DNA from: Stappia sp. TSB10P1A
GTDB taxonomy: Bacteria > Pseudomonadota > Alphaproteobacteria > Rhizobiales > Stappiaceae
Direction: 5' to 3'
Assembly (NCBI RefSeq): GCF_900185725.1
Contig: NZ_FYAU01000036.1
Coordinates: 434,001-498,000, forward strand
Length of the DNA: 64,000 bases
Notes under the pieces: generated by a model
What the model was told of the DNA's origin: nothing
Databases searched by the model: none
The model's input: the letters and a program-made list of their open reading frames with translations, nothing else
Position numbers and translations under genes: made by a program
Shown here: positions 1 to 64,000 of the stretch, in pieces
How the letters are laid out: each line of letters begins with the position of its first letter
Position numbering within the stretch: the first letter of the stretch is position 1

Positions 1-732
1 CGGCTTGTGCGTCACCAGCACATTGTCGCCCGGCGTCAGCCAGATGTTGTTTTCCGGATATTCGATCAGGTCGACGAGGCGGGCCTCGCCGGAGCGCGAG
101 CCGCGCTTGACCGTCACCACCGTCTCGTAGGTCGCCTCGCGCGAGCCGCCGGCCCGCGCCACCGCTTCCAGCAGGCGCATGCCGCGCACCGACATGGTGT
201 ACTGGCCGGGCTTCATCACGTCGCCGACGACGACGACGCCGCTGCTCTCGTTGCCTTCCACCAGCACCAGCACCTGCGGCTCGATCGCCTTGCCCTTCAG
301 CCGTTCCTGGATGGAGGAGCGCAGGCCCTCGACCGTCAGGCCGTTGGCCTGGATGCGGCCGGCATAGGGAATGAAGATATGGCCGGTCTCGTCGACCACC
401 ACCGGCACCGAGACGTTCTTGCCGTCGGCGGTGGAGAACAGGCCTTCCGGCGCCGCTTCCCAGATCGTCACGACCAGGCGGTCGCCGATGCCGACGCGGG
501 TCGAGCGGCCGGCGCCCGGCACGGAGGCGAAATGGCGCGAGAACGGTGCCGGGCGATAGTCGTGCACGGCGGCGACCGTCTGCCGGTCGAGTGTCAGAAG
601 AACGTAGTTGGAGCTGAGAGCGTCGCCCTCGATCTCCTCGGAGGTGATGGTGATCGCGGCTGGTCCCTGCCCTGGCAGGCCTGCACAGCCCGCAAGCGAA
701 AACGCAAGGAAAACAGGGATCAGAAAACGCAT
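1..732 (-). CDS. Polysaccharide export lipoprotein, Wza/KpsD family (3' end outside window)
   Basis: Outer-membrane-type polysaccharide export protein, expected to form the secretion channel for capsule or exopolysaccharide. The start codon is ATG at 732-730; the product begins MRFLIPVFLAFSLAGCAG, a signal peptide with a lipobox (LAGC) whose Cys would be acylated. A Poly_export domain follows (about residues 75-160: 'GIGDRLVVTIWEAAPEG', 'GHIFIPYAGRIQANGLT'), then a SLBB-like segment (VVVGDVMKPGQYTM) and 'LIEYPENNIWLTPGDNVLVTHKP', where the window ends, so the C-terminus is missing. It is transcribed away from tamA, and the capsule/EPS partners presumably lie to the left. The family call is firm; the polysaccharide is unknown. 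Confidence 0.88.
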   Translation of the reverse strand, partial: MRFLIPVFLAFSLAGCAGLPGQGPAAITITSEEIEGDALSSNYVLLTLDRQTVAAVHDYRPAPFSRHFASVPGAGRSTRVGIGDRLVVTIWEAAPEGLFSTADGKNVSVPVVVDETGHIFIPYAGRIQANGLTVEGLRSSIQERLKGKAIEPQVLVLVEGNESSGVVVVGDVMKPGQYTMSVRGMRLLEAVARAGGSREATYETVVTVKRGSRSGEARLVDLIEYPENNIWLTPGDNVLVTHKP

Positions 733-1152
733 CAAGGCCTCGGTAGTGACAATGCGGACGTGTCACGCCCGCTTCTGTTAGCACCCTCGCGGGCGGGTGT
801 CCAAGGCGGATGGGCGCACGCATCCGCATGTCCGGCACCTGTTGTCGAACGGCAACATTGTTTACCCGATTGGTTAATCAAACAAAAAGTGAATCTGACA
901 AAATTGCCCCGATTTTCAGGCATTTGTGCGAAGCGGCAAAAGCGGCTCGCAAAGTGTCGCGGCCCGCCGGCGCGGCGCGCGGCGCCCCTTGCCGACACCG
1001 CCGGCCGCGTCCGTGGCGAGGGCGCTGCGGGGGCGCGGGAGTCGTCAAAGCGGATGAAACATGCCATATGGTGGCGGACCTGGACCGCGAAGGTCCGGCC
1101 GGTTCAGATCCGGTCAACCATTCGGGTCTAACCTTGGTTTACCATAGGGGCG
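733..1152. other. Intergenic region between divergent polysaccharide export gene and tamA
   Basis: These 420 bases separate two divergent genes and must hold both promoters. An AT-rich island lies near 858-915 in otherwise GC-rich DNA and includes a short inverted repeat (GTTG..CAAC) near 842-856. A TTGTCA hexamer reading on the minus strand near 896-901 could be a -35 element for the export gene, but I find no convincing -10. The GC-rich 950-1150 part shows no gene, RNA or strong terminator that I can support. Confidence 0.4.
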
Positions 1153-3159
1153 ATGACGGACCTCTCGGGTTCAACCGGAACAGGATATCTCGTGCGTATC
1201 AACGAGATCCGGGCAGCGTCCCCGCTGGCGTCGATGGCGGGGGATGCGGAAGACGCGCGGCGGCAGGCTCGCCGGCGCGCGCTTTGTGCTGCCCTGCTGG
1301 CCGGCACCCTGTTCAGCCTGCCGCCCGCCCCGGCGCAGGCGCTCGACCTGTTCGGGTGGTGGCCCTTCGGCTCTTCGCGCGGCGAATCGGAAACCGCCGT
1401 CGTCGATCCCTTCCCCTACACGGTCGCCCTGACGCTGACCGGCGGCGACGCCGATCTCAAGGAGAAGCTGGAGTCCGCCTCGCTCCTCGTCGACGACGCC
1501 GAGCGCCCGCCCTCCGGCGAGGCCGGGCTGATCGCCCGCGCCAATTCCGACTTCGAGCGTCTCGTCGGCCGGCTCTATGTCGAGGGCTACTATGCCGGCA
1601 CGGTCGATATCCGCATTGCCGGACTGACGCTGGAGGCGGCGCTGCGCATGCCCTCCCTGCCCGGCCCGCGCCCCGTCCCGGTGGCGATCCGGGTGTCGGC
1701 GGGGCCGCTCTTCACCTTCGGCAAGCTCTCCGTCGAGAGCGAAGGCCCGGCCGGACAGGTCGGCTCGCCGCAAAGCTACGGGCTGGTGCCGGGCGACACC
1801 GCCAACTCGGACAAGGTGCTGCGCGCCGAGCAGCGGATCGTCGCCGACCTGAAGGCGACCGGCCATCCCTTCGCGCGGATCGAGCGGCGCGAGATCGTCG
1901 CCGACCACGCCACCAACCGGCTCGACGTGCGCCTCGTCGCCGCGCCCGGCGAGGCCGCCCGGTTCGGCGCCGTCTCCGTCTCCGGCACCGAGGTGACGGA
2001 TCCCGATTTCGTCGTCACCCAGGCGATGCTGCCGGAGGGCGAGGCCTATTCGCCGCAGGCGATCGACCGGGCGACCAAGCGGCTCTCCGATCTCGGCATC
2101 TTTTCCTCCGTGCGCATCGTGCCGGGCGAGCAGGTCGGCCCGGACGGGCGGCTGCCGATGACCATCGAAGTGTCGGAGCGCAAGCGCAACGTCATCGGCG
2201 TCGGCGCCAACTGGTCGAGTTCGGAAGGCTTCGGCGTCGAGTCCTACTGGCGCCGGCGCAACCTGTTCGGCCGCGGCGAATTGCTCAGCCTCGAGGGCTC
2301 GATCGGCCGTCTGGGCGACAACAGCCTGTCGGACCTGGAATATGCCGCCCGCATCGCCTTCGAGAAGCCCGGCGCCTTCGGGCCGCTGACCACCTTCACG
2401 ACCAGCCTCAGCGCCAAGCAGGAAATTCCGGACGCCTATCGCAGCCGCCACGTCACGCTGGATGCCTTCGTCCGCCGCGAGTTCAGCGAGCATCTGTCGG
2501 CGCGGGTCGGCGCCGAGGTGCAGTTCGCCGACGAGACCGACGTGTTCGGCAAGCGCACCTACCTGCTCGGCGGCGTCATCGGCGAACTCGCCTACGACAC
2601 CCGCGACGACAGGCTGAACCCGACAAAGGGCCTCAACGCCGTCATCTTCGCCGAACCGGCCTATGACGCCCGCGGCAAGACCTTCATGCTGTTCACCCGG
2701 GGACAAGTCGCCGCCTATCAGGCGCTGGACGATGCCAGGCGCTTCGTGCTTGCCGGCCGCGTCGGCGCCGGCAGCATCGTCGCGCCGTCCGTGCGGTCGG
2801 TGCCGGCGGCCCGCCGCTTCTTCTCCGGCGGCGGCGGCTCGATCCGCGGCTATGCCTATCGCAATGTCGGGCCGCGGCTCGGCGGCGAGGTCACCGGCGG
2901 CCGCTCCTATGTGGAGGCCTCGGCAGAAATCCGGATGAAAGTCACCGACACGATCGGCCTTGTCGGCTTCGTCGATGCGGGCAACAGCTTCAGTTCGATC
3001 TATCCGGATTTCTCGCAAGGGTTGAAGGTCGGCGTCGGCGCCGGCATCCGCTACTTCACCCCGGTCGGGCCGCTGCGGCTGGACGTCGCCGTGCCGCTCA
3101 ACCCGGAGAAGGACGACCCGAGTTTCGCCGTCTATGTCGGCCTCAGCCAGGCGTTCTGA
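1153..3159 (+). CDS. tamA: TamA, outer-membrane translocation and assembly module (BamA family)
   Basis: Omp85-superfamily outer-membrane protein that, with TamB, assembles autotransporters and other outer-membrane components. The 668-residue product has an N-terminal hydrophobic segment (LCAALLAGTLFSLPPAPAQA, about residues 44-63) read as a signal peptide, then POTRA-type repeats (about 80-330) and a C-terminal 16-strand barrel (about 340-668) with the family hallmark 'GGGGSIRGYAYRNVGP' (the VRGF/Y-type motif) and the closing 'VYVGLSQAF' strand ending in Phe. The chosen ATG leaves a long pre-signal stretch; GTG at 1192 or ATG at 1234 are credible shorter starts. tamB follows 249 bases downstream in the same direction, the usual pairing. 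Confidence 0.93.
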   Translation: MTDLSGSTGTGYLVRINEIRAASPLASMAGDAEDARRQARRRALCAALLAGTLFSLPPAPAQALDLFGWWPFGSSRGESETAVVDPFPYTVALTLTGGDADLKEKLESASLLVDDAERPPSGEAGLIARANSDFERLVGRLYVEGYYAGTVDIRIAGLTLEAALRMPSLPGPRPVPVAIRVSAGPLFTFGKLSVESEGPAGQVGSPQSYGLVPGDTANSDKVLRAEQRIVADLKATGHPFARIERREIVADHATNRLDVRLVAAPGEAARFGAVSVSGTEVTDPDFVVTQAMLPEGEAYSPQAIDRATKRLSDLGIFSSVRIVPGEQVGPDGRLPMTIEVSERKRNVIGVGANWSSSEGFGVESYWRRRNLFGRGELLSLEGSIGRLGDNSLSDLEYAARIAFEKPGAFGPLTTFTTSLSAKQEIPDAYRSRHVTLDAFVRREFSEHLSARVGAEVQFADETDVFGKRTYLLGGVIGELAYDTRDDRLNPTKGLNAVIFAEPAYDARGKTFMLFTRGQVAAYQALDDARRFVLAGRVGAGSIVAPSVRSVPAARRFFSGGGGSIRGYAYRNVGPRLGGEVTGGRSYVEASAEIRMKVTDTIGLVGFVDAGNSFSSIYPDFSQGLKVGVGAGIRYFTPVGPLRLDVAVPLNPEKDDPSFAVYVGLSQAF

Positions 3160-3171
3160 TTTTGAGAAATT

Positions 3172-3228
3172 GAGACGGGTTGGGCGGCAAAAACGCAAAA
3201 TTTCTCGAAATTTTGCAAAATCCGTCTC
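3172..3228. repeat. Nested palindrome between tamA and tamB
   Basis: A perfect inverted repeat, GCAAAATTTC (3195-3204) and GAAATTTTGC (3207-3216), is separated by only 2 bases. An outer pair, GAGACGG (3172-3178) and CCGTCTC (3222-3228), brackets it. The stretch is far more AT-rich than its surroundings. It sits 12 bases after the tamA stop and has no downstream T-run, so it could be an operator, an mRNA-stabilising hairpin or a weak terminator. Confidence 0.6.
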
Positions 3229-3408
3229 GAAATTCGATTCCGTGAATCATTTCAGTGATATGGATCGGAACGATGAGCTTCCGATTCCGATTCAACGACT
3301 TGAGAGACCGAATCAGGTCGCCGCTGCGATGCGCCATGATTTCGCTTCAACAGCGCGGCATAAGTCTTTCGATGAAGACTCGTTTTCCCCGTCGCGGGGG
3401 CGCCTGAG

Positions 3409-6400
3409 GTGACCGCGCCGTCGCCCCGCCGCCGCCGCTCCGTCCTGCGCACCGCCGCCCGGCTGCTGCTGCGCACGGTCCTCGCCGTCGTGGTGCTGGT
3501 GCCGCTGCTCGCCCTTGGCCTCCTCGGCGCGCTGCAGACGCAGGCCGGCCGGGACGCGGTCGTCGCCATCGTCAACGGCCTTGCCAGCGACGCCGACGGC
3601 GGTGTCCGCCTCGCCGGTCTCAGGGTCGGCTGGGGTCTCGACGCCTCGCTCGAGCGGGTCGAGGTTTGGGATGCGCAAGGCCCCTATCTCGCGGTCGAGC
3701 AGGCCCGGCTCGCCTGGCATCCGCTGGCGCTGCTGTCCGGCAGGGTCGATGTCGAGACGCTTGACGTTGCGCGCGTGTCGCTCGACCGGCTGCCGGTCGA
3801 GAGCGAGACGGAGGGCACCGACAGCGGCGCGCTGCCGCTGCTGCCCTTCCGCCTCGGCCGGGCGCAGGTCGAGGAGATCGCCATCGGTGAGGCCGTCGTC
3901 GGCGCGCCGGTGCGCCTCACCGCGCAGGCGCGGGCGAGCCTCTCCGAGGCACCGCGCGCGGCCACTGCCGAGCTCTCCGTCAGCCGCATCGACGGCACGC
4001 CGGGCGATGTCGCGGCGACGGTCCGCTTCCTGCCGCAGGCGGAGGAACTGTTCTTCGACGTGAGGGTGGAGGAGCCGCGCGGCGGGCTTGCCGCCCGGCT
4101 GTTGCAGATCGAGGGCCTGCCGGCGCTGGACGTGACGCTGAAGGGCGACGGGCCGCTCGACGACTGGCAGGCGCAGCTTGCGCTGGCGCTCGACGGGCGC
4201 ACCGAGATCTCCGGCACCGCCCGTCTCGCCGAGGCCGGCGACACCCGCCGCCTGACGGCGCGGCTGGAGGGCGACGTCGCCGCCCTCGCCCCGCCGGTCG
4301 CCGCCGCCCTCGTCATGGGCCGCACGGTGCTCGATGCCGACGTGGTCTTCGCCCGCGATTTCGCGCCGCGGCGGGCGACCGGCACCCTGACGACCGGCAC
4401 GCTGTCCGCCGACTTCCGCGCCGACCTGCCCGAGGACGGGCGGATCGATGCCGGCGCCGAACTGCGCCTGTCCGCCGGCGAGGGATCGATGATCGGCGTG
4501 GAACTGCCCGGCCGGCTGATCGCCATCGGCGAGAGCGAGTTGAGGCTGACGGCGCGCGGCCCGCGCGAGGCGCTGGACTGGGCGCTTGCCCTCGACACCG
4601 CGCGGCTGCAGACGGCGGAGGCCCGTCTCGACGGCCTCGCCCTGCGGCTCGAGGGCGAAAACCTCGACACGACGGCAAGGACTGTCCGTCCCGACGTCGC
4701 CCTCCGGCTGACCGCCCGCCATGTCGCGCCGCTGATCGAGGGGGCGGAGATGCTCGCCGGGCCGCTGGCGCTCGACGCGCGTGCCGCCGTCGACCCTTCC
4801 GCTCCGGGCGCCGAAATCTCCGATCTGACCCTGACGCTCACCGGCATCGAGGCGCGGATGGACGGCACGCTGACGGCCGAGACCATCGACGCCAGCTACA
4901 CCGTGACGCTCGCCGATCTTGCCCGCTTCGTTCCCGAACTGACGGGCGGCGCGCAGATCGAGGGCACCGCGACCGGCGCCCTCGCCGGCCCGGACATCGC
5001 CGCGACGCTCAAGGCCGAGGCGCTGCAGCTTGCCGGCAAGCCGGTCACCGATCTGGAGATCGACATCGACGGCACGACCGCGCCGGAGGCGCTGTCGGCC
5101 CGCATCATCGCCCATGGCACGGTCGACGGCCATCGGCTGAACGCGCTGGTCGACGCCAGGCCGAAGGAGGCCGGCGTCACGATCCCGACCTTCTCGCTCG
5201 CGGCCGGGGACAACCGGATCACCGGCGCCTTCGAGATCGGCGAGCTTGCGGACGCGCTCGGCACGCTCACCGGCACGCTCGACATCGCCGCGCCGAACCT
5301 CTCCGAACTTTCCGCCCTGGCGCTGACCGAGCTGGACGGCGCCCTGTCGGGCACATTGGCGCTGACGGGAACGGGCGCGGCGCAGCGGGCGGACCTCACC
5401 CTTGCGGGCGAGGATCTTTCGGTCGCCGGCACCCGCATCGCGCGGCTGTCCGCGTCCGGCACGGCGCGCGGCGACCTTACAGCGCCGACGCTGTCGGGCG
5501 AAGCAAGGCTCAGTGGCATCCTCGCCGGCGACACGTTGATCGAGACGGTGACCGCGACCGCGACCTCGCAGGGAACGCGCACCGACCTCCGGCTGGATGC
5601 CCGCCTGGCGCAGGGAAGCAATGCCGATGGCGTCGCGCTGACCGCCGCGCTGGAGCCGTCGGACAGCGGGTTGGCCTTGCAGCTTTCCGCGCTCGACGGG
5701 CGCTATCGCGGTCTCGCCGCCCGGCTGGCGCAGCCCTCGCGCATCACCCTTGCCGACGGCATCACCAGCATCGAGGGTCTCGGGCTGCTGATCGGCGGCG
5801 GCCGCATCGACATCAGCGGCACCGCCGGCGAGCGGCTTGCCATCGACGCGAGGATAAATGCCCTGCCGCTGACGGCGCTCGGTCCCCTTGCCCCCGGCGT
5901 TTCGCCCACCGGCAGCGCCTCGGGCACGGTCACGTTGCGCGGTGCTGCCGCCGATCCGCAGGCCGAATGGTCGCTGACGGTCGCCGACCTTTCCGCCGCG
6001 CCCTTGCGCGACAACGGCCTTGCCGCCGTCGGCCTGCGCTCCACCGGCCGGTTCCAGGCCGGCCGGATCACCCAGACCACCGACATCACCGGCGCCGACG
6101 GTCTGGCGCTCACCGCCGCCGGCACCGTCGCCATTACGGCGCCTGGTGCCCTCGACATCACGGTGAGCGGCAACGTGCCGGTCAGCGCGGCGCGCCAGCG
6201 GCTGATCCTGTCCGGCTTTTCCGGCCAGGGCGGGCTCGCCGTCTCCGGCCGGGTCACCGGCCCCTTCGCCGCGCCGCGCTACAGTCTCACCCTGCAGCCG
6301 CGCGGCTTGTCGCTGACCCAGCTCGCCTCCGGCCTCACCTTGCAGAATTTCGCCGGCAGCATCGCCGTCGACACGTCAGGTGTTGCGATCAACGATCTTA

Positions 6401-7458
6401 CCGCGGCCATCGCCGCCGGGGGCAACCTTTCGGCGAACGGGCGCATCGGCCTGGATGCCGGCATGCCGGCGGACCTGCGTGTGCAGGTGCGCGAGGGGAG
6501 CTACACCGACGGGCGCATCGTCCAGGCGGTGCTCGGCGCCGACCTGCGCCTGACCGGCCCGCTCGCCGACCCGGCGCGCGGCGCGCGGCTGGAGGGTAGC
6601 GTCTCCATCGCCCGTGCGGATATCACCATTCCCAGCACCCTGCCCGGCGCCATCGATCCGGTGTCGGTCACCCATGTCAACGCGCCGGAGGCGGTGCGGC
6701 AGCAGGAGGCGGCGCTGGCGCGCGACAGCGGCGGGACAGGCGGCGGCGGCCGGCCGATCGGTCTCGACATCAACGTGTCGGCGCCGGGACGCATCTTCGT
6801 GCGCGGACGCGGCCTCGACGCGGAGATGGGCGGCTCCCTGCGCATCGTCGGCACCACCGCCGACCCGCAGGCCGTCGGCTCCTTCTCCATGCGGCGCGGG
6901 CTGCTGCAGGTGCTGACCCGGCGCGTCCAGTTCAACCGCGGCGATGTCGGCTTCACCGGCTCCCTGATGCCGCGGCTCAACTTCGCCGCCACCTCGCAGA
7001 CCAGCAGCGCGGCGGTCACCATCACGGTGACCGGCGAGGCGGCGCAGCCACGGATCGCCTTCACCTCCTCGCCGCAACTGCCGCAGGACGAGGTGCTGGC
7101 GCAATTCCTGTTCGACCGGTCGATGAGCCAGCTCTCGCCGACGCAGATCGCCCAGCTCGGCGCCTCGGTGCTGGCGCTCACCGGCGGCAGCACCGAAGGC
7201 CCGCTCGGGGCGCTGCGCCAGTCGCTCGGGGTCGATGCCATCGACCTGGAGACGGACGGCACCTCCGGCCCCTCGCTCGCGGTCGGCAAATATCTCAGCG
7301 ACAACATCTATCTCGGCGTCAAACAGGGCACGGAGGCCGGCTCCAGCCGCGTCACCGTCGACATCGACGTCACCCGGTCGCTGAAGCTGCGCGGCGAGGT
7401 CGGCGCCGACGGCGAGTCCAAGGCCGGCATCTTCTTCGAGCGCGAATTCGGCAGGTAG
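3409..7458 (+). CDS. tamB: TamB, translocation and assembly module inner-membrane subunit (DUF490)
   Basis: Very long AsmA-like protein that spans the periplasm and works with TamA; relatives have been linked to phospholipid transport and outer-membrane protein assembly. The 1349-residue product starts at GTG 3409. A basic N-terminus (SPRRRRSVLRTAARLL) and one membrane helix (about residues 20-45, AVVVLVPLLALGLLGAL) anchor it in the inner membrane. A long repetitive beta-rich body, full of 'GTATGALAGPDIAATLKAE'-type units, follows. The last 350 residues or so form the TamB domain, including 'RGLLQVLTRRVQFNRGDVGF' and the terminal 'AGIFFEREFGR'. Length and C-terminus fit the family. No ATG start fits the N-terminus better than the GTG. 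Confidence 0.93.
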   Translation: MTAPSPRRRRSVLRTAARLLLRTVLAVVVLVPLLALGLLGALQTQAGRDAVVAIVNGLASDADGGVRLAGLRVGWGLDASLERVEVWDAQGPYLAVEQARLAWHPLALLSGRVDVETLDVARVSLDRLPVESETEGTDSGALPLLPFRLGRAQVEEIAIGEAVVGAPVRLTAQARASLSEAPRAATAELSVSRIDGTPGDVAATVRFLPQAEELFFDVRVEEPRGGLAARLLQIEGLPALDVTLKGDGPLDDWQAQLALALDGRTEISGTARLAEAGDTRRLTARLEGDVAALAPPVAAALVMGRTVLDADVVFARDFAPRRATGTLTTGTLSADFRADLPEDGRIDAGAELRLSAGEGSMIGVELPGRLIAIGESELRLTARGPREALDWALALDTARLQTAEARLDGLALRLEGENLDTTARTVRPDVALRLTARHVAPLIEGAEMLAGPLALDARAAVDPSAPGAEISDLTLTLTGIEARMDGTLTAETIDASYTVTLADLARFVPELTGGAQIEGTATGALAGPDIAATLKAEALQLAGKPVTDLEIDIDGTTAPEALSARIIAHGTVDGHRLNALVDARPKEAGVTIPTFSLAAGDNRITGAFEIGELADALGTLTGTLDIAAPNLSELSALALTELDGALSGTLALTGTGAAQRADLTLAGEDLSVAGTRIARLSASGTARGDLTAPTLSGEARLSGILAGDTLIETVTATATSQGTRTDLRLDARLAQGSNADGVALTAALEPSDSGLALQLSALDGRYRGLAARLAQPSRITLADGITSIEGLGLLIGGGRIDISGTAGERLAIDARINALPLTALGPLAPGVSPTGSASGTVTLRGAAADPQAEWSLTVADLSAAPLRDNGLAAVGLRSTGRFQAGRITQTTDITGADGLALTAAGTVAITAPGALDITVSGNVPVSAARQRLILSGFSGQGGLAVSGRVTGPFAAPRYSLTLQPRGLSLTQLASGLTLQNFAGSIAVDTSGVAINDLTAAIAAGGNLSANGRIGLDAGMPADLRVQVREGSYTDGRIVQAVLGADLRLTGPLADPARGARLEGSVSIARADITIPSTLPGAIDPVSVTHVNAPEAVRQQEAALARDSGGTGGGGRPIGLDINVSAPGRIFVRGRGLDAEMGGSLRIVGTTADPQAVGSFSMRRGLLQVLTRRVQFNRGDVGFTGSLMPRLNFAATSQTSSAAVTITVTGEAAQPRIAFTSSPQLPQDEVLAQFLFDRSMSQLSPTQIAQLGASVLALTGGSTEGPLGALRQSLGVDAIDLETDGTSGPSLAVGKYLSDNIYLGVKQGTEAGSSRVTVDIDVTRSLKLRGEVGADGESKAGIFFEREFGR

Positions 7459-7935
7459 CGGGCTGCCTGCCGCCGCTGCCTGTCGGCCCCTTCGCCCCGC
7501 CCTCTCCCTTCGTCATTCCGGGCAAGCGAAGCCGCGCTCCGGAACCGGGGAGCCACGGCGGTCGTGGTGTCTTTCGGGAGCGCGTCCGCAAGCGCCCTCG
7601 GCTCCCCGATCCCGGCTCGGCGCTCGCGCACCGTCCGGAAGGACGCGCGAGAGGACTGCGCGCCTCGCCGCCGCTCTGGCAACCAATAGGCCCCGGCTCT
7701 GCGCTCGCGCTTGGCCGGGGTGACGGCCGAGGGGATGCGAGGCGGCGCCTCTCACTCAGGATGTCGTCCCGGCCGTAGGCGAAGCCGGAGAGCCGGGAAC
7801 CATTGGCAACCTCGGCAGGTGTTTTTTGCTCCAACCTCCCCAAGCGTCATTCCGGGCAAGCGAAGCGCGATCCACCCCAACGGAACCGGAGAGCCACGCC
7901 GGCCGGGGCGCCTTCTATCCGGGCCGGCGCGCGCC
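7459..7935. repeat. Intergenic mosaic of palindromic repeat units
   Basis: 477 bases without a gene. Two copies of a unit beginning CATTCCGGGCAAGCGAAG occur at about 7514 and 7848, each followed by a GGAACCGG-G-GAGCCACG core. A related unit lies at about 7760-7805 (GTCCCGGCCGTAGGCGAAGC), and further CCCGGCTC.GCGCTCGCG pieces lie at about 7611-7640 and 7690-7715. This resembles the degenerate intergenic palindromes of many Rhizobiales chromosomes. A related mosaic lies at 57107-57586. Some long reading frames cross it, but they are compositional. Confidence 0.7.
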
Positions 7936-8964
7936 TCACGCCTCGCGCCAGTTGTCCCCGGCGAGCGCGATGATTTCCGCGTGGATTGGCGCCGGGATCG
8001 ACACTCCCTCGCGGGCGGCGCGAGCGCGTGCCTCGAGCCGGCGCGAGCCCGGCAGGCGCACCCCGTCCTGCGCCTCGATCGCCGCGACCAGCGTCGCCAT
8101 CCGCTCGCCATAGGCGCCGTCGGAACTCAGGCCCGGATCGATGGCGATGACCGTCTGGCCGAGGTCGGGCGCGGCCCCTTCCCCCGTGAACAAGCTGGAG
8201 GCCTCGAAGGCAAGGCTGGCGCCGACCAGCGCGGCGGCCATCACCTCGACCATCAGCGCCAGCGCCGCGCCCTTGGCCTCGCCGATGGGGATCATCGTCC
8301 CGGCCATGCCGGCATCGGCATCGGTCGTCGGGTTGCCGTCGACATCGAGCGCCCAGCCTTCCGGGATCGGCTTGCCGGCCTTTTGCGCCGCCATGATCCG
8401 CCCGCGCGCCACGCGCGAGACGGCGAGATCGATGACCAGCGGCGCCCGCCCCTCGGACAGCGGCGCGGCGAAGGCGATCGGGTTGGTGCCGAACAGCGGC
8501 TTGCTGCCGCCCCAGGGGGCGATGGCCTTGGGCGCATTGCCGAAGACGAAGGCGACGAGGCCCTTTTCCGCCAGTTTCTCGCAATGGGCGCCGGCCTGGC
8601 CGAAGTGGTGCGAGCGGCGGATGGCGGCAAGGCCGATGCCGGTCTCCGCGACGATGCCGGGCAGCGCGTCGATGACCAGATCGAAGGCCGGATAGGCAAA
8701 GCCGAGGCCGGCATCGACCCGCAGCAGGGCCGGCGCGGGGCGCGAGAACTCCGGCACCGCATGGCCGTCGACCTTGCCGGTCCGCGACTGCGCCGCATAG
8801 GAGGGCACGCGCGACAGGCCATGGCCGGCCTGGCCGTCGGCCTCGGCGGCAACGAGGGCGCGGGCGACGGCTTCGGCGTTTTCCGGCGAGGTGTCGGCGG
8901 CGATGAGGGCGGCGCGGGCCAGCGCGCCGGCCTCGTCCAGCGTCAGGGAGATCATGGAGGTCAT
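7936..8964 (-). CDS. Ldh family NAD(P)-dependent oxidoreductase (malate/L-lactate dehydrogenase type)
   Basis: Member of the non-Rossmann malate/L-sulfolactate/ureidoglycolate dehydrogenase family, which oxidises 2-hydroxy acids with NAD(P). The 342-residue product (start ATG 8964-8962, MTSMISLTLDEAG; a second ATG at 8955 is possible) shows the N-terminal helical region (AARAALVAAEADGQAGHGLSR-like, about 25-50), 'RRSHHFGQAGAH' carrying the catalytic His region, 'FGNAPKAIAPWGGSKPLFGTNPIAFA', the conserved substrate/cofactor block, and 'GEAKGAALALMVEVMAAAL'. The substrate cannot be fixed; lactate, malate, sulfolactate or a proline-derived 2-keto acid are all family options. It is convergent with tamB across repeats and has no operon partner. 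Confidence 0.87.
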   Translation of the reverse strand: MTSMISLTLDEAGALARAALIAADTSPENAEAVARALVAAEADGQAGHGLSRVPSYAAQSRTGKVDGHAVPEFSRPAPALLRVDAGLGFAYPAFDLVIDALPGIVAETGIGLAAIRRSHHFGQAGAHCEKLAEKGLVAFVFGNAPKAIAPWGGSKPLFGTNPIAFAAPLSEGRAPLVIDLAVSRVARGRIMAAQKAGKPIPEGWALDVDGNPTTDADAGMAGTMIPIGEAKGAALALMVEVMAAALVGASLAFEASSLFTGEGAAPDLGQTVIAIDPGLSSDGAYGERMATLVAAIEAQDGVRLPGSRRLEARARAAREGVSIPAPIHAEIIALAGDNWREA

Positions 8965-9355
8965 GGCGAGCTTTCGTCTGTGGGGGCCGGCGGCGGCAGC
9001 GCGCCGGGTCTTCCCGCCGTTTAGACCGCTTCGTCCCGCGCGAAAAGGGGAAAGCCGCGCGTGTCGCGGCCCCGGCACGCGGCGAAACGCGCCCCGCCGG
9101 CTGGGGGTATCTCCCGGCTTTGCGTTGCTGCTTGCCGGCCGGATGCCTATGATTGCTCAAGAATCCCGGTCGACGGGTGGCGCGCGGCCGGGCATTCCAG
9201 ATCCCCGTCCCTCGCCGGTGCACCGCCTTGCAGGACCTGCGCAAGGCCTCGCCCCAGGGCCCTCGCACGAGATACCGGCCGCCTCCCGCGCATGCGGCCG
9301 CGACAGCACAAGGGCCGGCCCGCACGGGCCCGCCAACAACAACGGGAGCGCAAGC
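8965..9355. other. Intergenic region between divergent Ldh gene and gabD
   Basis: 391 GC-rich bases upstream of both genes. I see no RNA gene, riboswitch, strong palindrome or sigma-54 element. The good ribosome binding site GGGAG at 9344-9348 belongs to gabD. Confidence 0.35.
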
Positions 9356-10810
9356 ATGATCAGCGACCACAGGCTTTTCAGGCAGTCCTGCCATATCGGC
9401 GGATTGTGGACCCATGCCGACACCGGATCGGTGATCGAGGTCGACAATCCGGCGACCGGCGAGATCATCGGCACCGTGCCGCGCTGCGGCCGGGCCGAGA
9501 CGGCGCGGGCCATCGAGGCCGCCTATCTCGCCTTCCAGGACTGGAAGGCGACGACGGCGGAAGAGCGCGCCACGCTGATGCACAAGCTGTGCGACGCGAT
9601 CCTTGCCAATCACGACGCGCTGGCGGAAATCCTCACCACCGAGATGGGCAAGCCGCTGGCCGAGGCCAAGGGCGAGATTGCCCTCGGCGTCAAATATGTC
9701 CGCTTCTTCGCCGAGCAGGCCAAGCGCATCGACGGGGACATCATCCCCTCGCCCTGGCGCGGCAAGCGCATCCTGGTGACCAAGGAGCCGGTTGGCGTCA
9801 CCGGCGCGATCACGCCCTGGAACTTCCCCCACTCGATGATCTCGCGCAAGCTCGGCGCGGCGCTTGCCGCCGGCTGCACCATGGTGATCAAGCCGGCGAG
9901 CCAGACGCCGTTCTCCGCGCTCGCCCTTGCCGCGCTCGCCGAGGAAGCCGGCTTCCCGCGCGGCGTGGTCAACGTCCTCACCGGCTCGGCCGCCGAGATC
10001 GCGGCGGAGATGTGCGAGAACCCGCATCTGCGCAAGATCACCTTCACCGGCTCGACGGAAGTGGGCAAGAAGCTCGCCTCCCACGCCTCCGCCCATATGA
10101 AGAAGATCTCGATGGAGCTCGGCGGCAACGCGCCCTTCATCGTCTTCGACGACGCCGATCTCGATGCGGCGGTCGAAGGGGCGATGGTCTCCAAGTTCCG
10201 CAATTCCGGCCAGACCTGCGTCTGCGCCAACCGCATCTATGTGCAGGCCGGCGTCTATGACGCCTTCGCCGAAAAGCTTGGTGCCGCCATCGCCCGCCTC
10301 AAGGTCGGCAACGGCCTTGAGGACGGCGTGACGCAGGGACCGCTGATCGACGGCAAGGCGGTGGAGAAGGTCGAGGAGCACATTGCCGACGCGCTCGCCA
10401 AGGGCGGCAAGGTGCTTGCCGGCGGCACGCGCCACGGCAATGGCGGCCGCTTCTTCGAGCCGACGCTGGTCGTCGGTGCCACATCGGAGATGAAGGTGGC
10501 GCGCGAGGAGACCTTCGGTCCGCTCGCTCCGCTCTTCCGCTTCGACACGGAAGACGAGGCGGTGGCGCGGGCCAACGACACCGAATACGGCCTTGCCTGC
10601 TACTTCTACACCCAGGATCTGGGCCGCGCCTTCCGCGTCATGGAGGCGCTGGAATACGGCCTCGTCGGTGTCAACGAGGGGCTGATCACCACCGAGGTCG
10701 CGCCCTTCGGCGGCGTCAAGGACTCCGGCGTCGGCAACGAAGGCTCGAAATACGGCGTCGAGGACTATCTCAACATCAAATATGCCTGCGTCGGCGGTCT
10801 CGGGCTGTAA
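9356..10810 (+). CDS. gabD: NAD(P)-dependent succinate-semialdehyde dehydrogenase family protein
   Basis: Aldehyde dehydrogenase that oxidises succinate semialdehyde (or a close relative such as glutarate semialdehyde) to the acid. The 484-residue product starts at ATG 9356 behind GGGAG. It has the ALDH landmarks: 'ITPWNFPHSMISRKLGAAL', 'GCTMVIKPASQTPFSA', the cofactor-loop 'FTGSTEVGKKL', the general base in 'SMELGGNAPFIVF', the catalytic Cys in 'NSGQTCVCANRIYVQ', 'EETFGPLAPLFRF', and the GabD-like C-terminus 'EVAPFGGVKDSGVGNEGSKYG'. The second Cys two residues after the catalytic one is typical of GabD. The sigma-54 regulator follows after a terminator, so joint function with it is only suggested by position. 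Confidence 0.9.
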   Translation: MISDHRLFRQSCHIGGLWTHADTGSVIEVDNPATGEIIGTVPRCGRAETARAIEAAYLAFQDWKATTAEERATLMHKLCDAILANHDALAEILTTEMGKPLAEAKGEIALGVKYVRFFAEQAKRIDGDIIPSPWRGKRILVTKEPVGVTGAITPWNFPHSMISRKLGAALAAGCTMVIKPASQTPFSALALAALAEEAGFPRGVVNVLTGSAAEIAAEMCENPHLRKITFTGSTEVGKKLASHASAHMKKISMELGGNAPFIVFDDADLDAAVEGAMVSKFRNSGQTCVCANRIYVQAGVYDAFAEKLGAAIARLKVGNGLEDGVTQGPLIDGKAVEKVEEHIADALAKGGKVLAGGTRHGNGGRFFEPTLVVGATSEMKVAREETFGPLAPLFRFDTEDEAVARANDTEYGLACYFYTQDLGRAFRVMEALEYGLVGVNEGLITTEVAPFGGVKDSGVGNEGSKYGVEDYLNIKYACVGGLGL

Positions 10811-10837
10811 CGCCCCGCCTCCCGCACCGGACATGCG

Positions 10838-10870
10838 AAGGGCCGCCCATTGGGTGGCCCTTATGCTTTT
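10838..10870 (+). terminator. Rho-independent-type terminator after gabD
   Basis: AAGGGCC (10838-10844) pairs with GGCCCTT (10856-10862); the inner CCC/GGG extends the stem through one G-T pair, and ATGCTTTT follows. It lies 28 bases after the gabD stop and separates gabD from the regulator gene. Confidence 0.75.
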
Positions 10871-10979
10871 CAGGTCAACGAGTTGCGCGCCCGCGCACTC
10901 CTCCTTTGGCACCAATCCCCCGTTCCCGCCTTGTGAGCGGCGCCCGCCCATGCGAGCATCAAAGCGGGAGGAAATAACC

Positions 10980-12917
<1,938 letters not shown>

Positions 12918-12927
12918 GCCGCGCCTG

Positions 12928-12983
12928 CCTGTCGCACCCTGTGCGACAGGTGTTGCAGGCCTGTTGCGCAACGCTGCGACAGG
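12928..12983. promoter_or_regulatory. Paired palindromes, probable upstream activator sites for the AcoR-like regulator
   Basis: CCTGTCGCA (12928-12936) and TGCGACAGG (12942-12950) form a perfect 9-base inverted repeat with a 5-base spacer. A second, imperfect pair of the same half-sites, CCTGTTGCG (12960-12968) and TGCGACAGG (12975-12983), follows about 32 bases later. Together they lie roughly 60-115 bases upstream of the -24/-12 promoter, the usual position for enhancer sites. Confidence 0.8.
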
Positions 12984-13040
12984 CCACGCAACAACCGATA
13001 TAACCCTTTGATAAAAAAGCGCTCCCGGCGCAAGACCACT

Positions 13041-13055
13041 TGGCACGCGGCTTGC
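13041..13055 (+). promoter_or_regulatory. Sigma-54 (-24/-12) promoter of the flavin monooxygenase gene
   Basis: TGGCACGCGGCTTGC matches the TGGCAC-N5-TTGC consensus exactly, with the invariant GG (13042-13043) and GC (13054-13055) 12 bases apart. It lies about 66 bases upstream of the monooxygenase start codon. Confidence 0.88.
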
Positions 13056-13120
13056 CATCTCCCCCTCACCGGGCGGGCTCACCCCCGTCCCCGGACACTT
13101 GAGCAACGGGAGGAGACGAT

Positions 13121-14920
13121 ATGCTCGACAAGACACCGACGGCCCGCGTTCAGGCCTTTCTCGACAGGTTCGGCGGGGCGCTGGAGGCGGGCCGGATCGA
13201 CGAGGCCGTCAGCATGTTCGCCGAGGAGTGCTACTGGCGCGACCTCGTCACATTCACTTGGAATATCAAGACCGTAGAGGGTCGCGGCGAGGTCCGCGAC
13301 ATGCTGGAGGCGCAGCTTGCCGCAACCAGGCCGACCGCCTGGCAGGTGGCCGAGGGCGAGGAGGCCAGCGAGGCCGACGGCGTCACCCAGGCCTGGATCA
13401 CCTTCGAGACCGACGTGGCGCGCGGCTATGGCCTGATCCGCCTCAAGGACGGGCTGATCTGGACGCTGCTGACCACCATGGTCGAGCTGAAGGGGCACGA
13501 GGAAAAGGCCGGCTTCTCCCGTCCGCTCGGCGCCAGGCACGGGGTCAATCCCGGCGCCAAGACCTGGAAGGAGGAGCGCGAGGAAGAGGCCGCGACGCTC
13601 GGCTATACCAGGCAGCCCTATGTGGTGATCATCGGCGGCGGCCAGGGCGGTATCGCCCTCGGCGCAAGGCTGCGGCAGCTCGGCGTGCCGACGATCATCG
13701 TTGAGCGCAACGACCGGCCGGGCGATTCCTGGCGCAAGCGCTACAAGTCGCTCTGCCTGCACGATCCGGTCTGGTACGACCACCTGCCCTATATCGATTT
13801 CCCGAAGAACTGGCCGGTTTTCGCGCCGAAGGACAAGATCGGCGACTGGCTGGAAATGTACACCAAGGTGATGGAGCTGAACTACTGGACGCGCTCCACC
13901 GCCCGCTCGGCGAAATGGGACGAGGCCAACAAGGAATGGGTCGTCACCGTCGACCGGGACGGCGAGGAAGTGGTGCTGCGGCCCAAGCAGCTCGTCTTCG
14001 CCACCGGCATGTCCGGCAAGGCCAACATCCCGCAGTTCAAGGGCGCAGACCGCTTTGCCGGCGAGCAGCACCATTCGTCGAAACATCCCGGCCCCGACGG
14101 CTACAAGGGCAAGAAGGTCGTCGTCATCGGCTCGAACAACTCGGCCCATGACATCTGCGCCGCGCTCTACGAGGCCGGTGTCGACGTGACCATGGTGCAG
14201 CGCTCGACCACCCATATCGTGCGCTCCGATCCGCTGATGGAGCACGGGCTCGGCGCGCTTTATTCCGAGCAGGCGGTGGCGAACGGCATGACGACGGCGA
14301 AGGCGGACCTGATCTTCGCCTCGCTCCCCTACCGGATCCTGCACACCTTCCAGAAGCCGATCTACGACAAGATCCGCGAGATCGACGCGGACTTCTATGC
14401 GGCGCTGGAAAAGGCCGGCTTCCAGCTCGACTTCGGCCCGGACGGCTCGGGGCTCTTCATGAAGTATCTGCGGCGGGGCTCGGGCTATTACATCGACATC
14501 GGCGCTTCGCAACTGATCATCGACGGCAAGATCAAGCTCGCTGCCGGCCAGGTGGAGGAGATCACCGAGACTTCCGTCAAGCTCGACACCGGCGTTGAGA
14601 TCCCCGCCGACGTCATCGTCTATGCCACCGGCTACGGCTCGATGAACGGCTGGGTCGCCGACCTGATCGACCAGCAGACCGCCGACAAGGTGGGCAAGGT
14701 CTGGGGGCTCGGCTCCGACACGCCCAAGGACCCCGGCCCCTGGGAGGGCGAGCAGCGCAACATGTGGAAGCCGACGCAGCAGGAAGCGCTGTGGTTCCAC
14801 GGCGGCAACCTGCACCAGTCGCGCCACTACTCGCAGTTCCTGTCGCTGCAGTTGAAGGCGCGGATGGAAGGCATCCCGACGCCGGTCTACGGGTTGCAAC
14901 AGGTGCATCACAAGGGCTGA
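13121..14920 (+). CDS. Flavin-containing monooxygenase with N-terminal SnoaL/NTF2-like domain
   Basis: FAD- and NADPH-dependent monooxygenase of the FMO/Baeyer-Villiger superfamily, 599 residues, with ATG 13121 behind GGGAGGAG. Residues about 5-125 look like a SnoaL/NTF2-like cone domain (VQAFLDRFGGALEAGRIDEAV). The first Rossmann motif is IGGGQGG (171-177), followed by 'ERNDRPGDSWRKRYKSLCLH'. The second nucleotide-binding motif is VIGSNNSA (335-342), preceded by 'FATGMSGKANIPQFKG' and followed near the C-terminus by 'VYATGY'. Its promoter is sigma-54 type with upstream activator palindromes, so expression should need the adjacent regulator and inducer. Substrate unknown; a ketone or amine/sulfide is family-typical. 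A terminator follows. Confidence 0.9.
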   Translation: MLDKTPTARVQAFLDRFGGALEAGRIDEAVSMFAEECYWRDLVTFTWNIKTVEGRGEVRDMLEAQLAATRPTAWQVAEGEEASEADGVTQAWITFETDVARGYGLIRLKDGLIWTLLTTMVELKGHEEKAGFSRPLGARHGVNPGAKTWKEEREEEAATLGYTRQPYVVIIGGGQGGIALGARLRQLGVPTIIVERNDRPGDSWRKRYKSLCLHDPVWYDHLPYIDFPKNWPVFAPKDKIGDWLEMYTKVMELNYWTRSTARSAKWDEANKEWVVTVDRDGEEVVLRPKQLVFATGMSGKANIPQFKGADRFAGEQHHSSKHPGPDGYKGKKVVVIGSNNSAHDICAALYEAGVDVTMVQRSTTHIVRSDPLMEHGLGALYSEQAVANGMTTAKADLIFASLPYRILHTFQKPIYDKIREIDADFYAALEKAGFQLDFGPDGSGLFMKYLRRGSGYYIDIGASQLIIDGKIKLAAGQVEEITETSVKLDTGVEIPADVIVYATGYGSMNGWVADLIDQQTADKVGKVWGLGSDTPKDPGPWEGEQRNMWKPTQQEALWFHGGNLHQSRHYSQFLSLQLKARMEGIPTPVYGLQQVHHKG

Positions 14921-14941
14921 GCCAGCGCCAGCCGACACAGG

Positions 14942-14968
14942 ACCGGGCGGAGCGATCCGCCCGGTTTT
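14942..14968. terminator. Terminator between convergent monooxygenase and VOC genes
   Basis: A perfect 10-base stem, ACCGGGCGGA (14942-14951) and TCCGCCCGGT (14956-14965), has a GCGA loop and is followed by TTTTGCTT on the + strand. It serves the monooxygenase and could also act on the minus strand. Confidence 0.88.
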
Positions 14969-14984
14969 GCTTGGTCAAATCCGC

Positions 14985-15365
14985 TCAGCCGAGCGGCTGG
15001 CCGACGTCGATGCGGTTTCCGTCCGGGTCCTCGAAGACGAAGGCGCGAAGGCCGAACTCCTTGTCGCGCAGGCCCTTGACGATGCGCAGGCCCTGCCGGC
15101 GGCAGACCTCATGCAGCGCGTCGACATCGCCGACCATCAGATGGGCGACGTTGAACGGCGCGGCGCGGTGGCCGGGCTGCAGGGTCAGGTGAAGCTCCGC
15201 CTCGCCCTGCTTGAGAATGACGAAGCCGACGGGATCGCCGTTCTCGAAGGTCTTGGTGAAGCCCAGAACGCCGACATAGAAGTCGAGCGCCCGCGACATA
15301 TCGCTCACGGGCAAGGTTGCGGCGATCCGGCCGAACCGGATCCCGCCAGGAAGGGGCATGGTCAT
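14985..15365 (-). CDS. VOC (glyoxalase/bleomycin-resistance) family protein
   Basis: Small 126-residue protein with one vicinal-oxygen-chelate fold made of two beta-alpha-beta-beta-beta units: 'AATLPVSDMSRALDFYVGVLGF' opens it, 'GEAELHLTLQPGH' carries the Glu/His of the first unit, and 'RAFVFEDPDGNRIDVGQP' closes it with the family DPDGN motif. The start is ATG 15365-15363 (MTMPLPGG), with a second ATG at 15359. Such proteins act as lactoylglutathione lyases, antibiotic-binding proteins or dioxygenase relatives; nothing here decides among them. It is convergent with the monooxygenase and has no operon partner. Confidence 0.85.
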   Translation of the reverse strand: MTMPLPGGIRFGRIAATLPVSDMSRALDFYVGVLGFTKTFENGDPVGFVILKQGEAELHLTLQPGHRAAPFNVAHLMVGDVDALHEVCRRQGLRIVKGLRDKEFGLRAFVFEDPDGNRIDVGQPLG

Positions 15366-15707
15366 GCGACTGCCTTGGCTGGCGAAACGCTGCGCCTTTC
15401 GGGGACGGTGCCCCGGCCGGTAGCGCCTCGCAGGGAGATGTCAGGACGGTGCCCGGCGCCAGAATGCCCCGGAAAGGCCGGGTTGACCAGCGAGAGGGCG
15501 TCATCGCTGCACATAAATCGGCGTCCACCCCACCAGCGCGGTCCGGCTCGCCTGCTTTCCAAGAGTTCGGCTTATGCGGTTAAATATCTTTGATATTGCT
15601 AAACAACTCTGAAACCAGCCTTTTCCGAAATACCCTAGCGGATTTTCAATCACCCGTTAACCATTTTATAGATATGAATACAATAGATTTTGTAACGTGA
15701 GGTTGCA
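15366..15707. other. Intergenic region upstream of the VOC gene and the chemoreceptor
   Basis: 342 bases. The right-hand 150 bases are unusually AT-rich and should hold the chemoreceptor promoter. They include a small palindrome AATATC-TTT-GATATT (15583-15597). The left half is GC-rich and shows no gene. No sigma-54 or ECF-type element was recognised. Confidence 0.4.
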
Positions 15708-17378
15708 ATGTTAACGATCCGCACGCGACTTTTAGTAACCCTTGTCACCCTCTTCGCCTGTATTCTGGCGGTGGTAGCGACCGGCTTCTGGGGATCGGAT
15801 ACCGCGGAAAAATCCTTGCGCGAGATCAACGACGAGCGGGTCATACCGTTGCGTGACCTCAAGATTGTCTCCGACATGTATGCCGTCAACGTTGTCGATG
15901 CCTCGCACAAGGTTCGCAACGGCAACTGGAGTTGGGACGAAGGCCTGCAGTCGCTTGCCGAAGCCAAGACGGCAATCGAACGTCATCTTCGAGCTTATCT
16001 TTCGGGGACGATCGACGAGGCGGAGCGCCCGCATGTCGATGAGGTGCGCCGTCTGATCGCCGGCGTCGATGCCGCGATCGTCGAGTTGGAAGGCATCCTG
16101 GGCGCCAGGAACAGCGCCGGCCTCGACACCTTCGTCAAGGACAAGCTCTACCAGATCATCGATCCCCTGACCGAGGCCATCGGCAAGCTGGTCGATGTGC
16201 AGATCGAAGGGGCGACCGAAACGGCGGCGGAGAGCAGCCTGCGGCTGGAGCTCATTCAATGGGTGTCATGGCTGGTGCTGGCCGCCGCCATGGCCATCGT
16301 CCTCGGCGCGGGCTGGATGGTGCTGTCGCATGTCACGCGGCCGTTGCGCGCCCTCACCGAAGCGGTCAGAAACCTTGCCGAGGAGCGTTATGACACGCTC
16401 GTCCCCGGGCGGGGACGCCGGGATGAACTGGGCCAGATGGCGGAGGCCATCGACACGTTGCGGGTCGCCGCCATCCAAAGCCAGGATCTCGCCAGGGAGC
16501 GCGAGCAGGCGCAACGCCGCGATCTTGCACGGGCCGAGGCCGTCGGCCGCCATGTCGCCGAGTTCCGCGCGACCGGAGCGAGCCTGACCGCAACGTTGAA
16601 ACAGGCAACCGCCGGCCTGGACGAGACGGCCGGCCAGATGGCGCAGTCGGCATCCGGGACGAAAACGCAGATCGCCGCCACCGCCGCGGCGGCCAACGAG
16701 ACCTCGCACTCCGTGCAGGGCGTTGCCTCGGCGACCGAGGAACTGTCGATCTCGGCGCGGGACATCAGCGAGCAGGTAGCCAGATCCGCCCAGGCCGCGC
16801 GGGTCGCGGTCGAGCAGACGCTCGCCACGGACCAGGCCGTCAAGGCGCTGGCCGAGCGCAGCATGAAGATCAGCGCCGTCGCCGAACTGATCCGCTCGAT
16901 CGCGGAACAGACCAATCTGCTCGCGCTCAACGCCACCATCGAGGCCGCGCGCGCGGGCGAGGCTGGCCGTGGCTTTGCCGTGGTGGCCCAGGAGGTCAAG
17001 GCGCTGGCCGGCCAGACGGCGAAGGCGACCGAGGAGATCGCCCTGCAGATCGACAGCATCCGGGACGGCACCCAGGAGGCGGTCTCCGCCGTCGAGCAGA
17101 TCAATGCCGCGATTGCCGATGTCGATACGATCGCGTCGAGCGTTGCCGCCGCCATCGAGGAGCAGCAGGCCGCGACCGGCGAGATCAGCCATGCCGTTGC
17201 CTCGGCAGCGAACGGGGCGGGCACCGTCGCCGACAACCTGCGGTCCGTCGATCAGTCCTCGCTGACGGTGGCCAGCGCCTCCGAGGCGGTTCTCGCCGCC
17301 AGTTCGGAGATCGGGCAGACTTCGGCGGCGCTCGACGCGGCCATCCAGGCCTTCATCGGCAAGGTCCAGGCGGCATAG
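15708..17378 (+). CDS. Methyl-accepting chemotaxis protein (4HB sensor, HAMP, MCP signal)
   Basis: Transmembrane chemoreceptor of 556 residues. TM1 is at about residues 7-27 and a four-helix-bundle periplasmic sensor (4HB_MCP type) at about 30-185. TM2 is at about 187-207 ([19 protein letters not shown]), then a HAMP domain ([17 protein letters not shown]) and the cytoplasmic coiled coil. The highly conserved hairpin tip is present as '[30 protein letters not shown]' (described in pieces: [10 protein letters not shown] then EAARAGE). There is no C-terminal pentapeptide for CheR tethering. No che genes are nearby, so it is an orphan receptor. The ligand is unknown. Confidence 0.94.
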
Positions 17379-17446
17379 GCCGCACCGCGCGCGCCCCATG
17401 GGCGCGTGCGCAGTCAGACAATTACCCCTGGGAGGCGGGCCAAACA

Positions 17447-17469
17447 CACGGCTCCCTTGAAGAGCCGTG
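17447..17469 (+). terminator. Hairpin downstream of the chemoreceptor gene
   Basis: CACGGCTC (17447-17454) pairs with GAGCCGTG (17462-17469) around a 7-base loop, about 70 bases after the stop codon. No T-run follows, so it is a weak terminator candidate. A GC-rich palindrome around CCCATGGG (about 17388-17404) precedes it. Confidence 0.45.
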
Positions 17470-17536
17470 GAAATATCCAGCTTTCACGACACACCGCTTG
17501 ACCTTGCCTCGCATGTGATTGATAAGTCTGCCCGCT

Positions 17537-17610
17537 GGCCTCGTGGCGGAGTGGTGACGCAGCGGATTGCAAATCCGTGCACCCCGGTTCGATTCCGGGC
17601 GAGGCCTCCA
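17537..17610 (+). tRNA. tRNA-Cys (anticodon GCA)
   Basis: The acceptor arms GGCCTCG (17537-17543) and CGAGGCC (17600-17606) pair. The anticodon loop TTGCAAA gives GCA (17569-17571), and the T-arm is CCCGG-TTCGATT-CCGGG. The CCA end is encoded at 17608-17610. All four arms can be drawn. Confidence 0.95.
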
Positions 17611-17808
17611 GCACCCTCCCGTCCGTCCCCGATATAGCTGCCGCCCACCCCTGCGGCTGGCGATGGTGCGTGCCTGTCCCGCGCATCAAACCTGCTCTGC
17701 CGGCGCGATCTCCCCGGCCATGTGCATTTTCGTTTTTCCTGCCGCCGTCCCCGTGGTCTATCTGTCATGCAGACGGCAACAACAGGATCACTCACCGGAG
17801 GCGGGCGC

Positions 17809-18825
17809 ATGAAGCATGGCGGCGATCTCGGCGGCGCGATGGCCCGGTATGGCGGGCTCGCCGAGGACTGGCTGGACCTGTCGACCGGCATCAATCCGCA
17901 TGCCTATCCCGTGCCCGCCTTGTCCCCCCGCTGCTGGCGGGAGTTGCCCTCGCAGGGCGCGCTCGACCGGCTGCTTGCGGCCGCGCGCAAGGCCTATGAG
18001 GTGCCCGCCGACCTCAAGCTCGTCGCCGCCCCCGGCACGCAGGCGCTGATCGCCCTGCTGCCGCATGTGCTGCCCCAGGGCGATGTCGTTATCACCGGGC
18101 CGACCTATGGCAGCCACGGGGATGCCTGGCGCCGCGCCGGACGGCGGGTCTGCGAGGTCACCTCGCCGCATGCGGAACTGGCGCCTGAGGTGAAGGTGCT
18201 GGTGATCGTCAACCCGAACAATCCGGATGGCCGGCTGGTCGACCCGTCGAGCCTGCGCCACATGGCCGGGCAGATGGCAGGACGCGGCGGCATGCTGGTC
18301 GTCGACGAGGCCTTTGCCGACTGCGTGCCGGGCGCCAGCGTGCTGCCGCATCTGACCGGGCGCCCGGCGGTCGTGCTGCGCTCTTTCGGCAAGTTCTACG
18401 GACTTGCCGGACTGCGCCTCGGCTTCGCCGCCGGGCCGCAGAGCGTCGTCGCCGCGCTGCGCGAGCGGCTGGAAAGCTGGGCCGTCTCCGGCCCGGCGAT
18501 CGAGACCGGCGCGCAGGCGCTCGCCAATGATGCCTGGCGCCGGGCGATGATGGCACAGCTTGCGGATGAGGCCGCCGATCTGACGCTGTCATTGCAGATG
18601 CACGGGCTTTCCGTCTTCGGCGGCACGCCGCTCTTCGTGCTGGCGGGCACGCGCAATGCCGCCGGCCTGCACGAGGCGCTCGCCCGCCAGCGGATCTGGA
18701 CCCGCATCTTCGACTATACCCCGACATGGCTGCGCATCGGCCTGCCCGGCGGGCGCGAGGGGCTGGCCCGGCTGGAGGCGGCGCTGCAAAACGCCATGGC
18801 CGACAGCGGCGCAACCGGGCGCTGA
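17809..18825 (+). CDS. cobC: Threonine-phosphate decarboxylase for cobalamin synthesis (CobC; CobD in enteric naming)
   Basis: PLP enzyme of the aminotransferase class I/II fold that makes (R)-1-amino-2-propanol phosphate, the linker between the corrin ring and the nucleotide loop. The start at ATG 17809 follows GGAGGCGGGCGC and gives 338 residues beginning MKHGGDLGGAMARYGG, as in the family; an in-frame ATG 42 bases upstream (17767) is less likely. Landmarks are 'DLSTGINPHAYP', 'GPTYGSHGDAWRRAG', 'VNPNNPDGR' and the PLP-lysine segment 'RSFGKFYGLAGLRLGFAAG'. It overlaps nothing but sits 4 bases before cobD, with which it acts in the same step pair. Confidence 0.93.
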   Translation: MKHGGDLGGAMARYGGLAEDWLDLSTGINPHAYPVPALSPRCWRELPSQGALDRLLAAARKAYEVPADLKLVAAPGTQALIALLPHVLPQGDVVITGPTYGSHGDAWRRAGRRVCEVTSPHAELAPEVKVLVIVNPNNPDGRLVDPSSLRHMAGQMAGRGGMLVVDEAFADCVPGASVLPHLTGRPAVVLRSFGKFYGLAGLRLGFAAGPQSVVAALRERLESWAVSGPAIETGAQALANDAWRRAMMAQLADEAADLTLSLQMHGLSVFGGTPLFVLAGTRNAAGLHEALARQRIWTRIFDYTPTWLRIGLPGGREGLARLEAALQNAMADSGATGR

Positions 18826-18829
18826 TACG

Positions 18830-19810
18830 ATGCTGCTCTTCACCGACACCGCCTTCCTGCTGCTGCTGGCATTGGTGCTCGATGCGCTCGTCGGCGATCC
18901 GCGCCGGCTATGGGCAGCGGTGCCGCATCCGGTGGTGCTGATCGGCAAGGTGATCGAGATCGCCGACCAGGATTTCAATGATCCCGCCGCCTCGCCCCGC
19001 GCGCGCAAGATCTATGGCGCGGTGTTCCTCGCCAGCCTTGTCGCCTGCTCGCTGCTGGTCGGCGTGCTGATCGAGGTGATCCTGCGCGCATTGCCCTTCG
19101 GCGAGATCGGCGTTGCCGTGATCGCGGCCGTCTTCATCGCCCAGAAGAGCCTCTACGAGCATGTGGCGGCGGTGCGCGACGGCCTGCTGGAGGACGGGCT
19201 TGCCGGCGGCCGCCGGGCGGTGGCGATGATCGTCGGCCGCGATCCGCAACAGCTCGACGAGGCCGGCGTTGCCCGCGCGGCCATCGAATCTTGCGCCGAG
19301 AACGCCGCCGACGGGGTGACCGCGCCGGCCTTCTGGTTCCTGCTGCTCGGCCTGCCCGGCCTCATCGCCTACAAGGCGGTGAACACGGCGGATTCGATGA
19401 TCGGCCACCGGACCGAGCGGCACGAGGCCTTCGGCTGGGCCTCGGCCCGCTTCGACGATCTGGTGAACTGGCCGGCCGCCCGCCTGTGCGGGCTCGCCAT
19501 GGCGCTGACCTCGCCGCTGAACGGCCGCAGCCTCAAGGAAAGCCTTGCGGTGATGCGCCGGGACGCGCCGAAGCACCGCTCGCCCAATGCCGGCTGGCCG
19601 GAGGCGGCGATGGCCGCCGTGCTCGGGCTGGCGCTGGCCGGCCCGCGCGCCTATCCCGGCTATAGGGTCGACGATCCGTTCATGAACGAAGGCGGCCGGC
19701 GCGAGGCCACCGCCGGCGACATTTCCAGGGCGCTGAAAGTGTTCCGCCAGGCGATGGTGCTGCAGGCCGTTGCGGTCGCGGCCATCGCGCTCGTCCCGCT
19801 GTTCCTGTGA
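18830..19810 (+). CDS. cobD: Adenosylcobinamide-phosphate synthase (CobD/CbiB)
   Basis: Integral membrane enzyme that attaches aminopropanol phosphate to adenosylcobyric acid. The 326-residue product has a hydrophobic N-terminus (FLLLLALVLDALVGDPRRL), the family signature 'LVGDPRRLWAAVPHPVVLIG', and 'ESCAENAADGVTAPAFWFLLLG', followed by 'YKAVNTADSMIGHRTERHEAFGWASARFDDLVNW'-type blocks, and 4-5 predicted membrane segments. It starts 5 bases after the cobC stop and ends overlapping a possible GTG start of the next gene, so the three + strand genes probably form one operon. Confidence 0.94.
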   Translation: MLLFTDTAFLLLLALVLDALVGDPRRLWAAVPHPVVLIGKVIEIADQDFNDPAASPRARKIYGAVFLASLVACSLLVGVLIEVILRALPFGEIGVAVIAAVFIAQKSLYEHVAAVRDGLLEDGLAGGRRAVAMIVGRDPQQLDEAGVARAAIESCAENAADGVTAPAFWFLLLGLPGLIAYKAVNTADSMIGHRTERHEAFGWASARFDDLVNWPAARLCGLAMALTSPLNGRSLKESLAVMRRDAPKHRSPNAGWPEAAMAAVLGLALAGPRAYPGYRVDDPFMNEGGRREATAGDISRALKVFRQAMVLQAVAVAAIALVPLFL

Positions 19811-19818
19811 GGGCCGCA

Positions 19819-20433
19819 ATGCTTCCCTTCGCCCCCTCCGCCGAGCGCAACAAGGACGCGATCCTGGCGGGGCTCCGTTCCCACCTCGCCCGCTGCCGGC
19901 GCGTGTTGGAGATCGGCAGCGGCACCGGCCAGCACGCGGTGCACATGTCTGCGGCCCTGCCGCAGCTTGTCTGGCAGTGCAGCGAGTTGCCCGGTGCCGT
20001 CGAGGGAGTTGCGGCGCGACTGGAGGCCGAGGGGACTGTCCGCACGCCGCCGCCGCTCGCCCTCGATGTCGCCGCCGCGCCCTGGCCGCTGCCGGCGACT
20101 GATGCGCCCGATGCCTTCGACGCGGTCTTCACGGCGAACACGCTGCACATCATGTCCTTCGCCCATGTCGGGCAGTTCTTTGCCCGTATCGGCGAGGTGC
20201 TGGCGCCGGGCGGCCTGTGCTGCGTCTACGGGCCGATGAAATATCGCGGCGCCTTCACCACAAAGAGCAACGCCGAATTCGACGCGCAGTTGCGGGCGCG
20301 CGACCCGCTGAGCGGCATTCGCGATTTCGAGGCGCTCGACGAGTTGGCGCAAGCGCAGGGGCTGACCCTGCTGGAAGACCTCGCGATGCCGGCGAACAAC
20401 CAGTTGCTGATCTGGCGGCGCGCCGGCGGGTAG
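19819..20433 (+). CDS. DUF938 family class I SAM-dependent methyltransferase-like protein
   Basis: A 204-residue protein with the SAM-binding motif 'RVLEIGSGTGQHAVHMSAALP' (about residues 30-50), 'FDAVFTANTLHIMSF' as the motif-IV region, and the family ending 'DLAMPANNQLLIWRR', all typical of DUF938. The start chosen is ATG 19819 with GAGGG upstream; GTG 19807, overlapping the cobD stop, would add four residues. The substrate is unknown. Placement behind cobD may be incidental, because DUF938 is not an established step of cobalamin synthesis. It runs tail-to-tail into cobQ with only 2 bases between. Confidence 0.85.
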   Translation: MLPFAPSAERNKDAILAGLRSHLARCRRVLEIGSGTGQHAVHMSAALPQLVWQCSELPGAVEGVAARLEAEGTVRTPPPLALDVAAAPWPLPATDAPDAFDAVFTANTLHIMSFAHVGQFFARIGEVLAPGGLCCVYGPMKYRGAFTTKSNAEFDAQLRARDPLSGIRDFEALDELAQAQGLTLLEDLAMPANNQLLIWRRAGG

Positions 20434-20435
20434 GT

Positions 20436-21908
20436 TCACCGCGCGCGGGCGATCTCCAGCAGCGCCCCGATGTCGAGCGAGGCCTCCAGATGCGCGGCCA
20501 GCGCGTCGAGCGTGCGGTCGATCTCGCCCTCATAGGCGCGGGTGGAGCCGCTGCCCAGTTCCGCCAGCAGGCCGGCGCGGAACGTGTCCGACGCAAACAG
20601 CCCGTGCACATAGGTGCCGGCGATGCGCCCGTTTGCCGAGACCGCACCGTCCGGCTCGCCCTGTTCGCCCAATAGCGCGAAGGGCCTCGCGGTGTCCGGC
20701 CCTTGCGTGCGGCCGATATGGATCTCGTAGCCGGAGAGCGCTGTCCCGCTCGCCGCATGGCGGCCCGTCACCTCGACAAGGCGCTTGTCGACTGTCAGCA
20801 CCGTGTCGACGTCGAGCAGGCCAAGCCCGTCGACGGTGCCGGGCGTGCCCTCGATGCCGTCGGGATCGCTGATCGTCCGCCCCAGCATCTGGTAGCCGCC
20901 GCACACGCCCATGACGCGCCCGCCGCGCCGCACATGGGCGGCCAGATCGATGTCCCAGCCCTGCGCGCGGAAGAAGGCGAGATCCCCGACCGTCGACTTG
21001 GACCCGGGCAGCAACACGAGATCGGCATCGCCCGGCAGCGGCCGGCCCGGCCCGACCAGCTCCAGCGTCACGCCCGGCTCCAGCCGCAGCGGATCGAGAT
21101 CGTCGAAATTGGCGATGCGGCTGATCACCGGCACGGCGATCTTCACCGAGCCGTCGCCGTCGCTTTCCTCCAGCGCCAGCGCATCCTCCGCCGGCAGGCG
21201 GTGAGCATCGGCAAACCATGGCACCACGCCGAGCGGGCGCCATCCGGTGCGCGCGGCGATCTCCCGCACGCCTTCATCGAACAGCGACACATCCCCGCGG
21301 AAGCGATTGACCAGAAAGGCCTTGATGCGGCTCCGCTCCGCCTCCGGCAGGATCGCATGGGTGCCGACGAGGCTCGCGATCACTCCGCCGCGGTCGATAT
21401 CGCCGCACAGGGCGACGGGGATATCCACCGCCTCGGCAAACCCCATATTGGCGATGTCGCCGGCGCGCAGGTTGATCTCCGCCGGGCTGCCCGCCCCTTC
21501 CACCAGAACGAGGTCCGCGCCCTCGCTGAGCCGGTCGAAACTCTCCAGCACCTTCGGCAGGAGCTCGGCCTTGCGGCTGCCGTATTCGCGCGCGCGCATC
21601 GTTCCGGCGCGCTTGCCCTGCACGATGACCTGCGCCCCCACATCCGTCTCGGGCTTCAGGAGCACCGGGTTCATGTGCACCGAAAGCGGCACGCGCGCGG
21701 CCATCGCCTGCAGCCCCTGCGCCCGGCCGATCTCGCCGCCGTCACTGGTCACGGCCGCGTTGTTCGACATGTTCTGCGGCTTGAACGGCCGCACCTTCAG
21801 CCCGCGATCGGCGAACAGCCGGCAGAGCCCTGCCACGACGAGGCTCTTGCCGACATTCGAGCCGGTGCCCTGGATCATCAGGGCGGGGATGCGGCGGCCT
21901 GCCGCCAT
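20436..21908 (-). CDS. cobQ: Cobyric acid synthase (CobQ/CbiP)
   Basis: Glutamine-dependent amidotransferase that amidates four carboxylates of adenosylcobyrinic acid a,c-diamide. The 490-residue product starts [20 protein letters not shown]; the ATG (21908-21906) overlaps the cobO stop. The N-terminal dethiobiotin-synthetase-like domain carries '[17 protein letters not shown]' and '[22 protein letters not shown]'. The C-terminal class I glutamine amidotransferase-like domain has the nucleophile Cys in '[16 protein letters not shown]' and a His in 'GTYVHGLF'. It is the last gene of the riboswitch-controlled operon. Confidence 0.96.
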
Positions 21909-22540
21909 CAGAACTCGATTCCCTCCTGCGGCTTCACGCCGGAGCGGAACGGGTGCTTGACCTGCTCCATCTCGGTGACGAGGTCGGCGATCTCGATCAG
22001 CTCGTCCTTGGCGTTGCGGCCGGTGATGACGACATGCACGTCCTCCGGCTTCTCGTCGCGCAGGAAGGCGACGACTTCCTCGATCGGCAGGTAGTCGTAG
22101 CGCAGCACGATGTTCAGCTCGTCGCATAGGACGAGGCGATGCTCGCGCGAGCGGATCAGGTCCTTGGCTGCCTCCCAGGCGGCGCGGGCGGCATCGATGT
22201 CGCGCTGGCGGTCCTGGGTCTCCCAGGTGAAGCCCTCGCCCATGCGCTTGATGGTGACGAGGTCGGAGAAGCGTTCCAGCGCCATGCGCTCGCCGGTCTC
22301 GATGCGGCCCTTGACGAACTGCACCACGGCGACCTTGTGGCCGTGGCCGAGCGAGCGGAACACCATGCCGAAACCGGCCGTCGACTTGCCCTTGCCCTTG
22401 CCGGTATGGACGATCAGGAGCCCCTTCTCGATGGTCTTGGTCGCCATGATCTTGTCGCGCGCGGCCTTCTTCTTGCGCATCTTCTCGGCGTGGCGGGCGT
22501 TGAGCTCCTCTTCGCTCATTTCGGCCTTCTTGTCGCTCAC
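21908..22540 (-). CDS. cobO: Cob(I)yrinic acid a,c-diamide adenosyltransferase (CobO/CobA)
   Basis: Transfers the 5'-deoxyadenosyl group from ATP to cobalt of the corrinoid. The start is GTG 22540-22538, overlapping the cobN stop as GTGA and preceded by GGGAGACGACCTC; this gives 210 residues ([20 protein letters not shown]). The ATP-binding P-loop is '[17 protein letters not shown]', followed by '[13 protein letters not shown]', '[16 protein letters not shown]' and the C-terminal '[15 protein letters not shown]' that marks the BtuR/CobO family. The basic N-terminal extension ([16 protein letters not shown]) is common in the family. Confidence 0.95.
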
Positions 22541-25500
22541 GAGGTCGTCTCCCTTTCCTGCCCCTGCGGGGCCTCGATATTCAAGGCAGCGCGCACCGAA
22601 TTGCGCCGCGGCCGCCACAGGTCGCGCTCGACCGCCTCGCGGAAGCGCGCCTCGATTTCCTCCAGCGCCTTCGGATTGGCCTCGCCCAAGAAGGCGCGGA
22701 CCTCGCCGTCGTCCAGATAGGCATCATAGAGCTGGTCGAAGTGATGGTCGCCCACCGCATTGGTGGTGGCGGCAAAGGCGAAGAGATAGTCCACCGTCGC
22801 GGCGATCTCGAACGCGCCCTTGTAGCCGTGGCGCATGACGCCGGCGATCCACTTCGGATTGGCGGCGCGCGCCCGCACCACCCGGCCGATCTCCTCCGAC
22901 AGGGTGCGGATCACCGGGCGCTCGGGGCGCGAATGGTCGTTGTGATAGACCTTCGGCGCCGTGCCCTTCAGCGTTTCCACCGTCGCGGCGAGCCCGCCCT
23001 CGAACTGGTAGTAGTCGTCGCTGTCGAGCAGGTCGTGCTCGCGGTTGTCCTGGTTGTGCAGCACCGCGTCGACCTGCGACAGGCGCGCGGTCAGGCTGGC
23101 GCGCGCGCCCTCGCCCTTCGCCCCGCCGCCATAGGCGTAGGAGCCCCAGGCGAGGAACGCGTCGGCGAAGTCCGCGCGGGCCTCCCAGAGCCGCTCGTCG
23201 ATCAAGGCCTGCAGGCCGGCGCCATAGGCACCGGGCTTCGAGCCGAAGACGCGGTAGAGCGCCTGCCGGCGGGCCTTTTCCGGCGCAAGGCCGTCCGCCT
23301 CCAGCCGGGCGGCTTCCTTGCGGGCGCGCGCGGCGAGCGGATTGGCGTCCTGCGGCTCCTCCAGCGCGGCGATGGCGGCGACCGCCGACTGGAACAGGTC
23401 GACCTGATGCGGGAAGGCATCGCGGAAGAAGCCGGAGATGCGCAGCGTCACGTCGACGCGCGGCCGGCCGAGCTCGGCGAGCGACAGAATGTCGAAGCCG
23501 GTGACGCGGCCCGAGCCCGCCTCCCATTTCGGCCGGGCGCCGATCAGCGCCAGCGCCTGGGCGATGTCGTCGCCGCCGGTGCGCATGTTGGCCGTGCCCC
23601 AGCAGGTCAGCACGACGGCGGCCGGATACTCGCCCTCGTCCTGGAAATGCCGCTCGACCAGCCGCTCGGCGCTGGCCGCACCGATGCGCCAGGAGGTCTC
23701 GGTCGGCACGGCGCGCACATCGACGGAGTAGAAATTGCGGCCCGTCGGCAGCACATCGGGGCGCCCGCGCGTCGGCGCGCCGGACGGGCCCGGCGGCACG
23801 AAGCGCCCGGCAAGCCCGGCAAGAACGCCGGCGGTCTCGGCGTCCCCCGAAGCAGTGACGGCCGGGCGGATGCGGGTCGTAATCTCCTCCAGCACGGCGG
23901 CGGTGGCGGCAAAGCCATCCGGCGCGCGGCCCTCCTCCACCAGCTTTGCCGCCAGCAGTTCCAGCCGCTCCACCGTGTCGCCGCAACTGCGCCAGGGGCT
24001 GCTTGCCACCTCTTCAAGCAGCACCGGGCGCGGGCCGTCGAAGGGCAGTTCGTAGGCGCAGGCGAGCGGATCGAAGCCCTCGAGCCCCAGATCGCGGGCA
24101 AGCGCCCGGGTGATGCCCTCATGCGCCGGCCCCTCGCCGCGCGGCACCCGCACCAGCGCCACCAGGAGCGCGGTCAGCAGATCGCCACCAGGTGCAGCAC
24201 CCAGAACGTGCAGCCCGTCGCGGATCTGCAACTCCTTCAGGTCGCACAGATGCGCATCGAGCCGGGCGAGCCGCGTCTCCTCGTCCATCTCGCTGGTCAG
24301 GCCGATATCGCGGTCGAGGCCGTGCCGTTCCGCCGCCTCGAGAATGTCGCGGGTCAGCGCCTTCAGCCGGCGCGGATCGACACCCTGCGCCAGGTAATAT
24401 TCGTCGAGCAGCACTTCCAGCTCGGCGGCGACGCCGTGGCTTTCGGCCCGCGCCAGCGGCGGCGTCAGGTGATCGACGATGACGGCGGAGGTGCGGCGCT
24501 TGGCCTGTGCCCCCTCGCCCGGATCGTTGACGATGAAGGGATAGATGTTGGGCAGCGGCCCGAGCACCGCTTCCGGGAAACAGTTTTCGGAGAGCGCCAG
24601 CGCCTTGCCCGGCAGCCATTCGAGATTGCCGTGCTTGCCCAGATGCACCACGGCATGGGTGCCGAATGTCTCGCGCAGCCAGATGTAGAAGGCGAAATAG
24701 TGGTGCGGCGGCACCAGATCCGGGTCGTGATAGGTCGCCTTGGGGTCGATGTTGTAGCCGCGCGCCGGCTGGATGCCGACGACCGCATTGCCAAAGCGCG
24801 TCACGGCGAGGCGGAACGCGCCCTCCTCCACATGCGGATCGTCTTGCGCCGCGCCCCAGCGGGCCGTGACCGCCTCGCGCACCGCCTGCGGCAGCCGGGC
24901 GAAGAAGGCGGCATAGTCGGCGAGCGAAAGCTCAGCGCCGCCATGGCGCACGCGGCGGGCAGCGATGTCGTTGGTCGGGCCGTCGCTGATCCGCGCCATC
25001 AGCTCGGCAGAGCCCTGCGGCGCGCCGTCGATGCGGTAGCCCTCGGCGGCAAGCGCCTGCAACAGGCGCGCGCAGGAGGCCGGCGTGTCGAGGCCGACGC
25101 CATTGGCAAGGCGCCCGTCCTTGTTGGGATAGTTGGCAAGGATCAGCGCCACCTTGCGCTCCGCCGCCGGGGTCGCGGCGAGGCGGGCGATCCGCGCGGC
25201 CTGGGCGGCGACGAAGGCCACCCGGTCGGGTTTCGGCACGAAGCGCATGGTCGCCGACTGGGTGAGCGGATCGTGCGGCGCCTGCTCCTTGAAGGAGACG
25301 GCGCGGGTGAGAATGCGCCCGTCCACCTCCGGCATCACCACATGCATGGCGAGATCGCGGATCGAAAGGCCTTGGTCGGCGTCGCGCCAGCCCTCTTCCG
25401 AGGACGAGGAGAACACCACCTGCAACACCGGCACGCCAGGTGCATCGAGCGGCGTTCCGCTGTGCGCCTCGCCGGCCTTCGACACGGCGAAGGCGGTGGC

Positions 25501-26295
25501 GTTGAGCACCACGGCGGGCGGCGCCTCGGCGAACAGCGCGGCGAGGACGGAGGCGGATTCGGCCTCCTTCAGCGAGGAGACGAAGACCGGCAGCGGGTTG
25601 ATGCCCTCGCACGCCAGCGCCGTGCACAGGGCCTCGACCGGCGCGGTCGCCGCGCTCTGCATCAATGCCTTGTAGAAGACGATGGCGGCGACGGGGGCGG
25701 CCGGATCAGTCCAGGTCGCCCGCAGGTCGGCGAGCGTCGGGTGGGCACGGCCGGGCAGCAGCAGGCCGGCGCGCGGCAGCGGGCGCGGCGGATCGGGCTC
25801 ACTCGCGCCATCCAGAAGATGCGCGGCGTAGCGCAGGAAGTTGCGAAGGTTTTCCGCCCCGCCTTCGGCGAGATAGCGCCACAGGCACCTCACCTCGTCG
25901 ACCGGCAGCGTGGAGCGGGCGGCAAGGTCCGCGTCCCAGCGGTCGTCCCCCGGCATCACCGCCAGATGCAGGCCGTGGCCGCGCGCCGCCTCGGTCAGCC
26001 GCTCGACGCCATAGGGCCAGTATTCCGCCCCTCCGAGCAGGCGCAGCACGACGAGCCGCGAGCCCGCCACCGTCTGCTCGGCATACATGTCGACCGAATA
26101 GGGGTGCGACAGGGCCATCAGGTTGGCAAGCCGCAGGCTCGGCTGCCCCGCCCCGCCCCCTGCTGCCACGGAGGCGAGCGAGGCGAGTTCCGTGTCGGCC
26201 GCCGACAGCACCACCACATCGGCCGGCGACTGGCCGAGATCGACCGCCTCGTCGCCCTGGTCGATGCGTCCGCTGCGCCCCGCGAGAATATGCAT
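22537..26295 (-). CDS. cobN: Aerobic cobaltochelatase large subunit CobN
   Basis: Catalytic subunit of the ATP-dependent cobalt chelatase (with CobS and CobT, not in this window) that inserts cobalt into hydrogenobyrinic acid a,c-diamide. The 1252-residue length matches the family. Seen along the chain: '[17 protein letters not shown]' near 90-105, '[14 protein letters not shown]' near 210, '[33 protein letters not shown]' pieces near 390-420, '[22 protein letters not shown]' near 545, '[13 protein letters not shown]' near 860, '[24 protein letters not shown]' pieces near 905, and '[22 protein letters not shown]' pieces near 1110. The start at ATG 26295 ([20 protein letters not shown]) is family-typical. 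It is 42 bases after cobW. Confidence 0.97.
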
Positions 26296-26337
26296 GCCGT
26301 CTCCTGCGCTGTCGCCGTATCTGGCCTGCCGTATGGA

Positions 26338-27456
26338 TCAGGCGGCGAGCGCGCTGGCGAGCAGACCCTCGACGCGGGCGAGGTCGAAGCCGGCAAGGCC
26401 GATCACCACGACCCGGCCGGGGGCGCGCGCGTCGCGCGCGAACCATGCCTCGACGCGCGGGCCGACCGCCTGCACCATCGCCGGCGCGGCCTTGCCCTCG
26501 ATCCCGACCGCGCCCTTGATGCGCAGCACGCCGGGCACCGCCATGGCGGCGGCGACGCGCGCCTCCAGATCCTTCAGCGAGGCGAGCGGGGCGAGCTCGA
26601 CCACATGGCTGACGAAGTCGTCGTGGTCGTGATGATGATGGTCATGATCGTGGTCGTGGTCGTCATGATCGTGATCGTCGTGGTCGTGGTCGTCATCGTC
26701 GTGGTGATGATGCTCGTGATGGCTCTCGCGCCCGTGCATGTCGTCTTCCGAGGCGCTCATCCGGCCGAGCAGCACGTCGGCGGCAAGCATGCCCTTTTCC
26801 GCCGCGACGATCTCCACCGCCGCGCGGACGCGTCCGGCGACTTCGGCCCGCACCCGCTCCAGCGTTGCCGCGTCGACGAGGTCGGCCTTGTTCAGCACCA
26901 CCAGATCGGCGCAGACGAGCTGGTCCTCGAACAGTTCCTCCACCGGGCTGTCGTGGTCCAGCGCCTCGTCGGCGGCACGCTGCGCGGCCAGCGCCGCCTC
27001 GTCGCCGGTCACACGCCCTTCCGCGACGGCTGCGGCATCCACCACCGTCACCACCGCATCGACTGTCACCCGGGTCTTGACGCTCGGCCAGGAGAAGGCG
27101 CGCACCAGCGGCTGCGGCAGGGCAAGGCCCGAGGTCTCGATGACGATATGGTCCGGTGCCTCGTCGCGGGCGATCAACATCTCCATCGTCGGCAGGAAGT
27201 CGTCGGCGACGGTGCAGCAAATGCAGCCATTGGTCAGCTCCACCACCTCTTCGGCGGCGCAGTCCGGATCGGCGCAGCCGTCGACCAGCGAGCCATCGAA
27301 GCCCATGTCGCCGAACTCGTTGACGATGAGGGCGATGCGCTTGCCCTTCGCCTCGCGCAGCAGGTTGGCGAGCAGCGTCGTCTTGCCGGCGCCGAGGAAG
27401 CCGGTGACGATGGTGGCCGGGATCTTGCCGGCGGTGCGGGGCGTGGATGCGGTCAT
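26338..27456 (-). CDS. cobW: CobW, G3E GTPase / metal chaperone of cobalamin synthesis
   Basis: GTPase thought to deliver cobalt to the chelatase. The 372 residues contain P-loop GFLGAGKT (19-26), the metal-binding CxCC in 'ELTNGCICCTVADDF' (Cys 78, 80, 81), 'IETSGLALPQPLVRAF', the guanine motif NKAD (189-192) and a C-terminal CobW_C domain. Between the two lies a striking His/Asp-only loop at about residues 241-284 (HHEHHHHDDDDHDHDD and similar), likely a metal reservoir or chaperone arm. The ATG (27456-27454) overlaps the cobP stop, implying translational coupling. The ordering cobP-cobW-cobN is common in alphaproteobacteria. Confidence 0.96.
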   Translation of the reverse strand: MTASTPRTAGKIPATIVTGFLGAGKTTLLANLLREAKGKRIALIVNEFGDMGFDGSLVDGCADPDCAAEEVVELTNGCICCTVADDFLPTMEMLIARDEAPDHIVIETSGLALPQPLVRAFSWPSVKTRVTVDAVVTVVDAAAVAEGRVTGDEAALAAQRAADEALDHDSPVEELFEDQLVCADLVVLNKADLVDAATLERVRAEVAGRVRAAVEIVAAEKGMLAADVLLGRMSASEDDMHGRESHHEHHHHDDDDHDHDDHDHDDHDHDHDHHHHDHDDFVSHVVELAPLASLKDLEARVAAAMAVPGVLRIKGAVGIEGKAAPAMVQAVGPRVEAWFARDARAPGRVVVIGLAGFDLARVEGLLASALAA

Positions 27457-28034
27457 AGGCGGATCTCCGGCTGGAGGTGGGATGGCTTGAGAACGAGCGG
27501 CAGGCCGGCGGCGACAAGCACCGCTACATCGGCGAGTTCCGCGATGCGGCGATTGAGGCGACCCTGCTCGTCGCGAAAGCGGCGGGCGAGCGCATTATCG
27601 GGCACGATGCCCGAGCCGACCTCGTTGGTGACGAGAACGATCGGGCCGGGCGCGGCGCGCAGCGCCCCGGCGAGCCGGGCCGTCTCCGCTTCCGGATCGG
27701 CCTCGGCGAAAATCAGATTGCTGAGCCACAGGGTCAGGCAGTCGACGAGGATGGCGCGATGCGCCGTGCTCTCGGCGGCGAGGACGCCGGCAAGGTCGCG
27801 CGGCTCCTCGATGGTCCGCCAGCCCTCGCCCCGCTGGTCGCGGTGGCGGTCGATGCGCTGGCGCATCTCCTCGTCATGGGGCGTGCAGGTGGCGACATAG
27901 ACGCACTCGCGCGCCGACGCGCGCACCAGCCCCTCGGCATAAAGGCTCTTGCCCGAGCGCGCGCCGCCCGTCACCAGCACGGTGCGGGCCGCGACAGGAG
28001 CCGGGGCGGTTGGCGAATCGGATGCGCCGCTCAC
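27453..28034 (-). CDS. cobP: Adenosylcobinamide kinase / guanylyltransferase CobP (CobU)
   Basis: Bifunctional enzyme that phosphorylates adenosylcobinamide and converts it to the GDP derivative. Read from GTG 28034 it has 193 residues: P-loop 'LVTGGARSGKSLYAEGLV' (about 20-37), 'YVATCTPHDEEMRQRIDRH' containing the guanylated His region, 'VDCLTLWLSNLIF', and 'LVTNEVGSGIVPDNALARRFRDE', all hallmark CobU blocks. A TTG at 28040 is an alternative start. GTG 28034 is preferred because it overlaps the stop of a short upstream ORF that has a near-perfect Shine-Dalgarno sequence, while cobP has none of its own. It is the first enzyme gene of the riboswitch operon. Confidence 0.93.
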   Translation of the reverse strand: MSGASDSPTAPAPVAARTVLVTGGARSGKSLYAEGLVRASARECVYVATCTPHDEEMRQRIDRHRDQRGEGWRTIEEPRDLAGVLAAESTAHRAILVDCLTLWLSNLIFAEADPEAETARLAGALRAAPGPIVLVTNEVGSGIVPDNALARRFRDEQGRLNRRIAELADVAVLVAAGLPLVLKPSHLQPEIRL

Positions 28035-28102
28035 GCGCAAGCCGTCCGGCAGCGGGATATGCCGGGAGGGCTGAAGCGGCGGGCGCCCTTCAACGGGAAC
28101 AT
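28031..28102 (-). CDS. 23-codon leader ORF between B12 riboswitch and cobP
   Basis: ATG 28102-28100 is preceded by AGGAGG (28113-28108) with 5-base spacing, the best ribosome binding site in this operon. The frame encodes MFPLKGARRFSPPGISRCRT followed by ACA, and its TGA (28033-28031) overlaps the GTG of cobP. A hairpin (GCCGTC at 28114-28119 with GACGGC at 28125-28130) lies immediately upstream of the Shine-Dalgarno sequence. The peptide resembles nothing I know. The likely role is translational coupling: ribosomes loaded at this site, and controlled by the riboswitch, would reinitiate at cobP. It could also be a chance ORF; conservation would decide. Confidence 0.55.
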   Translation of the reverse strand: MFPLKGARRFSPPGISRCRTACA

Positions 28103-28159
28103 TCTGGCCTCCTGCCGTCCACCCGACGGCGCGTGACGTTTCGGGCCGGGCCCCTTCAC

Positions 28160-28360
28160 GGGGGCTCGGGTGATCCGGCTCGTCTCCTGGCTCGCGGGTC
28201 GCGGCCTTGCCCTGCCCTTCCCGGACCGAAAGGCCCAGTGGTTCATGCAGGAAGGCTCGCCGCTCACAGTTGCGGGGGCAGCTACGGATTCGGGAGCCCG
28301 ACTTGGGTCCTCCCCCACCGTATTCCGACTTTCCCCTTTCACCGGACTTCGTCCGTCAGA
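28160..28360 (-). promoter_or_regulatory. Cobalamin (B12) riboswitch upstream of cobP-cobW-cobN-cobO-cobQ
   Basis: Read on the minus strand, the B12 box GCTGCCCCCGCAACTGTGA sits at about 28282-28264. It is preceded by an extended arm closed by TACGG...CCGTA, and followed by the ACCACTGGGCC segment (about 28240-28230) and the terminal GCGAGCCAGGAGACGAGC (about 28195-28178). These are the conserved blocks of the adenosylcobalamin aptamer in order. The region downstream holds a GCCCC/GGGGC hairpin without a T-run and then the leader ORF's Shine-Dalgarno sequence, suggesting control of translation initiation. Confidence 0.95.
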
Positions 28361-28572
28361 AAGGACCGGAAGATCACGACTCATAGCCTGCCGAAGGGGC
28401 CGGCGTCCAGCGGCGCGGCGTGGACGGCTCCGGGAAGCTTCCGCGGCGGCGCCCGCTCCACTCACAGCGGATGCGGCCGGATGCCCGCGGCTCTTGCCGG
28501 TGCAGCTTGCCGGTGCACGCTCCCCGCCCCTCGCCCGCTCCCCGACTGTGGAAAAGTTTTGCGACAAAGGGC

Positions 28573-28602
28573 TTGGCAAGCGGCGGCGCAGTTTGCTATA
28601 CG
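28573..28602 (+). promoter_or_regulatory. Probable promoter of tRNA-Asn
   Basis: TTGGCA (28573-28578) and TATACG (28597-28602) are separated by 18 bases and end about 40 bases before the tRNA. This is a reasonable housekeeping promoter. The stretch from the riboswitch to here (about 28361-28572) contains no gene that I can support. Confidence 0.5.
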
Positions 28603-28643
28603 CCTGCCACCGACGCGGTGCGGATGCCCCGCGTGTTTCGTGA

Positions 28644-28718
28644 TCCCCGGTAGCTCAGTGGTAGAGCAAGCGGCTGTTAACCGCTTGGTCGCTGGTTCGA
28701 ATCCGGCCCGGGGAGCCA
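28644..28718 (+). tRNA. tRNA-Asn (anticodon GTT)
   Basis: Acceptor TCCCCGG (28644-28650) pairs with CCGGGGA (28708-28714). The D-arm contains AGCTCAGTGGTAGAGC, the anticodon stem CAAGCGG/CCGCTTG surrounds CTGTTAA giving GTT, and the T-loop is GGTTCGAATCC. CCA is encoded at 28716-28718. Confidence 0.95.
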
Positions 28719-28806
28719 CTTCCTCCTTATTTTCCCAAAAATCCTCCAGTCTTCCCGAAAACATGCCTCGCCTGGCGATATCGGATCGCCGTGGCCGAAT
28801 GGGCTT

Positions 28807-28863
28807 TAGGTCGTGAATTCATAACTGTGCCGTCTCTCGCCGGACTTACGAGTTCACGACCTA
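28807..28863 (-). terminator. 11-base inverted repeat at the 3' end of the LysR gene
   Basis: TAGGTCGTGAA (28807-28817) and TTCACGACCTA (28853-28863) are perfect inverted copies 35 bases apart. The right arm contains the LysR stop codon. The loop is long and no T-run follows on the minus strand, so it may be an mRNA 3'-end hairpin or a recombination scar rather than a classical terminator. Confidence 0.5.
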
Positions 28864-29739
28864 CGCGCGTTCCTTCAGGAAGTCGACAAAGGCGCGCACG
28901 CGCGGAATGGCCTGGCGGCCAGGAAGCATCAGGGCGGAGATCGGCTTGGGATCCGCGTCGTGCTGTCCTTGGAACAGTTCAACGAGCTGCCCCTCGGCAA
29001 GCGCCTTCCTGCCGAGAAAGTCCCCAAGACGGATGATGCCGACGCCCTCGATCGCCATCTGCAACAGCGTATCGGCGCTGTCCGCGGTGACGCTCCCGCG
29101 GACGGGCGTCCGCACCACGGCTCCCTGCTCGATCATCGGCCAGTAGGCTTGGCCGGGAAACCCGGTCAGCAACAGACAGTCATGGCTCGCCAGGTCCTGG
29201 GCGGTCGTCGGTGTGCCGCGCCGTTCCAGATAGGCGGGGCTTGCGGCGATGACGCGGCGGACCGTGCCCAGGCGAGCCGCGATCAACTCGCTGTCGTCCA
29301 GCAGGCCGACGCGGATCGTCACGTCGATCTGCTCCTCGAACGGATCTATGCGGTGGTCGGAAACCGAAACCCCGACCGTCACTGCCGGATGCCGGCGCAG
29401 GAACGCCGGCAGCAGCGGCGCCAACCGGTGCCGCGCGAAGGCGGTGCCGCAATTGACGCGCAGATGGCCGCGAACCTCGCCGTGCCGGTGCGACAGGTCG
29501 ACCTCGGCCGCCTCTGCGAGCTTCAGCATGCGGCGAGCATAGCCGATGAAGACGGCGCCCTCCGGCGTGAAGGCAAGCCGACGGGTCGAGCGGTGCACGA
29601 GCTTGATGCCGGTGCGCTTCTCCAGGCGCGACACCATGCGGGACACGCCCGACGGCGTCATCCCCGTCTCCTCGGCGACAGCCGCCAGGGTGCCCAGATC
29701 GGCCAGCCGCAGGAGCAGGATGACTTCGGGTGCGAGCAT
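28861..29739 (-). CDS. LysR family regulator, divergent from the twin oxygenase genes
   Basis: Transcription factor of 292 residues from ATG 29739 (CAGGGATCC upstream). The frame is open to 29832, but a possible promoter (-10 at 29820-29815) lies at that point, so longer starts would precede the transcript. The N-terminal winged HTH is 'LGTLAAVAEETGMTPSGVSRMVSRLEKRTGIKLVHRSTRRLAFTPEG' (described by its ends, about residues 12-58). The substrate-binding domain follows, from 'GHLRVNCGTAFARHRLAPLLP' to 'LMLPGRQAIPRVRAFVDFL'. The divergent layout suggests it controls the two Fe/2OG oxygenases and the MFS carrier and senses a compound of that pathway. Confidence 0.9.
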   Translation of the reverse strand: MLAPEVILLLRLADLGTLAAVAEETGMTPSGVSRMVSRLEKRTGIKLVHRSTRRLAFTPEGAVFIGYARRMLKLAEAAEVDLSHRHGEVRGHLRVNCGTAFARHRLAPLLPAFLRRHPAVTVGVSVSDHRIDPFEEQIDVTIRVGLLDDSELIAARLGTVRRVIAASPAYLERRGTPTTAQDLASHDCLLLTGFPGQAYWPMIEQGAVVRTPVRGSVTADSADTLLQMAIEGVGIIRLGDFLGRKALAEGQLVELFQGQHDADPKPISALMLPGRQAIPRVRAFVDFLKERA

Positions 29740-29814
29740 GGATCCCTGCTGCATTCGTGACGTAGCGGCACGACAGAGTTGCGGCCGGAGCGGCTGCCTC
29801 TGCGGCGCATTCAT

Positions 29815-29845
29815 ACTATAGGTTGCACCCATAAAAACCAGTCAA
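29815..29845 (-). promoter_or_regulatory. Possible promoter of the LysR gene, within the divergent control region
   Basis: On the minus strand, TTGACT (29845-29840) and TATAGT (29820-29815) are 19 bases apart, slightly long. A small inverted repeat GGTTG (29821-29825) and CAACC (29843-29847) overlaps it and could be part of a LysR operator. Confidence 0.4.
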
Positions 29846-29946
29846 CCGCATGCTCCGGCACGCAACCGGCCACCTGGCCGGGCTGCTGGTCACGACTGCA
29901 CGTGCAAGGCTCCGGACCAGAACGCAACGAAGTATGAGGAGGCGAC

Positions 29947-30789
29947 ATGGATACTGCATTGTCCACTGAAGTCGAACGCTTCGAGGCCAGCCCGGCGTCC
30001 GGCGGCTTGCCCTATGTGTTGCATACCGACAAGTACGGCCTGAACAGCGAGCATTTCAAGGCACTCGCCAGGGGCGAGGTCCGCGTGATCCGGGTTGCGG
30101 CCTTTGCGAACGGTCCGTCCTGCGAACTGATCTCTCGGGGGCAGGCCTCCCTCGGTTTCGAGCCCTACATCAACGTCTCGGAGGTCCGCAAGATCGGCAT
30201 GGCCTTCTACGAGACCGAGCTCAAGCCCGAACTGATCGAGCGCTATTTCGTGGTCGCGCGGGAGCATCTGAACGATTTCCGCAAGGCCTGCGAGCCGTAC
30301 GGGTCGCCCCTCGACACGCTGCGCGGCATTCTCGACGAGATCTGGCCGGCGGGTGCAAACCTGCAGACGCTGTTCGGCCGCAAGATGTTCGTCGGCCTGT
30401 CGCGGATGGTGGAGCCGAACACGACGTTCCTCGCCCACCATGACATCTTCTCCGAGGATGCTCCGGGCATCGAGGAAGCGGAATCGCTGCTCGCCCAGTT
30501 CGCCGCCAACATCTACTTCCAGGTCCCCGAAGTGGGCGGCGAACTGCTGATGTGGCATCGCAACATGACGACGGAGGAATTCGACCGCAGGCGCCGGGGC
30601 AAATACGGCATCGCCGTCGAGGACCTGCCGACGCCCGACGTCATCGTCAAGCCCGGACGGGGCGACCTGCTGATCTTCGATTCCCGCAAGATCCACGCGG
30701 TCGCTTCGCCGCACGATACGGCGCGCATGGCCGTGTCCTTCTTCATCGGCTATCGCGGCGACGACCAGCCGCTCACCTACTGGAGCTGA
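29947..30789 (+). CDS. Fe(II)/2-oxoglutarate-dependent oxygenase, copy 1 of a tandem pair
   Basis: 280-residue double-stranded beta-helix oxygenase; ATG 29947 follows AGGAGGCGAC. The metal triad is visible as H164-x-D166 in 'FLAHHDIFSED' and H250 in 'SRKIHAV', with R260 ten residues later (TARMAVSFFIGYRG) positioned to bind the 2-oxoglutarate carboxylate. Other blocks are 'TLFGRKMFVGLSR' (141-153) and 'VGGELLMWH' (196-204). The carboxylate ligand Asp is present, so a hydroxylase-type reaction is expected rather than the halogenase variant that has Gly or Ala there. The next gene is a paralogue with the same blocks. The substrate is unknown; a free amino acid or similar small metabolite is an inference. 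Confidence 0.85.
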   Translation: MDTALSTEVERFEASPASGGLPYVLHTDKYGLNSEHFKALARGEVRVIRVAAFANGPSCELISRGQASLGFEPYINVSEVRKIGMAFYETELKPELIERYFVVAREHLNDFRKACEPYGSPLDTLRGILDEIWPAGANLQTLFGRKMFVGLSRMVEPNTTFLAHHDIFSEDAPGIEEAESLLAQFAANIYFQVPEVGGELLMWHRNMTTEEFDRRRRGKYGIAVEDLPTPDVIVKPGRGDLLIFDSRKIHAVASPHDTARMAVSFFIGYRGDDQPLTYWS

Positions 30790-30793
30790 CGCC

Positions 30794-31609
30794 ATGACCC
30801 TTGCCCGTCCCGATGTCTCGTCCGCCGCCCCGATCGATCCCGTGCGCGTCGCCCCCACCCTCTCGCTGGACGACGTCCTGGCCCTGATCCGCAACGAGAT
30901 CCAGGTCCTGCGCGTGCCGGAGTTCATTTCCGCCGAGGCGTGCCGGACCATCTCGCAAGGACTGAAGTCCACCGGCTATAGCGACTATCTCAACGCTCCC
31001 AAGGTCGGCCGGATCGGCATGTCCTATTTCGAAACAGGCCGCAAGCCGGAGATCATCGAGCACTATTTCGCCACCGCGCTCGACAATCTCAACCTGCTGC
31101 GCAGGGCCTGCGATCCCTATCCCTGCCCGATGGACACATTCCGCTGCGTCATGGACGAGACCTGGGGCGCCGGCTGCACGCTGCAGACGCTCTACGGCCG
31201 CAAGATGTTCGTCGGCCTGTCGCGCTGCATGAAGCCGGGCATTCCCCTCAAGGCTCACCACGACATGTTCGGCCGCCATGCCCCCGACACGCCGGAGGCC
31301 GCGTCCCTGATCAGCCAGTTCGGCATCAACATCTATGTCGATGTCCCCGAGACGGGCGGCGAACTGGCGATGTGGCAGGACGAACTGTCGGACGCGGAGT
31401 TCCTCGATCAGCGCGGCGACGACTATGCGATCCCGCTGGAGAACCTTCCGCCCTGCAACTATTCGGCAAAGCCGGAGAATGGCGACCTGATCCTGTTCAA
31501 TGCGCGCAAGCTGCATGCGGTGCTGCCCGGCGAGGGCATCGACCGCCTGACGATCTCGGGCTTTCTCGGCTACCGGGGAGACAGGGAGCCGCTGACGGTA
31601 TGGAGCTGA
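30794..31609 (+). CDS. Fe(II)/2-oxoglutarate-dependent oxygenase, copy 2 of a tandem pair
   Basis: 271-residue paralogue of the preceding gene, starting 4 bases after its stop. The triad is H155-x-D157 ('KAHHDMFGRH'), H241 ('ARKLHAV') and R251 ('IDRLTISGFLGYRG'). Shared blocks with copy 1 are TL.GRKMFVGLSR, AHHD.F, GGEL.MW, the GDL..F..RK.HAV strand pair and the C-terminal GYRGD..PLT.WS. N-termini and the regions between blocks differ clearly, so this is an old duplication with probable specialisation: two positions, two substrates, or a heteromer. Its last 10 bases overlap the MFS gene. Confidence 0.85.
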   Translation: MTLARPDVSSAAPIDPVRVAPTLSLDDVLALIRNEIQVLRVPEFISAEACRTISQGLKSTGYSDYLNAPKVGRIGMSYFETGRKPEIIEHYFATALDNLNLLRRACDPYPCPMDTFRCVMDETWGAGCTLQTLYGRKMFVGLSRCMKPGIPLKAHHDMFGRHAPDTPEAASLISQFGINIYVDVPETGGELAMWQDELSDAEFLDQRGDDYAIPLENLPPCNYSAKPENGDLILFNARKLHAVLPGEGIDRLTISGFLGYRGDREPLTVWS

Positions 31610-32877
31610 CCCGCCCTGCGGCGAGCAAGGGTCACCTGGGCGCCGCCGTCCTGGTGATCTTTGCCGCCGGATACCTGCTGTCCTCGCTGTTGCGCGGCGT
31701 CACCGCCGCGCTCGCCCCCATGTTCACCGAGCAGTTCGCCCTGTCCGCCGGCGAACTCGGCTTGCTTGCCGGATCCTATTTCGCCTCTTTCGCGTTCCTG
31801 CAACTGCCGATGGGGGCCCTGCTCGACCGGTTCGGCGTGCGCGCCGTGCTGGTGGTCTCGCTCGCCACCGCCGCGTTGTCCTGCGTCCTGTTCGCCGTCG
31901 CGGACAGTTTCGAAGGCCTGTTCGGAGCGCGGCTGCTCACCGGCGTCGGCGTCAGCGCCTGCCTGATCGCCCCCCTCACGGCCGCCCGCCTGTGGACGAC
32001 GCCGGCGCTGCAGCAGCGGCTCAACTCGTGGATGCTGATGGCCGGAGCGCTCGGGCTGATCCTCGGCACGCTGCCGTCCGAAAGCCTCGCCTCACGCTTC
32101 GGCTGGCCGATGCTATTCCTCGTTCTGGGGGGGCTGTTCGCGGCCGTCGCGCTGCTGGTCGCGCTGCAGGCACCGGGGCATCGCCCGGCCGCCGGGGTGC
32201 CGCCGCATGGCATCCTGCGTGGCTATGCGTCGATCGTGCGGACCGCGCATATCTGGCGGATCGGGGCCCTCGGCTTTTTCAACTACGCGATCCTCGTCGC
32301 CGTGCAGACCCTGTGGATCGGGCCATGGCTGACGCAAGTCATGGGCGAAAGCCCGCGCGGTGCGGCACTGGAGCTGCTCTACATCAACGTGATCATGCTC
32401 TTCGTGTTCCTGGTCATGGGCTATCTGTCGCCGCGATTTCTCGCCAGCGCCGAGGACGGGGAGCAGGTGTTGCGGCGCTGGACGCCGGCCAGCATCGTCC
32501 TGCTCGTCGTCATTGCCGCCCTCGGCGCCCGCGCCGACTGGTATCTGTTTGCGCTGTTCTGCGTTGCCGCCTGGCCGCTCTCGGTGACACATCCGCTCGT
32601 CGGCCAGAGGTCGCAGCCCGCCGAGGCCGGGCGCGCCATCGCCTTCTTCAACCTGCTGCTGTTCGTCGGCGTGTTCCTGTGGCAATGGGGCTTCGGCGCC
32701 CTGGTGTCCGCCCTCGCCCCGGAAGTCGGCGTCGAGGCTGCCTATCGGCTCGCGGTCGGCGCGCTGGCCGCCCTGTCCCTTGCCGGCTATCTGGTGTTTG
32801 TCACCGGCGCGCGGGTCGTCACCATCCGTGCGCAGGACGCACGCCCGGCCGCCTCCCCGGTCAAGGACCGGTCCTGA
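31600..32877 (+). CDS. MFS transporter of the twin-oxygenase module
   Basis: 425-residue major facilitator carrier with about 12 membrane helices. The first half shows 'LGLLAGSYFASFAFLQLPMGALLDRFGVRAVLV', containing the MFS motif-A loop GALLDRFGVR; a cytoplasmic loop lies near residues 195-210. ATG 31600 overlaps the end of the upstream oxygenase gene (stop 31609), so the two are translationally coupled and the carrier very likely handles the oxygenases' substrate or product. Direction of transport is not evident. It is convergent with tspO, 27 bases away. Confidence 0.88.
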   Translation: MELTRPAASKGHLGAAVLVIFAAGYLLSSLLRGVTAALAPMFTEQFALSAGELGLLAGSYFASFAFLQLPMGALLDRFGVRAVLVVSLATAALSCVLFAVADSFEGLFGARLLTGVGVSACLIAPLTAARLWTTPALQQRLNSWMLMAGALGLILGTLPSESLASRFGWPMLFLVLGGLFAAVALLVALQAPGHRPAAGVPPHGILRGYASIVRTAHIWRIGALGFFNYAILVAVQTLWIGPWLTQVMGESPRGAALELLYINVIMLFVFLVMGYLSPRFLASAEDGEQVLRRWTPASIVLLVVIAALGARADWYLFALFCVAAWPLSVTHPLVGQRSQPAEAGRAIAFFNLLLFVGVFLWQWGFGALVSALAPEVGVEAAYRLAVGALAALSLAGYLVFVTGARVVTIRAQDARPAASPVKDRS

Positions 32878-32904
32878 TCGGGCGGCGGAGGTCTTGCGTT
32901 TACC

Positions 32905-33378
32905 TCACTCCTCCCGGTTCAGCCGCCAGATCGAGAAGTTCAGCGCGACGGCGAAGCTGACCCAGGCGAGATAGGGCACCAGCAGCAGCGCCGCGAGCAT
33001 GTGCACCGGCCAGAACAGCAGGATCGTCGCGATGATCGACAGCCACACCAGCACGATGTCGATCATGCCGAGATCCGGGCGGTGCAGGCCGAAGAACAGC
33101 GGCGTCCAGGCGCCGTTGAGCACAAGCTGGAGGCCGTAGAGGGCGAGCGGCAGCGCCGCGCCGGCAAAGCCCGCCTCGCGCCACACCAGCCAGCCGGAGA
33201 CCGCGATCATCACGTAGAGCACCGTCCAGACCGGCGGGAACAGCCGGTTGGGCGGGCGCCAGGCCGGCTTTTTCAGCCGCTCGTACCATTCACCGGGGCG
33301 GAACAGCGCGCCGGTCAGGGCGGCAAGGAAACAGGCTGCCAGAAACCCCAGCAGAGCCGGCAGGGTGGACATGTCCAT
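32905..33378 (-). CDS. tspO: TspO/MBR family tryptophan-rich sensory protein
   Basis: Five-helix membrane protein of 157 residues that binds porphyrins and related ligands; in Rhodobacter TspO is an outer-membrane regulator of tetrapyrrole-linked gene expression. Hallmarks are 'WYERLKKPAWRPPNRLFPPVWTVLYVMIAVSGW' (the tryptophan- and proline-rich signature after helix 1, described by its ends), 'LNGAWTPLFFGLHRPDLGMIDI' and the final 'PYLAWVSFAVALNFSIWRLN'. The start is ATG 33378 (MDMSTL), with ATG 33372 as an alternative. It has no operon partner. Confidence 0.95.
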   Translation of the reverse strand: MDMSTLPALLGFLAACFLAALTGALFRPGEWYERLKKPAWRPPNRLFPPVWTVLYVMIAVSGWLVWREAGFAGAALPLALYGLQLVLNGAWTPLFFGLHRPDLGMIDIVLVWLSIIATILLFWPVHMLAALLLVPYLAWVSFAVALNFSIWRLNREE

Positions 33379-33443
33379 GAGCTTTGCCTCGACATTTCAC
33401 GAAGTACGGCGCTGGGGAGCGGGCCCCCATGCCAGGTCAGCGC

Positions 33444-33469
33444 CCTGCAGGTTCCCTTGTCGCTGCAGG
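33444..33469. repeat. Inverted repeat between DUF4287 gene and tspO
   Basis: CCTGCAG (33444-33450) and CTGCAGG (33463-33469) are inverted copies with a 12-base loop. The hairpin lies downstream of the DUF4287 stop and upstream of tspO on the minus strand. It could be a weak terminator or a tspO operator. Confidence 0.4.
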
Positions 33470-33519
33470 ACACGATCGCGAGACTGACAGGTTCCGCCGG
33501 CCGCGCAAGACGCCCGCCC

Positions 33520-33753
33520 TCACCTGTCCTCGGCGAGCGTATGGGCGACCAGCGCATTGGCATGCCCGTGGCCGAGCCCGTGGGTCGCCTTCAGCCAGGC
33601 GACGAGTTCCATGTGCTTGAGGCCGGATTGCGCACGGATCAGGGCCTTCCACTCGGCGATGGGGCGGCCGTATTTCTTTTCGATGGACGGGAAATAGGAG
33701 GCCGGTCCCTTGACGGTCCCCTTCACCGGCGGCTTGCCTTCGGATGACGACAT
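33520..33753 (-). CDS. Small DUF4287 domain protein
   Basis: 77-residue protein; ATG 33753-33751 is preceded by AAAGGAGACGGGGC. The whole C-terminal part is the DUF4287 domain: 'SYFPSIEKKYGRPIAEWKALI' then 'LKHMELVAWLKATHGLGHGHANALVAH'. The function is not known. The gene is 13 bases downstream of a cupin gene on the same strand, so the two probably share a transcript controlled from the MarR operator region. Confidence 0.88.
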   Translation of the reverse strand: MSSSEGKPPVKGTVKGPASYFPSIEKKYGRPIAEWKALIRAQSGLKHMELVAWLKATHGLGHGHANALVAHTLAEDR

Positions 33754-33766
33754 GCCCCGTCTCCTT

Positions 33767-34159
33767 TCACAGGTCCTGCTGGCGGATCGTCTCGGACGGG
33801 TGGATGCAGACCAACTCCAGTTGCTCCGTCCCCACGTTGAGATAGCGATGCGGCACATCGGCCGGCGCGACGACGATGTCGCCGGCAAAGGCGCGCAGCC
33901 GCTCGTCGCCGACCAGGAATTCCGCCGCGCCTTTGCGCACCACCCAGGTCTCCCGATAGGGGTGGACATGCAGTTGCGAGCCGGTGCCCGGCGCGCTGTC
34001 GGTGATGAACATGGACACCGGCGAGCCGTAGTCCTTCCCCTCGAAACGCACCGTCGGGCTTTCGCCCGGAACCGGCGAGCGATGGCGGCGGACCGAGATA
34101 TCGGGCCGTCCGGCATCCTCGGCAAAGGCCTGCGCCGAGGCGTGAACACTGGCTGTCAT
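33767..34159 (-). CDS. Small cupin domain protein
   Basis: 130-residue single-domain cupin; ATG 34159-34157 follows GGGAGGGATTGCC. Metal-site motifs are 'SQLHVHPYRETWVVRKGAAEFLVG' (H-x-H with the downstream Glu) and 'VVAPADVPHRYLNVG' (second His). The role could be a sugar/amino-acid isomerase, quercetinase-like enzyme or sensor; nothing fixes it. It is divergent from a MarR regulator across a palindrome-rich control region, which suggests repression by that protein. Confidence 0.87.
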   Translation of the reverse strand: MTASVHASAQAFAEDAGRPDISVRRHRSPVPGESPTVRFEGKDYGSPVSMFITDSAPGTGSQLHVHPYRETWVVRKGAAEFLVGDERLRAFAGDIVVAPADVPHRYLNVGTEQLELVCIHPSETIRQQDL

Positions 34160-34177
34160 GGCAATCCCTCCCGCATT

Positions 34178-34233
34178 TATCTTGACGAGAAGATACTTCC
34201 AAAGATTTGTCTTTGCGTCAAGATAATTATCTT
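34178..34233. promoter_or_regulatory. Repeated MarR-type operator between cupin and marR genes
   Basis: TATCTT (34178-34183) and AAGATA (34190-34195) form one inverted repeat. AAAGA/TCTTT (34201-34214) forms a second. AAGATAATTATCTT (34220-34233) is a perfect 14-base palindrome. In addition TATCTTGACG (34178-34187) is repeated inverted as CGTCAAGATA (34216-34225). The AT-rich cluster sits midway between the divergent start codons and probably binds the MarR protein at two or more sites. Confidence 0.75.
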
Positions 34234-34300
34234 GATATCGAGAGACTGAACCCGGGAGCCGCCCTTGAGCAGCGGGCGGGGTCCCGACGTGGGGGATGTC

Positions 34301-34804
34301 ATGGCGGATCATATCGACAGGTTGCGGGCGCAATGGGCGCGGGAACTGCCGGATCTCGACACCGAGCCGATGGCGATCCTCGGCCGGGCGCGCAGGCTGA
34401 CGCTGCTGGCCGGCGGCAGCATCGAGAAGATCTTCGCGGGCTACGGGCTCGACCGCGGCGAGTTCGACGTGATCTCGACCCTGCGCCGCGCCGGCCCGCC
34501 CTACCGGCTGACGCCGACCGAGCTCTATTCGACGCTGATGATCTCCTCCGGCGGGCTGACGCACCGGCTCGGGCGGCTGGAGACGGCCGGGCTGATCGCG
34601 CGTGAAAAATCCGCGCGCGACGGGCGCAGCCTCGAAGTGGTGCTGACCCCGGCCGGCCGCGCGCTGGCGGAAGAGGCCTTCCGGGCGGATATGGCGAACG
34701 AGGCGCGGTATCTCGCGCATCTTGCCCCGGCCGAGCGCGAGACGCTGGCCGGCTTGCTGCGCAAGCTGCTGGAGGAGATCGAGGCGCCGGGCGGCGGCGC
34801 CTGA
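34301..34804 (+). CDS. MarR family transcriptional regulator
   Basis: 167-residue winged-helix regulator. ATG 34301 is preceded by GGGGGATGTC; an in-frame TTG at 34265 would add 12 residues. The DNA-binding core is 'LDRGEFDVISTLRRAGPPYRLTPTELYSTLMISSGGLTHRLGRLETAGLI' (ends given; about residues 45-95), with the wing 'REKSARDGRSLEVVLTPAGRALAEEAF'. MarR proteins usually repress their own gene and a divergent target, and the palindrome cluster at 34178-34233 fits that. The ligand is unknown. Confidence 0.92.
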   Translation: MADHIDRLRAQWARELPDLDTEPMAILGRARRLTLLAGGSIEKIFAGYGLDRGEFDVISTLRRAGPPYRLTPTELYSTLMISSGGLTHRLGRLETAGLIAREKSARDGRSLEVVLTPAGRALAEEAFRADMANEARYLAHLAPAERETLAGLLRKLLEEIEAPGGGA

Positions 34805-34849
34805 CCGGCTCCCGCCTCAGCCAGTCGTCAGGCGACGGTCAGACAGCGG

Positions 34850-35743
34850 TCAGGCGGCGGTCAGGCGGATGCGGGTGCCCCAGGGATCGGCAAGGGTGAG
34901 CCCGTCGCCGCCGGCCGCGACATCCAGCCCGGCCTTGCCGGCGGCATCGGCGATCGCACCGAGCCGGTCCGTCTCGCGCAGCACGATCTGCAGTTCGGCA
35001 AGGCCGGTGCAGCCGGCTTTGCGCGGCCCCGCGCCCCGGCTGTTCCAGATGTTGCCGGCAAGCTGGTGGTGATAGCCGCCCGAGCCGTAGAAGCTGGCGC
35101 CCGGATAGCGGGTGGCAATATCGAAGCCGAGCAGCGCCGAATAGAAGGCATCGGCGATGTCGGTGGCGCCGACCTGCAGATGCACATGGCCGACCAGCGT
35201 GCCGGCCGGCGCGCCGTGCCACGCCGTCCCGGCCGCCTCCGCCAGCAGCGAAGGCGCATCCAGCGGGTCGGTCGACATGACGATCGCGCCGGTCGCATCC
35301 GTCCAGACGGACGGCGCGCGGTCGGCATAGATCTCGACGCCGTTGCCTTCCGGATCGGCGAGATAGACCGCCTCGCTGACCTTGTGGTCGGACGCGCCCT
35401 GCAGCCGCAGGCCGCGCTCGGCGGCAAAGGCGAGCCAGCGGCCGAGATCGGCGCGCGAGGGCAGCAGGAAGGCGGTGTGGAAGAGGCCCGCCTCAGACCG
35501 CGACGCAGGGACGAGGCCGGCATCGCCGCGCAGGCGCAGCAAGGGCACCCCGCCGGCGCCGAGCAGCGCCTCACGGCCGTCGGAGCCGAGATCCTCGAGC
35601 CCCAGGACCTCGCGATAGAACGCAGCGACGCGCGCGCTGTCGCGCACCGCCAGCGTCACCAGGCCGACGCGCAGCGGCGCCGCCGCCATGTCGAAACGGT
35701 CGCCCTGCACGGCGGTCCGGCTGTCGAGAGAGATGGCGGGCAT
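34850..35743 (-). CDS. Two-domain VOC protein, catechol-2,3-dioxygenase (CatE) like
   Basis: 297 residues with two VOC modules, the arrangement of extradiol dioxygenases. Domain 1 runs about 25-140 (VGLVTLAVRDSARVAAFYREVLGL, 'GLFHTAFLLPSRADLGRWLAF', 'DPEGNGVEIYADR'). Domain 2 runs about 180-295 ('TLVGHVHLQVGATDIADAFY', 'LLGFDIATRYPGASFYGSGGYHHQLAGNIW', ends given). His and Glu residues at the metal-site positions (HTAF, GHVHLQV, EIY) are present. The B. subtilis relative CatE cleaves catechol, but the substrate here is not proven. The gene stands alone between marR (convergent) and a chemoreceptor. Confidence 0.86.
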   Translation of the reverse strand: MPAISLDSRTAVQGDRFDMAAAPLRVGLVTLAVRDSARVAAFYREVLGLEDLGSDGREALLGAGGVPLLRLRGDAGLVPASRSEAGLFHTAFLLPSRADLGRWLAFAAERGLRLQGASDHKVSEAVYLADPEGNGVEIYADRAPSVWTDATGAIVMSTDPLDAPSLLAEAAGTAWHGAPAGTLVGHVHLQVGATDIADAFYSALLGFDIATRYPGASFYGSGGYHHQLAGNIWNSRGAGPRKAGCTGLAELQIVLRETDRLGAIADAAGKAGLDVAAGGDGLTLADPWGTRIRLTAA

Positions 35744-35917
35744 GACTGTCTCCAGATCTCGGCGCAGGCCATGGGGCCCGCAATCTATCGACCGAAATGT
35801 GCGTCGCGCGCGGCATGATTACAATCCGCCATTCCCTCACAGTATCGTTCACTCAGGGAGAACAATACCGCCAGCCAGCTCCGCCAGGGCGGAAGCGGGA
35901 GGCTCGGCCCGGCCCCG

Positions 35918-37630
35918 TCATGCCGCGTCGAAGCGGGCGATGAAGTCGCGCACCGAGGTCCTCAGGTTGTCCGCCTCGCGGTGCACCGTGCGCGACAGTT
36001 CGCGCACCCTGGCCGCCTCTTCGCCGGCCTGGCCGATGGCGGAAGACATCTCGCCCATCGTGTCGGCGACCTCGCCGGTGCGGGCCGAGGCCTGCTGCGC
36101 GTGCTGGCTGATTTCCCCTGTTGCCTGGCCCTGCTGGTCGACCGCCTCGGCGATGGATCCGGTGAAGCCGTCGACATCCTGCATGGTGCGGGTGATCTCG
36201 CCGATGGCCTGGACCGCATCCTCGGTCGAGGCCTGGATCGCGGCGATCTGGGCGCCGATCTCCTCGGTCGCCTTGGAGGTCTGGGTGGCAAGCTCCTTGA
36301 CCTCGGCAGCGACGACGGCAAAGCCCCGACCGGCCTCGCCGGCCCGCGCCGCCTCGATGGTGGCGTTGAGGGCGAGAAGGTTGGTCTGCTCGGCGATCGC
36401 CTGGATCAAGGAGACGACCTCGCCGATCTTGCTCGCGCCGGCAGCAAGCCGCGACACCGTCTCGTTGGTGCGCTTCGCGTGGTCGCTCGCCCGCGACACG
36501 ACCTCGGTGGTGGAGGTCACCTGCCGGGCGATCTCCGAGATCGAGGAGGACAGTTCCTCCGCCGCCGCCGCGACGGTCTGGACATTGTCGGACGCCTGGC
36601 GCGAGGTGGCGGTGGTGCGCTCCGACAGGTCGCCCGAGCGCGCGCTCATCTGCTCCAGGGTGTCGACGGCCGTCATCAGGGCGCCCGCCGCCCCGTCCAG
36701 AGTGTCGAAGAAGCCGCGGGTCGTCTCGTGGAAGGACTGCGCGGTGCGCCGTTCCAGTTCGCGTTGCTCGACGGCCCGGCGGGTCTCCTGCTCGCTCGCC
36801 TCCTCGGCAAGCTGGCGCTGGCGTATCACGCCTTCGCGGAACCGGCCCAGCGCCTCGCTCAGGCGTCCCAGTTCATCGCGCGAGCGCCAGGCCGGCGCCG
36901 GCACATCCGTGTCGCCGTTCGCATAGGCGCGCGCGACGCGGTCGAGATCGCGGAGCCGCACCGTCACGGAGCGGTACACGAAGACGGTCCCGGCCAGGAA
37001 GACCAGAACCATCGCGGCCACGCCGCCGAGACTGACGTTGCGCGCCCACGCGGCTTCGGCACGCAGGTTCGCAAGGCTTGCCGCAATCGAGGCCTTGAGC
37101 AGTTCCTCCGCCTCGTCGGCGCGCTCGATAAGGGTCTCGAACGTCGCATCGAAGATCTCGTCGGCCTTTGAGCCGGCTCCCCCGTCCACGCCCGAAACGA
37201 GGCCGGCATGGCGCTCGCGCGCGACCTCCTCCAACGCGTCGATCTTCGCCGCGACATCCCGCACGACCTCGCGCACCCCCGGATCGGAGGTGGCGATGAA
37301 AGCTCCCTCGCGGTTGCTTCCCCCGTCCAGGATGGCGCGGGCATAGAACCGTGCCTCGTCGATCAGCCGCCAGACCTCGTCGATGCTCTCCCCCTCGTCG
37401 CCGGACATGATCTCCTCCAACAGGAGATGGGCCCGGGTGGCGGTGAGCTTGATCTCCATTGCCGCATCGGCCAGCGGCGCCTCGACCTCGCCCAGCCGAA
37501 TGCCGTTGTCGCCAACCCGCTGAGTGGCGTCGAGGGCGAACAGACTGGCGCCCACGGAGACCACGATCAACAGGGCCATGGTGGCGCCGATCTTGCGCGC
37601 GACACTCAGATTGAACGCTCCCTTGCGCAT
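35918..37630 (-). CDS. Methyl-accepting chemotaxis protein with periplasmic helical sensor
   Basis: 570-residue chemoreceptor: TM1 at about 14-33 ([19 protein letters not shown]), an all-helical periplasmic domain at about 35-205, TM2 at about 207-226 ([19 protein letters not shown]), HAMP to about 280, then the signalling coiled coil with the conserved tip ([21 protein letters not shown]) near residue 410-430. The start ATG 37630 gives [15 protein letters not shown]. It shares only the signalling part with the receptor at 15708, so the sensors differ. No chemotaxis kinase genes are nearby. Confidence 0.94.
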
Positions 37631-37937
37631 TCCGCCCTCCGGTTTCGAGAATTACCTGTTCCCGAGATTGGAGGATCTGGCGTGAACACTCCGTAAAGTT
37701 GCGCAGAAAACGGAAAAGCGGCGAGAATACCTGACGAATTTTCTGAGCATGGCCGGACATTTCGAATCGCTTTCAACAAAACCGCTCCACTGCAGGCGCA
37801 AATACCTCCATGTGCCTCCAGCCCCCGCCCGCACCACGGGGTTGCGCCGGCCCTGCTTTCGCCGCTAAGCCGAGAAAGGATCCACCGGACGGCGCGCCGA
37901 TGCAGGACGCGCCCCTTCGCAAGCACGGCAGGACAGA
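37631..37937. other. Intergenic region between divergent chemoreceptor and META-domain gene
   Basis: 307 bases holding the promoters of two divergent genes. The chemoreceptor side is AT-richer (about 37635-37790). No RNA, riboswitch or strong palindrome was recognised. Confidence 0.35.
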
Positions 37938-39032
37938 ATGGCCCAAACTGCAAGCCCCCGCGCAACAACCCCAGCCACCCCCGGCCCTGCCACCCTCGGC
38001 CTTGCCACCCTCGGCGTTGTCGGGGTTCTGGCGCTCGCCCCGCCGCCGGCCGGCGCACAGGAGGGGGACTGGGTGTTCAAGGTCGTCGGTACGGCGGCCT
38101 ATCGCGAGCGCATCGCCATCGGCAGCGGCGCGGAGCTGGTCGTCGAGCTGCGCGAGATGGCGGCGCTCGAGCCCGGCGTCGAGGCCGGGAGCGTGCGGCT
38201 GGTGGCGGAGAAGCGGCAAAAGCTCGAAGGCCGGCAGGTGCCCCTTCCCTTCTATCTGAAGGCCGAGGGCGACCGGCTGGTGCCCGGCACGCGCTATGCG
38301 CTCCGGCTCCTGCTCGCCGATGGCGAGGGCCCCGGCTGGGTGTCGCAGCCGGTGGCGGTCGAGGCCGCGCCCACCGGACCGGACGAGGCCGGAACGGATG
38401 CCGGCGACGTGCTGCTGCTGCGCCAGCTTCCCGTCTCGGTGACGGTGAACCTTACCTGCGGCGAGGTCGCCGGCGTGCTGCGGCAGCGCGACGACAGCGC
38501 CGTGCTGGAGCTTGGCGACGAGACCCTTGCCCTGAAGCAGACCCCGGCCGCCAGCGGCGTGCGCTACGAGGCCGGGGACGATCCCGCCACCGTGCTGTGG
38601 ACCAAGGGGCTGGAGGCCAGCTTCACGCTGCGCGGAGAGGAACTGCCGCCCTGCGGCCTCGAAGTGGAGGTGCCGCAGTTTGCCTCGGGCATGGACGCGC
38701 TGCCCGGCGAGGAATGGGTGGTCGAGGACATCTCGGGCAGCGGCATCATCGACGCTTCCCGCGTGACCCTGGTCTTTTCCGACGAGGGCCAGCTCGGCGG
38801 GCAGGCCACCTGCAACAGCTACGGCACGCGCTTTGCCACCAATGGCGAGCGGATCGCTGTCGACCCGCGCACCGTCTCGACTATGATGGCCTGCGCCCCG
38901 GCGCTGATGGAGCAGGAGCGCAAGTTCCTCGACACGCTCCCCGAGCTGAGCGAGTGGCGGATCGACGAGACCGGCGCGTTGCTGCTGCGCGGCGAGAGCG
39001 GGGCAACGCTCACCGCCCGCCGCGCCGGCTGA
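37938..39032 (+). CDS. Secreted YbaY-MliC-META (HslJ) three-domain protein
   Basis: 364 residues with a signal peptide (hydrophobic TLGLATLGVVGVLALAPPPA, cleavage near residue 40). Domain 1 (about 46-145) resembles YbaY ('VVGTAAYRERIAIGSGAELVV', 'LPFYLKAEG', 'YALRLLLADG'). Domain 2 (about 165-240) is MliC, the membrane-bound inhibitor of c-type lysozyme: C174 in 'VNLTCGEVAG', 'ASGVRYEAGDDPATVLWTKG' and C239. Domain 3 (about 255-360) is META/HslJ with 'GQATCNSYGTRF' and 'STMMACAPALMEQERKFLDTL' pieces. There is no lipobox Cys, so it is probably periplasmic rather than lipidated. Likely envelope stress or lysozyme defence; the exact role is unknown. Confidence 0.85.
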   Translation: MAQTASPRATTPATPGPATLGLATLGVVGVLALAPPPAGAQEGDWVFKVVGTAAYRERIAIGSGAELVVELREMAALEPGVEAGSVRLVAEKRQKLEGRQVPLPFYLKAEGDRLVPGTRYALRLLLADGEGPGWVSQPVAVEAAPTGPDEAGTDAGDVLLLRQLPVSVTVNLTCGEVAGVLRQRDDSAVLELGDETLALKQTPAASGVRYEAGDDPATVLWTKGLEASFTLRGEELPPCGLEVEVPQFASGMDALPGEEWVVEDISGSGIIDASRVTLVFSDEGQLGGQATCNSYGTRFATNGERIAVDPRTVSTMMACAPALMEQERKFLDTLPELSEWRIDETGALLLRGESGATLTARRAG

Positions 39033-39181
39033 CACGGCGGGCGGCGGCGCCGCCTCCGCCAGATCGGTGCGTCCCCCGCGCGCCCACTCCCGCCGCGTCG
39101 CACACCCGGACGCTCGGGATCGGGAGTGGATTTTTCGGCGATTTTGTGCGTTCCTTCCCTTATGAGGGAGGAAAATCAGGA

Positions 39182-39889
39182 ATGCAGAGCTTTACGGCAG
39201 TCCTGGGAGACGCCGTCGCACTGATCCTGTCGGGCGACGCCAGCCTCATGGGCATCATTGCCCTGTCCTTGCGCGTCACGGTGACCGCCGTGCTGATCGC
39301 CTGCGTGATCGGCCTGCCGCTCGGCGCCGCGGTCGGCGCCTTCCGCTTTCCCGGGCGCACCCTGGCGACCGTCCTGCTCAATTCGCTGATGGGCCTGCCG
39401 CCGGTGGTGGTCGGCCTCGTCGTCTATCTGGCGCTCTCCGCTTCAGGGCCGCTCGGCCCGCTCGGCCTGCTCTACACGCCCACCGCGATGGTGATCGCGC
39501 AGACCATCCTGGTGACGCCGATCGTCGCCGCCCTCACCCGCCAGGTGATCGAGGATCTCGACCGCGAATATGCCGAGCAGTTCCGCTCGCTCGATGTCGG
39601 CCCGCTCGCCCGCATCACCGCGCTGCTGTGGGATGCCCGCTACAGCCTGCTGACCGTGGCGCTGGCCGGATTCGGCCGGGCGATCGCCGAGGTCGGCGCC
39701 GTGCTGATCGTCGGCGGCAACATCAACCACGTCACACGGGTGATGACGACGACGATCGCGCTGGAGACCTCGAAGGGCAATCTCGAGCTGGCGCTGGCCC
39801 TCGGCGTGGTGCTGCTGGTCATCGCCATCCTGGTCAACGCCGCCGTCATGGGCCTGCGTGCCTCCGCCGCGAGGGCCGCCTATGCGTGA
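39182..39889 (+). CDS. tupB: Tungstate ABC transporter permease TupB
   Basis: 235-residue inner-membrane permease with about 5-6 helices; ATG 39182 follows GAGGGAGGAAAATCAGGA. Typical Tup/Mod/Cys permease blocks: 'LRVTVTAVLIACVIGLPLGAAVG', 'NSLMGLPPVVVGLVVYL', 'QTILVTPIVAALTRQVIEDL' and the cytoplasmic EAA-like loop 'LAGFGRAIAEVGAVLIVGGNINHVTRVMTT' (described in pieces). It overlaps tupC by 8 bases and belongs to a tupB-tupC-tupA unit. Tungstate specificity is inferred mainly from the binding protein. Confidence 0.92.
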   Translation: MQSFTAVLGDAVALILSGDASLMGIIALSLRVTVTAVLIACVIGLPLGAAVGAFRFPGRTLATVLLNSLMGLPPVVVGLVVYLALSASGPLGPLGLLYTPTAMVIAQTILVTPIVAALTRQVIEDLDREYAEQFRSLDVGPLARITALLWDARYSLLTVALAGFGRAIAEVGAVLIVGGNINHVTRVMTTTIALETSKGNLELALALGVVLLVIAILVNAAVMGLRASAARAAYA

Positions 39890-40676
39890 GGCCCTGGCCA
39901 GAAACGAAGCGGAGGGCCCCCAGCGCCCTGACGCGGCACCCGTCCCCGCCCTGCTGGAGGGGCAGGGCCTGCTGCTGGAGATCGGCGGCAAGCGGCTGAT
40001 CGACGGCATCGACATCCGCATCGACGAAGGCCGCCGGACGATGGTCATGGGCGCCAACGGCGCCGGCAAGAGCCTGCTGCTGCGCCTGCTGCACGGGTTG
40101 ATCGCGCCGACGGCCGGTGGGATAGCCTGGCGCGGCGGCCCGCTCGACAGAACCGCCCGGCGAGCGCAGGCGATGGTGTTCCAGCGCCCGGTGATGCTGC
40201 GCCGCTCGGTCATCGCCAATCTCGCCTTCGCGCTGAAGGTGCGGGGCCTGCGCGGGGCGATGCGTCAGGCGCGCATCAATGAGGCGCTGGAGAAGGCGCG
40301 GCTCACCGATCTGGCCCGCAGCCCGGCGCGGGTTCTGTCGGGCGGCGAGCAGCAGCGCCTCGCCCTGGCGCGGGCGCTCGCCTGCGATCCCGAACTGCTG
40401 TTTCTCGACGAACCGACGGCCAGCCTCGACCCGGCCTCGACCCAGGCCATCGAGACCCTGATCGCCGATGCCAGCCGGCGCGGCGTCACCGTGGTGATGG
40501 TGACCCACGACCTCGGCCAGGCCCGGCGGCTGGCGGACGACATCGTCTTCCTGCATGCCGGCAGGGTCGCGGAGAGCGGGCCCGCCGCGCGGGTGCTGTC
40601 GTCCCCCCGTTCCGAAGCCGCCAGCGCCTGGCTGGAGGGGCGGCTGTTCCTCGACGAACCGCGCGCGCAAAGCTGA
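39882..40676 (+). CDS. tupC: Tungstate ABC transporter ATP-binding protein TupC
   Basis: 264-residue ABC ATPase, starting at ATG 39882 inside the tupB end. Walker A is 'GANGAGKSLLLRLLHG', the signature is 'LSGGEQQRLALARAL', Walker B is 'LLFLDEPTASLD', and the switch His is in 'VMVTHDLGQARRLADD'. The Q-loop is 'MVFQRPVMLRRSV', a form seen in TupC/WtpC-type proteins. A GTG 24 bases upstream is in frame but less likely. tupA follows 22 bases later. Confidence 0.92.
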   Translation: MREALARNEAEGPQRPDAAPVPALLEGQGLLLEIGGKRLIDGIDIRIDEGRRTMVMGANGAGKSLLLRLLHGLIAPTAGGIAWRGGPLDRTARRAQAMVFQRPVMLRRSVIANLAFALKVRGLRGAMRQARINEALEKARLTDLARSPARVLSGGEQQRLALARALACDPELLFLDEPTASLDPASTQAIETLIADASRRGVTVVMVTHDLGQARRLADDIVFLHAGRVAESGPAARVLSSPRSEAASAWLEGRLFLDEPRAQS

Positions 40677-40698
40677 TCAACAAAGAGGGAGGTCCAAC

Positions 40699-41535
40699 AT
40701 GCTTCGTCGCCGGTTCCTGACACTTGCCGCGGCCGGCCTGCTGGCGGCGGGTGTTTCCGCGCCCGTCCAGGCACAGGACACGTTCATCATCGTCCAGTCG
40801 ACCACTTCGACGCAGAACTCGGGCCTGTTCGAGTTCATGCTGCCGAAGTTCCAGGAAAAGACCGGCATCGAAGTGCGCGTCGTCGCCGTCGGCACCGGCC
40901 AGGCGATCAAGAACGCCGCCAATGGCGATGGCGACGTGCTGTTCGTTCATGCCAGGCCGGCGGAGGAAAAGTTCGTCGCCGACGGCTACGGCGTGAAGCG
41001 CTTCGACGTGATGTACAACGACTTCGTCGTCGTCGGCCCGCCGGCCGATCCGGCCGGCATCGCCGGCTCCAGCGACATCACCGACGCGCTGAAGAAGATC
41101 GCCGAGGCCAAGGCCCCCTTCGCCTCGCGCGGCGACGACAGCGGCACCCACAAGGCCGAGCTTGCGCTGTGGGAGGCGGCCGGGGTCGACGTCGCGGCGG
41201 CCTCGGGCGGCTGGTATCGCGAGACCGGCTCGGGCATGGGTGCGACGCTCAACACCGGCACCGGCATGGGCGCCTATGTGCTGACCGACCGCGCCACCTG
41301 GATCTCCTTCGGCAACAAGGGCGCGTACCGCATCGCCGTCGAGGGGGACGAAAGGATGTTCAACCAGTACGGCATCAGTCTGGTGAACAAGGAGAAGCTC
41401 CCGAACGTGAAGGCCGATCTCGGCCAGCAGTTCGTCGACTGGGTGATCTCCGAGGAGGGGCAGCAGGTCATCGCCGACTACAAGATCGACGGCCAGCAGT
41501 TGTTCTTCCCCAACGCCCGGCCCAGTGGCAGCTAG
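40699..41535 (+). CDS. tupA: Tungstate-binding periplasmic protein TupA
   Basis: 278-residue substrate-binding protein with a signal peptide (MLRRRFLTLAAAGLLAAGVS, cleavage after AQA near residue 26) behind GAGGGAGGTCCAAC. The oxyanion-binding motif 'VQSTTSTQNSGLFEF' (TTST at 35-38) is diagnostic of TupA. Others are 'GTGQAIKNAANGDGDVLFVHAR', 'YNDFVVVGPP' and 'SRGDDSGTHKAELALW'. It captures tungstate for a tungsten- or molybdenum-cofactor enzyme such as a formate or aldehyde dehydrogenase; none is encoded in this window. Confidence 0.95.
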   Translation: MLRRRFLTLAAAGLLAAGVSAPVQAQDTFIIVQSTTSTQNSGLFEFMLPKFQEKTGIEVRVVAVGTGQAIKNAANGDGDVLFVHARPAEEKFVADGYGVKRFDVMYNDFVVVGPPADPAGIAGSSDITDALKKIAEAKAPFASRGDDSGTHKAELALWEAAGVDVAAASGGWYRETGSGMGATLNTGTGMGAYVLTDRATWISFGNKGAYRIAVEGDERMFNQYGISLVNKEKLPNVKADLGQQFVDWVISEEGQQVIADYKIDGQQLFFPNARPSGS

Positions 41536-41862
41536 ACCCGGTCCTTCCGAACCGACGCGGTCACGAAAACGTGACGTTTACCACGCCACCTTGTGGCCGC
41601 GTCTCTGCCGCATTCCTGCCCGGTTTGAAATTCCCGAGATTTCAGCAGCTTACCCAAGGGGATCCGGCATCCGTAAAAAAACCGTTTCGCACGGAACCGC
41701 GTCTGTGTGATGCGCGTTACGGTTTTGTCAGGATGTTTGAGAGACGTTGGGGCACGCTTGGCCTAGAATATTTGGGAGTCGTACACCAAATCTCAAGCTT
41801 AGCAACATTCAGGCGGTCACCGGCCACAGAACTCGGGACCGCCCAGCCTTGGGAGGCGACGA
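41536..41862. other. Intergenic region after tupA
   Basis: 327 bases before the next + strand gene. It contains mixed-composition DNA with an A-run (AAAAAAAC at about 41675-41682) and an AT-rich stretch at about 41760-41810, probably the promoter of the following gene. No molybdenum-cofactor riboswitch or other RNA was recognised. Confidence 0.35.
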
Positions 41863-42546
41863 ATGTTTGGACTTGCAAAGACTATCGTTGCAGGAAAGTC
41901 ACGCAGTGTGGCTTCGCGGCACGGCGTGGCCCGCAGCGGGCTGGCGCTGGCGGCGGCGATCGCCCTCGTTGCGGCGTCCGCCGGCGCGGATCTGCGCGCG
42001 CAGACCGCCGACGCGGTGCTGGCGAAGAGCGACCGCGAGACCTTTCTCCTGCCGCAGGACCGGCTGTCGGTGACGCTCGGCACGCCGCAGGGCGCCGTCG
42101 AGGAAAGCTCCTATGCGATCTGGGTCGGCGAGGTCGAGCGCCAGGGGCGCAAGACCGTCTGGGTCGAGCTGATCGACGATCACGGCGAGGTCATCTACGA
42201 CAGCGAGGTCGCGCAGAACGAGACGCATCTGCTGCCGGACGGCCGCGCCGTCGTGGTCCGCGCCATGCTCGATCCGCAGGATGACCAGACCCGCGTGGCG
42301 AAGACCGACCAGTCCCGCGTCGCCCCCGATGCGCGTCTCGTGGTGACCCGCCGCGTCGTCGACGATCCGGAGCTGCAGACCACCATCGAGTTCATCGAGG
42401 AGACCCCCCGGTCGGAACCAACCACGATGATGCGGATCGCCGCCTTCGGTGATGCGCTGTGGAGCGCCATCCTCGCTAGCCTCAGCGCGGCGGCGGACAG
42501 CATCGTCGTTGCCTGGCACTGGATCACCGAACCGTTCCGCGCCTAG
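41863..42546 (+). CDS. Secreted protein of unknown function
   Basis: 227 residues not recognised as any family. ATG 41863 follows GGGAGGCGACGA. An N-terminal hydrophobic stretch (GLALAAAIALVAASAGADLRA, about 27-46) looks like a signal peptide with a long basic lead. The mature part is a beta-rich region with 'YAIWVGEVERQGRKTVWVELID', 'GEVIYDSEVAQNETHLLPDG' and 'RLVVTRRVVDDPELQTTIEFIE', followed by a hydrophobic, weakly membrane-like tail (about 195-225, 'WSAILASLSAAADSIVVAWHW'). The tail could hold it at a membrane. A terminator follows, so it is probably monocistronic. Codon use looks like its neighbours. Confidence 0.75.
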   Translation: MFGLAKTIVAGKSRSVASRHGVARSGLALAAAIALVAASAGADLRAQTADAVLAKSDRETFLLPQDRLSVTLGTPQGAVEESSYAIWVGEVERQGRKTVWVELIDDHGEVIYDSEVAQNETHLLPDGRAVVVRAMLDPQDDQTRVAKTDQSRVAPDARLVVTRRVVDDPELQTTIEFIEETPRSEPTTMMRIAAFGDALWSAILASLSAAADSIVVAWHWITEPFRA

Positions 42547-42551
42547 AACGT

Positions 42552-42590
42552 GGCCTGAAACATCGGCCTGAAATATCGGCCTGAAGCATT
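42552..42590. repeat. Three tandem 13-base repeats
   Basis: GGCCTGAAACATC, GGCCTGAAATATC and GGCCTGAAGCATT follow one another without gaps immediately after the unknown secreted-protein gene. Differences are confined to the last five bases. Confidence 0.8.
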
Positions 42591-42601
42591 GATGAGCGAT
42601 C

Positions 42602-42641
42602 CGAAGAACGGCGGCGCCCCGGGTGCGGCCGTTCTTCGTTT
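42602..42641 (+). terminator. Terminator after the unknown secreted-protein gene
   Basis: CGAAGAACGGC (42602-42612) pairs perfectly with GCCGTTCTTCG (42628-42638), followed by TTTG. It insulates the downstream stress locus. Confidence 0.8.
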
Positions 42642-42713
42642 GCGCCGCGCCCCGCCCGGTGCAAGGCGCGGACAGGCCCCGGAACACGGCCTGCGCATTT
42701 CCGTCAAAAGTGC

Positions 42714-42741
42714 TGATCCATCAGTCACAAGAGGACGTAAG
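42714..42741 (+). promoter_or_regulatory. RpoE/ChrR-type ECF sigma promoter of the photolyase operon
   Basis: TGATCC (42714-42719), a 16-base spacer, then CGTAAG (42736-42741). It is 37 bases before the photolyase start. The same two boxes with the same 16-base spacing precede the SDR gene and the ChrR-like gene of this locus, and agree with the TGATC..TAAG-like promoters known for Rhodobacter RpoE. Confidence 0.82.
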
Positions 42742-42778
42742 TGGATCAGATACCCGCTGAAGACGGACATTCCGCCCC

Positions 42779-44245
42779 ATGCCCTCGAAGGTCAGCCTGT
42801 CCCCGTTTGTCGTCTGGTTCCGCGAGGACCTGCGCCTTGACGACAATCCTGCGCTCGCCGCAGCGCTCGCGGAAGGCCGGCCCGTCATCGCCCTCTATGT
42901 GCTCGACAGCGGGCCGGATGCGCCGCGCGCGCCGGGCGGGGCCTCGCGCTGGTGGCTCAATCTGTCGCTGAAAGCGCTTGCCGGGGACCTTGCGAGGATC
43001 GGCGTGCCGCTGGTCCTGCGCAAAGGCCCGGCGCTGACGGCCGTGCGCGAGGTGCTCGCCGAGGCCGGCGCCGCCCATATCGTCTGGAACCGGCGTTATG
43101 AGGCGGCCGGCATTGCCATCGACGCGGAGCTGAAGGCGGCCTTGCGTGGTGACGGCCTCGTCGCCGAAAGCTTCAATGGCGCGCTGCTGGCCGAGCCCTG
43201 GGAGGTGCTGACCGGCGCGGGCCAGCCCTATCGGGTGTTCACCCCCTTCTTCCGGGCGATGACTGCGCGCGGCGCCCCGGCGCAGCCGAAAGACGTCAAG
43301 GCCCCTTCCCGCCCCTTGCCGGAGCCGCCCGTGCTTCAGAGCGAGGAGATCGACGCGCTGCTGCCCCTGCCCGCGCGCCCCGACTGGGCCGGCGGCCTGC
43401 GCGACACCTGGGTGCCGGGCGAAGCCGGCGCGCACCGGCGGCTCGAAGCCTTTCTCGGCGACCGGCTGCACCGCTATGCGGGCGAGCGCGACATACCCGG
43501 TGCGGACGCCACCTCGCTGCTGTCGCCGCATCTGCGCTTCGGCGAAATCTCGCCCCGCCGCGTCTGGTTTGCGACCAGTGCGCGGGCCGCCGCCGGCGAC
43601 TTCGACGACCGGCATCTCGACAAGTTCCGCTCCGAGCTCGGCTGGCGGGAGTTTTCCTACCACCTGCTGTTCCACTTCCCCGCTATCGGCCATGCCAGTT
43701 TCCAGCCGCGCTTCGAGGCCTTTCCCTGGCGGGACGACCCGGACGGGTTCCGCGCCTGGACGCGGGGGCGAACCGGCTATCCGCTGGTCGATGCCGGCAT
43801 GCGCGAGCTCTGGCATACCGGCTACATGCACAACCGGGTGCGGATGGTCGTCGCCTCCTTCCTGATCAAGCATCTGCTGATCGACTGGCGCCAGGGCGAG
43901 GCCTGGTTCTGGGACACGCTGGTCGATGCCGATCCGGCCAACAACACCGCCAGTTGGCAGTGGGTGGCGGGATCGGGCGCCGATGCCGCTCCCTACTTCC
44001 GCATCTTCAACCCCACCAGCCAGGGCGAGACATTCGACCCCGACGGCGCCTATGTGCGGCGCTGGGTGCCGGAGCTCGCCCGCCTGCCCGCCTCATACAT
44101 CCACAAGCCTCACGCAGCCCCGCGCGAGATGCTCGAGCAAGCCGGCATCCGCCTCGGCGACACCTATCCCCGGCCGATGGTCGAGCACGGCGCGGCGCGC
44201 CAGCGCGCCCTCGACGCTTTCCAGTCCATAAAAAACGCTGCCTGA
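42779..44245 (+). CDS. phrB: Deoxyribodipyrimidine photolyase (cryptochrome/photolyase family)
   Basis: Light-driven repair enzyme for UV-induced cyclobutane pyrimidine dimers, 488 residues, with an N-terminal antenna-binding domain and a C-terminal FAD domain. Seen: 'FVVWFREDLRLDDNPALAAAL' (about 9-29), 'TSLLSPHLRFGEISPRRVW', 'FRSELGWREFSYHLLFHFP', 'GRTGYPLVDAGMRELWHTGYMHNRVRM' (in pieces), the FAD-pocket 'WQWVAGSGADAAPYFRIFNP' and 'YVRRWVPEL'. The Trp electron-transfer positions appear present. It is first in a five-gene run and lies just behind the ECF-type promoter, as expected for a singlet-oxygen/light-stress regulon. Confidence 0.95.
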   Translation: MPSKVSLSPFVVWFREDLRLDDNPALAAALAEGRPVIALYVLDSGPDAPRAPGGASRWWLNLSLKALAGDLARIGVPLVLRKGPALTAVREVLAEAGAAHIVWNRRYEAAGIAIDAELKAALRGDGLVAESFNGALLAEPWEVLTGAGQPYRVFTPFFRAMTARGAPAQPKDVKAPSRPLPEPPVLQSEEIDALLPLPARPDWAGGLRDTWVPGEAGAHRRLEAFLGDRLHRYAGERDIPGADATSLLSPHLRFGEISPRRVWFATSARAAAGDFDDRHLDKFRSELGWREFSYHLLFHFPAIGHASFQPRFEAFPWRDDPDGFRAWTRGRTGYPLVDAGMRELWHTGYMHNRVRMVVASFLIKHLLIDWRQGEAWFWDTLVDADPANNTASWQWVAGSGADAAPYFRIFNPTSQGETFDPDGAYVRRWVPELARLPASYIHKPHAAPREMLEQAGIRLGDTYPRPMVEHGAARQRALDAFQSIKNAA

Positions 44246-44260
44246 AGAGAAGGACATTTA

Positions 44261-45565
44261 ATGCGCATCGCCGTCATCGGTTCCGGCATCGCCGGCAACA
44301 GCGCCGCCTGGGCCTTGAGCGAAAGGCACGACGTCACGCTCTACGAGAAGCGGGCGCGCCCCGGCGGCCACAGCGCCACCGTCGACATCGACTATGACGG
44401 CACGCGGCTGGCCGTCGACACCGGCTTCATCGTCTACAACGAGCTCAACTATCCCAACCTGACCGCGCTGTTCGATCACCTCGGCGTCGCCAGCGAGGCC
44501 AGCGACATGAGCTTCTCCTTCTCGCTCGACGGCGGCGTGCGGGAATGGTCGGGCAGCAGCCTCGGCACGATCTTCGGCCAGCGGCGCAACATGGTCTCGC
44601 CGCGGTTTCTGTGGATGCTGCGCGAGATCCTGCGCTTCAACCGCCTGTGCGTCCTCGACCGCGCCTGCGGCGACCTCGTCGGCCTGTCGCTCGGCGACTA
44701 TCTCCAGCGCCGGAAATTCTCGCCCGGCTTTGCCTCCGACTATCTGCTGCCGATGGGCGCGGCGATCTGGTCGACGCCGCCGGCCCACATGCTCGATTTC
44801 CCGGCGGAGAATTTCGTCGCCTTCTTCGAGAACCACCGGCTGGTCAACCACGACCGTCCGGTCTGGCGCACGGTCACCGGCGGCAGCCGCAGCTATGTCG
44901 AGCGGCTGCTGTCGCCCCTGCAGGGCCGCGTGCGGCTGGCGACCCCGGTCGCCGAGGTCACCCGCCGCAAGGGGCGGGTGCATGTGCGCGACACGTCGGG
45001 ACAGGAGGACGTGTTCGACCATGTCGTGCTCGCCTCCCATACCGACCAGACGCTGGCCATGCTCGCCGATGCCTCGCCGGAAGAGCGCAACATCCTCGGC
45101 GCCATCCGCTACCGGCCGAACCAGGTCTACCTGCACCGCGACCGCGCCCTGATGCCGCGCCGGCGCCGGGTCTGGGCGTCGTGGAACTACATCGCCTCCA
45201 GCGATCCGGGCGCGCCCTATCGCGACGCCTCGGTCAGCTACTGGATGAACCGGTTGCAGAACCTGCCAGAGGACAAGCCGGTCTTCGTCAGCCTCAATCC
45301 GCTGGTGCCGCCGCGCGAAGACCTTACTTTCGGCGCCTTCGAGTACGATCATCCACAGTTCGACGCGGCCGCCATCGCCGCCCAAAAGGCGCTCGGCCAG
45401 ATCCAGGGCGACCGCAACACCTGGTTCTGCGGCGCCTGGTGCGGCCACGGCTTCCACGAGGACGGCCTTGCCGCCGGCCTCTCGGTCGCCGAGGCGATCG
45501 GCTGCGACATTCCCTGGCGGGTCGGCGCGGACGGCGTCGCGCGCACCGCGGAGGCCGCAGAATGA
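44261..45565 (+). CDS. FAD-dependent amine-oxidase-like flavoprotein of the photolyase/Cfa locus
   Basis: 434-residue flavoprotein with a Rossmann N-terminus (IAVIGSGIAGNSAAWALSER, then YEKRARPGGHSATVD). It contains the tract 'VDTGFIVYNELNYPNLTALFDHLGV' (in pieces) and a C-terminal 'GAWCGHGFHEDGLAAGLSVAEAIG' FAD loop. Relatives lie beside cyclopropane-fatty-acid-synthase-like genes in the RpoE-ChrR regulon of Rhodobacter sphaeroides, where such genes have been tied to modified (methylated/furan) fatty acids. It starts 16 bases after phrB and overlaps the next gene by ATGA. Confidence 0.9.
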   Translation: MRIAVIGSGIAGNSAAWALSERHDVTLYEKRARPGGHSATVDIDYDGTRLAVDTGFIVYNELNYPNLTALFDHLGVASEASDMSFSFSLDGGVREWSGSSLGTIFGQRRNMVSPRFLWMLREILRFNRLCVLDRACGDLVGLSLGDYLQRRKFSPGFASDYLLPMGAAIWSTPPAHMLDFPAENFVAFFENHRLVNHDRPVWRTVTGGSRSYVERLLSPLQGRVRLATPVAEVTRRKGRVHVRDTSGQEDVFDHVVLASHTDQTLAMLADASPEERNILGAIRYRPNQVYLHRDRALMPRRRRVWASWNYIASSDPGAPYRDASVSYWMNRLQNLPEDKPVFVSLNPLVPPREDLTFGAFEYDHPQFDAAAIAAQKALGQIQGDRNTWFCGAWCGHGFHEDGLAAGLSVAEAIGCDIPWRVGADGVARTAEAAE

Positions 45566-46401
45566 CCAGGCCACGCCCCATGGCGACGACGCGGGAGGCC
45601 AACGGCCCGCCGCCGGAGGCCGCGGCCGTGCTCTATCCGGGCAAGGTCATGCATGCGCGGCTGAAGCCGTTCGGCCACCGCTTCGACTACACGGTGTTCT
45701 CGCTGCTGATCGACCTCGACCGGCTGAATGAAGCCGACCGTCAGTCGCGGCTGTTCTCGGTCGGCCGCTTCAACCTCGCCTCCTTCCACGCGGCCGACCA
45801 TGGTCCGCGCGACGGCACGCCCTTGCGCGCCCATGTGGAAGGCCTGCTCGCCGCGCGCGGGATCGACACGCCGCCGGCGCGGATCCTGCTTTTGTGCTAT
45901 CCGCGCATCCTCGGCTACGTGTTCAACCCGCTGTCCGTCTATTTCGCCTATGGCGCGGACGGGGAGCTCGTGGCGCTGGTCTACGAGGTGCGCAACACGT
46001 TCGGCGACATCCACACCTATGTGGAGCCGGTGCGCGAGCGCCAGCGCGGGCCGGAGGGCATCCGCCAGTCCCGCGCCAAGGCCTTCTATGTCTCGCCCTT
46101 CATCGACATGGCGCAGACCTATGCCTTCCGCGTGCTGCCGCCGGGCAAGGCGGTGCGCGTGCGCATCCTGGAAAGTGACGCTACGGGACCCCTGCTCTCC
46201 GCCGCCTTCGCGGGAACGGCGGTGCCGGCGACGAGCCGCGCACTGTTCTCGCTCTGCTTGAAAATCCCGTTCATGACACTCAAAGTAATCGCCGGAATCC
46301 ACTGGGAAGCGTTCCGGCTCTGGCTCAAGGGCGCGCCCTTTCATTCGCCGTCTCAACGTCCGGGAACCATTCGACGCCACAAAGCATATACGGGGAGCTG
46401 A
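45562..46401 (+). CDS. DUF1365 domain protein
   Basis: 279 residues, with ATG 45562 overlapping the preceding stop. The DUF1365 signature covers most of the chain: 'YPGKVMHARLKPFGHRFDYTVFSLLIDLD' (in pieces), 'LLCYPRILGYVFNPLSVYFAY', 'LVYEVRNTFGDIHTYV', 'AKAFYVSPFIDMAQTYAF' and the terminal 'RLWLKGAPFH'. DUF1365 genes are almost always adjacent to a cyclopropane fatty acyl synthase homologue and the amine-oxidase-like flavoprotein. The biochemical role is uncertain, but participation in phospholipid acyl-chain modification is a fair inference. Confidence 0.92.
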   Translation: MTRPRPMATTREANGPPPEAAAVLYPGKVMHARLKPFGHRFDYTVFSLLIDLDRLNEADRQSRLFSVGRFNLASFHAADHGPRDGTPLRAHVEGLLAARGIDTPPARILLLCYPRILGYVFNPLSVYFAYGADGELVALVYEVRNTFGDIHTYVEPVRERQRGPEGIRQSRAKAFYVSPFIDMAQTYAFRVLPPGKAVRVRILESDATGPLLSAAFAGTAVPATSRALFSLCLKIPFMTLKVIAGIHWEAFRLWLKGAPFHSPSQRPGTIRRHKAYTGS

Positions 46402-46402
46402 A

Positions 46403-47665
46403 GTGTCCCGGCTGTCCGACGAGGAGCGACCGATCATGTCGACTGCGATCCTTCTCACACCTGAAAACGCCCGCCAGGTGCTGGCCGGACTTCCCCGGCT
46501 CGCCCGCCTCGGCCTGCGCATCGCCCTCAATCTCAAGGCCGGATCCTTGAGCGTGGAAACGCCGGAAGGCCGCCGCTTCCTCATTCGCGGCGAGGCGCCG
46601 GGACCGGACGCGCAGGTGCGCATCCATTCCTGGCGCTTCATCCGCCGCCTGCTCAGCGGCTCCGACATCGGCGTCGGCGAGAGCTACATGGTCGGCGAGT
46701 GGACCAGTTCCGACGTCACCACCTTCCTGGAGCTGTTCTGCCGCAACCGCGACGCCACCGCCGACATGCTGCGCGGCAGCCCGATCTTCCGGATGATGGT
46801 GCGCGTCCGCCACTGGCTGAACCGCAACACCCGCTCCGGCTCGCGGCGCAACATCTCGGCCCATTACGATCTCGGCAATGCCTTCTACCGCGAATGGCTC
46901 GACCCGACGATGACCTATTCCTCGGCGCTCTATGACGGCGGCGTCAACGACCTGGAACAGGCGCAGAAGCGCAAATACCGGGCGCTGGCGGAGGAAAGCG
47001 GCATCGCGCCCGATCACCATGTGCTGGAGATCGGCTGCGGCTGGGGCGGCTTTGCCGAGTTCGTGGCGAGCGAGATCGGCGCCAGGGTCACCGGCCTCAC
47101 CATCTCGCGCGAGCAGTTCGACTTCGCCTCCAAGCGCATCCAGGAGGCGGGGCTCGCCGACCGGGTGACGCTGAAGCTGCAGGACTACCGCGACGAGCGC
47201 CGGCAATACGACCGCGTCGCCTCGATCGAGATGTTCGAGGCGGTCGGCGAGGAGTATTGGAGCACCTATTTCCAGACCGTCTCGAACTGCCTGAAGCCCG
47301 GCGGCCGCGCCGGCCTGCAGATCATCACCATCCAGGACCAGTTGTTCGACGACTACCGCCGCACGCCGGACTTCATCCAGCGCCACGTCTTCCCGGGCGG
47401 CATGCTGCCGCCGCCGGGCGAGCTGGAAGCGCTCGGCGCCCGCACCGGCCTGCAGCTCGCGGCCCAGCGCATCTTCGGCCACGACTATGCACGCACGCTG
47501 GAGGAATGGCGCCAGCGCTTCTGGACCGCCTGGCCGCGCATCCGTCCGCTCGGCTTCGACGACCGGTTCAAGCGGCTGTGGGAGTTCTACTTCCACTACT
47601 GCGAGGCCGGCTTCCGCTCGGGCAATATCGACGTGCGCCAGATGATCTATGTGAAGGCGCCCTGA
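46403..47665 (+). CDS. cfa: Cyclopropane-fatty-acyl-phospholipid synthase family methyltransferase
   Basis: SAM-dependent methyltransferase acting on unsaturated phospholipid acyl chains, 420 residues from GTG 46403 (GGGGAG upstream); ATG 46436 with GAGGAG is a strong alternative start. The SAM-binding motif is 'VLEIGCGWGGFAEFVASEIG'. Cfa-type blocks include 'NISAHYDLGNAFYREWLDPTMTYSSALY' (in pieces), 'GLTISREQFDFASKRI' and 'IEMFEAVGEEYWSTYFQTV', then 'RIFGHDYARTLEEWRQRF'. It may form a cyclopropane ring or methylate an acyl chain; the neighbours fit the latter. It belongs to the ECF-controlled operon. Confidence 0.92.
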   Translation: MSRLSDEERPIMSTAILLTPENARQVLAGLPRLARLGLRIALNLKAGSLSVETPEGRRFLIRGEAPGPDAQVRIHSWRFIRRLLSGSDIGVGESYMVGEWTSSDVTTFLELFCRNRDATADMLRGSPIFRMMVRVRHWLNRNTRSGSRRNISAHYDLGNAFYREWLDPTMTYSSALYDGGVNDLEQAQKRKYRALAEESGIAPDHHVLEIGCGWGGFAEFVASEIGARVTGLTISREQFDFASKRIQEAGLADRVTLKLQDYRDERRQYDRVASIEMFEAVGEEYWSTYFQTVSNCLKPGGRAGLQIITIQDQLFDDYRRTPDFIQRHVFPGGMLPPPGELEALGARTGLQLAAQRIFGHDYARTLEEWRQRFWTAWPRIRPLGFDDRFKRLWEFYFHYCEAGFRSGNIDVRQMIYVKAP

Positions 47666-47668
47666 CAC

Positions 47669-49015
47669 ATGGCGCCAGCGCCGGGCCCGTCATGGGCGCA
47701 ACTTGCGGCCTATGCGGGACCGGCGCTGCCGCTGGCGGCGCTCACCCTGCCGCTCTACGTCATCCTGCCGAGCTACTACGCCGGCACCATCGGCCTGCCG
47801 CTCGCGCAGGTCGGCTTCATCCTGCTGATCGTGCGGCTCGCCGACGCTGTGTCCGATCCGCTGGTGGGGCTCGCCGCCGACCGCTTCCACCCGCCGCTCG
47901 GCCGGCGGCGCGGCTGGCTGGCGCTCGCCGCCCTTCCGGCCGCGCTCGCCGCCTTCATGATCCTGACGCCGCCGCCGGATGCCGGCTGGACCTATCTGCT
48001 TGGCTGGGGCCTGGCGCTGTCGCTCGGCTATACGGCGGCGATCATCCCCTACACTGCCTGGGGGGCGGAGCTGGCCGACGACTATCACGGCCGCAGCCGC
48101 GTCGCCGGCGCGCGCGAGGGGATGGTGCTGGTCGGCACGCTGGTCGCGATCTCGGTGCCGGCGGTGGTGGAGGCGAGCGGCGCCGGCAGCCAGGGCGATG
48201 CACTCGCGGTGCTGGCCTGGCTCGTCGCCCTGTCGCTGCCGCTGCTGGTCGTCGTCGCGGTCCGCACCCTCCCCGAACCGGCGCAGGCGAGCCGCGCCCT
48301 GCCGGGCCTGCGTCAGGGCCTTGCCCATCTTGCCGCCAACCGCCCCTTCCTGCGGTTGCTTGTGGCCTTCGTCGTCAACGGCTTCGCCAACGGCTTGCCG
48401 GCGACGCTGTTCCTGTTCTTCGTCGCGCGGGTGCTGGAGGCGCCGCAGATGCAGGGGCCGTTCCTGTTCCTCTATTTCTTCTGCGGCATTGCCGGCGTGC
48501 CGCTGTGGATCGCCGTCTCGCGCCGGCTCGGCAAGCATCGAAGCTGGTCGGTGGCGATGCTTGGGGCCTGCGCGATCTTCGCGCTGGTGCCGCTGCTGGG
48601 ACCCGGCGACCTTGCCGGGTTCGCCGTCATCTGCGTGCTGACCGGCCTGGCGCTCGGCGCCGATCTCGCCCTCCCCTCGGCGATCCAGGCGGATGTGATC
48701 GATGTCGACCGCCTTGCGACCGGCAGCCGCCGGTCCGGGCTCTATTTCGCGCTGTGGGGGCTCGCAACGAAACTGTCGCTGGCGCTCGCCGTCGGCCTTG
48801 CCTTCCCGCTGCTCGATCTGGCCGGCTTCGCGGCCGACGGCACCGGCACGGACGGGCTCGCCATGCTGGTCGCGCTCTATGCGCTGGTGCCGGTCGGGCT
48901 GAAGCTCGCCGCCATCGCCTTGATGTGGAACTTCCCGCTCGGTGCCAGCGCGCATGCGGAGCTTGCCCGCTCGCTCGCCGAGCGAAACGAGACGCCGGGC
49001 CGGCCCCTCGCATAG
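47669..49015 (+). CDS. MFS carrier of the GPH (glycoside-pentoside-hexuronide) type
   Basis: 448 residues, about 12 membrane helices, starting 3 bases after the methyltransferase stop. Motifs are 'IVRLADAVSDPLVGLAADRF' (GPH signature RLxDAxxDPxxGxxxD), 'YTAAIIPYTAWGAELADDY' and 'QADVIDVDRLATGSRRSGLYFALWG' (in pieces). GPH carriers usually move sugars with cations, but a homologue sits in the RpoE-ChrR regulon of R. sphaeroides, so here a lipid- or stress-related solute is possible. It is convergent with the SDR gene, 10 bases apart. Confidence 0.88.
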   Translation: MAPAPGPSWAQLAAYAGPALPLAALTLPLYVILPSYYAGTIGLPLAQVGFILLIVRLADAVSDPLVGLAADRFHPPLGRRRGWLALAALPAALAAFMILTPPPDAGWTYLLGWGLALSLGYTAAIIPYTAWGAELADDYHGRSRVAGAREGMVLVGTLVAISVPAVVEASGAGSQGDALAVLAWLVALSLPLLVVVAVRTLPEPAQASRALPGLRQGLAHLAANRPFLRLLVAFVVNGFANGLPATLFLFFVARVLEAPQMQGPFLFLYFFCGIAGVPLWIAVSRRLGKHRSWSVAMLGACAIFALVPLLGPGDLAGFAVICVLTGLALGADLALPSAIQADVIDVDRLATGSRRSGLYFALWGLATKLSLALAVGLAFPLLDLAGFAADGTGTDGLAMLVALYALVPVGLKLAAIALMWNFPLGASAHAELARSLAERNETPGRPLA

Positions 49016-49025
49016 CGGGCAGGCT

Positions 49026-49838
49026 TCACTCCTTGGCGTCGTCCTTCGGCTCTCCCTTGCGCGACCAGCCGGTGGCGCGGGCGACAAGCGGAAAGTACAG
49101 CCGGTAGGGCAGCAGGCGCAGCGCCTTGAGCTGCCGGGTGAAGCGCTTGGGGAAGGTGATCTCGAAGCCGGTCGGCGCCTCCAGCCCCTTGACCAGTTCG
49201 GCCACCGCCGCATCGACGCTCATCAGATGCGGCATCGGAAAGGGATTGTCCTTGGTCGCCGGCGTGTCGACGAAGCCGGGCGAGACCAGTTGCAGGCGAA
49301 TGCCGAGCCGGTCGAGGTCAAACTTCATCGCCTCGGCCAGGTTGATCAGCCCCGCCTTGGTCGCGCCATAGGCCGCCGAGGTCGGCAATCCGCGATAGCC
49401 GGCGACCGAGGCGACGATGGCGATCTGGCCGCGCCGGCGCGGCTTCATCGCCGCCACCAGCGGCACCAGGGCATTCACCGTGCCCTTGAGATTGACGTCG
49501 AAGGAGGTGTGAAAGGCGGCAAGGTCGGGATCGGTCCCGTCGACCGGCAGGTAGACGCCGGCATTCAGCACGGCAAGCGCGATGCCGCCATGCCGCTCTT
49601 CCAGTTCGGCGACGATCTCCGCCATGCGCCCGGCATCGGTAACATCGCCCGGCATCGGCAGGATCGCGCCGGGCACGGCCCGCTGCCTCAGCCGTTCCAG
49701 CGCCTCGGCGGAGCGCGCCGTCACTGCTACGGTCCAGCCGTGCCGCTGCAGTTCGAGCGCCAGCCCGGCGCCGATGCCGGAACTGGCGCCGGTCACCCAG
49801 GCAATGCCGTCCTGCGGGCCAACTGTCGTTGTTGCCAT
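49026..49838 (-). CDS. Short-chain dehydrogenase/reductase of the ECF-controlled locus
   Basis: 270 residues from ATG 49838 (GGATGGAGGCAGACG upstream). The cofactor motif is 'WVTGASSGIGAGLALEL', with 'NAGVYLPVDG' following. The catalytic Ser/Tyr/Lys region is 'VASVAGYRGLPTSAAYGATKAGLINLAEAM' (in pieces; Y-x-x-x-K present). The basic C-terminus ('RFTRQLKALRLLPYRLYFPLVARATGWSRKG' region) could touch membranes. A (T/C)GATCC-N16-CGTAA site lies directly upstream, so it can be expressed independently of the ChrR-like gene 71 bases upstream. Substrate unknown; lipid aldehydes or ketones would suit the context. Confidence 0.9.
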   Translation of the reverse strand: MATTTVGPQDGIAWVTGASSGIGAGLALELQRHGWTVAVTARSAEALERLRQRAVPGAILPMPGDVTDAGRMAEIVAELEERHGGIALAVLNAGVYLPVDGTDPDLAAFHTSFDVNLKGTVNALVPLVAAMKPRRRGQIAIVASVAGYRGLPTSAAYGATKAGLINLAEAMKFDLDRLGIRLQLVSPGFVDTPATKDNPFPMPHLMSVDAAVAELVKGLEAPTGFEITFPKRFTRQLKALRLLPYRLYFPLVARATGWSRKGEPKDDAKE

Positions 49839-49865
49839 CGTCTGCCTCCATCCTGTTTCCAGGGG

Positions 49866-49893
49866 TTTACGGCAGGCGGGCGCGGGCGGATCG
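49866..49893 (-). promoter_or_regulatory. RpoE/ChrR-type promoter of the SDR gene
   Basis: On the minus strand CGATCC (49893-49888), 16 bases, then CGTAAA (49871-49866). One mismatch in the -35 box compared with the two other sites of the locus, same spacing. Confidence 0.68.
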
Positions 49894-49909
49894 CCGACGG
49901 ATCTCTGGT

Positions 49910-50575
49910 TCAGCCGCGCATGAAGGGCGCGAAGAGCCGGCCGATCGGGCCGGTGAGCCGCAAGCTGCCTTCCGTCACGGCGAAGCAGATGCAGTCCTCG
50001 TCGTCGTCGGCGACCGGACGATGGTCGACATCGTCGTCGGCATAGGCGACGTCGCCGCGCACATAGTGGCCATGCAGGTCGGTGAAGCCGCCCTCCAGCA
50101 CCAGCGTCAGTTCGGAGCCGTGATGGGTATGGGCGGGCATCGCCATGCCGGCGCGGATCCACAGCAGGCTGGCGCTGCAGCCGTCCATCTCGGCGACCCG
50201 GTATTCCTTCAGCCCCGGAAGCTTGGTCTTCCAGGGCAGGTCCGCCACATCCTTGCCGATGAAGTCGAAGAGCGGCGCCGGCAGCCGGGTCTTCAGCGCC
50301 CGGTGCGGAACCGAGATCGGCTCGTCGGCCGGGTCCTGGAAAATCGGGGCCTGGAAAATCGCGGCGAGCATCGCGTCGCGATTGTCGATCCTCACCGGTG
50401 CGATCTCTTCCAGCATCGCTCCGCCGGCGGCTTCAAGATCGCGGACGAAGCCGCGATTGACCGGCGACAGGTCGAGATGGCTTCGCACGAGCAGCCTTGC
50501 GGGTTCGGCCAGCGTGCCGGCCACATATCCGGCCAGCAGCGCGTCGAACTGTTCGCGTTCGCGTGATGCGTCCAT
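49910..50575 (-). CDS. ChrR-like cupin with a degenerate anti-sigma zinc site
   Basis: 221 residues aligned by eye with Rhodobacter ChrR, the zinc anti-sigma factor that releases RpoE on singlet oxygen. The N-terminal helical region is recognisable ('DALLAGYVAGTLAEPARLLVRSHL', 'LEAAGGAMLEEIAPV'). However, the H-x3-C-x2-C zinc site reads H33-LDL-S37-PV-N40, so both Cys are lost, and the early His is absent too. The C-terminal cupin keeps its ligands: H149, H151, E155 ('HTHHGSELTLVLEGGF') and H185, plus 'DCIC' (C195, C197). No sigma factor gene is adjacent, unlike classical rpoE-chrR. It may sense oxidants without binding a sigma factor, or bind one in a zinc-free way. Confidence 0.85.
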   Translation of the reverse strand: MDASREREQFDALLAGYVAGTLAEPARLLVRSHLDLSPVNRGFVRDLEAAGGAMLEEIAPVRIDNRDAMLAAIFQAPIFQDPADEPISVPHRALKTRLPAPLFDFIGKDVADLPWKTKLPGLKEYRVAEMDGCSASLLWIRAGMAMPAHTHHGSELTLVLEGGFTDLHGHYVRGDVAYADDDVDHRPVADDDEDCICFAVTEGSLRLTGPIGRLFAPFMRG

Positions 50576-50701
50576 TCCAATCCAATCCCTGTCGCGGCAC
50601 CCCCCAAGGGCCGCGTCTCATCGCTCATACTCCACTTGCGGCGTCGCGCCAATATATCCCGGATACGGGCGCGGGCGGCTCGGGAGAACCTCTCTGTGCC
50701 T

Positions 50702-50729
50702 GTTACGATGCGGACTGCAAGCTGGATCA
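50702..50729 (-). promoter_or_regulatory. RpoE/ChrR-type promoter of the ChrR-like gene
   Basis: On the minus strand TGATCC (50729-50724), 16 bases, then CGTAAC (50707-50702). It lies about 130 bases before the start codon, implying a long leader. This promoter and its leader occupy much of the 370-base gap before cysK. The remaining part (about 50730-50945) is AT-rich to about 50830 and shows no gene. Confidence 0.78.
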
Positions 50730-50945
50730 TCGCCAGCATGACATTCCAAGCTTATGTGCACTCTCATGATTTATCGATCAACTTTGTAGAACAGCGCCGA
50801 AAGGATTATCAACGTTCGCCTGACAATTGGCATGGGCTCGCTTGAAGCCCCCGCCCCTCCGGCCTACCCTGCCGGCCCATTCGACCAGATGGCCCCGGCG
50901 GCCTGCAACCGGGGCCGCAAGCCCCTTGAACGGACGGAACGAGCG

Positions 50946-51989
50946 ATGGACATCAAGACCTCCGTGATCGATGCGATCGGCAACACGCCGCTGATCCGTC
51001 TCAACCGGGCCTCCGAGCTGACGGGCTGCGAGATCTACGGCAAGGCCGAGTTCATGAACCCCGGCCAGTCGGTCAAGGACCGTGCCGCCCTCTACATCGT
51101 CCGCGATGCCGAGGCGCGCGGCACCCTGCGCCCCGGCGGCGTCATCGTCGAGGGCACGGCCGGCAACACCGGCATCGGCCTGGCGCTGGTCGGCAACGCG
51201 CTCGGCTACCGCTCGGTGATCGTCATCCCGGAGACGCAGAGCCAGGAAAAGAAGGACATGCTGCGGCTGGCCGGCGCGGAGCTGGTCGAGGTGCCGGCCG
51301 TCCCCTACCGCAATCCCAACAATTACGTGAAACTGTCCGGCCGCCTTGCCGAGCAGATGGCGAAAACGGAAGCCAACGGCGCGATCTGGGCCAACCAGTT
51401 CGACAATGTCGCCAACCGCCAGGCGCATCTGGAAACCACCGGCCCGGAGATCTGGCGCCAGACCGACGGCAAGGTCGACGGCTTCGTCTGCGCCGTCGGC
51501 TCGGGCGGCACGCTGGCCGGCGTCGGCATGGCGCTGAAGGCGCGCAACGCCGGCGTGAAGATCGGCCTCGCCGATCCGATGGGGGCGGCGCTCTACCACT
51601 ATTACGCCCATGGCGAGTTGAAGGCCGAGGGCTCGTCGATCACCGAGGGCATCGGCCAGGGCCGCATCACCGCCAACCTTGAGGACGCGCCGGTCGACAT
51701 GCCGTTCCAGATCCCGGATGCGGAGGCGGTGCAGATCGTCTTCGACCTGCTGGAGCACGAGGGTCTGTGCCTTGGCGGCTCCTCCGGGATCAATGTCGCA
51801 GGCGCCATCCGCATGGCGCGCGAGATGGGACCGGGGCACACCATCGTCACCATCCTGTGCGACTACGGCACGCGCTACCAGTCGAAGCTGTTCAACCCGG
51901 AGTTCCTGCGCTCCAAGGATCTGCCGGTGCCGGCCTGGCTGGACCACGTGACCAGCGCCATCGCCCCTCCCTTCGAGGAGGTCGCCTGA
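50946..51989 (+). CDS. cysK: Cysteine synthase A (O-acetylserine sulfhydrylase)
   Basis: PLP enzyme making cysteine from O-acetylserine and sulfide, 347 residues from ATG 50946. Residues seen: 'VIDAIGNTPLIRLNRASE', the PLP lysine K44 in 'EFMNPGQSVKDRAALY', the substrate loop 'VEGTAGNTGIGLALVG', 'PETQSQEKKDMLRLAGAELVEVP' (in pieces) and 'AVGSGGTLAGVGMALK', and the late 'GLCLGGSSGINVAGAI'. The chain is longer than E. coli CysK (about 320) with an insert near 130-145, a version common in alphaproteobacteria. The frame is open to 50832, but the conserved start is at 50946. Confidence 0.93.
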   Translation: MDIKTSVIDAIGNTPLIRLNRASELTGCEIYGKAEFMNPGQSVKDRAALYIVRDAEARGTLRPGGVIVEGTAGNTGIGLALVGNALGYRSVIVIPETQSQEKKDMLRLAGAELVEVPAVPYRNPNNYVKLSGRLAEQMAKTEANGAIWANQFDNVANRQAHLETTGPEIWRQTDGKVDGFVCAVGSGGTLAGVGMALKARNAGVKIGLADPMGAALYHYYAHGELKAEGSSITEGIGQGRITANLEDAPVDMPFQIPDAEAVQIVFDLLEHEGLCLGGSSGINVAGAIRMAREMGPGHTIVTILCDYGTRYQSKLFNPEFLRSKDLPVPAWLDHVTSAIAPPFEEVA

Positions 51990-52064
51990 CCGGCGCGACC
52001 GGTCGCGCGCGGTGCCGCCAGGCTGTCGAGAACGGGCGGTCGATAACAGACGGTCGATAATCGG

Positions 52065-52093
52065 CGAACCTGCCTTGTCTTTGGGCAGGTTCG
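52065..52093 (+). terminator. Hairpin between cysK and the cardiolipin synthase gene
   Basis: CGAACCTGCC (52065-52074) pairs perfectly with GGCAGGTTCG (52084-52093). No long T-run follows. Two direct copies of CGGTCGATAA lie just upstream (near 52038 and 52052). It may be a terminator for cysK or a leader structure of cls. Confidence 0.55.
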
Positions 52094-52135
52094 TCCCTAC
52101 CGTCTTCCCTCGACCCTCGTTTCTTCCGAGTTGAG

Positions 52136-53587
52136 ATGATCCGCGACTTCAATCTCGCCGAGGCGTTTGTCGCCAACCTGCCGATCATCGCCGCGTTCAC
52201 CTTCGCGCTCTACACGCTTGCCGCCGTCTGCGCCGTGCGCGAGGTGCTGAATTCGCGCACCTCGCAGGGCTCCATCGCCTGGCTGCTGTCGCTGCTGTTC
52301 CTGCCCTTCCCCACCGCCTTCCTCTATCTCGTCTTCGGCTGGAAGCGGTTCGAGGATTACGGCGAGGTGCGCGCCTATGCCGGCCGCACCACCCGCGCCG
52401 CGCGCGCCGGAGAGCTGCGGCTGGCCGACGCCACCACCAGCACGAGCTGGCCGGTGCTCACCCGCATCGCCCAGATCCCGTTTCTCGCCGGCAATTCGGT
52501 CGAGCTGCTGGTCGATGGGCCGGACACGTTCGACTCGATCTTCGCCGGCATCGCCGGGGCGCGGCACGAGGTGCTGGTGCAATTCTTCATCATCCGCGAC
52601 GACGGGCTCGGCCAGCGGCTCGCCGAGGTGCTGATCGAGCGGGCCCAGGCGGGCGTGCGCGTCCATGTGCTCTACGACGATGTCGGCTCAAAGCAACTGC
52701 CGCGCAGCTATCGCCGCCGGCTGCGCGAGGCCGGCGTCCAGATCGCCGGCTTCAACCAGCGCCACAAATGGCTGCGCTTCACCGGGCCGATGCGGCTCAA
52801 CTACCGCAACCACCGCAAGATCGTCGTCGTCGACGGCGAGGCCGCCTGGGTCGGCGGGCTCAATGTCGGCGACGAATATATCGGCCTGTCGCCGATCTTC
52901 GGCCACTGGCGCGACACCCATGTGAAGGTCGCGGGGCCGGCGGCCATCGCCTGCGCCCTGTCCTTCTGCGAGGACTGGCACTGGGCGACCGGCACGCCGA
53001 TCCGCCCCTATCTGCCGGTGCCGATCCCGCAGCCGGGCGACGAGCCGGTGCTGGTCATGCCGACCGGCCCGGCCGACCGGTTCGACGACTGCGCCATCGC
53101 CTTTTCCGAGGCCATCGCCAGGGCGCGCGAGCGGCTGTGGATCGTCAGCCCCTATTTCGTGCCGGAAGAGGCCATCCAGACCGCGCTGATGGCCGCCTCC
53201 ATGCGCGGCGTCGACGTGCGCATCCTGCTGCCCGAAAAAGCCGACCACCGGCTGGTCTGGCTCGCCAGCTACGCCCATGCCGACGACATGGTCGACTATG
53301 GCATCAATGTCTATCGCTACACCTCCGGCTTCCTGCACCAGAAGGTGATCCTGGTCGACGACGCACTCGCCGGCATCGGTACGGTGAACTTCGATTCCCG
53401 GTCCTTCCACATCAATTTCGAGGTGACGCTGTGGTTCACCCACGAGCGCACCATCGAGCGGGTCGAAAGGATGCTGGAGGCCGACTTCGCCAATTCCCGG
53501 CCGACCACGCCGGAGGATCTGGAGGTGCGCTCCTTCGGCTTCCGCCTCATCGCCCAGGCTGCGCGGCTGTTCTCGCCGATCCTGTGA
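52136..53587 (+). CDS. cls: Cardiolipin synthase (phospholipase D superfamily)
   Basis: Membrane enzyme that condenses two phosphatidylglycerols into cardiolipin. The 483 residues begin with two membrane helices (about 12-34 and 48-68, 'FPFPTAFLYLVFGWKRFEDY' end). Two HKD motifs are visible: H226-x-K228 in 'LNYRNHRKIVVVDGEAAWVGG' (described in pieces) and H401-x-K403 in 'GFLHQKVILVDDALAGIGT', each followed by the expected D and G/N residues. Length and layout fit ClsA. ATG 52136 has only GAGTTGAG upstream. It has no clear operon link with its neighbours. Confidence 0.94.
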   Translation: MIRDFNLAEAFVANLPIIAAFTFALYTLAAVCAVREVLNSRTSQGSIAWLLSLLFLPFPTAFLYLVFGWKRFEDYGEVRAYAGRTTRAARAGELRLADATTSTSWPVLTRIAQIPFLAGNSVELLVDGPDTFDSIFAGIAGARHEVLVQFFIIRDDGLGQRLAEVLIERAQAGVRVHVLYDDVGSKQLPRSYRRRLREAGVQIAGFNQRHKWLRFTGPMRLNYRNHRKIVVVDGEAAWVGGLNVGDEYIGLSPIFGHWRDTHVKVAGPAAIACALSFCEDWHWATGTPIRPYLPVPIPQPGDEPVLVMPTGPADRFDDCAIAFSEAIARARERLWIVSPYFVPEEAIQTALMAASMRGVDVRILLPEKADHRLVWLASYAHADDMVDYGINVYRYTSGFLHQKVILVDDALAGIGTVNFDSRSFHINFEVTLWFTHERTIERVERMLEADFANSRPTTPEDLEVRSFGFRLIAQAARLFSPIL

Positions 53588-53675
53588 GGTGGGTGATCCT
53601 CGCCCCGGCGGGTGGTTGATTGCCGGTGCCGATCGGATAGGCTGGCGCTCCTGCCGGAATCATCGGGGATTTCTC

Positions 53676-54389
53676 ATGACGGATCTGCTTTTTCGAGACG
53701 ATGCCTATCTGCGCAGTTGCGATGCGCGGGTCACCGCCATCACCGACCGCGGCGGCCTCGTTCTCGACCGGACCGTCTTCTATGCCGCCGGCGGCGGCCA
53801 GCCGGGCGACAGCGGCCGGATCGAGCTTTCCGACGGCCGCCAGATCGCGATTCCCACCACCGTCTATGGCGAGGACCGCAGCCAGATCGTCCATGTCCCG
53901 GCCGAGGGCGAGGCGCTTCCCGCCGTCGGCGAGGCCATCGTTCTGCATCTCGACTGGGACCGCCGCTACCGGTTGATGCGCGTGCACACCGCCCTGCACC
54001 TGCTCTCCGTCGTCCTGCCCTTCCCCGTCACCGGCGGCCAGATCGGCGAGGGCGAGGGCCGGCTCGACTTCGACATTCCCGACGGCAGCCCGGACAAGGA
54101 CGAGGTCGCGGCGAAGGTCAACGAGATCGCCGCCGCCGATCATGCCGTCACCACCGACTGGATCACCGACGAGGAGCTGCTCGCCAAGCCCGAGATGGTC
54201 AAGACCATGAGCGTCAAGCCGCCGATGGGCAGCGGCCGCGTGCGGCTGGTTCGCATCGGTGATGTCGACCTGCAGCCCTGCGGCGGCACCCATGTCAGCC
54301 GCACCTCGGAGATCGGCCCGCTCATCGTCACCAAGATCGAGAAGAAGGGCCGCCAGAACCGGCGCGTGCGCATCCAGCTCGCCGACTGA
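53676..54389 (+). CDS. Alanyl-tRNA editing protein (AlaX type)
   Basis: Free-standing editing domain that hydrolyses Ser- or Gly-tRNA(Ala). The 237 residues have both metal-binding motifs: H104-x3-H108 in 'RVHTALHLLSV' and C202-x3-H206 in 'LQPCGGTHVSRTSEIG'. The N-terminal beta-barrel part is 'VFYAAGGGQPGDSGRI'. The frame is open from 53589, but ATG 53676 (GGGGATTTCTC upstream) matches the family N-terminus MTDLLFRDDAYL. sseA follows 49 bases later on the same strand and may be cotranscribed. Confidence 0.92.
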   Translation: MTDLLFRDDAYLRSCDARVTAITDRGGLVLDRTVFYAAGGGQPGDSGRIELSDGRQIAIPTTVYGEDRSQIVHVPAEGEALPAVGEAIVLHLDWDRRYRLMRVHTALHLLSVVLPFPVTGGQIGEGEGRLDFDIPDGSPDKDEVAAKVNEIAAADHAVTTDWITDEELLAKPEMVKTMSVKPPMGSGRVRLVRIGDVDLQPCGGTHVSRTSEIGPLIVTKIEKKGRQNRRVRIQLAD

Positions 54390-54438
54390 CGCCCTCCCCT
54401 CTCTCTTCCCCTTCATCGCTCCAGCGAGGCTTTCAGCA

Positions 54439-55281
54439 ATGGTGCTTTCCCCGCTCGTCTCGACCCAGTGGCTGGCCGACAAGATCGCCTCGCCGGACCT
54501 TGTCGTCGTCAATGCCTGGCTGCCGCCGGTCGGCCAGCCGGACGTGCCGCCGGAATATCCGCAAGGCCATATCCCCGGCGCGGTGTTCTTCGACGTCAAC
54601 GCCATCGCCGACACCACCAGCGATCTGCCGCACATGCTGCCGCCCGCCCATGTCTTCTCCTCGATGATGCGGCGCATGGGCATCGGCGACGGCCAGACCA
54701 TCGTCGTCTATGACGGCGTCGGGCTCTATTCCGCCGCCCGCGTGTGGTGGATGTTCCGCGCCATGGGCGTCGAACAGGTCTTCGTGCTCGACGGCGGCCT
54801 GCCCAAGTGGCAGGCGGAAGGCCGCCCGGTCGAGGATGGCGCCCCCGCCCCGCGCGGCGAGCGCCACTTCACCGCCCGCCTCAACAACGGCCTCGTCGCC
54901 GATCTCGACAAGGTGGCGCAGGCACTGAAGAGCGGCCAGCAGGTGCTCGACGCGCGCTCGCGCGGCCGCTTCGCCGGCACCGATCCGGAGCCGCGCGCAG
55001 GGCTGCGCGGCGGCCACATGCCCGGCGCGCGGAACCTGCCCTTCACCGAGCTGATGGAGGACGGCCGCCTGCGCCCGGCCGAGGAGCTTGCCGCCGCCTT
55101 CGACGCGGCCGGCATCGACCGCTCGCGCCCCGTCATCACCAGTTGCGGCTCCGGCGTCACCGCGGCGATCCTGTCGCTGGCGCTCGCCCTTACCGGACAT
55201 GACCGCTCCGCCGTCTATGACGGATCCTGGACCGAATGGGGCGGGCGCGAGGACACGCCTGTCGCCACCGGCGAGGACTGA
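54439..55281 (+). CDS. sseA: 3-mercaptopyruvate sulfurtransferase (rhodanese tandem)
   Basis: 280 residues with two rhodanese modules. The N-terminal, inactive one has 'YPQGHIPGAVFFDVNAIAD'. The C-terminal one has active-site C236 in 'VITSCGSGVTAAILSLAL', where CGSGVTA is the mercaptopyruvate-type loop rather than the thiosulfate-type. The ending 'YDGSWTEWGGREDTPVATG' is diagnostic. It converts 3-mercaptopyruvate from cysteine to pyruvate and persulfide. Chosen start ATG 54439 (MVLSPLVSTQWL) over longer open-frame starts at 54259. It sits in a sulfur/one-carbon neighbourhood (cysK upstream, fhs downstream). Confidence 0.94.
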   Translation: MVLSPLVSTQWLADKIASPDLVVVNAWLPPVGQPDVPPEYPQGHIPGAVFFDVNAIADTTSDLPHMLPPAHVFSSMMRRMGIGDGQTIVVYDGVGLYSAARVWWMFRAMGVEQVFVLDGGLPKWQAEGRPVEDGAPAPRGERHFTARLNNGLVADLDKVAQALKSGQQVLDARSRGRFAGTDPEPRAGLRGGHMPGARNLPFTELMEDGRLRPAEELAAAFDAAGIDRSRPVITSCGSGVTAAILSLALALTGHDRSAVYDGSWTEWGGREDTPVATGED

Positions 55282-55435
55282 CAAGACCCCATTTCACCCG
55301 CAGGACGACGATTGCGCGATGCCGACATGTCGGATCGCAAACAGTCGGCCCTGCCCTCAGCCTCTAGGATCGGCTTTCCAAATCGAACGATAGACGGCGG
55401 CAGATCAACGACCGCCCGGGAGAGGACAGTTTGCC

Positions 55436-57106
55436 ATGGCCAGTGATATCGAGATTGCCCGCGCCGCCAAGATGAAGCCGATCGCCGAGATCGGCGCGAA
55501 GCTCGACATTCCGGCGGAGGCGCTGGAAAGCTACGGATCGACCAAGGCCAAGGTCCGCTCCGACTTCATTTCCGGCCTTGCGGACCGGCCCGACGGCAAG
55601 CTGGTGCTGGTCACCGCGATCAACCCGACGCCGGCCGGCGAGGGCAAGACCACGACCACGGTCGGCCTTGGCGACGGGCTCAACCGTATCGGCAAGCGCG
55701 CGGCGATCTGCCTGCGTGAGCCTTCGCTCGGCCCCTGCTTCGGCATGAAGGGGGGCGCGGCCGGCGGCGGCTATGCCCAGGTCGTGCCGATGGAGGACAT
55801 CAACCTCCACTTCACCGGCGACTTCCACGCCATCACCTCGGCCCACAACCTGCTCTCGGCGCTGATCGACAACCACATCTACTGGGGCAACGCGCTCGGC
55901 CTCGACACCCGACGCATCACCTGGCGCCGGGTGATGGACATGAACGACCGGGCGCTGCGCCAGATCGTCGCCTCGCTCGGCGGCGTCGCCAACGGCTTCC
56001 CGCGCGAGGCCGGCTTCGACATCACCGTCGCCTCGGAGATCATGGCGATCCTCTGCCTTGCCCGCGATCTCGCCGACCTGCAGACGCGGCTCGGCGCCAT
56101 CATCGTCGGCTATCGCCGCGACCGCAGCGCCGTCACCGCGCGCGATCTTGAAGCGGACGGCGCCATGACCGTGCTGCTCAAGGAGGCGATGCAGCCGAAC
56201 CTCGTGCAGACGCTGGAGAACAACCCGGCCTTCGTGCATGGCGGCCCCTTCGCCAATATCGCCCATGGCTGCAACTCGGTGATCGCCACCAAGACCGCCT
56301 TGAAGCTCGCCGACTATGTGGTCACCGAGGCCGGCTTCGGCGCCGATCTCGGCGCGGAGAAATTCTTCGACATCAAGTGCCGCAAGGCGGGCCTCAAGCC
56401 GGACGCTGCGGTCATCGTCGCCACCGTCAGAGCGCTGAAGATGAACGGCGGCGTTGGCCGCGAGGCGCTGGGTGAGGAGAATGTCGAGGCGCTTGTGCGC
56501 GGCTGCGTCAATCTCGGCCGCCACATCGAGAACGTGAAGAGCTTCGGCCTGCCGGTGGTCGTCGCCATCAACCACTTCGTCAGCGATACGGATGCCGAGA
56601 TCGCCGCGCTCCAGGCCTATGCCGCCGAGCAGGGCGTCGAGGCGGTGCTGTGCCGCCACTGGGCTGACGGTTCCAAGGGCACCGAGGACCTTGCCCGCAA
56701 GGTGGTCGAGCTGGTCGAGGGCGGCAGTCCCAATTTCGCGCCGATCTATCCGGACGAGATGCCGCTGCTTCAGAAGATCGAGACCATCGCCCGCAAGATC
56801 TACCGCGCCGAGGGGATCGCCGCCGACAAGCAGGTGGTCGAGCAGCTCGCGCGCTGGGAGGCGGACGGCTTCGGCCATCTGCCGGTCTGCATGGCCAAGA
56901 CGCAATATTCCTTCTCCGCCGACCCCACCTTGCGCGGTGCGCCGACCGGCCACATCGTGCCGGTGCGCGAGGTGCGCCTTTCGGCCGGCGCCGGCTTCGT
57001 CGTGGCGATCTGCGGCGAGATCATGACCATGCCCGGCCTGCCCAAGGTGCCGTCGGCCAACCACATCCGCCTCGACGCGAACGGCCAGATCGAAGGACTG
57101 TTCTAG
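55436..57106 (+). CDS. fhs: Formate-tetrahydrofolate ligase
   Basis: ATP-dependent synthesis of 10-formyl-THF from formate, 556 residues, the family's usual length. Blocks: P-loop-like '[18 protein letters not shown]' (65-82), '[40 protein letters not shown]' (in pieces), '[20 protein letters not shown]', '[20 protein letters not shown]', '[16 protein letters not shown]' and '[10 protein letters not shown]'-type '[18 protein letters not shown]'. It could feed purine synthesis or take up formate released by demethylation; a corrinoid protein gene lies 4.7 kb downstream, but no direct link is shown. Confidence 0.97.
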
Positions 57107-57586
57107 GCGCCGCGCCACGCCACGACGCTGCGGCGAAGGCACACTCACCCCTCCTTTCGTCCTCCCGGACGGCGCGCAGCGCCGAGCCGGGATCGGCGAG
57201 CCGGGGCGGCCGCGGAAGCGCTCCCGAAAGATGCCACCACCGCCGTGCCTCCCCGGTCCCGGATCTCGCGATGCTCGTCCGGGAAGACGCGGGGAGGGGC
57301 ATATGCGACAGGAACGGCGGCGAGGACACGCCGCCTCGCCCCGCCCCCTCCGCCTGTCGTCCCTCCCAAGCCCCATCCCCTCCGCCTGTCGTCCCGGTTT
57401 CGGCGTAGCCGAAGACCGGGACCTAGTAACCACAGGCCGCGCGCCTCCGGCCGTGACGTTGCCGTGCGGAAGCATCGCCTGAGGCTTCACCACAACCGCC
57501 AGCGGATACTGGATGCCTGCCTTCGCAGGCATGACAGCCAGAGCGGGCGCCGTTCTTCGAACAAGACTGTTTCGGAGGATTGCGTG
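57107..57586. repeat. Intergenic mosaic of palindromic repeat units (second copy region)
   Basis: 480 bases without a gene. Units seen are CCCGGACGGCGCGCAGCG with GAGCCGGG (about 57166-57190), GTCCCGGT...ACCGGGAC with inner TTCGGC/GCCGAA (57391-57422), and a perfect hairpin ATGCCTGC-CTTC-GCAGGCAT (57513-57532) in the phrase ACTGGATGCCTGCCTTCGC. These echo the mosaic at 7459-7935. The hairpin also looks like the widespread intergenic 'ggatgcctgccttcgcaggcatgac' type element. Some could act as terminators of fhs. Confidence 0.75.
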
Positions 57587-58015
57587 TCAGTGCATGGACA
57601 CTTGGATGCGGTTCCACAGGTTGATCATCGCGACCGTCGCGGTCAGGGCGCTGATCTCCGCCTCGCTGAAGTGCTCGCGCAGCCCGGCGCGCAAGGGGCC
57701 GTAGTCGGTCTTGCCGTCGAGTTGGGTCAGCGCCTCAGTCCAGGCGAGCGCGGCCCGTTCCTTCGCGGTAAAATCGCTGACATGCCGCCACACCGTCAGG
57801 CGGTCGAGACGGTCGTTGGTTTCCCCGTCCTCGCGCGCTTCCCTCGTATGCATCTTGACGCAATAGGCGCAGCCGTTGAGCTGCGAGGCGCGAAGCTGCA
57901 CCAGATGATGCAGCATCCGGTCGAGGCCGTGCCCGTCGATGGCCCCGTGGACATTCTCCAGTGCCCCGAAGACATCGGGGACGTTCTTGTAGTGGTTTAC
58001 CGGCTTGGCCGTCAT
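57587..58015 (-). CDS. Carboxymuconolactone decarboxylase family (AhpD-like) protein
   Basis: 142 residues from ATG 58015 (GGAGCGGACT upstream); ATG 58027 would add MERT. The AhpD-type redox motif is 'QLNGCAYCVKMHTREAR' with C49, C52 and H56 and nearby acids. The rest is helical ('RLDRLTVWRHVSDFTAKERAALAWTEALT' in pieces, 'ATVAMINLWNRIQVSM'). Such proteins are peroxidase-like or disulfide reductases; the true decarboxylases lack the CxxC. It may be the end of a minus-strand unit with the MFS/wrbA-remnant genes, though 115 bases separate them. Confidence 0.9.
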   Translation of the reverse strand: MTAKPVNHYKNVPDVFGALENVHGAIDGHGLDRMLHHLVQLRASQLNGCAYCVKMHTREAREDGETNDRLDRLTVWRHVSDFTAKERAALAWTEALTQLDGKTDYGPLRAGLREHFSEAEISALTATVAMINLWNRIQVSMH

Positions 58016-58130
58016 AGTCCGCTCCATTCGAGTGTTGTATCCCCCTTGACGATTGAGCCGGCCGGTTTGTGACGTCTCCGGTGAAACTCTTCGGCAAGGC
58101 AGAAGCCCTTGCGTCCCGCATCGGCGACGC

Positions 58131-59351
58131 TCATCGGGCTCCTCCGGCCCTCTCGGCAGGCGTTGCGACACGCTGCGCGAAAGCCACCACCACCGCTGTT
58201 CCCAGCACCGCCGCACCGGCAACGATGACGGCGGCCGAGCTCCAGCCGAACCGGTCGATGGCGCTGCCGACGGCGACGGGGCCGAGGATCTGCCCCAGAT
58301 TGTTGCCCTGGACGATCAGGCCGATCACCACGGGCACCAGCGCGGCCGAGGACGCGACGATCGGCGCGGACGACAGCAGCGTTGCCGGGATCAGCCCGCC
58401 GACGGCCGAGAACAGGACGCACAGGAGAAACGTCGCGGGTGCCGGCAGCAGCGGCAGGAAGATGCCGAGGCTCGCCGCGCCCATGATCAGGCAGGCCCCG
58501 ATCAGCAGCGCCGGCCGGCCGACGCCCCGCGACAGCATCACGCCCGCCGTCAGGTTGCCGACGACGTTGACGGCGGAGGCCAGCGCGCTGAGCAGCCCGG
58601 CGGTGCGGTGGGAAACGCCCATCTGCTCCATCAGCAGCACGGGCAGGAAGCTGAACAGCGCGAAGAACATCAGGCTGTAGAGCGCGAAGGTGACGGCAAG
58701 CCCGGCGGCGCCGGCATTGCCGAAGACCGCCGCCGTATCGGCCCGCAGGCGCTGCCACGACCAACCGTGGCGCTCGCCGGAGGCCGGCACGACGAGCGGC
58801 ACCAGCAGGCAGAGCGCCAGGGCAAGCCCGCCGCTCGCCCACCACATCGCCCGCCAGGCGTCGAACATCGGCCCGGCCAGCATCGCCGCCGCCATGCCGA
58901 GCGGCATGAAGCAGCTCCACAGCGCGAAGGCGAGGTCCCGGTCGCCCGGCCGCGCAACGCGCCCGAGAAGCGACGGCGCGGCGACGGTGATCAAGAGGAA
59001 GCCCGCACCCTCCACGATCCGCGAGGCCATCAGCATCGCAAGACCCGCGGACAGCGCCCCGGCTGCCGCGCCCGCAGTCGTGATCAACAGCCCCGCGACC
59101 AGCACGCGGCGCGCGCCCAAGCTGCCGACCAGCGCCCCGGTCGGGATGCCCCCGACCAGCCCGATCAGGGCGAAGACGCCGGTCAGCCAGCCGAGCGCCG
59201 AAAGCCCGATGCCGAGATCGCCTTCCAGCAGGGGCGCGGCGATGGGCGCCTTGCCCACCTGCAGCGCCGCGACGATCCCGGCCCCGACGATCAGGCCGAC
59301 GGCCGCCCATCTGGTGGAGGACGGCTCCGGCCTTGCAGCGGCGGCCGTCAC
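58131..59351 (-). CDS. MFS transporter downstream of a wrbA remnant
   Basis: 406-residue, 12-helix carrier of the MFS_1 type. '[26 protein letters not shown]' carries the motif-A loop, '[21 protein letters not shown]' is in the first half, and '[24 protein letters not shown]' lies near the end. The start is GTG 59351, which overlaps the stop of the upstream wrbA remnant as GTGA, so translation probably depends on that short ORF. The divergent LysR gene likely controls the pair. The substrate is unknown. Confidence 0.87.
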
Positions 59352-59497
59352 GCCGCCCTGCCCTGCCGGCCGGCGGCGAGCGCCAGCGCGATCTCGGCGA
59401 CATGCCGTCCCTGGAAGCGGGCGCCGTCCGCCACCGCTTCGGCCATCGTCTCGATGTGACCATAGGAGGAGGAGTAGAGCACGAGAACCCTGGCCAT
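59348..59497 (-). pseudogene. Internally deleted wrbA-like flavodoxin remnant (49 codons)
   Basis: From ATG 59497 (GAGGTTGAAACG upstream) the product starts [20 protein letters not shown], the classic N-terminus of WrbA NAD(P)H:quinone oxidoreductase. It then jumps at '[21 protein letters not shown]', which matches the WrbA C-terminus (E. coli: IARYQGEYVAGLAVKLNG). About 150 residues, including most of the FMN site, are missing without breaking the frame. It cannot be an active oxidoreductase. It survives with a good ribosome binding site and overlaps the MFS start, so it may persist as a translational leader. Confidence 0.8.
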
Positions 59498-59600
59498 CGT
59501 TTCAACCTCAGGTCTGATTGCGAATGAGGTCGACGTTGCCCGCAAAGTTCGAACGGTTTAAGTGATATAAAATCTATCAACTTGTTCATCTGAATCGATC

Positions 59601-60509
59601 ATGCTCGATGCCCTGACCCTCGACCAGATGCGCACCTTCGTGACGATCGCCGAGAGCGGCAGCTTCCGCGCCGCCGCCCGGAAGCTCTCGCGCGTGCAGT
59701 CGGGGGTGAGCGTCGCCATCGCCAATCTCGAGGCCCAGCTCGGCGTCGAGCTGTTCGACCGCTCGGGCCACCGTCCCGTCCTGACGCCCCAGGGCCGGGC
59801 GCTGCTCGGCAATGCGCGCGACATCATCGTGCGCGTCGATGCCTTGCGGGCGAAGGCGCGCGGCTATGCGCAAGGGGTCGAGACGGAGCTCACGGTGGCG
59901 GTCGACACGCTCTATCCGCAGCAGCAGGTCGGCCGGGCGATCTCGCGGATGCGGCAGGACTTTCCCTCGGTGTCCGTGCGGGTGCAGGTCGAGCCGCTCG
60001 GCGGACCGCTCGACGCGCTGAAGCAGAAGCGCTGCGCCCTCTCCGTCATGGTCGGCGAGGATTTTCGCGATGCCCGCATCCGCTTCGATGCCCTGACCTC
60101 GATCACGCAGGTTGCCGTCGTCGCCACGGCGCATCCGCTCGCCCATGGGGAGCCCGGCCGCCCGCTGGAGGTGCTGGATCTTGCCGACCATCTCCAGATC
60201 GTGCTGTCGGACCCCTCCTCCATCTCGGAAGGGCGCGACTTCGGCGTGCTCTCGCCGCAGACCTGCCGGGTCAACACCCAGGACGCCAAGCACAGCCTGA
60301 TCCTCGGCGGCGCGGGATGGGGGCGCCTGCCCTCCTGGCTGGTGGAGCGGGACATCGAGCAGGGCCGCCTCGTGCGGCTCAATGTCGGCGCGCTGGGACG
60401 CGGCGGCGAAATCGCGTCGGAGGCCTATGTCGCCCATCGGCTGGACGAGGCGATGGGCCCGGCGGCAAGACGCCTTGCGGATCTGCTCATCGAACTGGAC
60501 GGCGCCTGA
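59601..60509 (+). CDS. LysR family regulator divergent from wrbA-remnant/MFS genes
   Basis: 302 residues. The HTH is at about 6-60: 'TLDQMRTFVTIAESGSFRAAARKLSRVQSGVSVAIANLEAQLGVELFDRSGHRP' (ends given). The effector domain runs from 'ELTVAVDTLYPQQQVGRAI' to the C-terminus. ATG 59601 has no strong Shine-Dalgarno sequence. The 103-base gap to the wrbA remnant is AT-rich (about 59550-59590) and should carry both promoters and the LysR site. Its genuine target may once have been an intact quinone reductase. Confidence 0.92.
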   Translation: MLDALTLDQMRTFVTIAESGSFRAAARKLSRVQSGVSVAIANLEAQLGVELFDRSGHRPVLTPQGRALLGNARDIIVRVDALRAKARGYAQGVETELTVAVDTLYPQQQVGRAISRMRQDFPSVSVRVQVEPLGGPLDALKQKRCALSVMVGEDFRDARIRFDALTSITQVAVVATAHPLAHGEPGRPLEVLDLADHLQIVLSDPSSISEGRDFGVLSPQTCRVNTQDAKHSLILGGAGWGRLPSWLVERDIEQGRLVRLNVGALGRGGEIASEAYVAHRLDEAMGPAARRLADLLIELDGA

Positions 60510-60587
60510 GGCGGGACGGCGGCATCACGCCTGGCCGGAATGCTGCCAAGGAGGGGCAGGCGCGAAGGGGGCAGCGGCGGACAGCCC

Positions 60588-61655
60588 CTACCCGGCGAGG
60601 CTTGCCGCGACGACGAGGTCGGCGGCGGCCGGAGAGCAGGCGATCGGCGTGTCGTGCAGGATGGCGAGCCGCGTCAGCGCCATCAGGTCGACATCGCTGG
60701 AATGGTGGCCATGCGGATCGGCGAAGAAGATCACCGCGTCCAGCTCGCCGGTGGCGATCAGCGCGCCGAGCTGCTGGTCGCCGCCATGCGAGCCGCGCTG
60801 CAGCCGCTGGATCGCAAGCCCCGGCACCGCCTCCAGCAGCATGGCGCCGGTGCCGCCGGTCGCCACCAGCTTCTGCCGGCGCAGCACCTGCGCATGCCGG
60901 CCGACCCAGGCGCGCAGATGCGCCTTGCGGGCATTGTGGGCGACCAGCGCGATGCGGCGCGGCGCGGTGGAGCGGCGGCGCGCCTCCAGCGTCAGCGACA
61001 GGATCGCTCGCACCTGCGCGGCAAGGCCGGCTTCGGGCGCCGCGAACTGGCCCTTCAGCGCCGCCGTGCCGACGGTGAAGCCGGCAGCCCCCGCCTCCGC
61101 CACCTCGACGATGCGCGCCGCCCGGTCGATGCTGCCGGCCATGATCACCGGCTTGTCGCAGGCGGAGCAGACGCTGCGCATCAGGGCCGGCACGTCGCCG
61201 GCGAAGCGATAGGCGAGCAGGTCCAGCCCGTGCACGCTCTCCAGCTCGGCGAGCGCGCGGGCGCTTGCCGTGATGCTCTCGATGGTTCCGGCCAAGACGC
61301 TCGGATGGCCGACGATCTCGCCGGGAAAGGGATAGTAGCGGATCGGATGCGCCTTCAGGAGCGGCGCCACCTCGGCCGGCCGCGTGCCGCCGAGCAGGCA
61401 GTCGACTTCGAGGCCGATGGCCGCGCGGGCCGAGCGCAACTCGCTCTGCGCATCGAGGCTCACCACCTCCAGATAGACCCGCCCGCCGGCGGCGCGGATG
61501 TCGCGGGCGAGCCCCCGCAGCTCCTCGAAGGGCAGGCCGACATCCTTGAAGCCGATATGCCGTGCACCGCCCGCCAGCACCTCGTCCAGCCGGCTTCGGG
61601 CATCGGGGACGGTGCTGTCGTCCTCCGTCAGCATGAAGATGAAATCGAAGGCCAT
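60588..61655 (-). CDS. Fusion: phosphate-binding TIM-barrel-like domain + methylglyoxal synthase-like domain
   Basis: 355 residues from ATG 61655 (AGGGGACCGGCGCC upstream). Residues about 1-235 look like a TIM barrel: 'GARHIGFKDVGLPFEELRGLA', 'YYPFPGEIVGHPSVLAG', and the phosphate-loop-like 'PVIMAGSIDRAARI' then 'GAAGFTVGTAALKG'. I cannot name this domain. Residues about 240-355 align with methylglyoxal synthase: 'IALVAHNARKAHLRAW' (E. coli H19 kept, D20 changed to N), 'ATGGTGAML', 'GGDQQLGALIATGELDAVIFFADP' (D71 and D91 kept) and 'SSDVDLMALTRLA' (D101 kept, but H98 appears to be Ser). Activity on dihydroxyacetone phosphate is therefore plausible but not certain. It is divergent from the corrinoid protein gene. 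Confidence 0.78.
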   Translation of the reverse strand: MAFDFIFMLTEDDSTVPDARSRLDEVLAGGARHIGFKDVGLPFEELRGLARDIRAAGGRVYLEVVSLDAQSELRSARAAIGLEVDCLLGGTRPAEVAPLLKAHPIRYYPFPGEIVGHPSVLAGTIESITASARALAELESVHGLDLLAYRFAGDVPALMRSVCSACDKPVIMAGSIDRAARIVEVAEAGAAGFTVGTAALKGQFAAPEAGLAAQVRAILSLTLEARRRSTAPRRIALVAHNARKAHLRAWVGRHAQVLRRQKLVATGGTGAMLLEAVPGLAIQRLQRGSHGGDQQLGALIATGELDAVIFFADPHGHHSSDVDLMALTRLAILHDTPIACSPAAADLVVAASLAG

Positions 61656-61830
61656 CGGCGCGCCGGTCCCCTTGAAAATCGCGCAGGCGTCCGCGGGACG
61701 CCGGCGCTGTCGCTCCCGCGACTCCGCATGTCGCATTGAAGATATCGACGGGAGGCGGTGCAAACCAGTGTACTGGAAGCAGGCCCGGAAGCGAGCCATG
61801 CCCCCCGAATGCGCAAACGGAGCGCCCGCG

Positions 61831-62538
61831 ATGTCGCAGGAAGACGATCTCGATCTCAGGTCGCTGTCCGACGAGGAACTCGTCGAGCAGATGCATGACG
61901 ATCTCTATGACGGCCTCAAGGACGAAATCGTCGAGGGCGTGGAGATCCTGCTGGAGCGCGGCTGGACGCCCTACCGGATTCTCACCGACGCATTGGTCGA
62001 AGGCATGCGCATCGTCGGCGTCGACTTCCGCGACGGCATTCTCTTCGTGCCGGAAGTGCTGATGTCGGCCAATGCCATGAAGGCCGGCATGGGGCTGCTG
62101 CGCCCGCTGCTTGCCGAGACCGGCGCGCCGAAGGTCGGCAAGATGGTGATCGGCACCGTCAAGGGCGACATCCACGACATCGGCAAGAACCTCGTCTCGA
62201 TGATGATGGAAGGCGCCGGCTTCGAGGTGATCGACATCGGCATCAACAATCCGGTCGAGAACTATCTGGCGGCCATCGAGGAGCACAAGCCGGACATCGT
62301 CGGCATGTCGGCCCTGCTGACCACCACCATGCCCTATATGAAGGTCGTCATCGACACGATGATCGAGAAGGGCATCCGCGACGACTATATCGTCATGGTC
62401 GGCGGTGCGCCGCTGAACGAGGAGTTCAGCCAGGCGGTCGGAGCCGATGCCTATGGGCGCGACGCGGCGGTGACCGTCGAACTCGCCAAGGAGCTGATCG
62501 CGCGCAAGCACAACCAGTTGGTGGCGCGGGCGGGCTGA
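61831..62538 (+). CDS. Corrinoid (B12-binding) methyltransferase subunit, MtbC/MttC type
   Basis: 235-residue methyl-carrier protein. The N-terminal helical cap (about 15-95, 'GWTPYRILTDALVEGMRIVG', 'LFVPEVLMSANAMKAGMGLL') is followed by the B12-binding Rossmann domain with D113-x-H115-x2-G118 in 'GTVKGDIHDIGKNLVSMMM', where His is the lower cobalt ligand. 'MVGGAPLNEEFSQAVGADAYG' closes the site. ATG 61831 (ACGGAGCGC upstream) is chosen; ATG 61798 is in frame. It should shuttle a methyl group from an MttB-type enzyme to tetrahydrofolate, but no such methyltransferase lies in the window. DUF1638 follows 3 bases later. Confidence 0.93.
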   Translation: MSQEDDLDLRSLSDEELVEQMHDDLYDGLKDEIVEGVEILLERGWTPYRILTDALVEGMRIVGVDFRDGILFVPEVLMSANAMKAGMGLLRPLLAETGAPKVGKMVIGTVKGDIHDIGKNLVSMMMEGAGFEVIDIGINNPVENYLAAIEEHKPDIVGMSALLTTTMPYMKVVIDTMIEKGIRDDYIVMVGGAPLNEEFSQAVGADAYGRDAAVTVELAKELIARKHNQLVARAG

Positions 62539-62541
62539 GCC

Positions 62542-63153
62542 ATGCCGGCGGCACCCGCGCCCTTTCGCGAAAAGGTGCTGGTGATCGCCTGCGGGGCGCT
62601 GGCGCGCGAGATCCTCGCCATCATTGACGCCAACGGCCTCACCCATGTGGAGCTGCAATGCCTGCCGGCGCAGCTTCACAACCGCCCGGAGAAGATCCCG
62701 GCCGCCGTGCGCGCCGAGATCCGCAAGCTGCGGCCGCATTACGCCCATATCCTCATCGGCTATGGCGATTGCGGCACCGGCGGGCTGCTCGACACGGTGC
62801 TGGCCGAGGAAGGGGTGGAGCGGATCGAGGGCGCCCATTGCTATGCCTTCTTCGCCGGCCTCGACGCCTTCGACGCGGAAGCCGAGGCCGAGCCCGGCAC
62901 CTTCTATCTCACCGATTTCCTCGCCCGCCATTTCGAGACGCTGGTGATCCGCCCGCTCGGGCTCGACACGCATCCCGAGCTGCGCGACGCCTATTTCGGC
63001 AATTACACCCGCCTGCTCTATCTGGAACAGGCGGCGGATCCGGAAATCGAGGCGCGGGCCCGCGCGGCCGCCGAGCGGCTCGGCCTTGCCTATGCCAAGC
63101 GGGTCACCGGCTACGGCCTGCTGGAAACGCGGCTCACCACGCTCAGTACCTGA
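62542..63153 (+). CDS. DUF1638 domain protein, partner of the corrinoid protein
   Basis: 203 residues matching DUF1638: '[22 protein letters not shown]', '[16 protein letters not shown]', '[25 protein letters not shown]' (in pieces), '[14 protein letters not shown]' and '[16 protein letters not shown]'. The Cys residues in 'YGDCGTGG' and 'AHCYAF' are conserved in the family and suggest a metal or cofactor site. DUF1638 genes commonly accompany corrinoid methyltransferases. The 3-base gap to the corrinoid gene supports one operon. The biochemical role is unproven. Confidence 0.88.
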
Positions 63154-63331
63154 TCACCGCTTGTTTGCACGCCCCTGTTGCATCCGCGTCCTTGCGCGCC
63201 CTCTCCCGCATGCTAGAAGCGCGGTCCCGGCGGCACGGACGGGTCTGCGTGGCATGAGCCGCAGGACCGGTCCCCTCATCCCATCCAACGGGCCGGAAAG
63301 GGCCCAGCCTCGCGACAGAGGACGACCTCCC

Positions 63332-63979
63332 GTGAGCAATTTTTTCGACAGCCCCTTCAAGGGCAAGCTGCTGAGCGAGCAGGTGACCAATCCCAACATT
63401 TCGGTCGGCCGCTACAGCTATTATTCCGGCTATTACCACGGCCACTCCTTCGACGACTGCGCCCGCTACCTGATGCCCGACCGCGACGATGTCGACCGGC
63501 TGGTCATCGGCAGCTTCTGCTCCATCGGCACCGGTGCCTGCTTCATGATGGCGGGCAACCAGGGCCACCGGATGGACTGGATCTCTACCTTCCCGTTCTT
63601 CTTCATGCCCGAGGAACCGGCCTTCGCGGACGCCGAAAACGCCTACCGCCCGGCGGGCGACACGGTCGTCGGCAATGACGTGTGGATCGGCGCGGAAGCG
63701 ATGATCATGCCCGGCATCCGCATCGGCCACGGCGCGATGATCGGCAGCCGCGCGCTCGTCACCAAGGACGTTCCCCCCTACACCATCGTCGCCGGCAATC
63801 CGGCGCGCGAGATCCGCAAGCGCTTCTCCGACGAGGAGATCGCGATGCTGCTGGAGATGGCGTGGTGGGACTGGCCGATCGAGCGGATCGGCCGCGAGAT
63901 GCACAACCTGTGCTCGGCCGACATCGCCAGGCTGCATGCGCGCTGGACGGCTGAAGCGGCAGGCACGGCCGAGGCCTGA
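63332..63979 (+). CDS. catB: CatB-type xenobiotic (chloramphenicol) O-acetyltransferase
   Basis: 215 residues of left-handed beta-helix acyltransferase. GTG 63332 follows AGAGGACGACCTCCC, and the N-terminus '[20 protein letters not shown]' matches the family exactly, so this start is firm although the frame is open from 63086. Hexapeptide repeats ('[35 protein letters not shown]' region, in pieces) and catalytic His79 in '[11 protein letters not shown]' are present. Chromosomal copies are often not true resistance genes. The position after DUF1638 is probably incidental, because a 178-base gap separates them. Confidence 0.93.
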
Positions 63980-64000
63980 GTCTCGCACCTCCCGCACGAC

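Follow-up and report, generated by a model that had tools for sequence, protein, structure and literature searches.

A recurrent LysR, twin Fe(II)/2-oxoglutarate oxygenase and MFS cassette inserted beside tRNA-Asn in Stappia, with a possible role in free amino acid oxidation

Two consecutive Fe(II)/2-oxoglutarate (2OG) hydroxylations of a free amino acid are described for the Hil operon of Pantoea ananatis, in which HilA and HilB dihydroxylate L-isoleucine; Hil operons carry a LysR gene and, in some members, RhtA, MFS and PALP genes (PMC3684760). In Streptomyces, FthB/FthC are a trans-acting tRNA deacylase and a transporter beside the pathway of a toxic free amino acid, where they provide self-protection against 4-fluorothreonine (PMC7162832). 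Among solved enzymes, SadA of Burkholderia ambifaria (3w20, 3w21) is an N-substituted L-amino acid dioxygenase, and WelO5 is a carrier-independent enzyme. Here, we describe a four-gene cassette in a window of 64,000 nucleotides (the whole stretch analyzed) from Stappia sp. TSB10P1A, which, of the features of the Hil operon, has the LysR regulator and the tandem oxygenases.

A four-gene insertion between tRNA-Asn and tspO

The whole cassette lies in an insertion of ~4.15 kb (Table 1), and three genomes of the same genus have an empty site at this position. Specifically, G005, G002 and G008 align with the window to positions 28720, 28744 and 28740, respectively, and again from 32894 onward, with 41–66 unrelated bases in between. 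The insertion contains only a LysR gene, two genes for PF13640-type oxygenases (ox1 and ox2) and an MFS gene; no NRPS, PKS or ligase gene was found inside it, in keeping with the original prediction of a compact module lacking such a core. We infer horizontal transfer of the cassette. A phage or viral origin was rejected, with no relative in phage records and none confirmed in one viral-contig scan.

Table 1. Features of the insertion and its flanks (window coordinates)
Feature	Position	Strand	Remarks
tRNA-Asn (gtt)	28644..28718	+	directly left of insertion
Insertion holding whole cassette	28745..32893	.	left edge uncertain, 28721-28745
LysR-type regulator	28861..29739 (listed ORF to 29832)	-	relatives favour 29739 as start
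Divergent intergenic region	29740..29946	.	presumed regulator target
ox1, Fe(II)/2OG oxygenase	29947..30789	+	280 aa; triad H164/D166/H250, R260
ox2, Fe(II)/2OG oxygenase	30794..31609	+	271 aa; triad H155/D157/H241, R251
MFS transporter	31600..32877	+	425 aa; ATG start homologous to relatives; 10-base overlap with ox2
tspO	32905..33378	-	resident right flank outside cassette

The ORF coordinates agree with the predicted layout, in which LysR is divergent from ox1-ox2-MFS and the MFS gene overlaps ox2 by exactly 10 bases; a 4-base gap separates ox1 from ox2. The regulator matches LysR_substrate (E 7e-39) and HTH_1 (E 6.7e-14) in Pfam. Since the LysR proteins of three other loci (L016, L017 and L093) start at the residue matching Met32 of the window's listed ORF, translation probably begins at 29739, which would lengthen the region between the divergent genes from 114 to about 207 bp. 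No T-N11-A palindrome with at least 9/13 matches (LysR box) was found in this region, and no sigma-70-like site across 28600-33500. The MFS protein matches MFS_1 (E 1.3e-30) and is weakly similar to the drug-efflux pump NorA; its family matches settle neither substrate nor transport direction.

Two paralogous oxygenases with intact catalytic residues

Across 249 aa, the proteins encoded by ox1 and ox2 share 47.8% identity (E 9.6e-90), far beyond chance, and both have the HxD...H triad, the 2OG-binding Arg and the fold expected of Fe(II)/2OG oxygenases, with Pfam 2OG-FeII_Oxy_3 matches at E 3e-7 (ox1) and 2.2e-6 (ox2). These residues (H164-x-D166/H250/R260 in ox1 and H155-x-D157/H241/R251 in ox2) are invariant in a nine-sequence alignment, and all 37 rows of a larger alignment, which include the window's own pair, keep the triad and Arg columns, so the tandem paralogues with full triads are present as predicted. 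The ox1 and ox2 groups differ from each other at 24 positions.

The top fold matches of both models were WelO5 and then SadA, and the modelled structures, of mediocre quality (mean pLDDT about 75), resemble these enzymes by fold, with alignments at 5.4–7.1 Å rmsd. The SadA fold match reached E 1.9e-8 for ox1 and 4e-8 for ox2, with a profile match at E 6e-4. The WelO5 and Wi-WelO15 halogenases (PF22814), besides being the best match by fold, match ox1 and ox2 in C-terminal sequence; the WelO5 Pfam match is above the cut-off for ox2 and below it for ox1. No characterized oxygenase closely identical to either protein was found, the solved relatives WelO5 and SadA being 15–19% identical in fold alignments. 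In WelO5-type halogenases, the triad carboxylate is replaced by Gly or Ala, which leaves room for the halide. Unlike WelO5 and Wi-WelO15, which carry Gly, ox1 and ox2 have Asp at this position, as do all 37 rows, and a WelO5-type Fe/2OG halogenase was rejected on this ground; because the carboxylate is retained, hydroxylation is favoured over halogenation, the outcome that the original prediction had thought unlikely.

Recurrence of the cassette and its single-copy relatives

Pseudovibrio and two Rhizobium-type genomes that are nearly identical to each other have the same four genes together, while two beta-proteobacteria keep ox1-ox2-MFS with a Ser/Thr-dehydratase-like gene nearby. Altogether, ox1, ox2 and MFS are adjacent at all six loci with an ox2 of cassette type (the window's own included), unrelated genomes among them, so the linkage holds beyond the window. 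L016, L093 and L017 show the 4-base gap and the 10-base overlap unchanged, and dN/dS between L016 and L093 was 0.18 for LysR, 0.11 for ox1, 0.11 for ox2 and 0.20 for MFS. A Ser/Thr-dehydratase-type PALP gene lies near two of the six twin-oxygenase loci, starting 28 bases past MFS in L018 and standing close by, behind a LysR gene, in L019. Within the window, a PALP-like hit at 50982-51881 was not counted; by eye, its ORF looks like a cysteine synthase.

Among 13 other genomes of the genus, ox1 has no close relative, with matches at 33–38% only. The nearest group consists of single-copy oxygenases (oxS), 42–49% identical to the cassette enzymes, which form one well-supported clade with ox1 and ox2 (100/97 with 37 rows and 100/99 with 29 rows). 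The genus's own paralogue (35%) was rejected as the source of the pair, since it falls outside this clade in both trees. By the two trees and AU tests, a sister relationship of ox1 and ox2 is favoured, not proven: their node is unstarred (93/90 in the 37-row tree and 88/94 in the 29-row tree), the tree program warns that the pairing joins long branches, and pairing oxS with ox1 (p 0.31) or with ox2 (p 0.26) was not rejected. The trees and AU tests thus fall short of establishing that the pair arose by duplication within the cassette.

The oxS oxygenases are single in their loci. Where flanks were read, raw counts place a LysE/RhtC-like exporter next to oxS at 11 of 11 loci and an AlaX-like tRNA-editing gene at 10 of 11 (L094 is without one); six of the 11 also have a divergent LysR that is a relative of the G730 regulator. 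In comparison, of 17 loci with more distant oxygenases, 14 show no AlaX, and some distant family members lie within a polyketide synthase or siderophore locus. HxxxH and CxxxH are the zinc/editing motifs of AlaX-type proteins, and the AlaX-like proteins from the relatives' loci keep HxxxH and CGGTH (9/9 aligned); they score above the PF07973 cut-off in three of five scanned and below it in two, and match NF040865 below cut-off (3/3). The one exporter scanned against PF01810 was above cut-off, and TIGR00949 and RhtC models were the best, below cut-off, for two of two.

The window cassette has neither a LysE nor an AlaX gene. The window does have an AlaX-like gene some 21 kb further right, at 53589-54389, which is taken as probably resident rather than part of the cassette; a different AlaX query, which missed this gene, gave weak matches in G001, G002 and G008, those of G002 and G008 lying about 26 kb away from the empty site.

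Proposed function and comparison with described systems

The placement of oxS beside an amino-acid exporter and a tRNA-editing gene suggests that the substrate is a free amino acid and that its oxidized form is exported and possibly toxic to translation. Carried over to the cassette, this context narrows the predicted free small-molecule substrate to what is probably an amino acid; substrate can change across the 42–49% identity that separates oxS from the cassette oxygenases. We would guess at the small side chains handled by AlaX/RhtC-type proteins (Thr, Ser, Ala, Val, homoserine or Ile-like). Overall, we somewhat favour reading the locus as a mobile cassette that makes and exports an oxidized free amino acid. 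LysR would turn on the tightly spaced ox1-ox2-MFS operon; one oxygenase would hydroxylate a small free L-amino acid using 2OG and O2, and the other would then oxidize the first product at a second position or via a second reaction type. Two different oxidations, as originally proposed, are plausible. The MFS protein would export the product, which may serve as an amino-acid antimetabolite or signal.

The same genes could instead serve catabolism, with the MFS protein importing an amino acid or like compound, the oxygenases hydroxylating it, host enzymes degrading it (in the two beta-proteobacteria, the nearby Ser/Thr-dehydratase-like PALP) and LysR sensing the substrate. LysR and MFS genes are commonly paired in catabolic loci, and the PALP genes of L018 and L019 fit breakdown equally well, but the window insertion has no PALP or other degradative gene, no PALP relative occurs in the parts of L016, L017 and L093 that were read, and the exporter and editing factor beside oxS fit production better than consumption. 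We regard catabolism as unlikely. Rather less probable is the modification of a non-amino-acid metabolite (terpenoid, alkaloid, nucleoside or other) in the manner of WelO5, with the MFS protein as a self-protection pump; the WelO5 fold and Pfam matches, the weak likeness to NorA and the polyketide synthase and siderophore settings of distant family members agree with it, while the closest relatives are linked with amino-acid export and tRNA editing. Moreover, only oxygenases, regulator and transporter were inserted, so the precursor would have to be a metabolite that very different hosts have in common. The pair may also perform one independent reaction only, as an obligate heterodimer or with one member a regulatory duplicate, consistent with the adjacency of ox1 and ox2 at all six loci and with the existence of heterodimeric Fe/2OG pairs such as TlxIJ (7vbq), which is in the fold-match lists of both. 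Yet both proteins keep their catalytic residues in every aligned row and oxS enzymes stand alone in their loci, which makes this quite improbable.

Returning to the preferred reading, production and export of an oxidized amino acid, we tentatively suggest an undescribed class of minimal antimetabolite cassettes, in which one WelO5/SadA-fold oxygenase is combined with AlaX-type editing immunity and an exporter. The window would hold a mobile two-oxygenase form with a doubly oxidized product, its MFS exporter replacing LysE and editing immunity. If so, a new amino-acid antimetabolite could be produced, tolerated and exported with no more than three or four genes, which would move between alpha- and beta-proteobacteria. 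The relatives' tRNA-editing neighbour would then indicate what is targeted, namely the mischarging of one particular tRNA, making the substrate guessable and testable, and the pair would supply related hydroxylases of different selectivity for biocatalysis.

Compared with described systems, SadA acts on an amino-acid-type substrate like that proposed for ox1 and ox2, and none of its accessory genes is among the four inserted genes. In a further difference from WelO5 and Wi-WelO15, no alkaloid genes lie within the insertion. The oxS loci follow the logic described for FthB/FthC, a likeness in gene arrangement; the window cassette differs in having no deacylase (PMC7162832). Among the matches listed from titles and abstract openings of the open-licence PMC literature, no description of the cassette was recognized.

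With the Hil operon, the cassette shares tandem Fe/2OG oxygenases, LysR, a transporter (RhtA or MFS in some Hil members) and, in some loci, PALP (PMC3684760). HilA is a PF13640 protein, as ox1 and ox2 are, and is their sole NCBIfam match, a weak one (E 0.014 for ox1 and 0.004 for ox2); the HilA model NF041274, whose cut-off is 500 bits, gives them 14.7 and 16.5, and orthology to HilA was rejected on this score. HilB, in contrast, belongs to PF10014, whereas both cassette enzymes are PF13640/WelO5-like paralogues, and no HilB (PF10014), HilC reductase (PF00106), HilP (PF00497) or HilD ligase is found within the insertion. The original prediction of an undescribed pathway is thus weakened by the similar logic already described for the Hil operon (PMC3684760), and stands in so far as the cassette is not that operon: the Hil operon is the closest known system, and the cassette is distinct from it.

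Gene content and recurrence of the oxygenase cassette

An ORF listing of the window placed the four cassette genes, a LysR regulator, two Fe(II)/2-oxoglutarate oxygenases (ox1 and ox2) and an MFS gene, where the original prediction had them. For the regulator, the starts of its relatives make a start at 29739 more likely than one at the ORF end, 29832. The proposed paralogy of ox1 and ox2 was confirmed (47.8% identity, E = 9.6e-90), and the facial triads claimed for both (H164-x-D166/H250/R260 and H155-x-D157/H241/R251) are intact: a nine-sequence alignment shows them invariant, and all 37 rows of a larger one, which includes both window proteins, keep them. Against the WelO5 family (PF22814; Pfam cut-off 27 bits), ox2 scored above the cut-off (35.2 bits) and ox1 below it (23.9 bits).

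Features of the window and loci with an ox2 relative
Feature or genome	Position or locus	Strand	Family or note
LysR regulator	28861-29832 (listed ORF)	-	LysR_substrate/HTH_1
ox1	29947-30789	+	2OG-FeII_Oxy_3; WelO5 (PF22814)
ox2	30794-31609	+	2OG-FeII_Oxy_3; WelO5 (PF22814)
MFS	31600-32877	+	MFS_1
tRNA-Asn	28644-28718		
Hairpin	28807-28863		imperfect, 57 bases
Open frame	22741-27900		1719 codons
AlaX-like gene	53589-54389		stand-alone editing gene
Rhizobium sp. FKY42	L016		from scan of 84,980 species
Pseudovibrio hongkongensis	L017		from scan of 84,980 species
Noviherbaspirillum denitrificans	L018		from scan of 84,980 species
Rhodocyclaceae MAG	L019		from scan of 84,980 species
G1127	L093		fifth locus

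Four loci carrying an ox2 relative (70-79%) were confirmed by a peptide-pattern scan of one genome per species, a method limited to close relatives. Among sampled genomes (the samples overlap and include the own genome or the sample centre), twin copies were found in 1 of 61, 1 of 397 of the order, and 1 of 398 of the phylum (each time the own genome alone), 1 of 297 from a family of Rhizobium type (G1127), 2 of 300 around G1127 (itself and G1392, taken as the same strain as L016 by its contig coordinates), and 0 of 197 and 0 of 194 in two further samples. In the sample of that family, G1174 also showed two fragments of low identity, of which one contains a stop. The order ox1-ox2-MFS was adjacent in all six loci, window included, with ox1 split over two ORFs in L019. 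As in the window itself, a divergent LysR gene accompanies the pair at L016, L017, and L093 (58-69% to the LysR of the window); L018 has no adjacent LysR, and the L019 contig starts 633 bases before ox1, which bounds the view there. Since L016 and L093 are 97-98% identical, they are not independent. The cassette is thus rare, patchy, and recurring as a unit, so transfer is the simplest reading of its spread.

At two of these loci a Ser/Thr-dehydratase-like PALP gene lies nearby, beginning 28 bases past the MFS gene in L018 and behind an oppositely oriented LysR gene in L019. The parts of L016, L017, and L093 that were read contain no relative of this PALP, and the sole window match to it sits 18 kb outside the insertion.

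An insertion behind tRNA-Asn

A search of same-genus genomes with window positions 26338-35743 revealed the left and right flanks side by side in G002, G005, and G008. In direct comparison, the left match stops just past tRNA-Asn (at 28744, 28720, and 28740, respectively), the right match resumes at 32894 in all three, and 41, 66, and 47 other bases lie between; among the matches listed, the site is less clean in the remaining same-genus genomes. The insert spans ~4.15 kb, contains only the four cassette genes, with no integrase seen within it, and has a GC content of 66.5% (ox1, 63.6%; ox2, 64.5%) versus 68.9% for the window. In G003, ~4.3 kb of different DNA, from which the cassette proteins are absent, separates the same tRNA from the next shared sequence (L136, G003:C13:29000-36500); by eye, it encodes a TetR-like regulator, two short-chain dehydrogenases, and a hydrolase. 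Because other genes occupy the same site there, the position behind tRNA-Asn may be an insertion hotspot.

The hairpin at the insertion's left end belongs to a MITE-like repeat family with partial copies (matches at E up to 0.1: 30 in G002, 10 in G005, 7 in G008, and, besides this one, 4 in the own genome). In Pseudovibrio, the cassette takes up the whole of a 4448-base contig (L017:1-4448) bounded by perfect 90-base inverted repeats, which recur elsewhere in that genome as one 91-base copy and one 44-base part; this fits flanking mobile elements, although contig ends in short-read assemblies can have the same appearance. Separately, the long open frame in the left part of the window, opposite cobN-like and CobW-like genes (named by eye), is presumably an artefact of high-GC composition.

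Relatives of the oxygenases and their neighbours

In a 37-row tree, ox1 (5 rows) and ox2 (6 rows) each formed a group (both 100/99) and shared one clade with a single-copy oxygenase group, oxS (21 rows; 100/97, and 100/99 in a 29-row tree). The joining of ox1 with ox2 (93/90 and 88/94, respectively) was unstarred in both trees and flagged by the tree program as a long-branch join. oxS itself may form a single clade (p-AU 0.36 under that constraint), and the AU test rejected neither ox1 with oxS (p 0.31) nor ox2 with oxS (p 0.26). A sister relation of ox1 and ox2 is favoured, at reduced confidence. Branching within ox1 and ox2 was concordant apart from the relative placement of the window and Pseudovibrio copies, where the ox2 fork is weak (92/57 in the 37-row tree). 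Co-inheritance of the pair is therefore supported chiefly by its adjacency at all six loci.

The flanks of oxS were read at 11 loci, from 5 of 12 matching genomes of one genus, 3 of another family, and three others (G527, a Photobacterium replicon, and a plasmid of Acinetobacter johnsonii). L039, which nearly duplicates L038 but is fragmented, has pieces of all three neighbours and was left out. As raw counts, a LysE/RhtC-like exporter lies beside oxS in 11 of 11 loci, an AlaX-like editing gene in 10 (all except L094), and a divergent LysR in 6. Further out in the family, 17 oxygenase loci were read over stretches of 7-19 kb, in some cases cut short by the end of the contig, and AlaX-like neighbours appeared at three of them (L042, L099, and L105). 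Nine aligned AlaX-like proteins keep HxxxH and CGGTH, which we take to be the zinc/editing motifs; curated cut-offs were reached in 3 of 5 cases for PF07973, in 0 of 3 for NF040865, and, for the exporter, in 0 of 2 for TIGR00949 (homoserine/threonine efflux).

The A. johnsonii plasmid (NZ_CP068209.1) is mobilizable and 6.4 kb long, with the AlaX-oxygenase-LysE trio beside mobilization genes; a record of an Achromobacter plasmid, equal to it in length, matches as well. The window's own AlaX-like gene, ~21 kb from the cassette, is judged resident; a divergent AlaX query did not pick it up.

Among 13 other same-genus genomes searched, 11 carry a 33-38% match to ox1 and none a closer one. The own genome holds a third relative of ox1 and ox2 (35%; L046:7478-8251, G000:C49:274480), adjoining an IucA/IucC-type siderophore synthetase and a lysine/ornithine or histamine N-monooxygenase-like gene; the two same-genus matches compared with this gene are 73 and 92% identical to it. 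Distant members occur in a polyketide synthase locus of Dolichospermum (L040:9001-9852) and on an Azospirillum plasmid (L041:7019-7813), where the neighbouring genes resemble, by eye, a branched-chain aminotransferase and an acyl-homoserine-lactone synthase.

Predicted function and known systems

Structures predicted with AlphaFold2 for ox1 and ox2 (mean pLDDT 74.9 and 75.3) best matched WelO5 (E = 9.5e-11 and 1.1e-11; TM ~0.6-0.7), followed by SadA (1.9e-8 and 4.0e-8), and a nine-sequence profile also retrieved WelO5 (3e-7) and SadA (6e-4). The WelO5 structures matched include a G166D variant, whose glycine is presumably the missing carboxylate position; a carboxylate favours hydroxylation. 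The two oxygenases differ at 24 group-fixed positions. At sites uniform in all ten oxS proteins, ox1 shares the oxS residue six times (86, 88, 155, 161, 167, and 171), four of these lying around the HxD motif, and ox2 four times (77, 81, 245, and 255); at position 156, ox2, not ox1, agrees with most oxS. These residues hint, weakly, that ox1 retains more of the oxS metal-site surroundings than ox2.

The best reading is that LysR would control tightly spaced production of two predicted hydroxylases for a free small amino acid, with putative export of the product by the MFS protein. Its odds rest on the oxS context, and the amino-acid assignment would be carried by analogy to the twin cassette across 42-49% identity and a changed transporter.

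The closest precedent for this mechanism is the Hil operon, in which L-isoleucine is turned by HilA, and next by HilB, into 4'-hydroxy- and 4,4'-dihydroxyisoleucine; the operon's genes in various species include LysR, transporters, and PALP (PMC3684760). Assignment of the cassette to the Hil operon was rejected on the HilA model score and on the lack of PF10014, HilC, and HilP in the insertion; the cassette may therefore operate in the manner of Hil without being a Hil operon. The logic of the oxS locus resembles that of 4-fluorothreonine producers, in which toxicity is handled by a transporter together with a tRNA deacylase acting in trans (PMC7162832).
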